NCBI GenBank assembly: GCA_921293015.1
Contig: OV121082.1
Span: forward strand, 45,404,971-45,468,970
Source: Phorcus lineatus
Lineage: Eukaryota > Mollusca > Gastropoda > Trochida > Trochidae
DNA: 64,000 nucleotides
Direction of reading: 5' to 3'
The position numbers and the translations under genes were made by a program. The notes below the pieces were generated by a model. It was not told the DNA's origin. It worked only from the letters and a program-made list of their open reading frames with translations, and did no database searches. Each line of letters opens with the position of its first letter. Position 1 is the stretch's first letter. Of this stretch, positions 1 to 64,000 are shown piece by piece.

Positions 1-860
1 GATGAGTGACTTGAATTAAATATATTTTCCTTGATGTTTACTCATGATGAAATCAAGGTCATTGTTTATGTTTATTTATACAATATATAATATATAATTT
101 ATTCTGATATCAAGGAGTAACTTATACTCCCATATCACTTTCACCATGAAATATACATTGTGTTTAATATTGACACAAAACATGCTTCCACTTTTCTCTT
201 GTTCCAACATAACTGATTTTTTGTATATAAAATGTTAATTTCAATGTGTATCAATTAACATCATCTATGTCGTGTAGATGATTAGATGCTACTGAATGAC
301 ATTTGAGTATTTTTAACTTTCTTTATGTTTACTTACCAGACTTATATATTTTAAAAAAGGGTTAATAAGGTGTAAAATTCTTTAAAATGTCACAATGTAG
401 ACAAATCAGGCTCAAATTGTTTTTCATTATCTGATGAATTTTATAACCTATGGTAATTGAAATAATTAAACACATTGTTTCAACAATGAAAATTAAACAG
501 AAGGATACATTTTCTATGTTTCTTACATACTTTTCTTGATATTTGAAAACATCATGTGTCTCTTACGAGCAACTCTCTTACAGAAAACTCAAATAGTAAA
601 TAATAATACAAAGAATCACAAATATTACATTTTCCGCCCAGAAAAGGTTTTCCAACTATTTCTGAAATAATTTTACTTAATTACACAATTTTTAAAAATT
701 ATATCTATCATATTAATATTTTTAGTTTTAGTCATTCAAACAATGTCCTCAGAAATCAATCATAATAATAAACAAAACTGATTTGATATAAGCAATTCAG
801 ACTTGCACAAAAAAGCTTTTAATTCAAAGGTCTGATTATGTAAATTACAAGATGACAATG
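1..860. other. AT-rich intergenic DNA
   Basis: No coding exon, RNA gene or recognisable repeat is visible. An ATTAAA-type signal reads on the minus strand near 818-823, about 40 bases past the stop codon of the possible minus-strand exon that ends at 861, and could serve as its poly(A) signal. Confidence 0.5.
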
Positions 861-1098
861 TTATTGGTTTTCAGCTTGATTAGAAAATACACCAACCCAT
901 TTACTGTTAAATGGGGTCTCCTGATAAACTTGGATAAATAATACATTATTATGTTTAGAAAAAATGGATATATGGTGGAGATGTGTTGTATTTTTTAATG
1001 AATATTTAGATTTAATCTCCTCAACAAGATTTGTCGTGTCAAAGTCATATAAAACATTGGGTGTTTGCACCAAAATAACTGCTTTCTCATTTTGTATC
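861..1098 (-). CDS. possible terminal exon of an unrecognised minus-strand gene
   Basis: Reading the minus strand, a pyrimidine-rich acceptor (TTTTTACAG) ends at 1099 and is followed by 78 open codons and a TAA at 861-863. The first base completes a codon from an upstream exon, so this would be a phase-1 last exon. The peptide is mixed in composition (for example QTPNVLYDFDTT, then KWVGVFSNQAENQ at the C-terminus), without low-complexity runs, and a poly(A)-like signal follows the stop. I do not recognise the family. No matching upstream exon was found between 1.1 and 4 kb, so the gene could have a long intron, or this may be a chance ORF in AT-rich DNA. Conservation in related gastropods or RNA-seq would decide. 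Confidence 0.35.
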
Positions 1099-1865
1099 CT
1101 GTAAAAACTAACCTAAAATCCTGGTTAACAAATATATAAATATTTGATGCCAATTTTTGCCAATACTTTTATTTGGTTCTGAAATATGGAGCTTTTCCTG
1201 TAATAGATAAATTGAAAACAGTTCTTTCTTTATGACATATTTTCAGTATATATTCAGTAAAATTCTTTTATCTGATTGGGCTATATTCAGTGAAATTGGA
1301 AGAACAAAACCAAGTATTTATAATTTTCAAAGATATATTAAGTGGTGGACGATGCCATCAAACTGGAAACAAGCCCTCATCCAAAGGCTACGGTAGTTCT
1401 CAAACGTTAAAGTCATGTGATGATCATGACGGTGTAAGTTAGGTGTTGCATGGTTGTAATATGTACAATTTTGAAATTGTTTTCTTATATGTATGGATCT
1501 ACCAAGGCTGTGATTATATATCATTTTCTTTTCAATTTTAAACAAAGATCTAAAGATAACCAAAGTATCAAATATTGCATAGCTAATCAAGTTCATCTTC
1601 ATAACTGTTTATCCACAAAAGCATTCTAGAGATTGAACATGAGATTTGAAACTTCTTTCAAATAGAGGCTTTCAGCTCTGGAGAATAGATTTTTGGTGTC
1701 ACTGCAACAAACCTGTATTTTATAATTGCCAAGGACAAAAGTTCTCTAAGGCAAGGGATTCTTGAGAAGAAGTTGGAAATGTGAATAATCTAACACCAGA
1801 TGGCGACACAGCACCATCAGAACTCTTTGTCCTGATGAGCTGATGATGAGTTACACAGACCTATT
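1099..1865. other. intergenic DNA, nothing recognised
   Basis: A 91-codon minus-strand reading frame at 1327-1602 shows no splice sites or family resemblance and is not supported as a gene. Confidence 0.4.
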
Positions 1866-1875
1866 CACACTTGCT

Positions 1876-2187
1876 GGGAGGCAGGATAGCGCAGTGGTTA
1901 GCGCGTTCGGCTTTGGATCAAGTGGTCTGTGGTTCGAATTCCCCCAGGGTTTGGCAACTTTGTCTGCAGTAGAGAACCGTTCTACAAGCAGTAAGGTTTG
2001 GGTGCAATGCTACACTGAATTTCAGCACAGTACCACCCATGGTTCGCTAGTTCCAGCCTATGCTCGCAGGTTTCACCGCAATGCATAGCCACAATGGTGT
2101 TGCGGGCTTTCCCCCTGCAATAATACTAGCAGCCGCGATATAATTGAAATAATCTTGAAAGCGGCGTTAAACCCCAACTCACTCACT
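1876..2187 (+). mobile_element. tRNA-derived SINE, full length, with target-site duplication
   Basis: The 5' head is tRNA-like: an A box in AGCGCAGTGGTTAGCGCG and a B box in GGTTCGAATTC, as needed for RNA polymerase III. A body of about 220 bases contains GCTAGTATTATTGC-type sequence (read in the reverse sense in the other two copies), and the element ends in GCGGCGTTAAACCCC plus CTCACTCACTCAC. The host sequence CACACTTGCT flanks both sides (1866-1875 and ending at 2197), a target-site duplication expected from LINE-driven retroposition. Two minus-strand copies of the same family lie at 8542 and 25055. The reading frame across it (1843-2088) is not a gene. Confidence 0.9.
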
Positions 2188-2197
2188 CACACTTGCT

Positions 2198-3426
2198 GTC
2201 TATCTTACTTCATCACTAGGTTCTTGACATTGTGCAGATTAATTACATATTTCCACCATGCTAGTAATATCACTTGCACCATAATACTGTTCTCCCCTGT
2301 ATCATATCAAGTCATCTTGGTCTTATGAACAATTTGTCTTTGACTTGACAATATATGCTGATATTAATTTTTTTCATTTAGATCTAGGACTGCTCCTAAG
2401 GAAATTGGTATTTTTCTTTATTAATCTTCAGCAACACACGCCATGGACACAGGCAGTCAGTCAAATGTTTATCAGAAAAAGCTTGTGTCAGTGAAACATT
2501 ACCAGTTTTATGGGCGTAGTGTGGACAAGTCAATCTGCATAATGTGAAGAGACTGTTTGAAGGATCAGACTGAAGGAAATGTAACATGTTTAAGCCAAAA
2601 ATGATATAAAACAGACCACTCGAAATCTTTTCTGGCAAGATGAGCTTTTTCAATATAATGTGCGTTGCAAATGTTTAACATAAGAAAGAGGTATCATTTC
2701 CTTGTCACTTTAGACCATGGTGTAATTTCAGATCAAACGTTTCATGTTGGAGAGCATTTCGCTAAAAATGATGAAAGTTTAAAAGCCTCTATGCATGTCA
2801 ACTTCTGACGTATCTCAGACGTAACAACACTCAAGTTTTTATTGACATTGCTACTGCAATAGCTCCATCTAATTATTGTGATGTCTTACTTATGCTTACA
2901 TCATCACTTCTTTTCTCAAATGAAATCCAATCCAAATGCTTTTAACATATTTTGCAGAAAACTTCAAAACCTAAGTAACAATATTTTCACCTGAAAGATA
3001 TTTTTAAAAAAACACAAGTGCCAGTAGTTGTGATTTTCTGTGACTAATCCTTGGAAATTTTTAATCTTCAAAAAGAAAGTAAAGTTATATCTTTGAGATA
3101 ACTGGTAAAAAAAGGTCATAAATGTCAAATTAACAAAAGAGAAATTTAAGAATTTATGAGAAAATCTAGGTTTCTTCTAAATTGTGAAAAACACAGAAAA
3201 AATGCTAGCCAGGTATCTAGCTGTTTTTGTATTCCACTTCTAAGAACTCTTAACGGTTGTCTGGTTGAAGAACTCAAGAGAATAAGATGATCTTCAAACA
3301 ATAATAGTTCCATCAGAGAGAGTAATGCTCTGTTAAAGTGAAACCTTTGAATCTTTGGTGAGATGATTGAAAGGTGCTAAACAACACCAGTGTGAGAAGG
3401 GGGAGACTAACTAGATAACTCCAGTC
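2198..3426. other. intergenic DNA, nothing recognised
   Basis: An 85-codon minus-strand frame (2396-2653) runs through an AATAAA-type motif and has no recognisable domain. It is not called as a gene. Confidence 0.4.
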
Positions 3427-3548
3427 CAGGGTCCTGTTGCACAAAACACTAAGGTAACCTTAAGTCGCTAAGGTAGCCTTAGTGCAATGTTAAAGGATGG
3501 GACTAAGGTTAACCTTAAAGTTAAGTTGTTTTGTGCAACGACACCCAG
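3427..3548. mobile_element. short terminal-inverted-repeat element (MITE-like)
   Basis: About 120 bases are bounded by inverted ends: GTCCTGTTGCACAAAAC on the left and GTTTTGTGCAACGACACC on the right. Internally the AAGGTAACCTTAAG and AAGGTTAACCTTAAAG palindromes repeat, so the whole unit could fold into one hairpin. There is no coding capacity. The structure fits a non-autonomous DNA transposon. No clear target-site duplication was seen. Confidence 0.65.
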
Positions 3549-6500
3549 ACCATCTACCTCAAATCTGCCAGATACAAAGATGGACCATTTCTTGAAAATG
3601 GGGATTAAACAACAATGAAGAAATATCTCAGAGGATGAAAGGTTTTCCTTCAATATGAAATACGAGTTATCAAAGATAGTATTCAGTTGTGATTGTGTGG
3701 GATCTTGAAAGACCAATTGTCGAAGACGTGGACTTTGGAGATAATTTGGGTTGTTAAAGGCACCTTGATAAGACTGGAGTTTGTGAGTCTTGCAGTCAAT
3801 TTTCTAAACCAAATAGGCATGCTGGAAGATAAGCCAGGAGAAAAAGGGAGGAAGGCATTGATTTGTAAGAAAGCAGTGGTGCAGATAGCAGCTTGGAATA
3901 GATCCATCAGATTTTTGTTGAGTTTCCTTCTACTCACTCTAGCAACAGTCGTCTCACTACAGGTATTGAAAGTATGTGGGCAAGTTTGGTACGATAACAT
4001 TTTCTATCACTTCTTAGTTATTTTTGTATGTAATTATGGTGATGAGAATATCATCATTACCAAGTAAGATTATGTCATAAATATTGTGAGGTATTGGAAT
4101 AATTTGAATAAATATTTATTACAATACATAGAGTGGCTTTGAAGAAAATGGCATTTCCCCATATATGTATTCATAACAAACTGAAACAATAAAGTGGAGA
4201 AATAATATTGCCACAAAGAAATATACTGGACATTATATTTCATGATAAATTTTATATCATTGATATTTATTTTATAAGTGTGTTGCTATTTATTTTATCA
4301 AAGTGTGAATAAATAAATAGATATTATATCAATATAAATAACTTAAATATCATAAATATTCTTAAATATTTCTTCCATGTTTATATTGGCAATGGCTAGT
4401 GTCCAAGGGGACAACTACAGGCTATAGTGTACCTTGCAATGTATCCCAAAAGGAAATGTATAAGTACCTCACATCCTCACATATATATATGATGATGGTC
4501 GACCATGATACAAATGTACTTCTGGACTGTATCATATAAAGGAATTATAAGCAATAAACCAATTGTGGATTCTTAGTACTCTCCTCTGTCATCTGAATTA
4601 GATCAGACATCATTTCATACATCATTCACTAATATGTCAATTTATATTCAGGATTTTGTCAATTTATATTCACAAGGTTCAAAGATGTGATAATAGAGAC
4701 AGTCTTCATACATAATAACATTAATATCCGTCACTGTTTAATATGAATGTTATTAGAGAAGATATAAGAATCTAGCTTTATGTTATTCTGTTTTTGCTAT
4801 TTCCAGACACTTTCATGTGAACAGTATCTTATTCTTGTGAGGTGTTTTAGCTGCGATTTTGAAAACAAATCTTTCAGCGTGATGACTTACAATAGGGGTG
4901 AGAAAAACATACAGCGGAACCTGCTCTAACTGCCACCTCCAATAATGGTCTCCTCTTTAATGCAGCCACTGAAATCCCAACAAAGTATTACATTACACAG
5001 ACAGACCTCTATATAATGGCCACCTGTATAAAACATCTATTTCAGTCCAGAATTGAGATTTCTAATCCCCATATATCCATCCTATGTTGTCATTTCATGA
5101 CATCACATGATTTAAGAAGTTATTTCAAAGAGTTGAATAACATGTTAAATGTTTTCATAGTTAGAAAGACCATAGATTTACATTTTTATCAATAAATGCC
5201 GTATTTCTTCATTGAAAAAATGATAGACATTCTTACTTTCCTTGGTAGATGACATTAAATAGTTATTGTCTCCATGAATATACTTAATTTTTGTATATTG
5301 GTAAAATTTGAGTGAAAATCATGCATTTGTCATAAAGAGAATTAAACTGGAAACATGTATTTATTTATTTTAAATTTATTTTCACATACATGATTATCTA
5401 GTTGGAATTTATTTTGCATTGGAAATTCATAAATGCCTTTTTTAAATATCACATCATATCATGTCCAGCAACATTAAAAAATCTCATACTCAACCTGTTT
5501 ATTAATAAGGAAATATGATAAAGTTATTGTTGCCCTGGTTTATTGCAGAACCTTTTCAATTTTGACTGGTCTTTTTTCATCCTCTAAATTTTTCTTCCAA
5601 ATTTTGATATCTGAAGTTTATCATATGGCATTTATTTACTATCAATATGACATGTTCAATTCAGAACAAGAGAAATTCAATACGTTAGGTCAAGTCATTT
5701 CCCTTCTCCAACCAAGAGATGAATGAAGGTTTATATAATCGAACATTTACGTTATGTACAACAGGCTGCATTAAATGGTGATTGAGGGATGATTATGGGG
5801 TTGATTTGCCAGCACTAAGCAACTGTTCCTGCAATCAATGAAATGAAGGTATGGCGGGGCAGAAACAGAGTAAACATATTGCTCCATATTTTCTTTGTAG
5901 AACAATCCTTCTAGCCATGTCTGGCTTTAACATTTACTCAGGGTTTGTCTCAAAACCTTTATGTGCTAATTAATGACAGAGGAACTCAATGATATTACAG
6001 TGTTTGTCCTTCAGAGAGTCCTGGGGGAATTTGCCTATCCTTTTGGCTTGGTGTCCCTTGATATGTTTAGAAGTAGGATATTAAGCATTGCAGTGGCCCC
6101 ATATACTCTGAATATACCAGTCCTTCTTAGCTTATCAACTAGAAACAACATCGGATATTTGTACTTCACTCTGACATGGTACTTATCTAAATAAAAAATA
6201 TATTTACATTGATTATTGAACTATTCCTATTGCACAATCAACACAATTTCTCTAAACCCAACAATTTCACTTGAGAAACGGGTTGAAATTAATTCAAATG
6301 AACATATCTATAGCCATGATAATCAGACAAAAAAAGAAAGAGTACTTAAAGAGCTCTAAATGAAACAAAGGTAGGTAAGCATGAATCATGTTGGTTATTT
6401 TCTCAGTGAAGAGGTAAAACTCACAAAAGAAATTACCTTTATGGATCAAAAGTTTACCTAAACAATATTTCATTTCCAGAGAAAACATAGGTTCATAAGA

Positions 6501-8527
6501 TGTCAAGATAAATAAAAAAAATAAAAAAATAAGCTGACAGACATCAACAGTCAAAATAAATGCTTCTCTAAAGTTAGGGATTGTGTCAATTTTATTTCAA
6601 AGACTGTTAACAAGCTCCTATGTCTTGCTATGACTTAGCCTGTAACAATGCCTGGAGAATCTCCAAGAGCCTCCTATATTTAGAAGAAGACCGCCAGGGT
6701 GTTAGTGATAGCAAAATTAATAAAAAATTGCCAACACCTGCATCACCTTCTCTGTTACCTGCACACTAATCTTGCCAGGAAGTCTCTCTTCTTAGACTTG
6801 CTTTTATGTACTTTGTTCTAAAAATTCAGAGGTCAAAGCAGGAAACACACGAAGTAGTTGACTTCAGTCAAGAAATAATGGCATATCTAGATCCCCTCAG
6901 CTGAAAACTAAATGAAAATTAAAGAGTTCTCAAGCTTTAATCTTTTTATGTTATTCACTCATTTAATCTTAGAACTTGTAAATTACAGACAGTTTTTTTA
7001 AGGCTTCAAGTTTATTTTAATTTCTATATTTAATCAAGAGGAGAGGAGTATATTTCTAATATTTTATTCAAATCAGATATGGTAATCAGTATATCATATT
7101 CTCAAAATCTCAATCAATAATTTCTGTTTAATTGTTGAAAGTTTGTTGGCACTGCTAAAGTGCCCCTGAAGGATTAATGTATGAGGCATTAGAAGATAAA
7201 TATCATAATACCATACATAATTATACCATACATATCATATCTCTATATTTTAGGAAATTGAAAATTCAAATAAAAGTTCTTACATTTTGTTTCAAATAAT
7301 ATTATTTAGACAAAATAATATATCAATATTGAAGAAGGTGTATAGTGTAAAATATAAGGGATTATATTTGCAGTTCTTGCCTGGCACTCTATCAGTGATC
7401 GAGTATTGTCAGCTTCCAGTCATTTTGGTTTCTGCATGATGTGAAAAAATAATCTGCATTTCTAAGAATTTTTAAAAAATAATGATAAATTTACTATAAA
7501 TAAATGTAAGAGAAGACTGCAATGCCTTCTCCCATGTTAGCAAGGCTTTTAACAAGCCCATGCATGGCAGAATTGATAATTTATCATTTTGAGTAAATAC
7601 ATGCTACTTTTTGTCAAATTATACAGTATTAGGCAACCCAAATATAACACTCAGTAACATGCTTGAAATGAATTGTGAAATGATCATTTAAAAATGACGT
7701 ATGTGTACACTGTATAAACATGAATGTCCAACTGAATTTTGTTTCCTGGTAAAGGTGGAGCCATAGCTTGCAGTTTGTTTTATTTGTGAAAGAAAAGGAT
7801 AAACATTTGTTGAACAAGCTCTTTCATTTGTATAAGCAATGAATCTAAACAAATAAGTATCCAGTTTCTCAAAATCCAATTTTCATTTCAATATCATACA
7901 ATAAAGTGGTAAATTTTGAAATCTATTTCAATAGGATTTATACCTTCATTCATTATGAAATCCTTTTTGTTATTACCATTTGGTCCTGAGAAATATCTCT
8001 AAAATCATATTATAAAGTGATATTGTGTATATAAATAGAGAATCATGTTAGAATTGCTTAAAGTAAAAAAATAGAAGTTGATTAGATAACCAAAATTATT
8101 ACGTTTATCAAAAACAGAATATCTAAGTGCCGTGAATAATTCTCAAATATGAGATTTCATTTAATCTAATTGACTGTTGCTAAGCTTTGTTTATGGTTTC
8201 GTTTACAATGAAATTTCTTGCTTGGAGACAATTTGCCGAACGGCAATGAAGCTAAGCCTATCCTATTTCTTGTAACACATCAAGAATTGCAAATAATTTT
8301 CTTTGTGATAGCCGAGGCTGGTACATCATCTTGTTTTCACCCAACACAATTTTTAAACATGGTCCATCAACTGCCAAGTCTAAATCACTTGATCAGAAAA
8401 TCTTTTGGAAAATTACTACTTTTCAGTTTATGCCCAAATTAATTTGTCAGATTTATCAATAACCATTTTTCACATCCAACCAAGAAGTTTGATAATAAAT
8501 GTTAATGCCTTGATACATGACAAGTGT
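3549..8527. other. long AT-rich intergenic stretch
   Basis: No gene can be supported. Overlapping frames on both strands at 3683-4067 (124 codons plus, 105 codons minus) share one less AT-rich block with a possible donor after CTACAG near 3961. It could be an exon or a repeat and remains unassigned. Frames at 5973-6194, 6294-6554, 7629-7879 and 8218-8442 have no supporting features. Confidence 0.4.
4905..5045. repeat. probable dispersed-repeat fragment
   Basis: Two related phrases lie about 80 bases apart, CTGCTCTAACTGCCACCTCC and ACCTCTATATAATGGCCACC. They resemble the 'CCTCTATTAA.CGGCCACCTC' wording at the ends of some invertebrate DNA transposons. No second end or target-site duplication was found, so only a decayed fragment is claimed. 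Confidence 0.3.
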
Positions 8528-8541
8528 TGGTTATAACGTTA

Positions 8542-8859
8542 GTTAAGGTGAGGTGAGTTGGTGTTTAACGCAGCTTTCAAGATTATTTCACTTAGATCGC
8601 GGCTGCTAGTATTATTGCAGGGGGAAAGCCCGCAACACCATTGTGGCTATGCATTGTGGTAAAACCTGTGAGCATCGGCTTTAACTAGCGAACCATAGGT
8701 GGTACTGCACTGAATTTCAGTGTAGCATTGCACCCAAACCTTACTGCGTGTAGAACAGTTCTCTACTGCAGACAAAGTTGCCGCGCCCCTGGTGGGATTC
8801 GAACCACAGACCTTCTGATCCGAAGCCGAACGTGCTAACTACTGCACTATCTCACCCCC
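8542..8859 (-). mobile_element. tRNA-derived SINE, reverse orientation, with target-site duplication
   Basis: Same family as the copy at 1876, inverted. The tail lies at the left (GGTGTTTAACGCAGC) and the tRNA-like head at the right, with a B-box complement (GATTCGAACCAC) and degraded A box. A 14-base duplication differing at one position (TGGTTATAAYGTTA) flanks it at 8528-8541 and 8860-8873. Confidence 0.9.
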
Positions 8860-9837
8860 TGGTTATAATGTTATATCAAATTGTGATTGAGGACGAAAAG
8901 AAGTACATTGATCTATTAAAAAACTGAATATAGATTTAATGAAAATATAGTTTGCCTCCTATGAACATAAATTGTAAAATATGTTTTTTAATTTTTTATT
9001 TAATTCGAACAATGGGTGTGAGTTTCCGGCAGTCAAAGTACAAACTGTGGTGATACTGTTTGAAAATTGAGGTATTAAGAAATAAAGAGTACACAATTTC
9101 AAGCTGATTTGGTTATCACCTTTCGTCATTCTTCAGTAAATATCTGCTAGATTTATCTTTACTTGTTCAGATAACTCCCAAAATATGTAGTGATTGACAT
9201 TATAAAGATAAAAATAGAGTTTGGATTAAGAATAGTATTGTTAGTTGCACAACTAGTCCAGATTACATTATAAGCAACGACACTTGAAACTGACAGTACA
9301 TTGTGAGAGAAGAATTGTTTCTGAATGGTAAAAGTGGACCTTCAATTGCACTAATTCTTGAACAAAATTCTTTAGTTATGGTCTTATGATAGTCAAAATG
9401 TGTCCAAAATTAAGTCATTGGCATTTCTATAAAGTAATTTGGTCTCTCACTTTATTTCTAGACAGTTGAAATTTCTCCATAAAGGAAGTCACCATTTCAC
9501 CGAGATGCTGATGCTTTGATTATGAGTAAGATACTTTGATGGAAGAGTATACATCATTCCCAGCCACGGTGTCTGCTTTGACTGAACCTACAATTAATAA
9601 AATAGACACTTAAGCTCTTTCTTACTTTCCCAGAGTCTTGACTTTCCTCATAAAAGACTTCTTACTTTCATATTCAAAACCATATTATGATGATTTTCAC
9701 CATCTCACAATTTTTATTGTGAATTTCACCATCATGGATGCAATGGGAAGCCAAAATAAGCTCGAGAATGTATTTATTTATGGCATTATGAAAGTAGGAA
9801 AAAAATTCCCATCAGACAGGGGTGCCACCTAGTGAAA

Positions 9838-9902
9838 TAAAATCACTGCTAATGGCTGGAATAATGCAGAAGCGGCACTAAACAGCAACTTACTCACTAA
9901 TG
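9838..9902 (+). repeat. short 3' tail of an abalone-type dispersed repeat
   Basis: The phrase GCTAATGGCTGGAATAATGC, followed by AAGCGGCACTAAACAGCAAC and a CTTACTCACT end, matches the tail seen at 14205 and 42090 (GCTAAT.TGGCTGAAATATTGC...GGCGTTAAAC...CTCACTCAC). Only the tail is present. Confidence 0.55.
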
Positions 9903-11251
9903 GAATCATTTGTAAAGATACCTTTCTTTTTGTTATTTCTTTCTTGACATCATTAATTAATCCAACTTCTGACCAGTTTCAAAAATTTGTTTTGGGTCAG
10001 ACTAATATTAATATAGTGTGTGGCACCTCTTTAAGCCGGTAAAGTCGTAAAGTTGTTGAAGGGGCTTTTATATGGTTTTGAGGGGATCCACCATTTGTAT
10101 CCTTGATAAAACTTTCCCTTTAATAGCTTCTAGATCTTCTGCCTTTGATAGTGCAGAATTTCTCCTAAATCAAATTTGGTTTGTTTTTTAATTTCTCAAT
10201 TGTTTAGTACTGAATCTCTTTAAATAAAAAAAGAAATTTCTAAACTCAATAGTTCTGAATTGTTTAAGTCAAATTTTGTCCATATCACGATTCATGATCT
10301 CTGCTTTAAGAAATAAATAACATCTACCAATTCTCAAAGACCCTGATTTCCCAATGTTACAGTTTATTCTCCTGTAGGAGTGAGATAGGATTGATTTGAC
10401 GGGACTGGTTTGAGTTAATACTGCCAATCTTGCTCTGTGTAAATGGACATTGCAGAGATATAAACTGATTGTGTCAGGAATGAGGTGTCTTGATTATCCG
10501 CTGCGCTCCCTCATTAACCCCATAACCAAAGCCTGCTACCACACCGCAAGGAGCAGGTGCCCCTTCATACTCCTTGACAACTCCTACAGGAGGCTGTATG
10601 CTGGGCTAAACCAATCAATCAGTCCCAATTACATGAATCAAATACGTGTTGGAAGTGATCATTTCATTGCCGTGTCACAAGAGGACCGGTCCATTAGCCT
10701 CGCCCTATGTCTGTCATCACGGACCAAACACACTGCTATTTACTCCAAACTTACTTCTGTGATCTCAGCACAGAATCAATTAGAATCGGAATCACTGGGA
10801 ATGGTTACGACCTGAATGAAAGCAAACTGTTCATATTGGTACTGCTGTACCCACTAACCGCAGCTCAGAGTCACCGGCTTGTTGTTCTAATCTCTAACTT
10901 GTTGACATGATGTGATTGGTATTTGTTGCTCTGGAAATTGGGGGGAATTTTTAGTAATGTTAACTTACAGGCGTGTTGATCTCAATTTGTAATATGTTTG
11001 TGCAAAACTATATCAATATCATGTTTGTTTACATATTCAGTGTTGGGGAATGTTTTTGACCTCGATCCATTTGTAAAATTTGATAGGGGATGAAGTTTAT
11101 CTATAATTCTCAATAAAATTGGATTTGACTAGTTTATTTTTGTCAATATGACACCTGAATATTGGCATGGCATACCGGTATCATATTATACATCGAGAAG
11201 ATTAATAAATCTTGAAATAATCACATATGAAGAGATATTTGAAAGATTTTA

Positions 11252-11412
11252 ACAGCAAATACTGTTGAAATATGAAGCAATTAAATGTTATTTAGGTTAT
11301 ATCCTAAATCTTTAAACTTAACCATGGATAAGATAATCAAAAGGTTTTAGCCTTGAGTGGTAGCAAATACTGTTGAAGTATGAAGCAATTAAATGCTATC
11401 TAGCTACATCCT
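11252..11412 (+). repeat. local direct duplication, about 110-base period
   Basis: The segment beginning AGCAAATACTGTTGAAATAT and continuing through GAAGCAATTAAATG at about 11252-11290 recurs with few changes at about 11363-11400. Both copies are followed by related TATCCTAAATC / CATCCTGTGC text. It is a simple duplication with no coding role. Confidence 0.6.
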
Positions 11413-13355
11413 GTGCAGTTCCTTCAAGTCAAATTAAGCCTACCATCATCAACAAACAGGGAGTGTATGGTTACAGAAACAAGCAAACTGCACTTTTATC
11501 ATCACGATTCCAAGAAAATGATTTAGCAAGCTGGAGCTCTCACAGGCAAGCAGCCATGTTTTCCTATGTTACCATTCATGTTTAGAGTACTTTGCTACAG
11601 GAGCCTTCACTTCCTCATTCCATATGGAGATGGCAGCCATCAGCCAAGGATGTTTACTTAACCAGAGCCAGAGTATGGACACATTACCCCCTGCAGTGCA
11701 TCTAGTTTCATCACAAAAACATCTTATCTAACACTGTATGCGTTCCTCGATAAAAACTCTTTTTTCGAAAGACCCTCGGTGTTTCGCATTAGGCAAATGC
11801 CAGAAATATTCATGACACATCATAAAGATATCGCCATATTTAATGACTTTTCCTTTCTCGTCTATTTAACAAGTGAAAAACATATTTTTAATGATACCCT
11901 CTCAAGAAATCTCCCATAAAATTTGGAATGAGATTGCAAGTAATGTTTTGGATGTTACTATCAAACATGTATTAAATTATGGTAATGATACAACTTAATA
12001 CCATAGTCAACCTAAGAAATGTCCAGGGTGCCACAAGGGAGTTCAGATACAATGTTTGAGAGTCGTAACAACTTTGTCATTCATGTAACAGAAGTGTCAA
12101 TTAGGTGCACTCTCCACAAACAAAGTTAATATATCTGCCTCAACACTCCTAAATGCTAATTTTGAGAACCGTCAATGATCTTAATGCCTTACCCACCATC
12201 AATGTAGCAATCAAGGTTGGATAAAGACTGACCAATGAGAAGAGTTTTGAGAACAAAATTCCCTCTCTGTGGCTTCCATAAATCTCTACAGTTTTTAATT
12301 CCAAAATGCTAACAATGACAAACCAAGGATGATCCATCTGTCTTGGACTTAAAGCAAGTAATCTTCACAGTTGGGTAAAGAACATATGTAAAGAAACGTG
12401 ATCCAGCAGATGTTGTCCTGTAAACACACACGCACATGTAAAGCACGTGCAAACGCCTCAAAACAAGGAATAAAATTTTTTGGGAAGGGCACTGGTTGGA
12501 TCTGAAGAAGGTTCACAATATGTATGTTACTGGGAGGAAGTGCTCTCTGACTGAAGACATTGATTGGGTGCTACTCGGTGCAAGTCCACAACACAGCAAC
12601 AGAACTGACTTCCCTCATTTTATCTTATGTAGACACATTAAAACGTGTTTTTTGTATTGAATACTTGTACACACAAATAAGTATGATGCCATGATATATA
12701 ATTTTAAATTCTTGTTGCCACTTTCCTCACTTTGGTTTCCTTGGCAGTGGCACAGTTAAAAATTTTCTCTTAAACTCAATGACTTATTACAGACGTTTAT
12801 CAAACATAAATTTTGTTCACAGAATAAAATGTGAACAACTTGCAACATTGGTGTGCAGTTTATTTCTAAATACTTTAATAATACTTAAATAATTTATAAT
12901 ACTAAAATACATAAACAGGTGACCTTTTTTCCTGAAGTACAAGACAAAATTTATTCATAAAGCTGACCAACTTAAAAGTACAGCCCTAGCACTTATGATA
13001 TCATTTTTGAGGTTTCAATTTCTTTCTCATTTATATTTTTCCTTTCCATCTTGCTACTTTACAACTTAAATTCAACACAGGTTCACATTGATCCAAATAA
13101 ATTCACAAAAGCTACAACAGCCATATAATAATGAATAATATTTGATATGTTTTGAAGCTTAAATTTAACCTTTTTTTCCTTCATAACAATTAGTTATTTT
13201 ATTTATAAGTAAGCATTTATGATTAATTTACAATTTGAGGTTTAAACCTTTTTTAACTTCACATTTCTATATCATTTTCATATCATTTATTTATTTCATA
13301 TCATTAGTTGTATTCAACAAAGACAGTTCCTGCTCTCACTTTATTGGTGGCAGAA

Positions 13356-13480
13356 TAGGACAGGAATTCAACTTGCCTATGGTCAGTGTGTTGGGGCACC
13401 TAGCACTCTGGTTGCTTGGTAGGAAAACCATGTTCTGGTAGTATAAGACAAGAATTAAACTTGCCTATGGTCAGAAAGTT
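13356..13480 (+). repeat. local direct duplication, about 87-base period
   Basis: GACAGGAATTCAACTTGCCT plus ATGGTCAG near 13359 recurs as GACAAGAATTAAACTTGCCT plus ATGGTCAG near 13446. A related GGTAGGAAAACC / GGTAAGAAAACC phrase occurs near 13420 and 13600. It looks like a small tandem repeat or the remains of a mobile element. Confidence 0.5.
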
Positions 13481-13734
13481 AAGGGCTTTTTGGCACTTGT
13501 CTGAAACTAGTCGGGGCTTGCACATGTCTGGCCTACACCTCACATACATTTGTTTTTACAGTGGTATCGACCATACGAGGACAGGCCCTGGTCGGTAGGT
13601 AAGAAAACCGTGTATCCTGTAAGTAGGCAAGTGCAGTGAGCGTAGTGACGTGTATTGAGTAATCAATGGACCCAGCGTGATGTAGACGGGTCGTATTGAT
13701 GTATCGTCCGCCAACCCCTTGTTACATGTTCTTC

Positions 13735-13835
13735 AGTCTCAGGCTAACAGTTGCTCTTGTACCAGTCGTACTTCACGGGCAATATCGGAAATCAAACGAT
13801 CCAGATAACTACCAAACTCTTGTACAGTTTTACAC
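13735..13835 (+). pseudogene. possible reverse-transcriptase fragment of a retroelement
   Basis: One plus-strand frame reads VALVPVVLHGQYRKSNDPDN followed by Y. This resembles the 'LFKG...KSNPDNYR.I.L' segment just before the palm of LINE-type or Penelope-type reverse transcriptases. The match covers only about 30 residues and the conserved text after NPDNY is lost, so this is a small decayed fragment at best. A chance resemblance cannot be excluded. Confidence 0.35.
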
Positions 13836-14204
13836 AATGAAAAGCACTGGTGCACACAAAGTTCCAGTCACTTGCTAACCAGCCTTTGGTTTCAGTAGAA
13901 TCATTAGACTGTATTTAGTGTTTTGGGTACAGCAAGTAAACAACAAGTGAACACTGAAGTTTTTTTTATAAAGATTGAATAATTGATTGAAGGAAAGAGA
14001 AGGAAACTTTGAAATAATAATTTGAACAATCTTAAAGTGATGCTCTTAAACTCATGCTTATCTCATCTATGTTTAGCATCTTTGATAAGAGAGACTGTGG
14101 TAAGCTTAGCTAAAAATCTAAAGGAAATCTAAAGTTTTTAAAGCTTCCAAGGTGGTTAAACTCATTCTGCAAAAGAGAAGTTGGGACCGAAGAATGCTAC
14201 CCTT

Positions 14205-14285
14205 TGTGGTTTGATTCTTGTAGAATTATGCTGCTAATGGCTGAAATATTGCTTAAGTGGTGCTCAACAAGAACTCATTCACTCG
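14205..14285 (+). repeat. short 3' tail of an abalone-type dispersed repeat
   Basis: GCTGCTAATGGCTGAAATAT followed by TGCTTAAGTGGTGCTCAACA and ACTCATTCACTC. It is a decayed copy of the tail seen intact at 42090-42170. Confidence 0.5.
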
Positions 14286-16189
14286 TGCAAAAGCGAAATG
14301 TTGAACACATGGTTTTGTCGGACTGACAGACAGATGATTTATTTCAATCTCACCTCATGATTACACATTAAAATATAACGTCTTGGTCAAAATTGAGACA
14401 TTCTGTGCGGAATTAAGAAAGAATAAAAATATATTTACAAAGATATAAAACAGGCAATAGAATAATTGTTAAATGAAACATATTCATATCGACCATGAAA
14501 TGAGACTTCCTTTTTATCAAAATTAAGTGGCAGGTATTGGCTGGAAAAAAAAACACATTTCATAGCTGGATAATATAAAAATTCCTTTTCCATATCTTAC
14601 AAGAGCATCAAAAGTAAAACATTTGTTACAACATACATTTAAATTGAGAACTTCCATCCATATACAGAGGACAGTTCAGTAAAACATTACATTCATCTTC
14701 TATCATATCAGAACAATGTAAGCAGAATCTCTCAGTCACCACTGTGCTATCATAATGTCCCGTTTCAATTCTTAAAGGGTCAGTTCAGGTTTGGCTGGAG
14801 CAATGCTAAGAGTGTGTGGCCTAGTGTGTGGTCCCCTAGTTTAAGCTAAGTCTACAAGAATTCACCAAAATGCATGGCGACTATGTTGTTACAGCCATTC
14901 ATTCTGCAACAATAGCAGCAGCGAATGAACTTCCGACAGGTGGTACCCTTTTGCTCAAGGCTGAAAATCTTTTTAGGTTTTTCACTTCCATTGCCATTTA
15001 AACTGACAAAACAGCCCATTAAAGCTAGCTGTTGAAAGTGTGGTAAAGGCCTAAATCAAATCACCTCACAAGTAGACAGCTTTGTAGAGTTGAGATGGCA
15101 CATTAACACTTTAGCTTCTTGACTTAGGGCATGGCCTTATGGGCTGCTGATATACAGAATTAATAACTCATTAAAAAGAGAATAATACTGGCAATGGTTG
15201 GCCACCTTTCTTTTGACATTCTGTGAAAACTAAACCGCAGGACTTTTACATTTTTTTTTACAAACTATAAGAAATAATCAGGGCTGATGATTGACTTATT
15301 TCTCAACGTGTTTTTCCTTTTATAGATGAAAACTATTCTTTGTCAAAGTCTAAAATCTTAATCAACTGAATATTACACTCTATAACATGCTTCAAATAAA
15401 TTGACAAAACAAATCATGCATTAATGACACATATGTAAAAACAAGAATGTAACCTCAATTTTCGTTTCCACAAAAGATACACTGACTTTACTCCAGTATA
15501 CAAAGTAAAGCCTGCCCGCTGCCCAATTGCTGGTTAATTTCCCTTTGGGCTTGTTGGAGAAGAGGTCAGCGAGCCATCTTGCTTGTCGGATCATAGATGA
15601 ACTAAGTTTCATCATGTTGATAGGCTTGTCAAAATTTTGGGGGAGTGTTCAATTTTTCAAAACACAAGCCCTGAGTGCTTGTAAGTTCAAAAGCTTTTTC
15701 AAACACTTCATTAATTTCTCTAAAGAAATACTCTGTGATTTGTATATGCCAAACATACTGAATGAAATCACTGTAATGCTAATCTGTTAAGCAGAGTGTA
15801 AATAAATAGAGATTAAAACCAAAGGAAGTGTGTCATATGACTTTTACGAAAAGAGTGTGAATTTTTGTATTACTAAAGCGAGGGTGAGGGTCATGCACAA
15901 ATAGGCAAAAGTTTTGTAGAAGTCAAATGGCACACTTCCTCAGGTACTAGTTTCTTTATTACTGATTTAATTCCATTTCAAACTCATACAAATATTCAGA
16001 AAATGGTGTCGCAAGCGACAGCCTGCTTCAGTGATGTCACAAACAATTGTTTAATGTCGTCACAGACGACGAAATAAAGTAACTTGTGCTAAAACCATCA
16101 TTTCCAGGGAAAAGTGATATGTGCACATGTGCTCATATTGAAAATATGTCACTGCTTATGATTAACCATATGGGTAATAGAAAGGTATA

Positions 16190-16350
16190 ATTCCTGATTC
16201 TGATTGAAAACCAGACAACGATGAGCATCAATTAGTCACACATAATTTAGGAACTCATCTAAGGAAGGTTGAAGATATAATTTTAGTTGATAGTGTTTGA
16301 AAGGTTATATAAGTCTTATTCATGCAAATAGTATGCGTGATTTCACCTTC
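16190..16350 (+). repeat. decayed copy of the MITE family at 30051
   Basis: Shares ordered phrases with the copies at 30.2 and 45.9 kb: GAAAACCAGACAACGATGAG (GAAAACCGGACAGTGGCGCG at 30.2 kb), then GTTGATAGTGTTTGAAAGGT followed by TATATAA, then ATTCATGCAAATAGTATG. Terminal repeats are not visible. Confidence 0.5.
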
Positions 16351-17388
16351 AACACATATAAGGATGTTGATAAATTTCTATTTAAAAAAATTATTGTCAT
16401 ATACTTGGCACTGCTCGATGAATATGTGTTTTAAATAAATATAAATAAAAATAATTGGTGATTTGACATGTGTGAAAGGTAACTGAATTACCCTGAAACT
16501 CATAGAATGTCTCCTAAACATAGAGAACAATCACAAATTGACCACTACTTAGGAAGAATATCAAACAACAGTTTGGCATCCACTGGATTCTAGTTGACTG
16601 CATGCTGCAAGTCCAAGGTAGACATAGTTTTAGCAATGAAGTAATGATAATTAACTTTCAGAATATTCAAATCGATTTAATAAATTATGTTATTATATTT
16701 CAATAAAGAATTGATTTCTTTATTTGACATCAACTATTGATAATAGTTGAAAGCTGGCTATGTCAAGTGTCACTGTTTGAAGTGGCAGTGTCCGTCTCGA
16801 TGTCAGTAGTGTGATGGGTAATTTAGATACTATTAAGATACACAGAAGACATTGATTTTCATTTACCCTACCATCACCGAAACCTTTTAGTTGCCAAATG
16901 TCTTTTTTATACTTCATGAATATTTCTTTTAATTTAATTATTAAAAGGCAAACATTTATTTAATAAATTGTTGTTACATATGAAAGAAAACTTCAGATAA
17001 TATGAAAATACTTGAATAAATCTTGAAAATAATCTCGAAAGGTGTAACAATTCATTCATAAAAAAATAATCTATTTGAATGCTAAATGGCTCTCCACAAA
17101 TTTCTTGTAGTTGTGTTTCACAGAGTGAAAACTTTAAATATATTTTTCAGGGTTTGACAATTTTTCTAAATTATGTTCAATGAATCTCAAGAGTTAACCA
17201 AAAGGAAAGGTTCCTATAATTTTCTTCTAGTTAGTGGTACTTTCAAATCTCAAAGGAAAGATTTTTGGTGTTACTTTGAAGTGGAGATTTATCATGGATC
17301 TAAGATGCGTGAGCCCTCGCAAGTGTAAGGATATATGTTTCTCATTTTCTTACACAGTACTGGTCTCATTCATTTTATCATGGTTAAT

Positions 17389-17431
17389 AACAATGACAAT
17401 AATGATAATGATAATGGTGATGATGATGATG
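17389..17431 (+). repeat. AATGAT/GATGAT simple repeat
   Basis: Imperfect trinucleotide/hexanucleotide run (AATGATAATGGTGATGATG). The MIMIMVMMMM stretch translated from it is an artefact. Confidence 0.8.
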
Positions 17432-18674
17432 TTGAGCTCGGGAAAATATCTTAAGCACTGTTTACATCCATAAGCATGCTCAGAGCACAAGTCTCATATA
17501 ACCCTTAAAGAATAGTCTGTCAATACAGCCAATACAGTCAATTTTGTGACCACATAGGTCAATACTTTCCAGTGTTCAGGTACCCATTTGTAGAGCTGAG
17601 TAAACCTGAGTGCAATGTAGATGAACTGTCTTGCATATGTAGTATGGACGCAACATAGTAAAAGGCTCAGGTAATAAATCGCAATCTAGATATCAACCCA
17701 CCCAATGGAGTGTGAGGACAGCAAGCTAGCCAACACACCACTGTGCTCCGCTGTATCCTTTCTGGGATTAGCAGGTTAAGAGTTAAAATGGTTAAGTTTT
17801 AATCCACATTAAATTTTGGGCTTATTTCATTATAGATCTTAGAATTTCAATCCTTCTTCATGCAGAATGAACTAGAAAAAAGGAATCGCTCCATCTACCT
17901 AAGGTTGGTGACTCTACAAAGTAACTCTTCCTCTGCCACATACGGAGGCTTCCCTATAGGCTTTTTCTTCTTCTCTTTTCAACTCAATCTTAATTCAATC
18001 TTTGACAAAATGCAAGTTTTGAAAAAAAATTCTTTTCGAAAATTGTCATTTACTTCAATTTCAAACGTATCTTTTATGTTTTTTGCATAGCAAGATTGAT
18101 TTCACATGATATAAAAACTATTAATTTTTAACCTGAAAGCATTTCTCAAAAAAGGATGTCATCAGTTTTTTTTGCATGAATTCAAATGTTTTTTAAAAAT
18201 TTACTCAGGAGTGAGGAAATTTTTCTTGCCTTTTTCAAATATATAATTTATAAATTTAACCCTCCATCTCCACAAAAGATATAATTCAGTTCAAATTTGA
18301 AACTCATTTTGAACAAAAGTTAGCAGAAAAGTATTATACACAAAAACTTAAATGTCATGACAAATTTAGCTAAACAGAAAATATTAATATAACCCTAATG
18401 CTGTTGAATAGATTGGTGTCTGTATGACTGATATTTTGTCCATCCATCAATTGATGAATTTTCTTCCTTACTGATCCATTTATATGAAAATGTAATTCAA
18501 AATACTGCAGTTTTTATCCACCAAGAAGTGATGTTAAAGAACTGTATGTATGTTCAATATAGGACTGTGGCCTCCTCAGTACTTAAGTAAAGATTGATTG
18601 ATTGACAGATATGTAGGATGTGGGTCTCATCTACAAAGGCAATATTTACGAGGGTTCCTACTATGTTCTCTTTG

Positions 18675-18731
18675 TACAATACAATACAATACAATTCAAT
18701 ACAATACAATAAATTCAATACAATACAATAC
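18675..18731 (+). repeat. (ACAAT)n microsatellite
   Basis: About eleven units of ACAAT, interrupted by ATTCA and AAATTC variants. ACTT and ATTC short repeats follow up to about 18790. Confidence 0.9.
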
Positions 18732-20296
18732 TAAAATTTACTTTACAATACTTTACTTACTTACTTATTGTCTATTCATTCATTCATCTCTTTTTTATAT
18801 ATTCATAGATTATCCTTTATTTATCATTAATATCGTAATTATCGGTAAATGATTAAGAAAGGAGAAGACAAACACTTGCCGAAATTAAAACAGCAGACAC
18901 ATGGTTAACATGAGCAATGGTTAAATCAGGGACGGGAAGCTTGTCCAGTATAGAGTGTGAGCTAATGGGTGCATGTCACTGCACGCTCTACACCAGCACT
19001 GACTGCAGCCTGAAACAAGACAGTGCTCAGCACACAACAACAAGGGTCCCTGATTACTGTAATCGTTCCGTAAGCAGGGCAACCAGTGCAACAATTTGTC
19101 AGAACATTTCACTTGAAACACCAATCTTCTTTTGTGGCTCTCAAGATGTGATACTACATTATTGCAATCTGAGTTCAATGAGATTGAAAGAAATTGTGCT
19201 GAAAGTGAAAAAGAAATTCTCAGTGGTTAATTACCATAATTTTTTTTATAAAAAATAATAAAATCGTCTTGTATATAGGATATAGTAAAGTCCCAAAAAA
19301 TCTATAACATATCTTGAACGATAGTTTCCAGTGCTGAGCTATTGTACTGGGTTTATTTCAATACTGTTTTTAGTGTAAAGTACTAGAAGATAAAAAAGTT
19401 AACTCACAATTAAATGTTATAACAGCATGTTAAGGCGACTAATGAACTCATTTGATAAAAACTAAGATTGTAACATTGTAACACTTCCGATAACAATATC
19501 ATCAAGAGTATCAATTATTTATTTCAAACATATCACGTCTCCTTGTGATTATTAACATTTTTCAAATCATTTCATGAGAAAGAACTCATTTCGTATCTAG
19601 ATAGAAATCAATACTTGAAAACACATGTGTCAACTAATTCTACATTCTTGACAATAACTCTCAAACAGAAAAAAAAGAAAAAGCAGTTTGATTATCTTGG
19701 GTTTTAGATTGATTTGAAACATAAAATAAAGGAAAGATTATTTTTGGGTTCAAGACTGAGGGGAAAAATCAGTAGAGGAAAAATTTCAAAGTTGCTTTAA
19801 ATTCTCATTCCAGTAACAGAAACATTTCACACAAAAAACTATTGAGCTGCCATCCTCCTTAAGTATTCCACTTTGTCTGAGAAAATCCTCCTTGAACAAC
19901 TCTAATCTGGCCATAGATTCTTCTTGCTGGTTTAATCATGTGGAGAGTTTGATCTGTTGATGTGCTCTGGTCTTTCTGGGTTATCTCCCCTTCTCTTTGT
20001 AATGACATGATCCACTCATCCGTTTATACAACTCTAGAGCTCTCTTAAGCTCCAAAAATCTTTTATCCCTAGGGAAAGAGTTAGGTCCACAGTGTCTGTT
20101 TGATAGTGTTAGAGGTTCTGTAAATGTACCTCCTGCATTAAAGATGAGGAAACATTATAATTAGTAAATACTATTATTTGATGACAGCTAGCATCTTAAT
20201 TTTCATAAATCTTTCATATATATTTGGAGATACTCTTTTTATAGCAACAGGGCATTCTTAGATATGTAATTCTCTAAGTGAATGATGTGGTGTCAT
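18732..20296. other. intergenic DNA, nothing recognised
   Basis: Opposed frames at 18917-19258 (plus) and 18921-19178 (minus) occupy a moderately GC-rich block with several cysteine codons on both strands. Neither resembles a known domain or has convincing splice sites. Confidence 0.35.
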
Positions 20297-20307
20297 GAGT
20301 GCACCCT

Positions 20308-20821
20308 AGCTCCAGACAGCGAGTATCCGCTCCGTGACGTCACTAATATACTCACTGCCATCAGAAGGCTTCAAGGTGAATAAGCTCTAACACAGCGCGT
20401 GCAACCAACGATTGATGTCACGCTCTAAAAGTGAAGCTCCCAACTCATAGGATTCACAATGCAACTCCGAACAACGACTCAAGAAAGGAGTACGGCAAAC
20501 AAAACTTTTTGTTATTTTATTAAGTCTTCTTTGAATTTTTTAAACATAACAAATTGTCCACCATATACTCATCAAATACAAAATTATATTTGAAGCAAAT
20601 CCCACCAACTTTTGTAATATTCATAGAATTTCATACGCCTAACGTTTAAAACATACTCTCGAACCAATATATTTGCATGTAAACTAACAATTTGGTTTGA
20701 GATTATCGATGACGTCAATTCTTATTGTTGTCAAGAATCTTGACAACAATGCCCACGCATGTGAAGGCAGGGCTACTACCGTAGAGGTACTCAGAGGGAA
20801 GGCGCCCTGAATTGGAGGTTG
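20308..20821. mobile_element. candidate non-autonomous DNA transposon with 11-base flanking repeat
   Basis: The 11-base sequence GAGTGCACCCT occurs exactly at 20297-20307 and 20822-20832. The 514 bases between have related inverted ends: AGCTCCAGACAGCGAG at the left, and the complement of the right end reads CAACCTCCAATTCAGGG. The interior holds CpG-containing sequence unlike the surroundings and an internal TCAAGAATCTTGA palindrome. No coding capacity. Confidence 0.5.
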
Positions 20822-20832
20822 GAGTGCACCCT

Positions 20833-21546
20833 CTACACTGGACAAACTTCGCATTACTTATCTAACAATTACCTATGTCTGCTGGTTTAATTTGCATGGA
20901 CTGGGTTACAGTTAAAACTCCATTCAAGTTTAGGTCAAGTTTCTTTATCCATTTCCAGTTTTTTAATATTTGAAGAAACATTATCTTCAGCCAGTGGTCA
21001 ATCCTGAATTCTTTGTTCTGCTAATTGTGCACTCACAATGATGTTGCACTAATCAATCTCCTGGAAATTGGCTGTTAATGAAGTACAATCTAAAGAAAGA
21101 GCCAGCTTTACTAACTAAACAAGTAGTGTGTGTTGTCACAGATTAGAAATAGGGAAATAACAAATGCAAACACAGTTCTAATCAATGGAGATTTGGCCAA
21201 GTGCATTGTGATATGAATGAACTTGGTTGTTTGTTTTTGAGTTGTATGAAATTATAAAATATATCAGTTCAGCCTATATTGCCAGAAAAACAATTTAAAG
21301 ATTAACTTTAACAACGACTGAACATTTTCTAGTTTGAAAACTAAACCTTCAATTGCATGAAATTTCACTCGTAAATATTATTCTCTAATCAGTTACCCTT
21401 TTAGTGATGTTTAAGCTTATTTGTTCTGTTACATAAAAGATGATGATGAAATTACAGCTCTACAGGCAATGATTTTTAGTTTGCCACCTCAGAACTGACA
21501 AGGATCAGAGGAACCCGACTGTCTTAACACAACATTGATATTGCAG
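20833..21546. other. upstream region of the FkbM methyltransferase gene
   Basis: AT-rich. The sequence just before 21547 reads as a splice acceptor (TTGATATTGCAG), so a 5' untranslated exon probably lies upstream, but its position cannot be fixed. Confidence 0.4.
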
Positions 21547-23391
21547 ATGTACACTGATAATATCTATGACACTGGTAAAGTACCAAATTTCCCTATTACA
21601 GCTGTGCTGGTGGTTCTCTGCTTGGTGGTCCTCTTCAACCTGCACATCCTGCGCTCAGCTGCTGACCTGACATCCTCTGACCTCCCTGGCGTCCCAAGTC
21701 CAGGCCTCATCCCAGTCCTTAATCAGCTGAATGGCGTTCCACTCCAGCGCCGACTCACCAATGTGCAGGAGAATCTTGCTTTCCTGCCCAGGTACATTCA
21801 TCTGTACGATCTGAAGCAGGTGCCCCTTACCCCAGACTTCCAGTGTGTGGAGTCTCACACCGACCCGACCTTCCCGATCTGTGTGTACACCCCGGACCAG
21901 GACAAGTTCATCTCCGGGGCTCTGCTTCACAGCGGGGTTTGGGAGCCCTACATCACTGAGGTCTTCAAGAAGGCCCTGCAGAACCACCCTAATGCTGTTG
22001 TCTTGGACGTTGGCGCCAATATAGGTATGTTGAAGAGTCATTCTGGGAGAGTCAGTAAGTGAGTTAGTGTTTAGCGCCATTTTAGCCATAAGCAACTCTA
22101 GAGCATGATATATTACCTAGGCAAACTGTACATCTACAAGAAAGTGTTTCAGAACAATGCAAATATTGTAGCCTTTGATGTTGGGGCCTATATTAGTACA
22201 TTGGGTAGGTCATATTGAATGAAGCAATAGTAAAATGTCAATAACAGTGGTTGTTAAATTACAATGGAATTGTTCTCATGAATGAACTGAACTTAGTTAC
22301 AATTTTCCTTTTAGGTAGTAGATTATTGTCTAGACAATGCACCCATTAACCAGCCATCAATTAGAAAATTAACCTAGTCTTGAAATTAACATTTTCATCA
22401 GACATAAAAGAAGACATTTATCCAAAGAAAATCCTTCCAAAATGGTATTAACTAACAAAAACATGACATAATAAATGTTTGTTGACCAGGTTACTACAGT
22501 TTCCTTGCTGCCAAGATGGGTCACATGGTGGTTGCCATAGAACCTGCGGAAGAGAACGTGTGGCGATTCCACAAGGGGGCACTACTTGGGCGACTGACGG
22601 ACACGATTTACCTGCTTCAGAACGCCATATCCAACAAACATCAAAATGTTACATTGACAACCAACCTCAACAACCAGGGGGGAATACGTGTCATGGAGGG
22701 CGGAGAGAAAGGGGAGATAATCTCCACCATTACCATGGATGACCTGTTATACCTTATGCGGCCTGCGGAGGTCATCATCAAGATTGATATTGGTATACAT
22801 ATTTTTCGACAATTTCATCTACGAACAATCTAAAAGAATTTTAGAATAGCAAAAGATATTGGCATTTACAATGCTAATAGTGTTCAAGTTACCATTGTAG
22901 TTATTTACAACACAGTATTTTGACAATAAGAAAAATGAAAATAAATCAATTAACCATGCAAGTCTGAGATAAAAGCATTCCTCTTGATTCCAGCTAGTGG
23001 AACATCTCGTTGACTGAATCAGTGCCATGTCTGACTCTCTCCCGTAGATATTTAGTTTGAATGTTTGTGGAGGTGATCTAAAAAATCAATTTCTCTTTCA
23101 GAGGGTTATGAGTGCAAAGCCATGTCAGAATCATCTCAGCTGTTCAAGCAAGTTCATGTGCCTTATATCTTCATGGAATGGCAGCAGATGTTCAAGCATC
23201 GCATGTCTGGATCTGCTTGCCCCCCGGCTTCCATGCAACGGCTGACGGACATGTTGATCCAACGAGGCTACGTGCCACACGAGGTTCGCACTGGCATCAA
23301 GATGAATCCAGATCAGAGCACAACCAACTGGAAGATTGGAGATGTCTACTGGAGACATCAAACAAAGCCGCTACTCTTCCCTCCCCTTTGA
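21547..23391 (+). CDS. FkbM-family methyltransferase, type II membrane protein (3 exons)
   Basis: Exons at 21547-22024, 22490-22792 and 23102-23391 join in frame (all GT-AG) into 356 codons. The first ATG follows directly on an acceptor-like TTGCAG, so the true start could lie further upstream. A short N-terminal tail precedes a hydrophobic segment at residues 17-37 (ITAVLVVLCLVVLFNLHIL), giving a type II, probably Golgi or ER-lumen, topology. Exon 1 ends in the S-adenosylmethionine-binding loop VVLDVGANIG; exon 2 continues YYSFLAAKMGH and VVAIEPAEEN (acidic ribose-binding position) and ends in KIDI; exon 3 starts EGYE, giving the KIDIEGYE signature of FkbM methyltransferases, then FMEW and a C-terminal WxxGDVYWR. 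Family members O-methylate sugars or small molecules; the substrate here is unknown. An AATAAA at 24487 fits the mRNA end. Confidence 0.9.
22105..22206 (+). pseudogene. decayed duplicate of the end of FkbM exon 1 inside intron 1
   Basis: The intron encodes a degenerate copy of the SAM-binding segment: KKVFQNNANIVAFDVGAYIS, compared with KKALQNHPNAVVLDVGANIG at the end of exon 1. It is also followed by a GGTAGG donor-like sequence. The key Asn of GANIG is changed to Tyr and the upstream part has lost the frame, so it is probably a dead exon duplicate. A short repeat tail (GTTAGTGTTTAGCGCCATTT, about 22062-22081) lies just before it. Confidence 0.55.
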
Positions 23392-25042
23392 AGGCAGCCA
23401 TTTTTGAGCTTTAGCTCATGGGTTGCCTTTGCTGGTCTTGAGTCTGTGCTTAAGGATGGTGCTTTGTTGCTTGGTGCAGTGGCTTTGAGAAACAAGATGC
23501 AGGCTTGACAAGCTCTCTGTTCATCATTTCCAGTTGCAGTCTTGATGAAAGGACTGGACATCTGGGTGGGAACCCTCAAGTGGAAAAGCTAGATTTCTGA
23601 TTGTCACCTTCATTACTTTGAAAAACAACATGTTGGAGACAAAATTGGAGATCAGTATGTTCTGGTTCCACTGATGGAAGTATCCCGAGAGTATATTTTC
23701 ATGTGTTGGGCCAAGTCTTGAAGAGGTCCATGCAACTGGTTCCATGGCCTCGACCTGTCAACATATTCTGACCGAGTGACAAAAGATTACCTTTGTTGTT
23801 CAAACCAGTTTGAAAACAAATGGTGTGATATGGGAGATCTCTCATTATGCATAATTCACTGCAAAACCATGCATCAGCATGTTGATAGTCTTAATGGAAT
23901 TATGTGGATGTCCATCAACAAAGATTTCTTTAATTTGCATTTTAGATGATGTGGTTAAGGAGAACAAGTTCTATGGAAAGTAAACGTAATGATCTATCGA
24001 TAAAAAAATTACTTAAATATCCATAACTCTTGTACTCTTTAAAAAATTTATTGAATATGGACATTAAAAATTCACATCAAAATCTACCACATCTTCTAAA
24101 TAGTTAGTTCATCCACAAAGTTCAATTACTTTAGTAACATCAAAGTCAAATGCTACAACTGAATTTGGAACATAACTCATACGAATCTCAAAGACTGAAT
24201 TGATCTCTTATTAGATATGTTTATATCTCTAGGGTTATAAAGTTATTAAAAACATATTTTGGTGGGAAAATATATTAGGACCCAGAAATCCTTGTAGGCA
24301 AGGTTTGCATGTCGAGAATATATTTTGTCTCCATAAGCTAAGTGCCTTTGTTTCAGTGTTATAACACACATATTCTTTTGTTAAATAGATAGTGTTGTGT
24401 CATAATATTCATTCTAGCAGCAACTGTTCATGTGTGTATATAATGTGACCGTATATGCCAATCCTTTCCTTTTATATGATTTGTAGAATAAACCATGATA
24501 CAGATTGTCAATAAAACTATAAATGAACATTCGCCTTTTTGTGACATTTGAATAATTGTACTGCAAGAATGACCTGCCAATGTAGAAGTAGTTTATCATT
24601 TTGCCACACTTGTGACAAAATGTGCATTCAAAGAACATATTTCGTTAATTCACTACAGAAGCTATAAATCATTGATAAAGCAGTTTTATCAAAGAGCTGT
24701 CAACAATGGTCAAAAGAATACTTAAGACCAGTTGGGTAGAATACATCCTGGATTAAGCAAGAGACCTTCAAAATGTTTCCAAAAGTCTTATTTTACCAAG
24801 CAGTAGTCACTGTAGCTGTAATTATCATTTACAGTAAATGCTAATTGGTTAAGTAAGGTGACAACGTGAAGTTGTAACATTGAGGTTTTTAACCAAAAAA
24901 AACGAAAACTTAAGGGGCTGCTCCGTGGTAGTCAATAAAAACGTTTGGTATCAGGGGATGAAAATTGTGAGTGTAAGTGTTTTGAATTTATATCAGCATA
25001 TAATGTTCTTTTGGCACATTTCATTCAAAGTCAAATAAGATG
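23392..25042 (+). other. 3' untranslated region of the FkbM gene and intergenic DNA
   Basis: No further coding sequence. AATAAA signals occur at 24487-24492 and about 20 bases later. Frames on the minus strand at 23131-23745 are antisense shadows of exon 3 and its trailer. Confidence 0.5.
24487..24492 (+). terminator. candidate poly(A) signal of the FkbM gene
   Basis: AATAAA about 1.1 kb after the stop, with another AATAAA-like motif shortly downstream. Confidence 0.4.
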
Positions 25043-25054
25043 TCATGATTATGA

Positions 25055-25372
25055 GGTGAGGTAAGGTGAGTTGGTGTTTAACGCCGCTTTCAAGACTATT
25101 TCACTTATATCGCGGCTGCTAGTATTATTGCAGGGAGAAAGCTCGCAACTCTATTGAGGCTATGCATTGCGGTGAAACCTGCGAGCAACGGCTGGAACTA
25201 GCGAACCATGGGTGGTACTGCACTGAATTTCAGTGTAGCATTGCACCCAAAACTGACTGCATGTAGAACAGTTCTCTACTGCAGACAAAGTTGCCGAGCC
25301 CCTGGCAGGATTCGAACCACGGACCTCCTGATCCGAAGCCGAATGCGCTAACCACTGCGCTATCCCGCCACC
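25055..25372 (-). mobile_element. tRNA-derived SINE, reverse orientation, with target-site duplication
   Basis: Third copy of the SINE family. The left end is the tail (GGTGTTTAACGCCGCTTTC); the right end is the tRNA-like head (GGATTCGAACCACGG and GCGCTAACCACTGCGCTATC). A perfect 12-base duplication, TCATGATTATGA, flanks it at 25043-25054 and 25373-25384. It sits in the interval where the last exons of the neighbouring dehydrogenase gene would be expected. Confidence 0.92.
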
Positions 25373-25384
25373 TCATGATTATGA

Positions 25385-26856
25385 TAAAACTGATGACGTA
25401 TCAAAGTAGTTTTACATCCTGTTAACTACCTAATTAAAGGAGTGTGGACAGAGGCACATTCAAAACAAAGAAAGAAAAAGTTCCCTCAGCCTACCTTTAT
25501 AATCCCTCACCAAATATACCTCAGACGCCATTTCTCATCAACAAGCCTTGTTAGTATCAACGCCATTTATGTTTTAAGTGACTTAAGGTTGTGGGTTTTG
25601 GAAATTTTAGCCCTAGGGATACAAATGGATGATCTTATTTCGCACTAGGCCCCACGCTAACATTATATTCCTTGTGGATATGTCACAATCATAATTCCAA
25701 GAAATATTGTTATTTTGTGTCAGTAGGCGAAGGTTCTCCCCAGGATCCTTTTGATTAGATGCATTTTTGTTTCAAGAGTAAGAGTTAAATGATGAAGTAA
25801 TGTAAGCCTAGCTTTACTTTCTTGAATAGTGAATACCCCGGCCTGGGATGTAAATTTCCGGGCCACTCCTAGTTGTCAAAAGTCACCAACGAAAGATGTA
25901 TGAGTAGATCTACTGATAAAATTTACCTCAAGGTAAGTTCCAATGGAAATTATCGATATATCTATAAGTTTAACAGTATCTTAAATGCATTTAGTAGCAT
26001 ACGAATGTAGCTCCATTTAACCTGGAAGTCAAAGAAAACATCAACATGATCACTTAGGCTAGGTCTCTTCTGTGAATCCTTTTATGTTTTGTTAAAAAAA
26101 TAAATATGTTCATTCAATGAAATGATACACAAAATAATACCTTACTGATAAAATGACATTCAGTCGTTAAACATTCATGTAAACAATATATGCAGCATCA
26201 TAAACTGAAAATAACAAAAACATAACGTAAACAAAAACATCATCGTATCTGGCAAGTTACCTCTTCCTTATTTGGAAACATTCGTCATGCGAGGTAAGAA
26301 TTGACCAATCAGCGACCAGATACGTCATCAGGATTTCCCCTTGATTACCAAAGATCGGATGGATGTTTTTGAGTAATACTAGAATTCGTGTTCAAAACTA
26401 TCATATTTCAGATGAAGTTTTAAATTAAACTTTTGCTAATACACACGAAAATGACCTCTATTGTTGTATAAATTGTCTCCTAACGGAGATCAACCTGCTG
26501 TTGCGTGCTTCTCTTATATAAATATATAGCATGTGCGATAGGCACAAGCTTTTACAAAAATATATCACAAGAATTTTATGGTGAGGGATTCTAGAGGTGC
26601 TCCAATCCCTCAACTTGAGTCTCAGTTTAGAGTTGAGTATCAACCCTTAATCTCCTAAGTACCAACTGTTATAGGTAACCCATCTTGTAATGAATAGTAT
26701 TAATTGTTTCATCATTTTCAGTTAACAGCGACCGACAGTTCTTTCTTCAAGTTAACTTTTTCAAGTCAAAAAGCACGATAGTGTTTATTAAAAGGGATGA
26801 TGTTCATGGTCAACATATAAACATATGAAGTGTCAAATGGAAATAAAAACTCTCAC
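25385..26856. other. interval downstream of the last dehydrogenase exon found
   Basis: Searched on the minus strand for the C-terminal part of a short-chain dehydrogenase (RVNAVNPT, PVDGGF-type motifs); none was seen. An imperfect inverted repeat lies at 26236-26322 (CATCGTATCTGGCAAGTTAC against the complement of GCGACCAGATACGTCATC). Confidence 0.45.
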
Positions 26857-29800
26857 CTGTTTGGGCCCCAGTTCCATGGCCATGCATTTAGTGAGCATGT
26901 CTACAGCAGCCTTTGAGGAGGAGTAGATAGTGTGGTCAGGTAGGGTCTTCTGGGAGGCTACACTAGACACATTTACAATCACTCCCCCGCCCTTCTCTAT
27001 CATGTGCGGAACAAATACCTGCAGAAGTAAGAATCATAAATGTGTTCGTGGAAATCTGTTATGACATATTCTCCTTTAAAGATATGCAAAGATTGAAGAA
27101 TAAAGGTGCAATCGACGATTTTGGGTTCTATCATAATTTGACATTAAGCTTATAAAATATCCATCAAGGAACGGAGGCTTGTAAGCAATTTTTTTTTACT
27201 TAAGAAAGAAAAGCGTAAATGCTTTGGCTGACAAAAAGGCAGTTACTTCGAACACCTTAATTTAATTTAATTGATCAAAAAACAAGTAATTTAGATGAAG
27301 GAAGTTCTTAATTGAATAAATGTTTCAGGTATGGCAAGAAACATTGACAATTGAAAGAACAAGATCACAACAGGAAGAATTACAGTGGAATAAAAACACT
27401 TCAATGCTAAACACAATCGTCTGATTTATCTTACACTTTTCCCATGTTCAAAAACAATAATGCTCTTCCCACAGGGGTGACCCAACTCACATCGATCATG
27501 CCCATGTACCCTCTGTTATAACTGAAGTGTTTTCTGAGCTAAAAATACAGAATCCTGATTTATTTTAAAGCATGGTTTGTTGTGACTTATACGGGACAGA
27601 AATCAGCAAGTTATACAACATTTGATTTGATTGTAAAAAGGGATGGGTTTTTTTCATGGCTAGGGGATTTAGACAAAATATTGAAATATAGCCTACTTGG
27701 AACAAAAATTATATTTGAAGGAATGACTTGAGGGGAGAGCATAACTTACACATGCTAAAATATTTTTCAATTTTACTGTAAAAAGATTAGACAGACATTC
27801 ATTCAACTTGTACTTTCAATTTTTGAACTTTATATCCAAAGGTAAGTTTACACTCACCTGCGAGACACTGATTACTGACTTAAAGTTGACATCAAAATGA
27901 CTGAAAATAAAATAAAAATCATGAGACAGAGTTTTCACTCAACTATTGGGAAGATAAGCCTGTAAAGTGAGCAATATTTAATTCAATTTGTGTTGGTGCA
28001 AAATAAATGTGAATGATTAAAACCCAGTAATTAGGTTTGATTAGAGGCAATATTTTTAAAAATAGTATTCCATGGAACAGGGCTGACTTTAATCTGACTG
28101 CATTCACCATGTAAAACCAAAACTTTAGTTCCCTTTTTTCCTTTGTACCTTTTTACAAAGACAAAATGTATTTAAATTCATTATTGAATCAATTGTTTCC
28201 CTGTTTTCTTGTAAAGAAACCTGACATTTCCGAGCTATGTTATTCTTTATCATACAATGGAGCTTATAAAACTTCAAACTACACTCGATGCAAATAGTTG
28301 TGCAAATAATTACAATTACCAACTAGAAAGTGTTTTTCGAGTAAAAACAGATGTCTCCCCCTTTCACCATTTCAGCATAATTTTGTTTTCGAAAATTCCT
28401 AAAAAAAATTTTAAACCCAAATAAAATTTGATATTTTTTTATAAAACAACATAAACTTAAAGTTTTAGTTAATCAGCATCCCCACAGTTTGTCATGCTTG
28501 ACAAAATATTAACTACATATGATTAAATTTAAGAATCATTTTTGGGGGACAGCGTTGTCAAATGTTTAAAGTCCAAATTGCTGCCGTGGAAACAAAAAAT
28601 ATTTGAAAATTCAAAAGAAGTTGAAACCCCCAAAAGGCACATCTACATAACATGAAGGCGATGTATAACAAATTTGGTGAAGATTGGTCATGTAGTTTCA
28701 AAGTTATGCTCTGGAAAGTAACCCTACCCTTCAAATGATGGCCAAACTGTTGCCATGGAAACAAAAAAATATCAAATGAAAAGAGGTTGAAACCTCCAAA
28801 AGGCACATCTACATGATATGAAAAGGGTGTATACAAATTTGGTGAAGATTGGTCATGTAGTTTCAAAGTTATGCTCCGTAAACTAACCCTACCCTTCAAA
28901 AGTCCAAACTGTTATCACGGAAAAAAAATATATATACATAAAAAGAGTTGAAACCCCCAAAAGGCACACCTACATGATATAAAGGATGTATACCAAATTT
29001 TGTGAAGATTGGTCAAGTAATTTCAGAGTTATGCTCCGGAAAAGAAAGGGAAAGCCAACGCGGACGAGGACGAGAACTCAGCCAAAACAAATATGTCTCC
29101 TGACCCTTCGGGGGGAGACATAATTACAAGGTCGTACTTCAAAATGTTTGATGGCTACAGAGCAAGTGAGAAAGCATTAAACTAAGCCTTTTATAAGTAA
29201 ATGATTTCTTAACCATTTATTCAACTCTCTAAAATATGTTTTCTAACATTTTATTCACTATATATGGATATAACATAACTTTAAGGAAATAAAAGTAATT
29301 TGGTTCATATCTTACTTACAAGTTGCAGTTATCTTCACTGATTTCCAGAAATGATGCCGATCGAGCTACCCCGGCATTATTCACGAGTAGGTCAACATGC
29401 CCTATATTCTGTAGAGTCTTCTTTGACTCCTCCCACTTGCTTAGATCGGCCTGGACAGTCTGGACACTAGGAAGCTGGGCAGGTTAAATTTGAATTAATA
29501 AACCTCTGACTCATTTTATCTTTCTTCTCATATCTCAAGATGTTTTTTTCAACTCTGACCATTGTAAAATTATTTTCTGGCAGTTTTATGATTCAGGGAA
29601 TGGTGCTAAGTAATACGTGAAGCTTAATTACAGGAAAAAAACTATTAAACATGTAGATATCATATGTTTGGTAAAACAACAGATCTCTTTGATCAAGATG
29701 ATCCATATAATCTTAACTTGTCTTATCGAACCATTAACTATTAACATAACTGAAAGTAATAATTACCATAATTTTGTACCCTTGGTTTATATATATTCTG

Positions 29801-32800
29801 ACATAAGAATTTCAAAACTCTTTTGTTGATAGAAGTATGAATAAAATCAACCAACTCAACATTATTTCATAGACAATATCAAATTATTTCTCAAAAATAA
29901 TTTTCCAGGTATATTTTCTTCCTCCAACTTCTGTGATTAAAACTATGAACTTGAATTGTTATATTTTAGACACATAACTGTGCAAATATCAAATCTAAAC
30001 GTAGAATTGATATATATGAAGTTATACACATAATATGTTAGGCAATAAAAACTTAAAGAGCCATTCCGTGAGTTGTTGGAGTCATATATGCCAAACTTTA
30101 CCAATGGTGTCATTTGATCGCGAAGTATCAACAGTTACCAAAAGGACACATTCTAAAGCTTATTGTTTTTTTACAGTGACAATATGCAATACGCAATTAT
30201 GATCGAAAACCGGACAGTGGCGCGCGTCAAATAGTCAAACATAGTTTTGGAGATTTATCTAAAACATCAACGAGGGCAGTTAGGAGTTGATAGTGTTTGT
30301 TAGGTTATATAACTAGTATCCATGTATATTGGACTTGATAAGTACACCTCTGTACATTCATAAGGCTGTTTTTAGATTTTCATTGAAAACCAGTATGTTT
30401 CATATGTATGTCTTTTGGACATGAAAAGTTGAGATGTTTTGATTTTATATCACCACATATGACATTTAGGTTTGTATCAAAGGTAAATGATATGTTATGA
30501 AAATCACGGAGTGGCTCTTTAAAAATATGTACCCAATAGTTGGAAACAACTCAATTACCCACATTGTAATATATTTTATGAGTGCTTCACTTGTACTCGC
30601 ATAGGAATAAAGGGTAAACATAGACAAATTTAGGTTTTCTTAAAAAAAAATTCAAATCATGAAATGCTCAAATCAGTCATTCTAATTTTATAAATTGGCA
30701 AAAACAAAGGTATCTGGTTTTTTACCTAGCATTTCAAGCTAACAATGAACAGAAACATAATATTAATTTAACGTGTTAACAAAGAAAATATTTTTATGAG
30801 CTAGGCTATACTGGAATATTCCTTGATGCATAGGTAAGAGTTACTAAAATTGTTGAGATTAATTCTGAATGCAATTCTAACACTAAGCCTATATATATAC
30901 TAGAAACCAAATGGATTACAGAGTGAAATTCACCTACCTCTTTCTTAAGGCTATCCAGGTCAGCCTGTGTTCGTGACACTGCTATTGTTTCAGCTCCACC
31001 TTTCACTAATGCTTTCACTATTTCACGACCAATTCCTTGAAAATGACAAGAAGATTTTCTTAAATAAAACTTTAAACTTTATCTGTAGAGTGTTAATACT
31101 TGCTACAGAATACTTCAACATAATTCAGAGGAAGTGAAGTTCGTGTTTTTTCAACTCGTTTATATAACTATATCCTACAGAAACTAGAATTCTAACGCTG
31201 ACAAGTCAAATATTGTTCAATCAAACATTAATTTTTCTTGGTTGTCATTTTTTTAATGACAATATTATTTTATTGAGTTTTCCATACCATATTGGACAGT
31301 TTTATTCAAGGTATTCTTATGGAAAATTTATTTGAGGACACCTTATTTTATATCCATTTTAGCGCTGGGACGAGTCTAAATTTCCTACCCGGGTACCCGA
31401 CCACTTATTACCTGACCCGACCCGGATACCCGTCATAACAGCATTGTGAATTATTCATTAGGCCAGAACAAAAGTATTTTGCCATAGGCTCAGTATTGCC
31501 TGTAAGGAAGGGGAAAATCGTCGATGTGAAATGATTTAGATTACAAACTCTCGTCAACATACAAATGATCGACAGCATAACACTACACATTGATGCTTAA
31601 ATTCTTTTGACTGTACGTTGTCGGAACGCCATTAGTTTGCACTGTAGTTTGTTGTATTATGAATCTGATAAAACGTATGAACAGAAACATTATCTTTTGG
31701 TAGTAATACGCCACGATAAAAAAAAAATGGACATGGATAGACATTTATAAGAATGGTGTCAATTGAGTAAATTTTCACTGATACCGTAGTCTATATCCTT
31801 TCAAAAGTTTCTTGATTGTCGTGTCAAATACAAGCTCTGCTGATTGGATGTAGATTTCCCTCATTAGCCAATCACAAAACAATACGTCAGAGGTCAATCA
31901 GGTCATGCATAATGTCTATGGTTCATGTGATAAAAAGGCTTCCAATCACAAGGTCGCATGTTTATATTGGAGGCAACCTCTCTACGCAACATATGTACGT
32001 TTCGCTTTTAGAGGATAAGACATTTTTCTATATGCAACAAAATGAAATAGCTGTTGTAATGGAGTGCATGTTTTGATAGTTTATAATATTTAATTGATTA
32101 ACCAGACAGATAGTTAATTTACGTCTCACATCATATAAAATGCTTGTAACGTAAATTTAGCTACTGCTCGGTTAGAAGAGACATTGAGTGAGTGAGTGAG
32201 CGAGTGAGTTTGGGATTAACGTGTTTGAACATTATTTCAGTTAATAAACACGTTGATGACAAGCATCCAAAAGATAAAGATCCGACTACTGAGGTAAATA
32301 TAAAAAGCTGTACAGTCTCTACAATAAGTTAAACTATGAGAAAATATAATCAAGTATGAGGAATGGACATTTGGTGTCCCGGTGAACGATGTCGTACTGT
32401 TCGTACTATACCTTCTTGGCTTCCTACAGTTGCAAATTCATTTGCATGAAATTATACCATACACTGACATTAGAATGAATTCTTCACTTATTTGTCACAT
32501 GATCAAAACGGGTCCGGGTAATGTGACGGGTACCGGGGTCCAACTCATTACCCACCCATCCCAGGTATCTGGGTTACCTGCCCAGCCCTAATCCATAAAG
32601 TATTTTAGGTTATCAATACATGATTTTAACACAATCCAGTTGGAAAAAGGTTACTGTGGGTAATAAATTGGTTCCTTTTCATTTGACAATTTCCATAAAA
32701 TAGGGAATATCCAATCAAAATCGAAAACAATAAAAAAAAATTCCAGGGCAAATCACTAAATGATCAACAATAACTAGTAAATTTTCATATAAATTCATTA

Positions 32801-33474
32801 CATATATATTTCATCGTTAAAAGATTTCAAAATTTTCAAATTTAATACAACAAATTTGTTTGGGTATGTATTCATGCATTGAAGGAAAAACCTAAGTGGC
32901 AAGTAGGATTCTTTTCATAATAAGACAGTGCAAGCAAAGTAGTTATAAATTTATTATACATCACTTCGTGACATCTTATCTGGTAATTTTCCTTTAACCT
33001 CCAAATGGTATGACAAACCTAAAAAATTTCGAAAAATTAGACAAAAAATGAGATCTGATGATGGTGTTCAATTTATGTCAATGTCAGCTACTGCAGAAGG
33101 GTTTTACTTAGAAAAAAACCTAAATACATGTATTTGAAAAAGAAGTTACATCAGTATAAACCCTAATTGATAAACAATAATTCAATAAGTCATTGTCTTT
33201 GATACACGTTTTGACAACTCATCCAAGAAACAAACTAATAATCCATCTGATTATCTACTGACTAACAATGAGGTCCATAGGGGAAGATTAAAATAAAAAA
33301 TTTCTTGTAATATGAAACTACCGACTTGATGCTGTGATATTTTATCATATCTTCGATGACAAGTGAATAGGACATTAACTATTCCTACATGATATTAATA
33401 CACAACTTTCCTATTGCCTCACCTTTCCCAGCACCGGTGACAAGTGCTCGTTTACCAACAAAATTAATTTCCAT
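26857..33474 (-). CDS. short-chain dehydrogenase/reductase, L-xylulose (dicarbonyl) reductase-like, 3' exons not found
   Basis: Five minus-strand exons join in frame with GT-AG borders: 33423-33474, 30938-31035, 29320-29474, 27858-27900 and 26857-27018, giving 170 codons from an ATG at 33474. The N-terminus is MEINFVGKRALVTGAGKG followed by IGR, the NADP-binding TGxxxGxG loop. Next come AVSRTQADLDSL (second strand, with Arg as in NADPH-preferring enzymes), VQADLSKW, LLVNNAGVA (NNAG), FDVNFKSVISVSQ, VIVNVSS (catalytic Ser) and the active-site YSSSK. This order and wording match dicarbonyl/L-xylulose reductase, a cytosolic tetrameric enzyme of the uronate cycle that reduces L-xylulose and alpha-dicarbonyls. 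Family members have about 244 residues, so some 75 C-terminal residues (substrate loop, tetramer-forming tail) are missing after GPKQ, although a good donor (CAGGTGAGAG) is present. They are probably beyond an assembly problem, far downstream, or lost. Introns 1 and 2 and the intron after exon 3 carry mobile elements. Confidence 0.88.
28350..29122. mobile_element. terminal-inverted-repeat element with internal triplication
   Basis: Begins GATGTCTCCCCC and ends GGGGGGAGACATAA, an inverted pair about 770 bases apart. Inside are three tandem copies (about 28569-28730, 28740-28900 and 28905-29045) of a unit with GTTGCCATGGAAAC, GTTGAAAC.CCCAAAAGGCAC and TTTGGTGAAGATTGGTCA. Near the right end is AAAGGGAAAGCCAACGCGGA followed by CGAGGACGAG. 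The 113-codon minus-strand frame across it only reflects the repeat. It lies in the intron between dehydrogenase exons 3 and 4. Confidence 0.7.
30051..30524. mobile_element. MITE with terminal inverted repeats, in dehydrogenase intron
   Basis: Left end ACTTAAAGAGCCATTCCGTG; the complement of the right end reads TTTAAAGAGCCACTCCGTGA. The 474 bases between have no coding capacity. A related sequence lies at 45820-46090, and a more decayed one at 16190-16350, so this is a repeated family. Confidence 0.75.
31361..32590. mobile_element. 1.2-kb terminal-inverted-repeat element, in dehydrogenase intron 1
   Basis: Left end AGCGCTGGGACGAG..., followed by CTACCCGGGTACCCGACC; the right end reads ...GGGTTACCTGCCCAGCCCTA, whose complement begins TAGGGCTGGGCAGG. 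GGGTACC-rich text recurs at both ends. ATCCAT occurs next to each end and may be a target-site remnant. The interior includes a reversed abalone-type repeat tail at about 32185-32240 (GAGTGAGTGAG... GGGATTAACG). No transposase frame was found. Confidence 0.6.
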
Positions 33475-35162
33475 CTTGTCCTCAGGTCTTTAGGCAAAAC
33501 TCTTGTGCTTAAGGAGATAAGAAAATTACATACCATTTCCCTATCACCTTCTCAATTTTGAAATAAATATTTCTCTCTTTTATTTGAACAAGGTCGCCAT
33601 CATTTTGATAGTTTATAATTAATAATGAATATTTATTTCTAAATATAATTTAGAAACAAACCATGAAGTGATTGAATATGTGAGCAATCTTATGACACGT
33701 AACTATGTTTTATGTACAATGTATTTCGGAAAATAGTTTAGACCTAGCGCCACCTACCGGTTGTCCGGTCATGACGACGAAAATAACAACACTTTCACTA
33801 ACATTTTAGAATATTTCGACACCGCTTAAGATATTTACTCCATTCGCCAAAATAGTTTGCACATCACCTTGATCTGAGACCTTTTAACCGGTACGTGCAT
33901 TTATTTTAGTAAGGTTTTTAATTTCCATTAATCTAATGCAACGATTTAACTGAAAGTTTTGCAAGTTTATTTTAGCCTACCAGATATTTTGAGACATAAT
34001 TTAACGAGAAAATAACTAGCCCAGACTCTGCGCTGGTGCTTTCATGTTTCATGGCACATCAGGACTGAATCATATTCTTGCAGAAGTCGCATAAAGCATG
34101 TTTTGTTTGTGTGTTCCAGGTTCATGTAATGACAGTCGAATGCGGAGTATTTGACCACTTATTAATATCCTGAATGTTTCGTAGTAAACTTGTTTAAAAT
34201 TATCATACTTCCTTGTGATTGAAAGCCAAAGCAATATGGGTGCATTTTAAATTTTTACATTTTACAATCTATTCAAACTTTTTACTACAATGTATGTACA
34301 TATAAGTGTATTGTAAAAGGGAAATATTTGTTATTATGATCCAAAGCTTTAGCTCTGTATGGGCCCATACATGGATTATTCACCGAGGTCCCAGGGCATA
34401 CGAAATTGAACATTTATGACACTGTTGTGTATCATATAATTTGTACATTCTTAAAGAATTTGATATGTTATTGTCATATATTTCATATCCATCTCGAAGG
34501 CATTAATGACTGAAATTTTCAACAATACAAACATTATCTAACATACATTTGTTGCCATCTTTAGGTCTAATTTACTTACATTACCTATTTTCAACCTTTA
34601 GCAGTAAAATAGCCAGCATTATTCTCGATTTACATGTAAACATTGAATGATTGTCGTCACATTTATAAAAATCTTAGATGCGGCAGTAATACTGAAGCAC
34701 CCAATTATCTGTTTTTATCTATGATTTAAATTATATACATTTTCATTTTCAGATTCTATTTCAAGAAAAGAAGAATGGCACTTACAAATTATCTTCAACC
34801 GAGTCCCTTGAGAGAAACACTTTTATTCTTCTTCAGTTTGGCATGGCATCAGCTACATACCCTTGCCATTGTAACATTCTCAAGCACCCTATTTATTCCT
34901 GCCAACTGATGTTCTCATACTATATTTCAGTAGGTGAATAAAGACTAATGTCTGAAGTTGTGCCATTTAGTGTAAGTGGCTACACAGATTTAGCTGCCAA
35001 TTTGTCCTCAGCTTTAATGTTCTTCTTTGAATTTGCTTGGAGAGTACGATTCCGCTTACCAAGTTTGATTACTGTCACTTTCTTAGCACTTGACATAAGA
35101 GTTAGAGTAGAAATTGAACTCCAAAATATGCCATAGATTTAAGCTGCACTGTATTTTTTCAG
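33475..35162. promoter_or_regulatory. head-to-head interval between the dehydrogenase and ankyrin-repeat genes
   Basis: The two genes diverge from here, and a CpG-containing patch at about 33730-33900 (CTAGCGCCACCTACCGGTTG, GTCATGACGACG) stands out from AT-rich surroundings. It may be a shared promoter. A donor-like GTACGT at 33891 could end a 5' untranslated exon of the ankyrin gene, whose first coding exon follows an acceptor at 35161-35162. The 62-codon frame at 34948-35136 is not supported. Confidence 0.4.
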
Positions 35163-35192
35163 GCAAAAGTTATTTTAAAACTGAATGCCAAA

Positions 35193-37862
35193 ATGAGTCG
35201 TGGGGTAAGAGATTTACGTGATCTGATCTGTGTATCAAGACTGACAGTGCGTGAAAGTGACGATGAAATAATCAGCGATGAAGAAGTTAATATCAAAGAA
35301 TTTGATGCCCTGTCTCTCAGCAGTGACAGTGGTTCTGACAGTCGACCCAGCTTGACAAGAATACAGAGTTTGGAAAATGGTGGAGTGTCACCAGATTCAG
35401 GGTGTGTTATAAATGGATCTCCATTGGAAGTATCATCAAACGTATCAAAGACACAGTCACAGAAACCCAAGAAGAAGTCTGGCAGAAAAAAACATAGGAG
35501 GAAAGAATTGGACACACTGCCAACCCGACATGAACTCCCAAAGCCAACAGCCTTACCCCCTGTCCAGGATGAGTTTGGTGCTTCTAATATCTCTTTATCT
35601 GGTAGGAGTAGTGTCAATGAACATAAACCTGGCACACAGGCAACAAAGAGCTATAATTACGATGAAATGATGTGTTACATGGATGCAGCCATCGTATCAG
35701 GCTGGCTGACACGTGCAAATGCTGCAGTGACAGAGTTGTCCAGGTTCTGTCATGTTGGCGACAACTTTGTACAGTTTTCTCACTTTTGGTTAACTGCATT
35801 CCCTGATTTCCAAAAACACGAGATATTTGAAATGGAGTATGAAATTCTCATTGACGAAATGATACTGGCATTTTCAGTTGGCAGAGATCAGAGAAAGGTT
35901 TTAAGGTCTGATATAACAAATCTGGTATCAGCATTATTCCTTGAATATCCGACCAAATTGCTCACCTCAAAAGGTAATCACTTATTCCTGGACTATCTAG
36001 ATATTTTGTCATCGGAGAGGAAGGCAGAGTACCGAAAGTTGTTGTCAAATGTTCGCTGTTCTACACGCAACAAACAGTATGCTCAGTGGTTGTTAGCAAC
36101 TCGCTCATTTGCTCTCGTCAGTTTCTGGTCTGCAATAACAAACTTTTACAGAAACTTGACTGGGCACCAGAATGTGTTGTCAGGACTTCTAATGCCGTCA
36201 AGTGTTTCAAACCAGGATCTCAACTACCAGAGACTTTACCAGGCCATCAGGTAACAGGGACTTCTTTGATTGTTAGATATATGTACAATATCAAATGAAT
36301 ATGTTGATCTGACATTTTGATTAAATGAGTACTTGAAAATGTTCTAGTGTTTAAGTTTTACAAGTTTGAATTGGATAACTATCAATTTGGCTCTTGGTCA
36401 TATGAAAAAGAAAAGAGTTCATGTGAATGCTAAACCTATTCATGTTTAGAAATGATGCTAAACCTATTCATGTTTAGAAATGATGAATAAATTAAGTTAA
36501 AGTGTTATGATGTTTTAATAAGATTAACAGTGATTAGACAAACAGAAAATATATGGAATTTCTTATGCTATATACACAATTTCTTGGTTTCTCTGACTTT
36601 AGGACTTCCATTCACATAATGTTTATGATTGGGAGGTATCTAAGAAATAACATTATTTTTTTATGTGCTATCTATTCTGCTTTCATGAACTGAAGAGCAT
36701 TGGGGTATTATTGTATTGCAACCATGTTATCGTGAAGATAATTGTCTCGCAGGTTCCTTAACAATTTTTCCATTTTATATCATCTCCCCTTATAAAACTG
36801 GAATCGGATATCCTGTCTCGGCACTAAGGCCATAATATACAGGTTTGATTGTTTTGTTCTCTTTAGACTGGGCTATGTGGACGTGGTACATTATCTGGTG
36901 GTTGGGGGACATGTGAAGGCTGACCATCTTGACTCTCATCAACGCACACTCGTCTTTACCGCTGTCATGCACAACCAGGAGAAGATACTGCACTATCTGC
37001 TTACCCGGGTAACATAAATATTTGTAGCCTTTCATGTTCATGTTCATTGAACATTTCTTTATTCATTTTAATGAAGGTCTCTTTTTTGTATGTGTATCGA
37101 GCAAGAAGTGAAGATATCAATATTGGTGTTTAACTTTTTGGGATTTTATTTTGTCTATTTATCCAGGATTTTCAATGCTAGTGACATAACCTTTAAACTC
37201 CCTCTATTTGGTATTACAGTCCCCAGCCAACCCTAACCAGGCGTCAGACACAGGCAACACACCCCTCCATGCCGCAGCCAATAGCGGCCATCTTTCTCTC
37301 GTGGCGGAACTGCTCAAATGTCCAGATGTAAACGTCAATGCTAAGAACCCACTGTGTGAAGGTGCCACACCTCTACATGTAGCTGTCATGCATGGTAATG
37401 TGCCATTTGATTTTTTATTCAATATGATATTCTTGACATTTTAGCCACTGAGCTGATTATTGCCAAGCTATTCTTGACTTACTACAGGAATTATAACTTG
37501 TAATCACAAGAATTAAGTTAATTAAAACTTGTTTAGAAACTAAATTTTAACACTATTAAGTCCATATTGTACAAAATAAAACTTCTTTAATTCTTGGAAG
37601 AATATAATTATTTCAAAATAAACTGCCGTGAACATAATATTGGTAAAAATGAAGACTAACATCTTAATTCAAGGTAGACAACTCTTGTTTTCATTATTTG
37701 ACACCCTTACATAAGTGTGTTTTATATGCAGGACACAAGAGTGTGGTGGAGGCTTTGATAGCAGCGGAGGCCAACCTTAATATGAAGATGGGAAAACTGA
37801 CAGCACAAGATATTGCACGAGACTTTGGGAATGAGGACATCCTGGAACTGCTGAATAGTTGA
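35193..37862 (+). CDS. ankyrin-repeat protein with N-terminal disordered and helical regions (4 exons)
   Basis: Exons 35163-36250 (ATG at 35193), 36867-37008, 37220-37394 and 37732-37862 join in frame with GT-AG borders to give 501 codons. Residues 1-135 are acidic/serine-rich, then lysine-rich (KPKKKSGRKKHRRKE, a possible nuclear localisation signal). Residues about 150-350 form an alpha-helix-rich region I do not recognise (from NYDEMMCYMDAAI to NQDLNYQRLYQAIR). The last three exons encode about four ankyrin repeats: GYVDVVHYLV, TAVMHNQEKILHYLL, the canonical GNTPLHAAANSGHLSLVAEL and GATPLHVAVMHGHKSVVEAL, and a final AQDIARDFGNEDILELL. Ankyrin repeats bind protein partners; the role is unknown. 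No specific orthologue is assigned. AATAAA at 38368 is a plausible mRNA end. Confidence 0.88.
36427..36482 (+). repeat. perfect 28-base tandem duplication in intron 1 of the ankyrin gene
   Basis: Two identical adjacent copies of a unit beginning ATGCTAAACCTATTCATG and ending TTTAGAAATG. Confidence 0.9.
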
Positions 37863-40068
37863 TTACTTCATGCCTTGACCCAGAAACACTTTACAAATTT
37901 GAAAAGTTTATTGATATGATATAAATTGCCATGGATACCTGTGATGTGGTTACAGTTTTCAACCAAATGTAATATCATCTGTGATATGATTACTATTGAA
38001 TACATAAACACCTATAAAAAAAGTATTTTATTCATGTTTAATTTCATTAATATACGAGTTGACAAGTTAAGTATGAGGTTTCAGTGGAAATGTTTTCTGG
38101 CATTTATTTTTTTAATGACTTGAATATTATCCATCCTGAGGTGTGTGAAAATACCCACTACAACATGAAAATTGTCATAACCCAGGTTTTCAAGCACTTT
38201 GTGGTTATTGTTATTTCTTTGTTTTAACATGTGTAAATATCTTATGCTGATAATGTAGCTTGACTACAAAATGCATTTCAATTTACATCATATGGTATCA
38301 TTGACATATTTTTAATAGAAAATATTTTATCTTTACAATTGACAATTCTAATCTCATTATTCCAAGCAATAAAAAAATCTTGATCTAACAGTTGTTTTAT
38401 CCATATTTTATATATAGGCATATGTATCAGTCATGCAGCTCTAAAACTGATTGATATGCCCCCGATACAAACTGTTTTGGTGTCTCTGATTTCTAGCTCA
38501 GAAGAAAAACAAATTTATCTTAATATCTTTATACAAGTTGTAAGTTACATTTTGGAGATTTATGACATTATTACCAAAAAGTTTAACCAAAATGGTTTTC
38601 ATAGAAATAAACATGCCAAAACAACAATGTCAAAAAAAAGTATGCTTCACAAGAACCCATCAAACTGTTTTGTTTTTTTTGTAAATTAACAATTAGTGTC
38701 ACCTATTTTAGAATTGATCTCAATTGTTGGAGTGTTCATTGAAAGAATGTTGAAAATCTATAAATGTTGACTAGACTGTTGTATAAATTACATGATTTAA
38801 TAAAGAAACTCATGAGTATGATAACATGAAATTAAATGCATGGATTTGAAAAAAACTTGGCGCTTTTATTTTTCTCTTGTACATTTGCATTATTTCTTAA
38901 TAAGATGAAATAAAGCGTTTTCATGTGATTAATCGATATAAATTCTTAAGTTTAATCCTACAGTTCTTGTCTCTACAAAATTTGACCCCTGTATCATATT
39001 TAAGCTCATCAGTCCTTCGAGGCCTGATAAAATCTGTCTGTCAGTGGCTCTATTTACATTTCCTAATTTTTACTTCTTCTCAAAAACCATTTTCTCTAGA
39101 GACTTAAATCTTGTGTTTTGTTACCTCTGCCAGTGAGGATGAATCACTTATTTTGGTTACGTGATGGCACCTTTCAGAGCCACAACAACCATGCTCTTAA
39201 AACTTATTTTGGTTTTCTATAACTTTTAAGTCCTAGAAAGCTCTGGTGATATTCACAGACTTCTTGGCTAGTTCTGATTAAAGATGGTACTGAGTGACAC
39301 CTTCCAAGGGCAACAGGGCATATATATTAAAATCCAAATTTCATTTCTATCATAAGAATAAAAAACTGAATAAAGCTGAAAGCTATTGTCAAGAACTGGA
39401 TAATAAACTTTCTTTTCCCTTTCATCCTTACAGGCCTATAAAAAGGCCTGTAAAAGGATTTCTTAGTGGGTTTTTAATGGTGAAAGGGCATTCTGACAAA
39501 TAATGACAGGATATTTATATTTACAATCTCATTAAAGCCTGTTGAGATAGAAAGTTAAAGGCTCTAGTTCTACTAGATTCTTTTTCTCTGATATTTACAT
39601 GATACCTTCAAAAACTCCCTTTAAATGGTTTGTGTACTAGTATGAAATTTCTTGTATTTCAACAAGAAATTATAATATCTTCAAGAATATAATTCCAAAG
39701 AATCCCAGTTCAACTGCATATGTTTTGAAATTATTTTGTTGTCTTATTGATGCTGAGTGGTTGAAGTTTAAGTTGTTGCTTATTATAACCCCAATCTTTT
39801 CATATATACCATCCTTATGAATAAAAGTTACTCTCAACTTGCTTGTGTTTTTGGATTGTTTTCAGGTTCTGAATTTATGCAGTCATGAAATTCCCACTAG
39901 TCCATGGTTTGACAATGATAATTATTAGAAATATGCATTATTTTGACTGAATTTGAAGGAGGTTTTTTAAATGAGGGCACCTGTTGAATAACTGAAAGGT
40001 TGTTGAAGGCATCAGAAACTCATTTACTCACTCACTCTCTCAAATAAATTTCTGAACAAGTTTAAAAA
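37863..40068 (+). other. ankyrin gene 3' untranslated region, then intergenic DNA
   Basis: AT-rich. AATAAA signals occur at 38368-38373 and again near 38797. No further exons, and no repeat recognised apart from a CTCACTCACTC tail near 40027. Confidence 0.5.
38368..38373 (+). terminator. candidate poly(A) signal of the ankyrin gene
   Basis: AATAAA about 500 bases downstream of the stop codon at 37860-37862. Confidence 0.45.
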
Positions 40069-41278
40069 CCAGTGGCGGATCAAAATATTTAGAAGTGGAA
40101 TAGTGGGGGTTTAACCTATTGAAAAGGTGGATAATCAGGCCTGAAAGGTTAGATGATCATATGGCTGGGCTGTCATCCGTAAACTTTCACTTTTTCCACT
40201 TCTCCTCCAAAACTGCTGTATGCTCAAAGCTGATGTTGTTGCTATGTTCCTTGCTCCTATGTTATCCGAAATTGTACCTTTGGGCCTTATCCCCACTCAC
40301 ATATGAACAAGGCAGGCATTTTTCCTAAAGTCTTACAAAATCTTCCTCAAAGTTACTTGGCGTAGATGGCTTCAATTGTAAGAGAAACATTTTTCTGACA
40401 TGAAGACTCTAATTTGTAAACTTGGGGTTGAACCCCATTCAAATATGGGCGTGGCAAGTTGTACACCCTCATCTATACATCTTCCTTCTTTTATTTCTAA
40501 GAAACTATCAATGCTACGAAAGAATATCCCCTTTGTAAGAATGGAGACTTAGATTTGTAGATTTCAGGTTGGATTGAAATTTCAGTATACATGGATGCAA
40601 GCAATCTAGTTAAAACTAGCTATAATAGAATAGTTCCCGAAGTCCATTATTACTACTTCTAGTTTCAACTAGATTGGGATGCAAGTAGCATGGTATTGCA
40701 GGGATTTGGAAAGACACCTTTGCTAATGGGTCATTTATAGGGCATTAGTCACTTTCAGAATTTTGAATGGGCCATTCCCCTTAGTAGCAATAGTAAAATT
40801 TTAATTTTGAATGGGCCATTTTTTCATGTGCAAAATGGCCCATGGCCCCTGCCTTTCCCAATCCCTGGTATTGGTGCAATCAAAAATGGCTAAGACATTG
40901 AAAAAAAACATTGTTATAAGTTCAATTTCATCTTATTGTTTCGCTAGTGAGGTTTCAAACGAGCCCAAGTTCATGTCTACATCACAAGTAATATTCTAAC
41001 TAAAACATAATATTCTAACTTAAACATAAAATCAACTTGCTGACTATTGTGAAGAGTGCTTTTCCAATGTGAGCTCGTTATAGACAGCAGGGCAGACAGA
41101 AAATAGTGTTAACGACTCCATGCATGTTATAAACCTTTTGTATCTGCAAGTATTTGACCTAATACAATTTATGATGAAAGACTGATGAGCTATATAGTCA
41201 ATAGCACTATTTTCTTTTTAACAAATCCGAAATGGAACCATGTGAACCCCCCTCCCCCACCCCTGGATGAACCACTGG
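40069..41278. mobile_element. 1.2-kb terminal-inverted-repeat element, decayed
   Basis: Left end CCAGTGGCGGATCAAAA; right end CCCCTGGATGAACCACTGG, complement CCAGTGGTTCATCCAGGGG. Such 'CCAGTGGCGGATCCAGGG' ends are familiar from animal DNA transposons. The interior contains repeated GGGCCATT/AATGGGCCATT text and no transposase frame. The short AAAC beside each end may be a target-site remnant. Confidence 0.6.
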
Positions 41279-42085
41279 AAACATGCCGTTATTAAAAAAA
41301 GTTGTCAGTTATGTACAACCTATATATCGGGTTGATCGTAAGAAATCAGCTCAATCGTGAGCAAGTCGTGCTTTCATTCAGAAACAGAAATGCACAAGCT
41401 TCATCCTTGTAATTGTCAGCTTCATGTCTAAGCGGACCCAACATATTGTCGACACGAGGCAATCACAGCCACGGGTAGGCACGATTCCTCCCAAGAATCA
41501 CAGACGGACAATTTAAATCCGATGGTCCCGACTCGCACATACCAGACAGAATCACACAGTCGAAATCGTAATACATTCGAGGGTGATGTAATGTTACATT
41601 TACATTAGATCACGATTAGTCCATGTTGGCCAAGATTCATTATTTACATTAAAAATCGTAACTTGTGGATGAAGCATGAACAGATGGTATACTGAAATCG
41701 TAATTATTATAAACGGACGGCATAGATAGTTAAATATTCGCAATACATTTTCCGTGAATCGTAAGTTTTATAGCCATGAATCTGTACCATTTTGTATAGG
41801 CCAAAAAGCTTACATTTTTGTGTGGGGAAGAATGTTATACCAAGAGGATAAACGACTTCATAAATCGCATAAGAATAGTTTCCAAATCTGACAAAAGCAA
41901 AACTGTTTTCGCCATGAAATATATAGAGAAACGGTGACGATTAAATGTAAGTTGAAGTCGTAAAAGTTCGTTATGCGATTTAAGTAGGTATATTGCCTTT
42001 CCTACTATTCTTAACTCGATCATCGTAGGCAACTGCAAGTGTCTATAAATCATCATCATCATCATCATCATCCAAAGATGGTACC
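41279..42085. other. intergenic DNA with recurrent ATCGTAA-type words
   Basis: No gene. AATCGTAA, AAATCGTAAT, GAATCGTAAG and similar words recur about ten times between 41340 and 41960, giving more CpG than the neighbouring DNA. This may be an old, degenerate tandem array. Confidence 0.35.
42048..42073 (+). repeat. (ATC)n microsatellite
   Basis: Eight ATC units in a row. The poly-Met start of the minus-strand frame ending there is an artefact. Confidence 0.9.
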
Positions 42086-42089
42086 ATTG

Positions 42090-42171
42090 CGCGCTGTACT
42101 TCCCTTAAGCCGCCGCTAATATGGCTGAAATATTGCCCAAGCGGCGTTAAACAGTAACTCACTCACTCACT
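42090..42171 (+). repeat. intact 3' tail of an abalone-type dispersed repeat
   Basis: GCCGCTAATATGGCTGAAAT, ATTGCCCAAGCGGCGTTAAA, then CAGTAACTCACTCACTCAC. It shares the GCGGCGTTAAAC and CTCACTCAC end with the SINEs, but the segment before it differs. Confidence 0.7.
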
Positions 42172-42964
42172 ACTTCCCTCAAGCCTTTTTCGTCAGCCTG
42201 GGTCGGTAAACGAAAGAGGCTCCACTCACAAGGTTTTTCGTGGTACTTCAATCGGAAACAAGTCTGAAAAAATAAGCCCTCGAATACACATATTTCTCAA
42301 AACAGCGTCAAAGCACACAAGCATCAATGACACTGTTGTATGAAATCAAATCACTCTGTCAACGTCCAAATCTACTTGTCTTTAGTGGATATTTAACACC
42401 AAAATAACAATGACTTAGAGAATCTTAAAGATACTTTTTCCATTCATCTCCTTTCCTGGAAATATTTAAAACACATCTACTATTGTAGACCGAAGTCGGG
42501 TAAACAGAACAGAATAGTCATCATGAAAGTGAACGAGATCTCCCGAGGCCATAAGCCACATGTATTATATATACATCTTTCAGTCTATTCGGCTCACAAT
42601 TTTCTCCGGGCCGTTACTTAACATATTTTATTTCAGAAAAATGAAATAGGGATTGGTGAACGAGCCATAATACTATACAGCTCCTAAGATACAACAGCAA
42701 GCCTGACACAGAGTTACAATCGAATCAGGAAAAAGTAACTAGTGAAAACACCATCTTCGTAATCAACGATGCAAATTGGTAATTGTTACAATGTTGATAG
42801 AGATGACTAAAGATTACATTAATATATTTACATAATTGGGAGTTATTATATTTTCAATGGTGAAATATGCCAATTATTAGTGAAAATAAAATCCGTATTT
42901 TCAATTGAATGACGTCATGCAACGGCCGCGCTAGCGAAGCGATTTAGCTACTCCCTTCATAAAG

Positions 42965-43038
42965 ATACCATATATATCTCATCGCGTGAAGTAGAAAATT
43001 ATACATTTCTACTTCACTCGATGAGATATACATGGTAT
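42965..43038. repeat. near-perfect hairpin (33-base arms, 8-base loop)
   Basis: Arm 42965-42997 (ATACCATATATATCTCATCG...) pairs with 43006-43038 at 31 of 33 positions. It lies in a region with GCGCTAGCGAAGCG and could be a foldback element or the hairpin end of a decayed transposon. Confidence 0.8.
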
Positions 43039-43331
43039 TCGACGAGAAATGTCAAATATCCTCTATATCATTATTTCCAGGAAAAGCGTCATTTTACTGG
43101 TGTAAAGGGTTAAAGACGCATGCAGACATATCAGCTACGGTCAGCCATGTTGCTTTCAAGGAAAATTACATGAAAAAGGCGCTGTAATTTTACTAATTTC
43201 ACAACATTATAAAAAAAATTCACTTTATGTATCGATAAAATATCCACATACTAACATATGATTTGTGATAAGACTAATCAGCAATGCCATGTACTGCAGT
43301 AGCGCGGATAAATGGCTTCACTTTATTCACA

Positions 43332-43357
43332 TTTTATTTTACCGAGTGTGCGCTCTC
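43332..43357 (-). repeat. 26-base exact inverted partner of 52834-52859
   Basis: Contains ACCGAGTGTGCGCTCTC. The exact reverse complement occurs 9.5 kb away inside intron 1 of the secreted-peptide gene, so both are probably ends or fragments of one repeat family. Confidence 0.8.
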
Positions 43358-43611
43358 ATTCAACTAGTTGTAAAATCTAAATCAACAAAAATATTATCCC
43401 TAGTACCATGTTTCAACTTTGCTATGTTACATTTATGTACAGATAACATACTTGAATGAACGTCCTTTTCATTTCTTCTGAATATATTTTTCTAAGTTTT
43501 CATACTGAAAAATGAATCAATCGGAAAGGGGAATATTACCGTAGTCTTACGTCTGATATCATGATATTTTTCTTATATGATGTCTAATCTTGACTTCACA
43601 AGTGAACAAAT

Positions 43612-43948
43612 ATTATGAATTTTAATGAATATTCTAATTATCGACCTGTGGCGCTAACAAGTTGTCTATCTAAAGGTTTCGAAAAATGTGTTTTTAAATA
43701 CGTATTCAATTTCTTTAGAGATAATGATATTCTTACAGATTTACAATCGGGATTTCTGCTGGGAGACTCTACAGCTAATCAATTAACTTATGTTATTTGT
43801 ATGATTTAATCGCAAAAGGCCTTGACGAGAGTAAAAAGGTGAGGGCTGTTTTTGCGACATTAACAAAGCGTTTGACAAAATTTGGCATAGAGGAATTATT
43901 GCGAAACTAAAGAATTATGGCATCGATGGATCACTTTTAAATTCGTTT
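43612..43948 (+). pseudogene. LINE reverse-transcriptase fragment (motif A present)
   Basis: Three successive frames encode a continuous reverse-transcriptase stretch: NYRPVALTSCLSKGFEKCVF through DILTDLQSGF, then LYDLIAKGLDESKKVRAV, then FCDINKAFDKIWHRGIIAKL and KNYGIDGSLLNSF. FCDINKAFD is palm motif A with its first catalytic aspartate. Two frameshifts make it dead. The wording NYRPVALTSCLSK matches the LINE at 60.6 kb, which lacks this block, so both come from the same or sister families. Confidence 0.8.
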
Positions 43949-44331
43949 GGGGTCATTCCATTTCAAATCGACCAAAATCTGGGGATCGCCCCAGTTGACA
44001 TCATAGATTTTGAAATTTTCAATAAGAATAGATGCTACTGTATCTTTAGAGAAGGTAAATAAAAAATTTGTGTTCATACTCAAAATAGTTTGCGTTTGGC
44101 TTAGGGTGTTAGGACACAGGGGTCTTCAAAATGTGACGTTTTTGAGAAAAACCTTAATAGCTTTAAATGTCTCTTACGTGGACAGCTCTAGACGTAGAGG
44201 CTTACAGTTTTTATGTTAGATAGAATTTGGAATGAGGTATCCATAAATATAATATTTGTTTTAAAAAAATTGTATTTATTTGGTAAAATAGCTTGACAGA
44301 GAAAGCTTAATTTCATCTGCAAGATTTAATC

Positions 44332-44541
44332 TTAACGTTTTTTGACCGTTTTCTTTTCACTTTTTTTGGAAGTCGATTGAATGAAGTGCACCAAACATGC
44401 TTCGATGCAGATCATATGATCAACAGGCAGTGTCACCTTTGCCTTTCGTCTTGGCGTCTTGAACGTTTGGGGCTCGATTCTACTTGGAATCAGAACATCA
44501 CTAATCATGTCTTGATTGTCATCATCTACATGACCGATCAC
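44332..44541 (-). other. unassigned minus-strand reading frame with lysine-rich C-terminus
   Basis: Seventy codons ending in SKKSEKKTVKKR and a stop. Codon use and composition are compatible with a terminal exon. A 145-codon plus-strand frame (44377-44814) with hydrophobic segments overlaps it. Neither is recognised and no splice sites stand out, so no gene is claimed. Confidence 0.25.
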
Positions 44542-44749
44542 GTAATCCTGGTGTTATCTGCATTTTCCCCTGTTCCTTCTTTCTTAACGTTAATGTTGTT
44601 GATATATTGCTTTGTGACACACGTTTTATGGCCAGTTTTGTTGTATGCAACGTCCAGACACAAGAATGCATGTTATATCGCTGTGATAACTGGAATTGAT
44701 GCACTGAAAATCGTTATCGAGTCACATCTCCAGGATGAAGGTATAGACA

Positions 44750-45725
44750 TAATGCGTGTTTTAGAGTATTTCTCGTATAGAAATAATGCGTATTTGAGAG
44801 TAGTTCTCGTATAGAAATAATGTGTATTTGAGAGTATATCTCGGATAGAAATGATGTGTACTTGAGAGTAGTTCTCGTATAGGAATAACATGTGTTTGAG
44901 AGTAGTTCTCGTATAGGAATAGTGCGTGTTTGAGAGTAGTTCTCGTATAGGAATAACATGTGTATTAGATTAGAACTCGTATTGGAATAATATGTTTTTG
45001 AGAGAAGAGCATTTGTATATGATAAATGTATGAATCAGAGTAATAATCGTATAGGAATAAAGCGTGTTTGAAAGAACTTCTCGTATATGAATAATGCGTG
45101 TTTGAGAGTAGTTCTCTAATAGGAATAATGGGTGTACGTGAGTGGTTATCGTATAGGAATAATGTGTGGTTGAGAGTAGTTCTCGTATAGAAATAATGCG
45201 TGTTTGAGAGTATTTCTCGTATAGAAATAATGCGTGTTTGAGAGTGTTTCTCGTATAGAAATAATGTGTATTTGAGAGTATTTCTCGTATAAAGAAAATG
45301 CGTGTTTGAAAGTAGTCCTCGTATAGGAATAATGCGTGTTTGAGAGTAGTTCTCGTATAGGAATGGTGTGTGTTTGAGAGTAATACTCGTATAGAAATAA
45401 TGCGTGTTTGAGAGTATTTCTCGTATAAAAATAATATGTGTTTGAGAGTAGTTCTCATATAGGAATAATGCGTGTTTGAGAGTAGTTCTCGTATAGAAAT
45501 AATGTGTATTTGAGAGTATTTCTCGTATAGAAATAATGCGTGTTTGAGAGTAGTTCTCGTATAGGAATAATATGTGTTTGAGAGTAGTTCTCATATAGGA
45601 ATAATATGCGTTTGAAAGTATCGCTCTTATATAGGTTTAGTAAGTGTGGGAGAATGGAATAATGTGTGTATGAAAGTACTTCTCGTATAGGGGTAATGTG
45701 TTTTTGAAAGAAGTTCTCGTATAGC
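44750..45725. repeat. 34-base minisatellite, about 28 units
   Basis: The unit is close to GTGTTTGAGAGTAGTTCTCG plus TATAGGAATAATGC (34 bases). GAGAGTAGTTCTC inside each unit is a small inverted repeat. Because 34 is not a multiple of three and the minus strand of the unit lacks stops in any frame, all three minus frames are open and read the same 34-residue cycle. The apparent 209- and 162-codon minus-strand proteins are therefore products of the array. Confidence 0.93.
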
Positions 45726-45819
45726 AGGACTTTCTATGAAAGCAGGACTTCGCTGAAGGCAGTTTACTAGAGCAGTTTCTCTAGGAAAGCGGTTCCTGCA
45801 TGGAGATAGATCATTTAAA

Positions 45820-46092
45820 ATACCCCTTAAACTGACACTCTGTGATTTATTGGAGTCACGTATACAAAACTTGACCAATGGGATCATCCAATCGAGAAGT
45901 GCCAACCGTTGCTAAAAAAAGAAAATTAATCGGATATGTTTATTTACAGTGGCCAGTCGAAAACAGGACAATGACGCACGTCCATTTGTCAACCGTGAGT
46001 TTGAACATTATCCTAAGCAATCAAAAAGATAGTTACGTGTCGAAAGTCTTTTTAGGTTGTATAACTAACTAGTATACATAAAAAATCAGACG
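45820..46092 (+). repeat. second copy of the MITE family at 30051
   Basis: Ordered similarity to 30063-30330: CTGTGATTTATTGGAGTCAC, ACTTGACCAATGGGATCAT, CGAGAAGTGCCAACCGTTGC, GAAAACAGGACAATGACGCA, and a TTTTTAGGTTGTATAACTAA / CTAGTATACAT end. The far terminal repeat is not evident. Confidence 0.65.
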
Positions 46093-46405
46093 TGTGATTT
46101 CGACACCAGCGCATATATATGGCTTGGTGACTGTTATATGAGAGCAAGTCAAGTATAAGCGTTTTTTGGCAATGCTTTATGTTTTATGTGAGATTTCTTT
46201 TGTTGTTTGTTCGCGGAGTAGACGTTAATGGTTTCTTCAGATTGACGTCAGATGAAGTGCCGTAAAATCTCTTCTTTGCCATTGTTTTGAAAGTCTCAAA
46301 ATGTGTCACTTCAAAATTCTTTGTATCAACAAAGAAGATCAGAGAAGAGAATGCATAATAAACCAAAATATGTATATCGAATACAGGCAAGATTTTCTGG
46401 TTAAT

Positions 46406-46504
46406 AACCACTTTATTGTGAAATTCACGACGTTTCGGAATATATGCCCACTCCTTCATTAGGTCCCACTCCAAAACGTCGTGAATTTTTACAATTAAGT
46501 AGTT
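46406..46504. repeat. inverted repeat around ACGACGTTT
   Basis: CCACTTTATTGTGAAATTCA followed by CGACGTTTCGG (46408-46438) is mirrored by CCAAAACGTCGTGAATTTTT followed by ACAATTAAGTAGTT (46471-46504), with 32 bases between. The phrase CGACGTTTCGG.ATAT..CCCACTCCTTCAT resembles repeats common in marine invertebrate genomes. It could form a long stem. Confidence 0.75.
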
Positions 46505-47131
46505 AAGTAAAATATTGTCTTCCCAATGTGTATCGCATCTAAATGTCCTTCAAAGATGTACATATCAAACTCTTCACACATTTGTGTTTTTAAAATGGCC
46601 GTAACTGCTATGATGGTTATAGTAATATAACATATAATGAAAAGCTACCTGCATACTCTTACATGAAAGTTTTTAGGTTTCAATGAATGTCACTTATGAA
46701 AGGCTTTGAACAAGTGTAAGTTTCAAAAATCACGTTTGACTAAACGCAATTAAACCGGTCGTACCGCGGTTCGTTTTACACATTCAAATTATTACTCACT
46801 GACCTTTTAAGAAACAAGTTCCTTTTCAGCAATATTCGGCACAAAATGACGCCATTGGTAACCTTATTCAGATGTTGAAACACCAACATTCTCGATGTTA
46901 CGCGATAGTGAAGCGTCAATAAAATATACAGAAGAGTCTATTGTGACTTACTGGTTTAAAATAACCAAACCTTTTATTTGTAACTATGACATTTTATGAA
47001 CAAAACAAACATTTCGAACAATTAAAACACAAAATTATCAAAAACAGAGACAATAACAACAATATTTAGTTACACGTTAGGATAAACAAATTGTCATAAA
47101 CAATTCAACTTCAAAGGGTTACAACGGTATC

Positions 47132-47495
47132 GTCCCATAAGACAGAATTCCCAAAAGACAGAAAGCTTAAATCAACACCTTTCATGGTTGACAAATGATG
47201 TAAAACATGGGCTGTACCCTTTGAAAATAATGGAACAGCCCATATAAAAGAAGACAGAATTCCCAAAAGACAGAAAAAGACACCATAGAGATATAAAGTT
47301 TGTTTATTCTTTTCACTTGATGGGTTATATTTATATACAAATATTCTATATGATATTGTGTTGTTCAGGAACATAAAGCGGGTCGGGTCAGCTCACTGAT
47401 TAATTAGGGGTGGTCAGCACTGCTAAGCTAGTTAGTGTTGTGATTAATTCTGTCTTTTGGCAATTCTGTCTTTTGGGAATTCTTTTTTATGGGAC
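47132..47495. mobile_element. 364-base TIR element with repeated CCCAAAAGACAGAA blocks
   Basis: Left end GTCCCATAAGACAGAATTCC followed by CAAAAGACAGAA; the complement of the right end reads GTCCCATAAAAAAGAATTCC followed by CAAAAGACAGAA. A third, directly oriented copy of GACAGAATTCCCAAAAGACA lies inside near 47254. No coding capacity; the 87-codon minus frame across it is an artefact. Confidence 0.75.
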
Positions 47496-49826
47496 TGAAT
47501 CGTTGCAACAGAAAACTTCCGTAGAGGCATTATCTTTGAGTACAATCCATTTAGTTATTATAGCCAATAGGTACTATTTACACACATACAGACAACGCCG
47601 TTATGGTTATTTGTTGGTTTCTTCAAGTTTATGATATACTGTAGTATCGAAATCAGCCTGCACGTGGTGAGTAAAGAACAGCCTGAATATATTGCTAAGG
47701 CATAGTTAAAACAAAAATTTGCTTGTACCTTATCCCTATTTCCAATCCTTATTACGATCATATTGCGAAATAAAAATATCTTGAAACCAGAAACAAAAAA
47801 GTTTTCATATTACTTGATATATTTCATATAAACAATCTTACATTTCGAATTCTTTCGGTAGTCAAAAAACATTGCACAACAAATAAGATATTTCTTTTAT
47901 TGTTTACCTTCACACCAAAAAAAACTTTGGAAACTCATATTGTTTAACAGTGTCTCCCCACAATAGTTAGTTACTTATTCATTCTGACTCTGTAACAAAC
48001 GTTAGATTTCGCAGGTTCTCAAGGAGCCAAAGCACTTCTTTTGGTGAATTTTATTTATCAAAATGTTCAGCAAAAAATATTAGTTTATGCCAAACGATTA
48101 TCTTCAGAGGGTCAAACATATCATTATTCAACCCGATTATCCACAGTCGAAAAAAAATCAAGTATCAAGCGAAAACGGATGGCGAACATTTTAGTGTGAA
48201 CACATTTCAATTATTTGAGACAGGTTGATGGATTCGAGAAGCTTAGAGGGTGGTTAGACGACTAATTGATACTCCAATCATTTAAGATAAAAATATATGT
48301 TTCTCTTTATCGACATGAATTAACAAAATGGTTTACCAAGTTCACGTTCTGTTATTAATAAAAATCACAAAAACAGATCAGTTTATCAGACTTAAAAACC
48401 TATATTTTCGTACTCAGGTAGGATTTAATTTTGAAGAATTTTAAATAGAAGCCGATCTCGAATTAGATCTGAAATAGATGCCACAGTAGATAGTGGTCTG
48501 TCACGCCACAGGCGTCTATTCGAGGAAATACTGAACGTCTCGTAAGAAATTACTACGTAGCGCAAAGGAGAATGCACTCCAGTCGTCTCCACTGTTTCTC
48601 TTACAGTTCAGGTGCTCAGATTGAGAGAACGTTCAAACGACAAACTGTGACTGCAATTTTTCTGTTTTCTGTATTTCAAGCCTCGTTGCTTACATGATAC
48701 AGAGTTTACAACTTATAAGCTCAAGGTCAAAACTCTTAACCCAAATCGACGACAGGTTAGATGAAATGTAAGTTGTATATGTTTTCGCCAAGATCACTAG
48801 CGTTTTTCCTAAAATTGAGGTCGGGGATCAAATAGCTATATAAATAATGTCACGGATTTGTTCAGCCACAAAAAGTATAAACCGTTCCTTACAACAATTG
48901 CTGCTTACACAACTTATGAAACAGTTCACTGATAAAGCTTCTTCCTCGAAACATTTAAAAGCGGTTAAAATGCAATTGAAATAAGTGTCCTTACATTCTG
49001 TTCAAATAAATATCGCCATGCCTGTTGATATAACCTGACGGAGTTCTGTGCAATTAGAGAAACGAGTGCGACGCACAGGGGAAGGAACTTGGTAACGCAA
49101 ACTGACTGGTGCTCATTTGGCAACACGTCGCTAATTGCGCAAATTTGATTGCAGCAAATCAGGTTTCACTTTATTCTCGCTCGTAAACTGTCTTATTGTA
49201 ACAGATAAGAAGAAAATTATGGGGAAAGTTCTGTCTTGGGGGGGGGATGGGTTTGATCACGTTGATTAAATCATCAGAAGCCTCTTTAAAGTTTGTCGAT
49301 GCACCTGACATGTGGCTAATGCGAAAGTATACAAAACAATAAAACTGTTCCTTGACTTTAAGGGTAAGAGGCGATCTTAATACAGAAAACACTATAGTTA
49401 ATACACGTTACCTTGTTTGAATCGCCTTAAAACTGGTGTCTAAATATAGCATCATGTGAAACTCGGTTTCGCATACCGTGATGGTTATATTGGTATGGAG
49501 GGCGTATTTTTATAAGAACAGCCCGATTGATCTGAATGGTCTGTGCTGGTATATATCAAAGAATATGCCATGAGGTGCATCAAAACATTGAGGTCACATC
49601 ACCACGACACGCTTTAAAGAGCTTACTGTTTCTATGTAAACACTTTACCCACTGTATAGCAAGTTGATATACATGTATGCCGTTTAAAGGCAAATTACAC
49701 GTGAAACATGAAAACACATGTTCTAGCTGTAAAATAATTATCTCAAACAACATTTGGAGCACTGACAAGAATGCCAGTGGTCTGCACTGAGGTCTTCTCT
49801 ATAGGTTACCTCCCTTGCTATATCAT
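47496..49826. other. intergenic DNA, including the probable 3' end of the secreted-peptide gene
   Basis: No exon recognised. TTTATT at 49171-49176 gives a minus-strand AATAAA about 650 bases past the peptide gene's stop and is one possible mRNA end. A run of nine G lies near 49240. Confidence 0.4.
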
Positions 49827-52800
49827 CTAATGACGAGGTCTGTGTATGTTCCATCTCCGCTGGTGATTCCGGTGACGTCTGCCCCTCCTGCCGTTGCATT
49901 GAGGGCTGAAAGGGTCCAAGTTACCGCCAGCTTGACAAGCATACATCCCGGTCGGACCGCCCAGAGTGATACAGCGCCCCGCTACCTCTTCAACCTTCGC
50001 ATAAAAAAAACGAAAACAATTTTTCTTTCTTTTTCTAAAAGTATACTTAAATAGCCGCCAAAAATCAGTTATTAGCTCTTTGGCTCACCGTGCTTCGTAA
50101 AGTTTGAAGTGCAATCCTTATAGTTATGACCTTGAAAATGAACTAAAGGTCACCAAAATAATACAGTGTTAAATCGTGACACAAACGTGAGCACTAGTAA
50201 CGATCCAGAAAGATATTCTGAAAATATGGGCCTCCTACGACTTATCATTTCTGAGAACTAGTCTTGCACGCCGATACAGAATTTAACCGCTTGGTAAAAC
50301 GTACCACATCACAAAATTTAAGCTTTTGGGGTGAAGCAGTACTGGAGGAAAACAATAAATAAACAAAAGGTTTACGGGCGCTGAACGACGGGTCATACAA
50401 TAAGATCATTTGACCTCATCAGTGAAAAAATAATTTTATTTCGATCCATAACATATGAATTTCAGCACTTATTTTAAAAATTCGTGTGACAAGTGACAAA
50501 ATGAGAACACTTGGTTCTGTAGTTCATCAGGTTTCACACAATATATGACCTAGAATGAACAGTCGCACCATTTGTAAGGTCAGAGGGTCACGAAAAAAAA
50601 AAGTAAAAGAAAAAAAAAAGCTTGAACATAATAATTCTCTCCATTGTCCCTTTAATGCACAATGTTGAGCTCTACCCGCCATATTCTACTGGATAAGACA
50701 GTGAAATTAGGTTTTAAGGGCGTGAACTAGTTACCATTTTTTAGGGGCAACAGGGTCACCAAATTTAAAATTTAAAATTTAAAATTCCTATTGCCTAGGG
50801 CGTCAAGATTTCAACTAAGAATCTTGACACAAGTTTTCAAGTTTCAAGACCTTTTACTTCTTAAGAAGACGAAAATAGCTTGTTGGCCGAAGATTACAAA
50901 ATACAATTATAATCCCCATTGCCAAAGGACTTGTTACACAAAAGTTCAGCTTTCTATGCCTTTTCCTTTTGGGGAAGAAGATGAAAATGGGTTTTTAGAG
51001 CGTGACCCGTGTACGGAGCTATAGTCACCAAATTTACAAATGATCATCCTAAAAGTCTGGACACAAGATATGAAGAAGACGACAACTGATTTTTAAGATG
51101 TGACCGATTTGGCCCTTTAAGAAGCCATAGGTTCACCAAATTTACAATTTAGAATCCCCACTTTTCCAAGTAGACGATAGTTTTTTAGGCGTGGCATGTC
51201 ACATTATCCACAATTCATAATCCCCACTTGCCAAGGTACAACTATACGAGAATAAATCTCTCTAGAGACAGGACCTAACGGTGACAACAGTTGACGTACT
51301 CACTTTCCGTATGTACACGTGGCAATTCACGTTCTCAGCAGCAGGTGGGGTTGGTGTCAAGTGGCTCATCTCGTCAACTGCTCTATCCTGTGTGTAGGCA
51401 GCATGCATAGTTAATTGGTATGCTTGTGGTCACCACTTAAGATTGGATTTTACATCATATTGCATCATATTGGATAACTGCCTATTAACATCTGCAAGAC
51501 TACCATTGTCAGTGTTGAGAAAAGCTAAAAAGGTAAGCGTTTGCATCTTAAGTGCTGCAAGTTAAACCTTGTAACATAGCATAAGACTTAGCGGAAGAAT
51601 AGATCACTACTATTACAGAGATACAAGCGTACATCAATTACAAACAAACGGAAACAACAGAACACCACAGATAATAACACACATTAAAGTTAGTAGATGA
51701 AATCAAAAGAACAGTCAGAATGGAATACTACAGATATTAGCTTACATCGATTGACAAATACATACATACATCAAGAATGGAATATTACAGATATCAGCTT
51801 AAATACATAAAAAAAACATAGATGCAGAATCGAACATTAGTCAGTTGCTTACATCTAAAAAAACACTTACAGCCAGAATAAAATATTACAGATAATCGTT
51901 CAAAACTAAAACAAAGGGGCACAATGGGATATTAGTCAGTAGCTTACGTCAATAGGACGCTGACAGCAAGAATGGAATATAGCAGATAATTAGTTTAAAC
52001 CGAAGGGAAACTTACAGCCATAATGTTACATTACAGTCACTACCTTGCATATAAAGAACATTTGCAGCCAGAATGGAGTATTAAAGTAAATAGCTTTCAT
52101 CGCAGAAGAATTACAACAAGAACGGAATATTACAGCCCGTAGCTTACGTTAAAAGGACGCTGACAGAAAAGAATATTACAGTCAGTAGCTTACGCCAAAA
52201 GAACACTTAGAAAATAGAATATTTCAGCCGGTGGCGCTTATCAAAGAAGCTCAGTATCTATATCTGACTCATATTTGTCTTTTGTTAAACATCGTTGACT
52301 ATTTGATTTCATTTGTTTTTAAAATTAAGGAATAAAGATAACAATAGACTTAGAATTTATTTGTGTTCCAAATGAAAAAAAAAACATTCATAAAAAGGCT
52401 ACAAATTATTTTGAAAACCTTTTTTAAAACTATGCCACTGAATTAAAAAAAAACACCTTACAGCCAAATCGACACCCGATTATTCATGAGCAGTTTGAGA
52501 ATGATGGTAAAAGGTTTCTTTTTAGAAACATGGGTGGAAAAGTGTTTCGACTATTCATCAAAGTTCTGTAGCTATGGAACGCTCATATTTCACAGAGATA
52601 CCTTAGTACTAAGGGCACCCTTAAACAATTGTTATAACACTGAGGTACGATCATCTTAGCTCTTTTTTTAAAAGGACAGTCCTATCTGGGTACTTTTTGT
52701 GGACACGAATTCCAAGGGGACATTCACGTTTATACATGAAAGTTATTAGTTCATGACTATAACATAACCAAGTTTGAACATGTTACTGAGTTAAAAAAGC

Positions 52801-54308
52801 TTTGTTTCATTTAGATAAATGCAGCTAAATAAAGAGAGCGCACACTCGGTAAAATAAAACTGTAATCAGAAGTGATTTTTTTTAGCTCATATAGTGTCAT
52901 TCTCTGCTTAGCTTGGTGAGACCATCCAGGCAATAGTTATTCATCATCCATGCTTTTTAAGTTGAATGTATTCACTGAAAGAATGAATCACCTATAACGA
53001 GTTTTCCTTACTAAGTACAAAGTGATATTATTTCTAGGAATGCACTTTTTCTTGACTAAAAGGCACTATATTACGCTTTTTCGGTTCAAATTTGCTTTTT
53101 CAAGGGATATGAGGGCATAGGCACTAATTTTAGTTCCTACCGATGCAATGAAAGGCTTATCATTTACAACTGACCTGTTATCAATAATGACAAACTTTAA
53201 GATTGCCGAAGATATAAAAAAAAAATATAGTCAGCTGTGTACACAATTGTAAAAATATGGACAGTTAAAAACGGCATAGGTAGTAATGTGTGTACCTTTT
53301 CAATTTACCTTAACTCTGAACAGAGAATAAAGGATGAATCAAAGGTATTTAAAGTAATCTTCTAATATAGCCAATTTTAAAAAAAATAGTAAAGTGATTG
53401 TTATTGGATTAAGATAGCGGCTGCCGTTTCCGCTCTTCTGGTTGCAAGCAAAATTTGAATATTTCCAATAACGTAGTTCATGCGGATTTAATGCAACGTT
53501 GAATTTGATACTTTCGTTTTTTTAAATCAACGTTTTAACCTGAAAACGTACATATTTGTTAAACAACTTACAAGGCAGATTACCTGAGTGCGGATCGTAA
53601 GTAATTTTGAGAGATATGCGTGATCTGTGCATTCGTTGTATATACGAAATATTGGCGTGCACTGTTGCCTTTGAAATACTTTCTGTATACAATATAGTAA
53701 ACGCTTCTTTACACTTTGTTCATTTGTTATATGCTACGAATTATATATAACTTGAAATGAATTTAGTGATACCCAAATTTTTCAACTGTGTTGAAAGTGT
53801 TTTTATTTGACTCTTTATCTTAACACGTACATTATAGCTAGACCCATGTTAAGAAAATTGTTGGGATGATTAAATAATCGACTGGCGCCATACATAAAAG
53901 TATTTTGATAGATATGATATTGTATCGTTGCAAATAGAGTGATGTTTAAGCGTTAGTGGGATAGATATGATGTCAGTGAATGCATTCATGTATGCATTGT
54001 TAAAAAGTTTCCTTTAATAAGAGTTTAATCGTTAATTGATCTTCAGTTAATTTGTTCAATCAAACAATGTCATAGGAGATACATAAATTTAAGACTTTTT
54101 TTATTCTTTCATTTCTGGCTCAGATTTGGAGCAAAGAACGTTACCTTTTCATGTTCAAAGACATCATTGTTAAACAATTTAACCTCGAATAATTGTTGAC
54201 AAATTGATAAATCTCACATCTTACCTGAGCGTCCACGTATGGACAGGTGTTCCAGAGGTTAAGGACAGCAAACAGGGCGAGGCACGCTGCAATACGTTCA
54301 ACCAACAT
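49827..54308 (-). CDS. secreted cysteine-containing propeptide with amidation/dibasic signature (3 exons)
   Basis: Minus-strand exons 54225-54317 (ATG at 54308), 51304-51387 and 49827-49994 join in phase 0 with GT-AG borders: acceptors TACCTGCAG, TACACACAG and TTTTTATGCGAAG, donors CAGGTAAG and AAAGTGAGT. They give 111 residues. Residues 1-27 form a signal peptide (basic start MLVER, core IAACLALFAVL, likely cleavage after YVDA). Exon 2 is proline-rich (LTPTPPAAENVNCHVYIRK). Exon 3 adds GRCITLGG, GMYACQAGGN and LDPFSPQCNGRRGRR, then a tail of Arg/His/Asn to RPRH. After signal removal four cysteines remain, enough for two disulfides. Gly-Arg-Arg after PQCN is a classical convertase/amidation site, typical of peptide hormones. 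Spacing of the first three cysteines vaguely recalls bursicon/glycoprotein-hormone cystine knots, but the second half of that fold is absent. No family is recognised. Introns hold degenerate tandem repeats. Confidence 0.7.
50730..51240. repeat. degenerate tandem-like repeats in intron 2 of the secreted-peptide gene
   Basis: Four to five diverged units share TCACCAAATTTACAA, AATCCCCATTGCCAAGG and ACACAAG..GAAGACGA phrases (near 50755, 50910, 51026, 51132 and 51208). An AAATTTAAAATTTAAAATTT run starts at 50759. Period is roughly 100-150 bases and uneven. Confidence 0.5.
51600..52245. repeat. degenerate minisatellite, unit about 45-57 bases, about 12 units
   Basis: Units are built on GCCAGAATGGAATATTACAG followed by TCAGTAGCTTACGTCAAAAG and GACGCTGACA. 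The GGAATATTACAG core recurs near 51721, 51778, 51884, 51975, 52074, 52124, 52169 and 52213, among others. It lies in intron 1 of the secreted-peptide gene. No open frame spans it. Confidence 0.75.
52834..52859 (+). repeat. 26-base exact inverted partner of 43332-43357
   Basis: Contains GAGAGCGCACACTCGGTAAA. See the entry at 43332. Confidence 0.8.
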
Positions 54309-54317
54309 GCTGACTCC

Positions 54318-57300
54318 CTGCAGGTATAACATAACAAGCGTTAGGTACACACACCAGGTAGCCAGGTAGGTATCTTGCACATGTATGTCGGTGCACCAGA
54401 TTGCATCGGCTTGCACCTCCCGTCAAAACAATTTACGCTCCATTTTGTTGACAAATGGTCCAATCATGAATCTCAAACCAAGTGAAGATTAAAACCAAAC
54501 AAAATCTCTCCGGTTTCGAGATTAATCATTGAAACATCACCTGTTTTGTTATTCTTGGAACAAGAAAATTGACTTTGGTAAAGAGACAAATAACCTGATG
54601 GAAGATGTTTCTTTTAAATTTGCAGAAAAACAAACTTTTTAGCGTCTTGTTGTGTGCATCCAGCGCTTGACTGCACGAATTTATCGTAATGCAAGACGGC
54701 GAGTCTGTTATAGGCCCTCTCTCAGACAAGAGCGTTGTTTAATGATGCTGGGATTGACGCAGATGACCAATGGAAATGAACTGCGCCAATTAGATATGAA
54801 ATGGGGCGATACTTTTTATTGTAACACAAATGGATTCACGTAGAGTTCACGTACCCTATTTCGGCGGTTACAGGGATTTCTAAGCGAGGGGGTTCACCTT
54901 TTGGAAATCGAGGAAGGACTGCTTTATTCTTCTAATTCATGTATGAAATTATCAATTCTAAAGGTGAGTGACCCAAAGAACATCCTCCACGATCCGCCGT
55001 TGCACTGTTTCCTATCTCCAAGTTAGCTTTTTACACCGTATCTTCACAGTCATCTTGTTGTCAACATGGTCACATGTTCCATGGCATGGATTCAAGAAAA
55101 CAAAATACATGCTTATAGAACCCCACTTAGGAACCAGGCGTCTCCGCCCCTCATGTTTTACATCCCGCACAGTATTGTTTTAGCGATAAGTTTCCCCTGT
55201 ATATACAGACACTACGCGATATGTCTCACACGGGATGAGACATCACCAAATGTTAATATCTTAGAGACTGTCCGTACTGAAAAAATATTGATAGCATTTA
55301 ATCTTTTTTAAGAAGAATCATATTTTTGATAAGACGTTGGTTGAAATTACGTTTGTATAACCATGCAAGTGCGCAAAAGATGAAATCCAAAACTTGCTCT
55401 GACAAGTAACAATTATCTGTTGTAAAACGGTAATGTTTATCCCAAACTAAGGCACGTATATCATATACTTAACAAAACTTTGCTATCTTACAACCACTTA
55501 CATTAATACTTATGTATTTAGGATGATATGTAATATCTAATGAAAGAAATGTTATGTTTCCTTGAGTAAATCCTAAAATTCTAATTTTCAATGTTTAAAT
55601 TCAATTTATTTTTCCGACGGCAATAACTATTAAAACGAATTCTTCCAAATATTTAGGTATACACTTTTGGTGTGGCCCACAATTAATTTATTTCTCTTTT
55701 TTAGTTGACAGAACGTTCTTGCATTAGGGATATTTATCAACATTCATTAATGTGTATTAAATACAAATAAATATGACACTTTTCCATTAATTTCACAAGT
55801 AAGAGTCTTATGCACGTGACTTTGAAAATTCGTTGAATTATCTTAAATGGCAAATGTACTTACGTGAATGATAAAAAAGAAATGCTCTTCTGTCAAACGA
55901 AAACATTGATGCAAAGTTTTTGATAAAAATTGATAATTTTTGTTTTCTTTTTGCATATCACTGAGGAAATTGTCAGCTAACTACAGGGTTTAAATGTTGC
56001 AAAGGCTTTTTGATAAAAGCATAATGAGTTCTAAAGCAAACACTCAAATGCTTGTATAACAACGCCTTAGCCATAAACAAAGATATCTCGAAAGATTTGT
56101 TCACGTACGAGTATATATGTATTTCATATGTAAGTTAAAGCTAAGCGTGTATACAATAAGGTCGGTTACCTGGTTACCCTTGGCCCTGACTGGTAACATT
56201 TGGATTTTTTCTTTTAATTCTGACAAAATCATAATTTTGATTAGGGAACTCTTCAGAGTTAGTTCATACATGAACCTAGAAACAAAACGAATTACATTAC
56301 ATATTCAACAATTTTAATAGTGCAACTTCTCTTAGAATGGAATCTTCCCATTTGTATTAAGACATCGCATGAAACAACTCGTGTATACAGACTTGTGATC
56401 ACAGATTTCTTGCCAATGAATAAAAAACTAAGTATGTCATTGCACACTCGCAATGCATCCCTTTATAAGCGTCCCATTTGATTTTATCGTCCTATTTAGT
56501 GAAGTAATGCCAATGACCGACGTTTAATCTGTTTGTGGATTACGGATGGAGCGGTGAAGAACCTGATGCTTGCCTTTCTGACCAATTCATGAATAAATCA
56601 TGAAAAATAATAACTAGTTGCATTAACAAACAGATCTATTTGTAGTTTTCTGCGCCAATTCAATATTTAACCACGTTTTTCTGACGATGTTTGTGTTGTA
56701 CGAGGCATCGAGACTACTCGAGATTCGGAAGGAATCTGTCGTAAAGTGTGTATATATGAATTGCTGATTGAGAGAACGTGATTGGTTTAGTAAGGTAGGA
56801 CATTTACAAGGAACGCAGAGAGAACACATACGACATACGCCCTATGAACAGATAATATGACTTATGTTACTACAGGCTTTCGTTTTCCAGAGACATAAAT
56901 ATCGAATTTCTATCTTAGAACTTGACAACATGATTTGAATTTAATATTATAAAGGTAAAGTTTTCCTCATAAAATCCAGATATAACTTAAAAACCAGATA
57001 GATTTGATAGAAAAAATATGTATATCGGTAAACAGGAACATTTTACATTTGTAAATTGATTAAGTTAAGAGAAAGGAATCCATAAAGATACTAAAGATAC
57101 AAAATTATTTACCTATTAATTTATGGTATATAATTGTGAGGTATTTAGATACGAGCCAGGAGGTCCGTATCTTTTATGTATTTGCCTATAGCATGGAATA
57201 TCTGTGGTTTGTTGTGTGGGTTGATGATATGTTGTTTTTTCAACAAAATAAGAACTGGGCTAGATGTTTGTTAATTTGTCCAATAAACACCTTAAATTAG

Positions 57301-58233
57301 CCTTTCATTAAGACGGCGTTATTATCGGCTGTGAAAAACCCACCTGGGCTAGGGGTAATAAAATTCGACTTAATAAACAGACTGTACAGAGTTGCGCATA
57401 ATTATTTCAACTGAAATACCGCCTTAAATAATTGTTTAATTACCATTGATGTAGATATCTTTTTTTTACACCAAACGCTTAATAGTGGTATATCGTCTAA
57501 TGATTTATCTAACTGAGTGGAAAACATTCTCTGAAAATCGTTAGTTATTGGGTTAGACCTATAGACCACGAGGCAATGATTCTGATTATGACGTCACTAA
57601 AAGGGCGTGTGATGTTTTTAAATTTTATGTATATTCTTTATAGCAGACATGTTCTATCATATGATTAGCATGTCCGTGCAATAGCACATTGTCTATGTGT
57701 TAGAAATTGTGTTGCTCAGCCCATATATTCTCTGTAATGAGTGCAGTATGTCTGTTCCATAGCACATATCCAATATTAAATGCGTAGTATGAGTGTCCTG
57801 TAGCATAGTTTCTGTATCACGTGTTGTATGTGTTTAAAACCAAGGTGTCTCTTTCATGTTTGTAGTGCGTGTGTTTAGAGGTTATAGCACATATATTCTG
57901 TATAAAATGCGTAGTTTAGTGTAAGCATTCATACATCCCGTATAAGTTGTATAACAAGTATGTAGTATGTTATATATTTTCAGCAATGTAGGTACTGAGC
58001 ATGTTCATGCGTATCATGTCTCATATTCGCCGTATAAAGTGTAGTAATCTGTAATATACCAATAACATATGTGCAAAGCATTTATGACGCACTTTTTGAT
58101 TTTGAATCAATTTATTTACCGAAACGTGTGTACGAGATGCCTATGATATGTATAGACATACATTTATGTAGCAAGGGTATGAGTGTAGCATGTTTAGTAA
58201 GTAAATGTGTCTACAAGTAGGTACGGGTATTAA
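54318..58233. other. intergenic DNA upstream of the secreted-peptide gene
   Basis: The 5' untranslated exon and promoter of the peptide gene should lie here but cannot be placed. CpG-containing patches at 54640-54850 and 54960-55260 carry short frames with no recognised domain. From 57640 to 58100 the sequence repeats GTAGCACATAT/TCTGTATAAAATGCGTAGT words loosely, suggesting an old tandem array. Confidence 0.35.
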
Positions 58234-58361
58234 TGAGTGGATGCTAGTTTCGTTTGTAAGTCTTCGACTTTGTTTGATTTTATGTATGCTGTATTCATGA
58301 GTGGATGCAAGTTTCGTGTGTAAGTGTTCAACTTTGCATGGCTTGATGTATGCTGTATGTG
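58234..58361 (+). repeat. direct duplication, about 65-base period
   Basis: ATGAGTGGATGCTAGTTTCG with GTAAGTCTTCGACTTTG and TATGCTGTAT (from 58234) recurs as ATGAGTGGATGCAAGTTTCG with GTAAGTGTTCAACTTTG and TATGCTGTAT (from 58298). Confidence 0.75.
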
Positions 58362-58917
58362 TATGTAACAGTGAACGTAAGCATGTTTATCTGTTGTGTA
58401 CATGCCATACATGATTTCAGCTAAATTGTCTCTCGTATTTTGAATGCTTTGTTTTTCCGAACGGAAAAGTCATTATTTTCTTTCCTTCCATAAAAAGCGC
58501 CCTTCCCATTTTTGTTTCACTTTATTAAGATTCTTTTTAGATCATAGTAATGATCTTGGTAATTTTTTTCCCTTTTACTTCTGTGTACATTCATTTTTTC
58601 AATCAAAATCAGTTGAGTTACATCATCATCATATAGCAACAAACCTGTTTAGATATATCAATTACCTTAAGCTTAGTTCAGTTTGTGTGTGTCTACTCCC
58701 ATTCATTCCACCTCTGGATCCCACTGGCCTGCCTGTAACGATTCCACGTGCATGTATGATATTTGATTATACACCCCACGGTCTCGTTATATGGGGGTAA
58801 TTATATTCGTCTAACTGCACCATTGGGTACGATATCTGAGTGATATCTTAATCTGCCCGCATGATATCAGATATCATACCTCAATAAAGAAATTTCGTAT
58901 AATCTCAATTTTACACT

Positions 58918-58990
58918 GGCAAGAAGTGGAATCGAAACACCGAACTACGGTTTAATAGCCTTACAACTAATCAACTGCGCCACCGTGACA
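58918..58990 (-). repeat. tRNA-like fragment, probably a SINE head
   Basis: Read on the minus strand: GTGGCGCAGTTGATTAGTTG (A-box-like), then GGTGTTTCGATTCCAC (B-box-like) at tRNA spacing. Stems pair poorly and no CCA-ready acceptor stem is seen, so a SINE remnant of a family different from the three full copies is more likely than a tRNA gene. Confidence 0.5.
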
Positions 58991-59508
58991 GTGACATCGG
59001 ATAAAAGAATTTATCAGAGTTTTATGTACATACATGTATTTAACATGTGAGATTTCGAACTTCGTTTGTGTGAACATTTGATTTTGTGGATTTGATAGAA
59101 TTAGTCACTCGCTGAAGAGTTTGTTTGGGAAGCAAGGAGACATAACATTTGTTCTGCCATGTTATTTATAACAATAGATAGTAATTGCAGTGTTGTTTAT
59201 ATATAATCAAGTACGATAAAGGCACGTTATTTTAGCATTCTTGTTGTATCACATTCACAAACCAGGGCTTTGCTTAATCATTTAATTTTCCACATTCATA
59301 TCATCCTAAAATGATAACAAAAAACCCACAGCGAATCTTTATTTGTTTGAGAAAGTCACGTTACAGTTTACAAAGGTGTAACGCGAATCGCCACGATCAA
59401 CGTTTGGTGTCACAGCCCTTGTAGGACCAGTACCGCGATCAGGTTGTTGGTCAGGCTGCTGGTCAGTTTGGTCAGCTGCTGGCGTTGGGTGAACACATTT
59501 GGCACCGT

Positions 59509-59848
59509 TTAGAACTCTGCTGACCTCCTTTGTTTGGTCTTCATGGACCGTCTCTTATAGGTCCGTACACCTGAGAAACAAAATCATACGTAGGCCTATA
59601 TACTTTAATGAAACGAACATTGAAATGAATGAAATATTCTTGTTAAGTTAGTATACTGTTTGTTGAATCATTCTTTTGTAACTAATATTTTATTCATCAT
59701 TGTATGCAGTCACGTACCTGAATGAGTTCGGTGTCCTGTTTGTGCAATGATTAGCTGTTCATCTACGCCAACTCTGAAGAGCGTTGTGGCTGCTGTAGCC
59801 ATGTCCGGGATGACCTTCTGCAGCGTGTTATGTCCAACTGCTTGCCGG
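59509..59848 (-). pseudogene. Crypton/DUF3504-type tyrosine recombinase C-terminal fragment, two exons, broken
   Basis: Minus-strand exon 59718-59848 reads VGHNTLQKVIPDM, then ATAATTLFRVGVDEQLIIAQ and TGHRTHS. A GT-AG intron (59571-59717) joins it in phase to GVRTYKR and a stop at 59509. The order VGHNTL...VDEQLI...TGHR...GVRTYKR is that of DUF3504/KIAA1958-like proteins derived from Crypton tyrosine recombinases. TGHR and the Tyr of RTYKR are the conserved His-Arg and nucleophile positions of the family. About 20 residues that normally carry the NHSLR motif (His-x-x-Arg) are missing between IPDM and ATAATTLF. After RTYKR the frame shifts: DQTKEVSRVLNGAK, the usual continuation, is encoded in another frame. 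The fragment is therefore inactive or the tail of a decayed gene. Confidence 0.7.
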
Positions 59849-59953
59849 CTAAACCAAACTTTGTCGATATGGCGTGTGGACGAATGTTTTCAGTTTTACA
59901 AAATCTGATATGGTTGTATCAGTGTACATACATAACTTCATAAATACATATTT

Positions 59954-60124
59954 ACGTGCATGCATACATACATACATATGTATACATACATACATACATA
60001 CATACATACATACATACATGCATACATATTTACGTGCATACAAATTTACGTGCATACATACATACATAATACATACATACATACATACATACCTACATAC
60101 ATACCTACATACATACATACATAC
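59954..60124 (+). repeat. (CATA)n microsatellite
   Basis: Long run of CATA units with two TTTACGTG-containing interruptions and CCTA variants. The HTYIHTYI / YVCMYVCM frames on both strands are artefacts. Confidence 0.95.
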
Positions 60125-60517
60125 TGTCTTTGTAAAACATGTTACATGTAAAGTATTCATCAAAAGTGACTCTTATCGCGTATATGAAATGGAAGGTATC
60201 AGTGTGATATCAATATAACACTACATGGTGTACATGTATTATACCCTGTCATTTCGTTGTTTCGTTTTATGTTTTTTGATACTGTTTATCTCGGTCTGAG
60301 CCTCGCATGTTTATCAGTATCGTACCTCGGGGAGAATTTCCCCCTCTGTAATCGGATACAAACTATCCTCATATAACCTCTATAGTTGTAGGTTATTACT
60401 TTATTAATGTCTATATAAACGTTAGTCAACAAAATATCAATTGATATTCTTATTCCAAATTATTCACTTTCCAAAATGAAAGGTATTGAATATAAACTTG
60501 GCCTTGTTGTGTATGGC

Positions 60518-60616
60518 AAATAGCGACCAAACACTCGGCGTTAGCTGTGATATCGCCCTCTCGCTACCGCTCGCGGGCGATATCACAGCTAACGCCTCGC
60601 GCTTAGGTCGCTATTT
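60518..60616. repeat. long hairpin, 41-42-base arms, 16-base loop
   Basis: AAATAGCGACC... GGCGTTAGCTGTGATATCGC (60518-60558) pairs with GGGCGATATCACAGCTAACG ... GGTCGCTATTT (60575-60616), with mismatches confined to about 8 central bases. The loop is TCTCGCTACCGCTCGC. It ends six bases before the first ATG of the LINE frame. Confidence 0.9.
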
Positions 60617-60780
60617 CACCCATGACTGACATTGAACAGTACAGGCAGGCGGTGGGTATTTTTCCTGTAAAACTACATTCCAAATTTGCAGTTCGATTTA
60701 TGAAAAACATCAAAAGTTTTAAGTTTTTGTGTCTCTACAATTCTCAAGTATCGATAATAATTTCTCTCCTCCTATGTTGC

Positions 60781-60807
60781 GGTGATATTCACCTAAATCC
60801 AGGACCG
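60781..60807 (+). other. 2A-like (ribosome-skipping type) motif in the LINE N-terminus
   Basis: GDIHLNPGP at residues 54-62 of the first LINE frame follows SIIISLLLCC. It matches the D-(V/I)-E-x-N-P-G-P pattern except His for Glu. 2A-like sequences are known at the N-termini of some CR1/L2-type LINEs. Whether this variant skips is unknown. Confidence 0.6.
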
Positions 60808-62910
60808 AAATATTTCCAAGACCTTAAAATAATAAATTTAAAAGTACGCAGCTTGAGAGATAAAATTGACTTACTTCAAGCGGAATTTCGATCATACGAT
60901 GTCATATGCCTAACGGAAACTTGGTTACACGCAGACATTCCCAACGTTGATGTAGCACTACCCGGATATAACCTACCATTCAGGAAAGATAGACAAACAC
61001 GCGGCGGCGGTGTTGCGGTCTATGTTAAATGGAATTTACAAGTGAAACGTATAGACAATCTTGAATCTCCCGGGCTAGAGGCAGTTTGGGTAACGATTAA
61101 ATGTAAAAACCGATCATACCTTATAGGTTCCATCTACCGAGCAGATAAAAGCGCCGCTTACTAGGATCTGATTGAGGAATCAATCGGTAACACAATCGAC
61201 CTGAACATGTATACTATCGTAGTCGGCGATTTCAACATAGACGTCCTTCGGGAAAATCGTAACAAAACAGATTACATTCAATTCAATTAATGTATGATCT
61301 CAAACAGATTATATCAGAACCAACAAGAATTACACACAATTCAAGTACCCTGATAGATTTGATATTTGTATCAAATAGCAAATTTGTAAATCATTCGGGG
61401 GTTCTTGACCCTATATGCAGTGACCACTGTCCGACATATGTGACAATTAAAGAACTAGTTCCCTCCAATAGCAACTATAAGAGGAAAGTTTATAACTATT
61501 CGTTAGTTGATACAGAAAGTATGAACAGAAGTATAAATGATATTGACGGCGATCATTTATTTTCTTCCAAAAATGTGGATAAAGTAGCAACCGATTTAAC
61601 ATCTGCAATTAAGAAAATCTGTGATAGCCATATACCAAATAAGATTGTCACTATCAGACCTTCAGATCCGCTTTGGATGACAAGCCAAATACGATCTTTG
61701 ATCCGAAAACGAAATCGTTTTCATAAAATTGCGAAGAAAACTAATCATCCAAGGAAGTGGGCTAATTTCAGATCAGCCAGAAATAAAGTTACTTCTGCTA
61801 TCAGAACTGCCAAACAAGTACTCGTTACTAAGATTGAGGATTTTGTAAACAACTCGCTTGGAACCAAAACTTGGTGGCGCCTGACTAAAGCGTTCATAAA
61901 ATCGCGTAACGATGACGGTCAATTTCGATTAATTATTTTTAATGATACAGTCTATAATGACCCTGAAGATATCGCAAACGTTTTCAATAATTTTTTTGTC
62001 GACTATTGAAGACCCAGATCGAGATCTACCAGAAATACAATTACCATGTATGTCAACTTTAACTAACATAACTCTAACCCGAAATGACGTCAGCGATATC
62101 TTATTGTCATTAGACACATCAAAAGCAACCGGCCCAGACGGAATAGGAAATAAAGTACTCAGGTATACCGCAAACAGTCTTACATCATTACTCACGAAAG
62201 TTTTCAACTTATCGCTTAGCCAATCAATCTTTCCATGTTCGTGGAAAGAAGCATCTGTTATAACTCTTCATAAAAAAGATAGCGTACATGAATGCTCAAA
62301 CTACCGTCCTGTCGCACTCACATCTTGCTTATCAAAAGTTTTTGAAGATGTGTATTCTGATATTGTGTAAATCAGATAAGAAAGCTGTACTAGTTGGAGT
62401 ACCTCAAGGCTCAGTTCTTGGATACATCGTATACATCAATGGTATTGTATGCGATATCGACAGTAACATTCGTCTCTTTGCGGATGACACATCGTTATAC
62501 GTGATTATTGAAGATCCACTTATTGCTGTGAATAATCTTAACAAAATTTCACAATGGGCCCGTGAATGGCAAGTCACATTTAACCCAATCAAAACAGAAT
62601 CTATCCAGTTCTCGCGTAAAGCAAAACCGTCTGTAAAACCGAACCTACTCCATGGACGGAACGATTATAAAAGAAGTCAAAAGTCATAAACATTTAGGAA
62701 TAACACTCCAAAGCGACTGTGCATGGAAAAATCACATTGATGATATTGTACGAAAGGTTCGCTCTATGATCAGTTGTCTCAGGAATTTCAAATACCGATT
62801 ACCACGTAAAACCTTGGATACAATGTACAAATCGTATATTTTACCGATATTTGACTATTGTTCGCACATTTGGGATAATTGCAGTCGAACTGCCAATTAC
62901 GCCAAATCGT

Positions 62911-63165
62911 TTTTCATCATCATCATCATGAAAAGACTTCTATAGCGCCATTTCCAGACTAAGAATTCCGCTCAGTAGCGCTCCTTGAACAACTCAAGAA
63001 TGAAAAGTCACACACTGTAAGTGTTCTGGAATAGGTATGTCTTAAGTTGACATTTGAACATCTTAGGGTTGTTGATTTTCCTCAACTCAAGTGGGAGCTG
63101 ATTCCAGAGTTGATACCAGATACAATAAATTAATGGAATGCTTTACCTCGTTCCAAAGGATCGTG
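62911..63165 (+). mobile_element. insertion inside the LINE, dispersed repeat
   Basis: After TANYAKS the LINE frame is interrupted by an ATC run and GACTTCTATAGCGCCATTTC. Then come CACACTGTAAGTGTTCTGGA, ATAGGTATGTCTTAAGTTGA and GTGGGAGCTGATTCCAGAGT, wording I associate with a common non-coding marine-invertebrate repeat. LINE coding resumes near FKHLITKSKNKIYFN. Borders are approximate and no clear duplication was seen. Confidence 0.5.
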
Positions 63166-63553
63166 CACATATTCAGAATTCAAACATCTAATCACTAAAA
63201 GTAAAAATAAAATTTATTTCAACCTTGACTACGGCACCCGATTTTGTCAAATTATTCACTGTCAACTCAGACTCGGTTGTAGTAATCTAAACTCGGATAA
63301 ATATAAAAGACACATATTGGACAGTCCATGCTGCTCTTGTGGATATCAGACAGAAAACGCCCTACATTACTTTTTAACTTGCGGTAATTATACCAACCTA
63401 AGACAAAATATGTACTTTTATAAAACTGGTCATACCCTGGATACAATTCTGAACGGGAACAAAGAACTTAGCCACTTTGAAAATCAGAAAATAATTGATT
63501 CAGTTCACGATTTTATCACCAAAACTCAACGATTCAAATCTAACCCAAAATAA

Positions 63554-64000
63554 AAATTGGTTTTGACTCCCTTGATAGATTTATATGTATACAAATGGGT
63601 TGCTAGACACACCAAACCATTACTGTCTACTTAAACTATAATATTAATCTTGTAATTGATGAATGTATATTTATATCGTTTACATAATGATCAACATCGA
63701 TGATGTCGCATTTTCTTTCATTTTGTATCACATGTTGTATGGGAGCGGTGTTAAAATACGCCCTTCGGCTTGTTCACCAACCCCAATTCAATTTCATTAA
63801 ATAAAATATGTTTAAATCAAAAGGGCGTGTGACCAGCCATGTATTCACTAAGGGCCCATCAAAAGTGGCATTCAAAACCGGCTTTCATTACCAAACTGAA
63901 GGCATTTAAAGAACGACCTTTGACGTACAATACAATATTGTAATTAGACATTTATATATTCCAAAGAAAATAGTGAAATATGTTTGTGGTTATGTAAACT
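63554..64000. other. LINE 3' trailer and flanking DNA
   Basis: No coding sequence. AAATAAAATATG near 63800 could be the LINE's poly(A) signal. The element's exact 3' end is not defined. Confidence 0.35.

Follow-up and report, generated by a model that had tools for sequence, protein, structure and literature searches.

The minus strand of a 64,000-nucleotide stretch of the Phorcus lineatus genome (here called the window) carries three short exons that together, with phase-0 junctions, make up 111 codons plus TAG, and each of them has one further match in the genome, in a second, inverted copy. We give even chances to the reading that these are the two copies of a gene for a small, secreted, cationic and fast-changing disulfide peptide without a recognised family. 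For such a product, the pattern favours, though not strongly, a role in defence, mucus or reproduction over that of a conserved amidated hormone.

A three-exon gene model for a predicted secreted peptide

The preliminary description of this DNA had proposed a three-exon, phase-0 model on the minus strand, and its coordinates are correct (Table 1). The coding parts of the exons measure 84, 84 and 168 nt, and both introns are in phase 0. The splice sites had been called good; by splice-matrix score, donor 1 (CAG/GTAAGA) and donor 2 (AAA/GTGAGT) rank 15th and 70th among 7160 GT sites on both strands, and the two intron acceptors 122nd and 216th among 6854 AG sites. Because position 54317 directly follows an acceptor that ranks 43rd of the 6854, as the first base after it, a further exon, probably non-coding, is likely upstream of the ATG; the nearest in-frame stop before the ATG lies 39 codons upstream. 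The GC content of the exons is 0.51–0.58 versus 0.30–0.40 per 4-kb block of the window. Codon usage counts against the model: the frame of exon 3 is not favoured, scoring 15.4 bits versus 22.4 and 18.3 bits in the other two frames and up to 26.4 bits on the opposite strand (stops skipped in the alternative frames).

Table 1 Features of the gene model, its second copy and the duplication that holds them (positions in the window unless prefixed C2).
Feature	Position	Strand	Description
Bases between 3' splice site and ATG	54309..54317	-	9 bases downstream of a strong acceptor (cag/GGAGTCAGC)
Exon 1, coding part	54308-54225	-	ATG + 28 codons MLVERIAACLALFAVLNLWNTCPYVDAQ; predicted signal peptide; identical in copy 2
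Intron 1	51388..54224	-	Phase 0, GTAAGA...CACACAG
Exon 2	51387-51304	-	28 codons DRAVDEMSHLTPTPPAAENVNCHVYIRK; encodes the acidic spacer with Pro and the domain's first cysteine
Intron 2	49995..51303	-	Phase 0, GTGAGT...GCGAAG
Exon 3	49994-49827	-	55 codons + TAG; three cysteines, basic tail RRGRRHRNHQRRWNIHRPRH
Copy 2, exons	C2:45493291-45493374, 45495998-45496081, 45501333-45501500	+	
Left-arm part holding the gene	44771..57124		Separate blocks match the right arm at 82.5-96.5%
Left-arm blocks	44771-46639, 47344-47992, 47983-48503, 48789-50245		Self-comparison
Left-arm blocks	50285-51269, 51267-52249, 52489-53777, 54181-57124		Self-comparison

The translation contains, as described, a signal peptide, a spacer, four cysteines and a basic tail: in order, a hydrophobic start, an acidic proline-containing spacer, cysteines at residues 50, 64, 76 and 89 (C-x13-C-x11-C-x12-C) and an Arg/His-rich end, with 9 Arg and 4 His in the last 22 residues. 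A home-made signal score of 18.2 predicts cleavage after Ala27, before residue 28, and the mature part has a pI of 9.9. Structure prediction for exon 3, run on two sequences, gave a model (pLDDT 66.6) of three short strands plus a helix, which found no credible fold match in the PDB.

The model scores above most chance expectations

Three short exons that join in phase easily arise by chance in 64 kb; therefore, we wrote a gene finder as a test. It returns the best three-exon secreted-protein models from splice matrices, a signal-peptide score and codon scores, the last trained on two other genes within the window. This separate scan recovered exactly the model that had been proposed from the raw sequence, with a score of 88.2, second among the non-overlapping minus-strand models; the top one (111.6) is an antisense shadow of a gene at 21.5–23.4 kb. 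When overlapping variants of other models are counted, it ranks 103rd of 1234. The best two plus-strand models score 143.7 and 84.1, values that are partly circular because these models include pieces of the training genes. None of 300 fifth-order Markov windows reached 88.2 (maximum 71.4), the reversed window gave at best 49.1, and none of 1200 shuffles confined to 47–57.5 kb (three block sizes, 400 each) reached it (maximum 85.2). Whole-window shuffles preserving local composition, which retain the GC-rich blocks of other genes, reached it in 31 of 300 cases (maximum 114.3). We consider it quite probable that the three-exon model is a real gene; beyond the statement that the sequence encodes a peptide, what we say of it we infer.

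A second copy lies in an inverted duplication

In a search of the genome (957,807,699 bases in 74 contigs) with the whole protein (E <= 10), six matches were obtained; all six were scored, and they correspond to the three exons times two: each exon is matched exactly twice, with order and orientation kept. Copy 2 lies on the same chromosome in inverted orientation, the first exons of the copies being 34 kb apart. Its junctions all retain GT and AG, and the stop, the four cysteines and the upstream acceptor are likewise intact; the base preceding donor 2 is G instead of A, and the pyrimidine run at acceptor 2 is slightly altered. When 293 kb surrounding the window were compared with themselves (blocks of at least 500 columns), both copies fell within the arms of an inverted duplication, with arms of about 26–27 kb separated by ~5.7 kb and main aligned blocks of 82.5–96.9% identity. 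In copy 2, what looks like a retroelement lengthens intron 2. In the window's arm, a LINE lies within the part at 57.1–63.8 kb, for which the other arm has no 500-column block. The host is a vetigastropod of the family Trochidae, and an excerpt of the report on its assembly gives a span of 957.8 Mb in 78 scaffolds, with a chromosome 2 of 69.66 Mb and a GC content of 35% (PMC10444997).

Searches of Pfam and NCBIfam and of the PDB by sequence gave no credible relative, in line with the earlier statement that no family was recognised, which the PDB fold search left standing as well. Neither prokaryote contigs (searched with exon 3) nor viral contigs (searched with exon 1 patterns) yielded relatives. 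Because the gastropod search covered this one genome, the lack of relatives says little on how widely the gene is spread.

The copies differ mainly in the cysteine domain

Exon 1 is identical in the two copies (0 of 84 positions), exon 2 differs at 5 of 84 positions, all within its last 24 nt, and exon 3 at 13 of 168, without an indel and with the stop kept; in other words, the first 144 coding nt (48 codons) hold no difference and the last 192 hold 18. The aligned columns of introns 1 and 2 contain 190 mismatches in 2148 and 66 in 1252, respectively. The unchanged exon 1 has surroundings that are almost free of differences too: the 30 bases preceding the ATG are the same in copy 2, and upstream of exon 1 there are 5 differences in 392 positions.

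Over the whole coding sequence, 14 nonsynonymous differences in 252.5 sites and 4 synonymous differences in 80.5 sites give a dN of 0.058 and a dS of 0.051; for exons 2 and 3 together, where changes are few, dN is 0.078 and dS is 0.070 (4 synonymous differences in 59.8 sites). Because dN about equals dS, as expected of neutral DNA, coding constraint is not shown. The intact frame of copy 2 argues weakly for coding because, in 20,000 trials with 18 random substitutions, the frame stayed open in 56%. No indel falls in the 336 exonic columns, whereas the 4828 non-coding columns hold 39 gap openings (2.7 expected in the exons, P(0) = 0.066), and this speaks slightly for a gene.

The changes are concentrated: 12 residues differ between the copies, none of them a cysteine, and 10 of these lie within residues 49–91, where 16 of 129 nt differ versus 109 of 2575 nearby non-coding columns (p = 2e-4, for a region chosen post hoc). 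Taken together, exons 2 and 3 differ at 18 of 252 positions versus 90 of 2077 in intron 2 and the 3' flank (p = 0.056), and the divergence of exon 3 is matched by 1020 of 4280 overlapping non-coding windows. Within the same two exons, synonymous sites are raised as well, so the local mutation rate may explain the clustering. The cysteine domain shows no purifying selection between the copies.

The peptide had been described as probably amidated, a claim that does not survive the comparison: the proposed Asn-Gly-Arg-Arg site of copy 1 reads Gly-Ala-Arg-Arg in copy 2, so that in the only other copy the Gly preceding Arg-Arg is replaced by Ala. A distinct motif, RRGRR, with a Gly inside, is kept in both copies and may be a convertase site.

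Proposed pathway and alternative explanations

We propose that a transcript with three coding exons, and probably an upstream non-coding exon, is spliced, and that the signal peptide would be cut after Ala27 to leave a Gln28 able to become pyroglutamate. C50, C64, C76 and C89 would form two disulfides. A convertase may cut in RRGRR (92–96) and release the cysteine domain from the 15-residue Arg/His-rich tail; alternatively, the tail could stay attached as a binding handle. The cationic product would act extracellularly, with defence, mucus or reproduction as the likeliest settings, and its cysteine loops would change fast behind a fixed precursor. Of the two inverted copies now in the sequence, we suggest that they arose by duplication and then diverged mainly in the cysteine domain.

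The evidence for a gene has to be set against the possibility that there is no gene, or a dead one, and that three chance exons lie in a duplicated stretch drifting neutrally. The dN/dS near 1, the survival of the frame in 56% of random trials and the 31 of 300 composition-keeping whole-window shuffles that reach the score speak for this reading. We nevertheless regard it as unlikely, given that the score is reached by none of the 1200 region shuffles and none of the 300 Markov windows, that the donors are strong, that GC peaks at the exons and that exonic indels are absent. If the gene is real, it could encode a peptide-hormone or neuropeptide precursor, with a four-cysteine peptide freed at the dibasic RK and at RRGRR and acting on a receptor. 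Its signal peptide, spacer, dibasic sites and cysteines fit how mollusc neuropeptide precursors are generally built, both copies retain R55-K56 and RRGRR, and several mollusc-only cysteine-rich precursors in the oyster (excerpt of PMC8398477) and eight uncharacterised precursors, MAP1-8, in the abalone (excerpt of PMC6523705) have been described. Against a hormone, the amidation Gly is changed in copy 2, no Pfam family is matched, the purifying selection that a receptor-bound hormone should show is absent between the copies, and among the precursors of section 2.7 of PMC8398477, as verbally described in that excerpt, none plainly shares the layout. We hold a hormone to be possible, if doubtful. 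Of the earlier alternative, peptide hormone or secreted effector, the first half is thus weakened by the unconstrained cysteine domain, and the pattern favours the effector, not strongly.

Two further explanations concern what kind of secreted peptide this would be. The gene might belong to a new, topshell-only family of secreted disulfide peptides, at its first duplication, with loops diversifying after the inverted duplication and signal, spacer and tail near-fixed, as expected of a signalling factor or a gamete or defence factor under positive selection; we think this improbable. The peptide might instead be a secreted chitin or mucin binder with a shrunken CBM14 (peritrophin-A) domain that has lost two of six cysteines: CQAGGNLDPFSPQCN fits, by eye, the C4-x12-C5 stretch of CBM14, an unforced profile alignment pairs the identical columns, and the genome is rich in the domain (150 scored matches among 488 candidates). 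With a CBM14 profile made here from seven sequences, however, copy 1 scores 0.2 bits, which 2663 of 5000 cysteine-fixed shuffles of copy 1 reach, and copy 2 scores 2.5 bits, which 720 of those same 5000 shuffles reach; the hhalign probability is 0.3%, the usual aromatic residue is a Leu here, exon 3 is absent from the 150 scored matches, and there is no PDB fold match. Because the profile does no better than cysteine-fixed shuffles and hhalign gives 0.3%, we rejected a CBM14 identity of CQAGGNLDPFSPQCN, and a relict of this domain seems to us highly improbable.

If transcribed, the two-copy secreted-peptide gene that we favour is of a type that annotation easily misses, with three short exons over 4.5 kb and no family, and it would offer a clean pair of copies for studying how orphan secreted peptides originate and change. 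The gene alone does not alter the picture of mollusc hormones.

Comparison with known families

Cystine-knot glycoprotein hormones are marked by a C-x-G-x-C signature and at least six knot cysteines. The preliminary description had noted a loose resemblance to them, and C-x13-C-x11-C is indeed loosely like the first half of GPA2, GPB5 and bursicon; however, the C-x-G-x-C signature is absent from the sequence, and with four post-signal cysteines and no Pfam match, we rejected this assignment. An excerpt of PMC5996578 gives 10, 9 and 11 cysteines for GPA2, GPB5 and bursicon, respectively, versus four after the signal in the snail peptide, and 143 and 139 residues for scallop GPA2 and GPB5 versus 111. 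The snail peptide resembles Cragi-CCCGS and Cragi-clionin, mollusc-only precursors of oyster ganglia, in that these are secreted, cysteine-rich and without an assigned function (excerpt of PMC8398477). Cragi-CCCGS differs in having 8 cysteines in 42 residues, and its authors state, in the same excerpt, that no related sequence exists in any other species (PMC8398477).

With CBM14 (PF01607), the peptide shares a single C-x12-C stretch in which AG and DP line up, whereas two cysteines and the aromatic residue are missing. Defence, venom and reproductive peptides form a class of fast-evolving disulfide peptides of secretion. Although the snail gene differs from these in having only two copies and no clear excess of dN over dS, it is like them in the identity of signal and spacer between its copies, its changed cysteine domain with the cysteines kept, and its duplication.

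Inverted duplication and other features of the window

The main blocks between the arms of the inverted duplication, as assembled, share 82.5-96.9% identity. The long open frames in intron 2 of copy 2, the inverted counterpart of the gene in the window (copy 1), look by eye like those of a tyrosine-recombinase retroelement. Both the opposite arm and the region near C2:45573 kb contain arrays related to the 34-bp array of the window.

Features of the window and of its contig (C2)
Feature	Position	Strand	Remarks
Inverted duplication	C2:45449741-45508314		Arms each ~26-27 kb; self-comparison of assembled sequence
Stretch with long open frames, intron 2 of copy 2 (L003/L004)	C2:45497214-45501075		Absent from copy 1
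Multi-exon gene	window 21499-23391	+
Exon-like stretch with VNNAG motif	window 29315-29474	-
FAM220 domain ORF, then ankyrin-like exons	window 35118-37863	+	PF15487; ankyrin part by eye
Tandem array	window 44741-45620		34-bp unit, 25.8 copies
LINE-like element	window 60607-63553	+	Endonuclease Pfam PF03372; reverse-transcriptase-like pieces by eye

Elsewhere in the window, the FAM220 domain ORF matches its model with an E-value of 3.2e-63. We take the multi-exon gene to resemble an FkbM-type methyltransferase; its three pieces gave no Pfam matches at E <= 0.01. The VNNAG stretch resembles an exon of a short-chain dehydrogenase. As for CBM14, the chitin-binding domain of an unsupported rival reading for the peptide, 150 matches were scored genome-wide from 488 candidates, many of them clustered on C2 and on another contig, C15.

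Where the LINE-like element lies, the opposite arm of the duplication offers no counterpart block of 500 columns. The first ORF of this element contains GDIHLNPGP, a motif similar to a 2A peptide.
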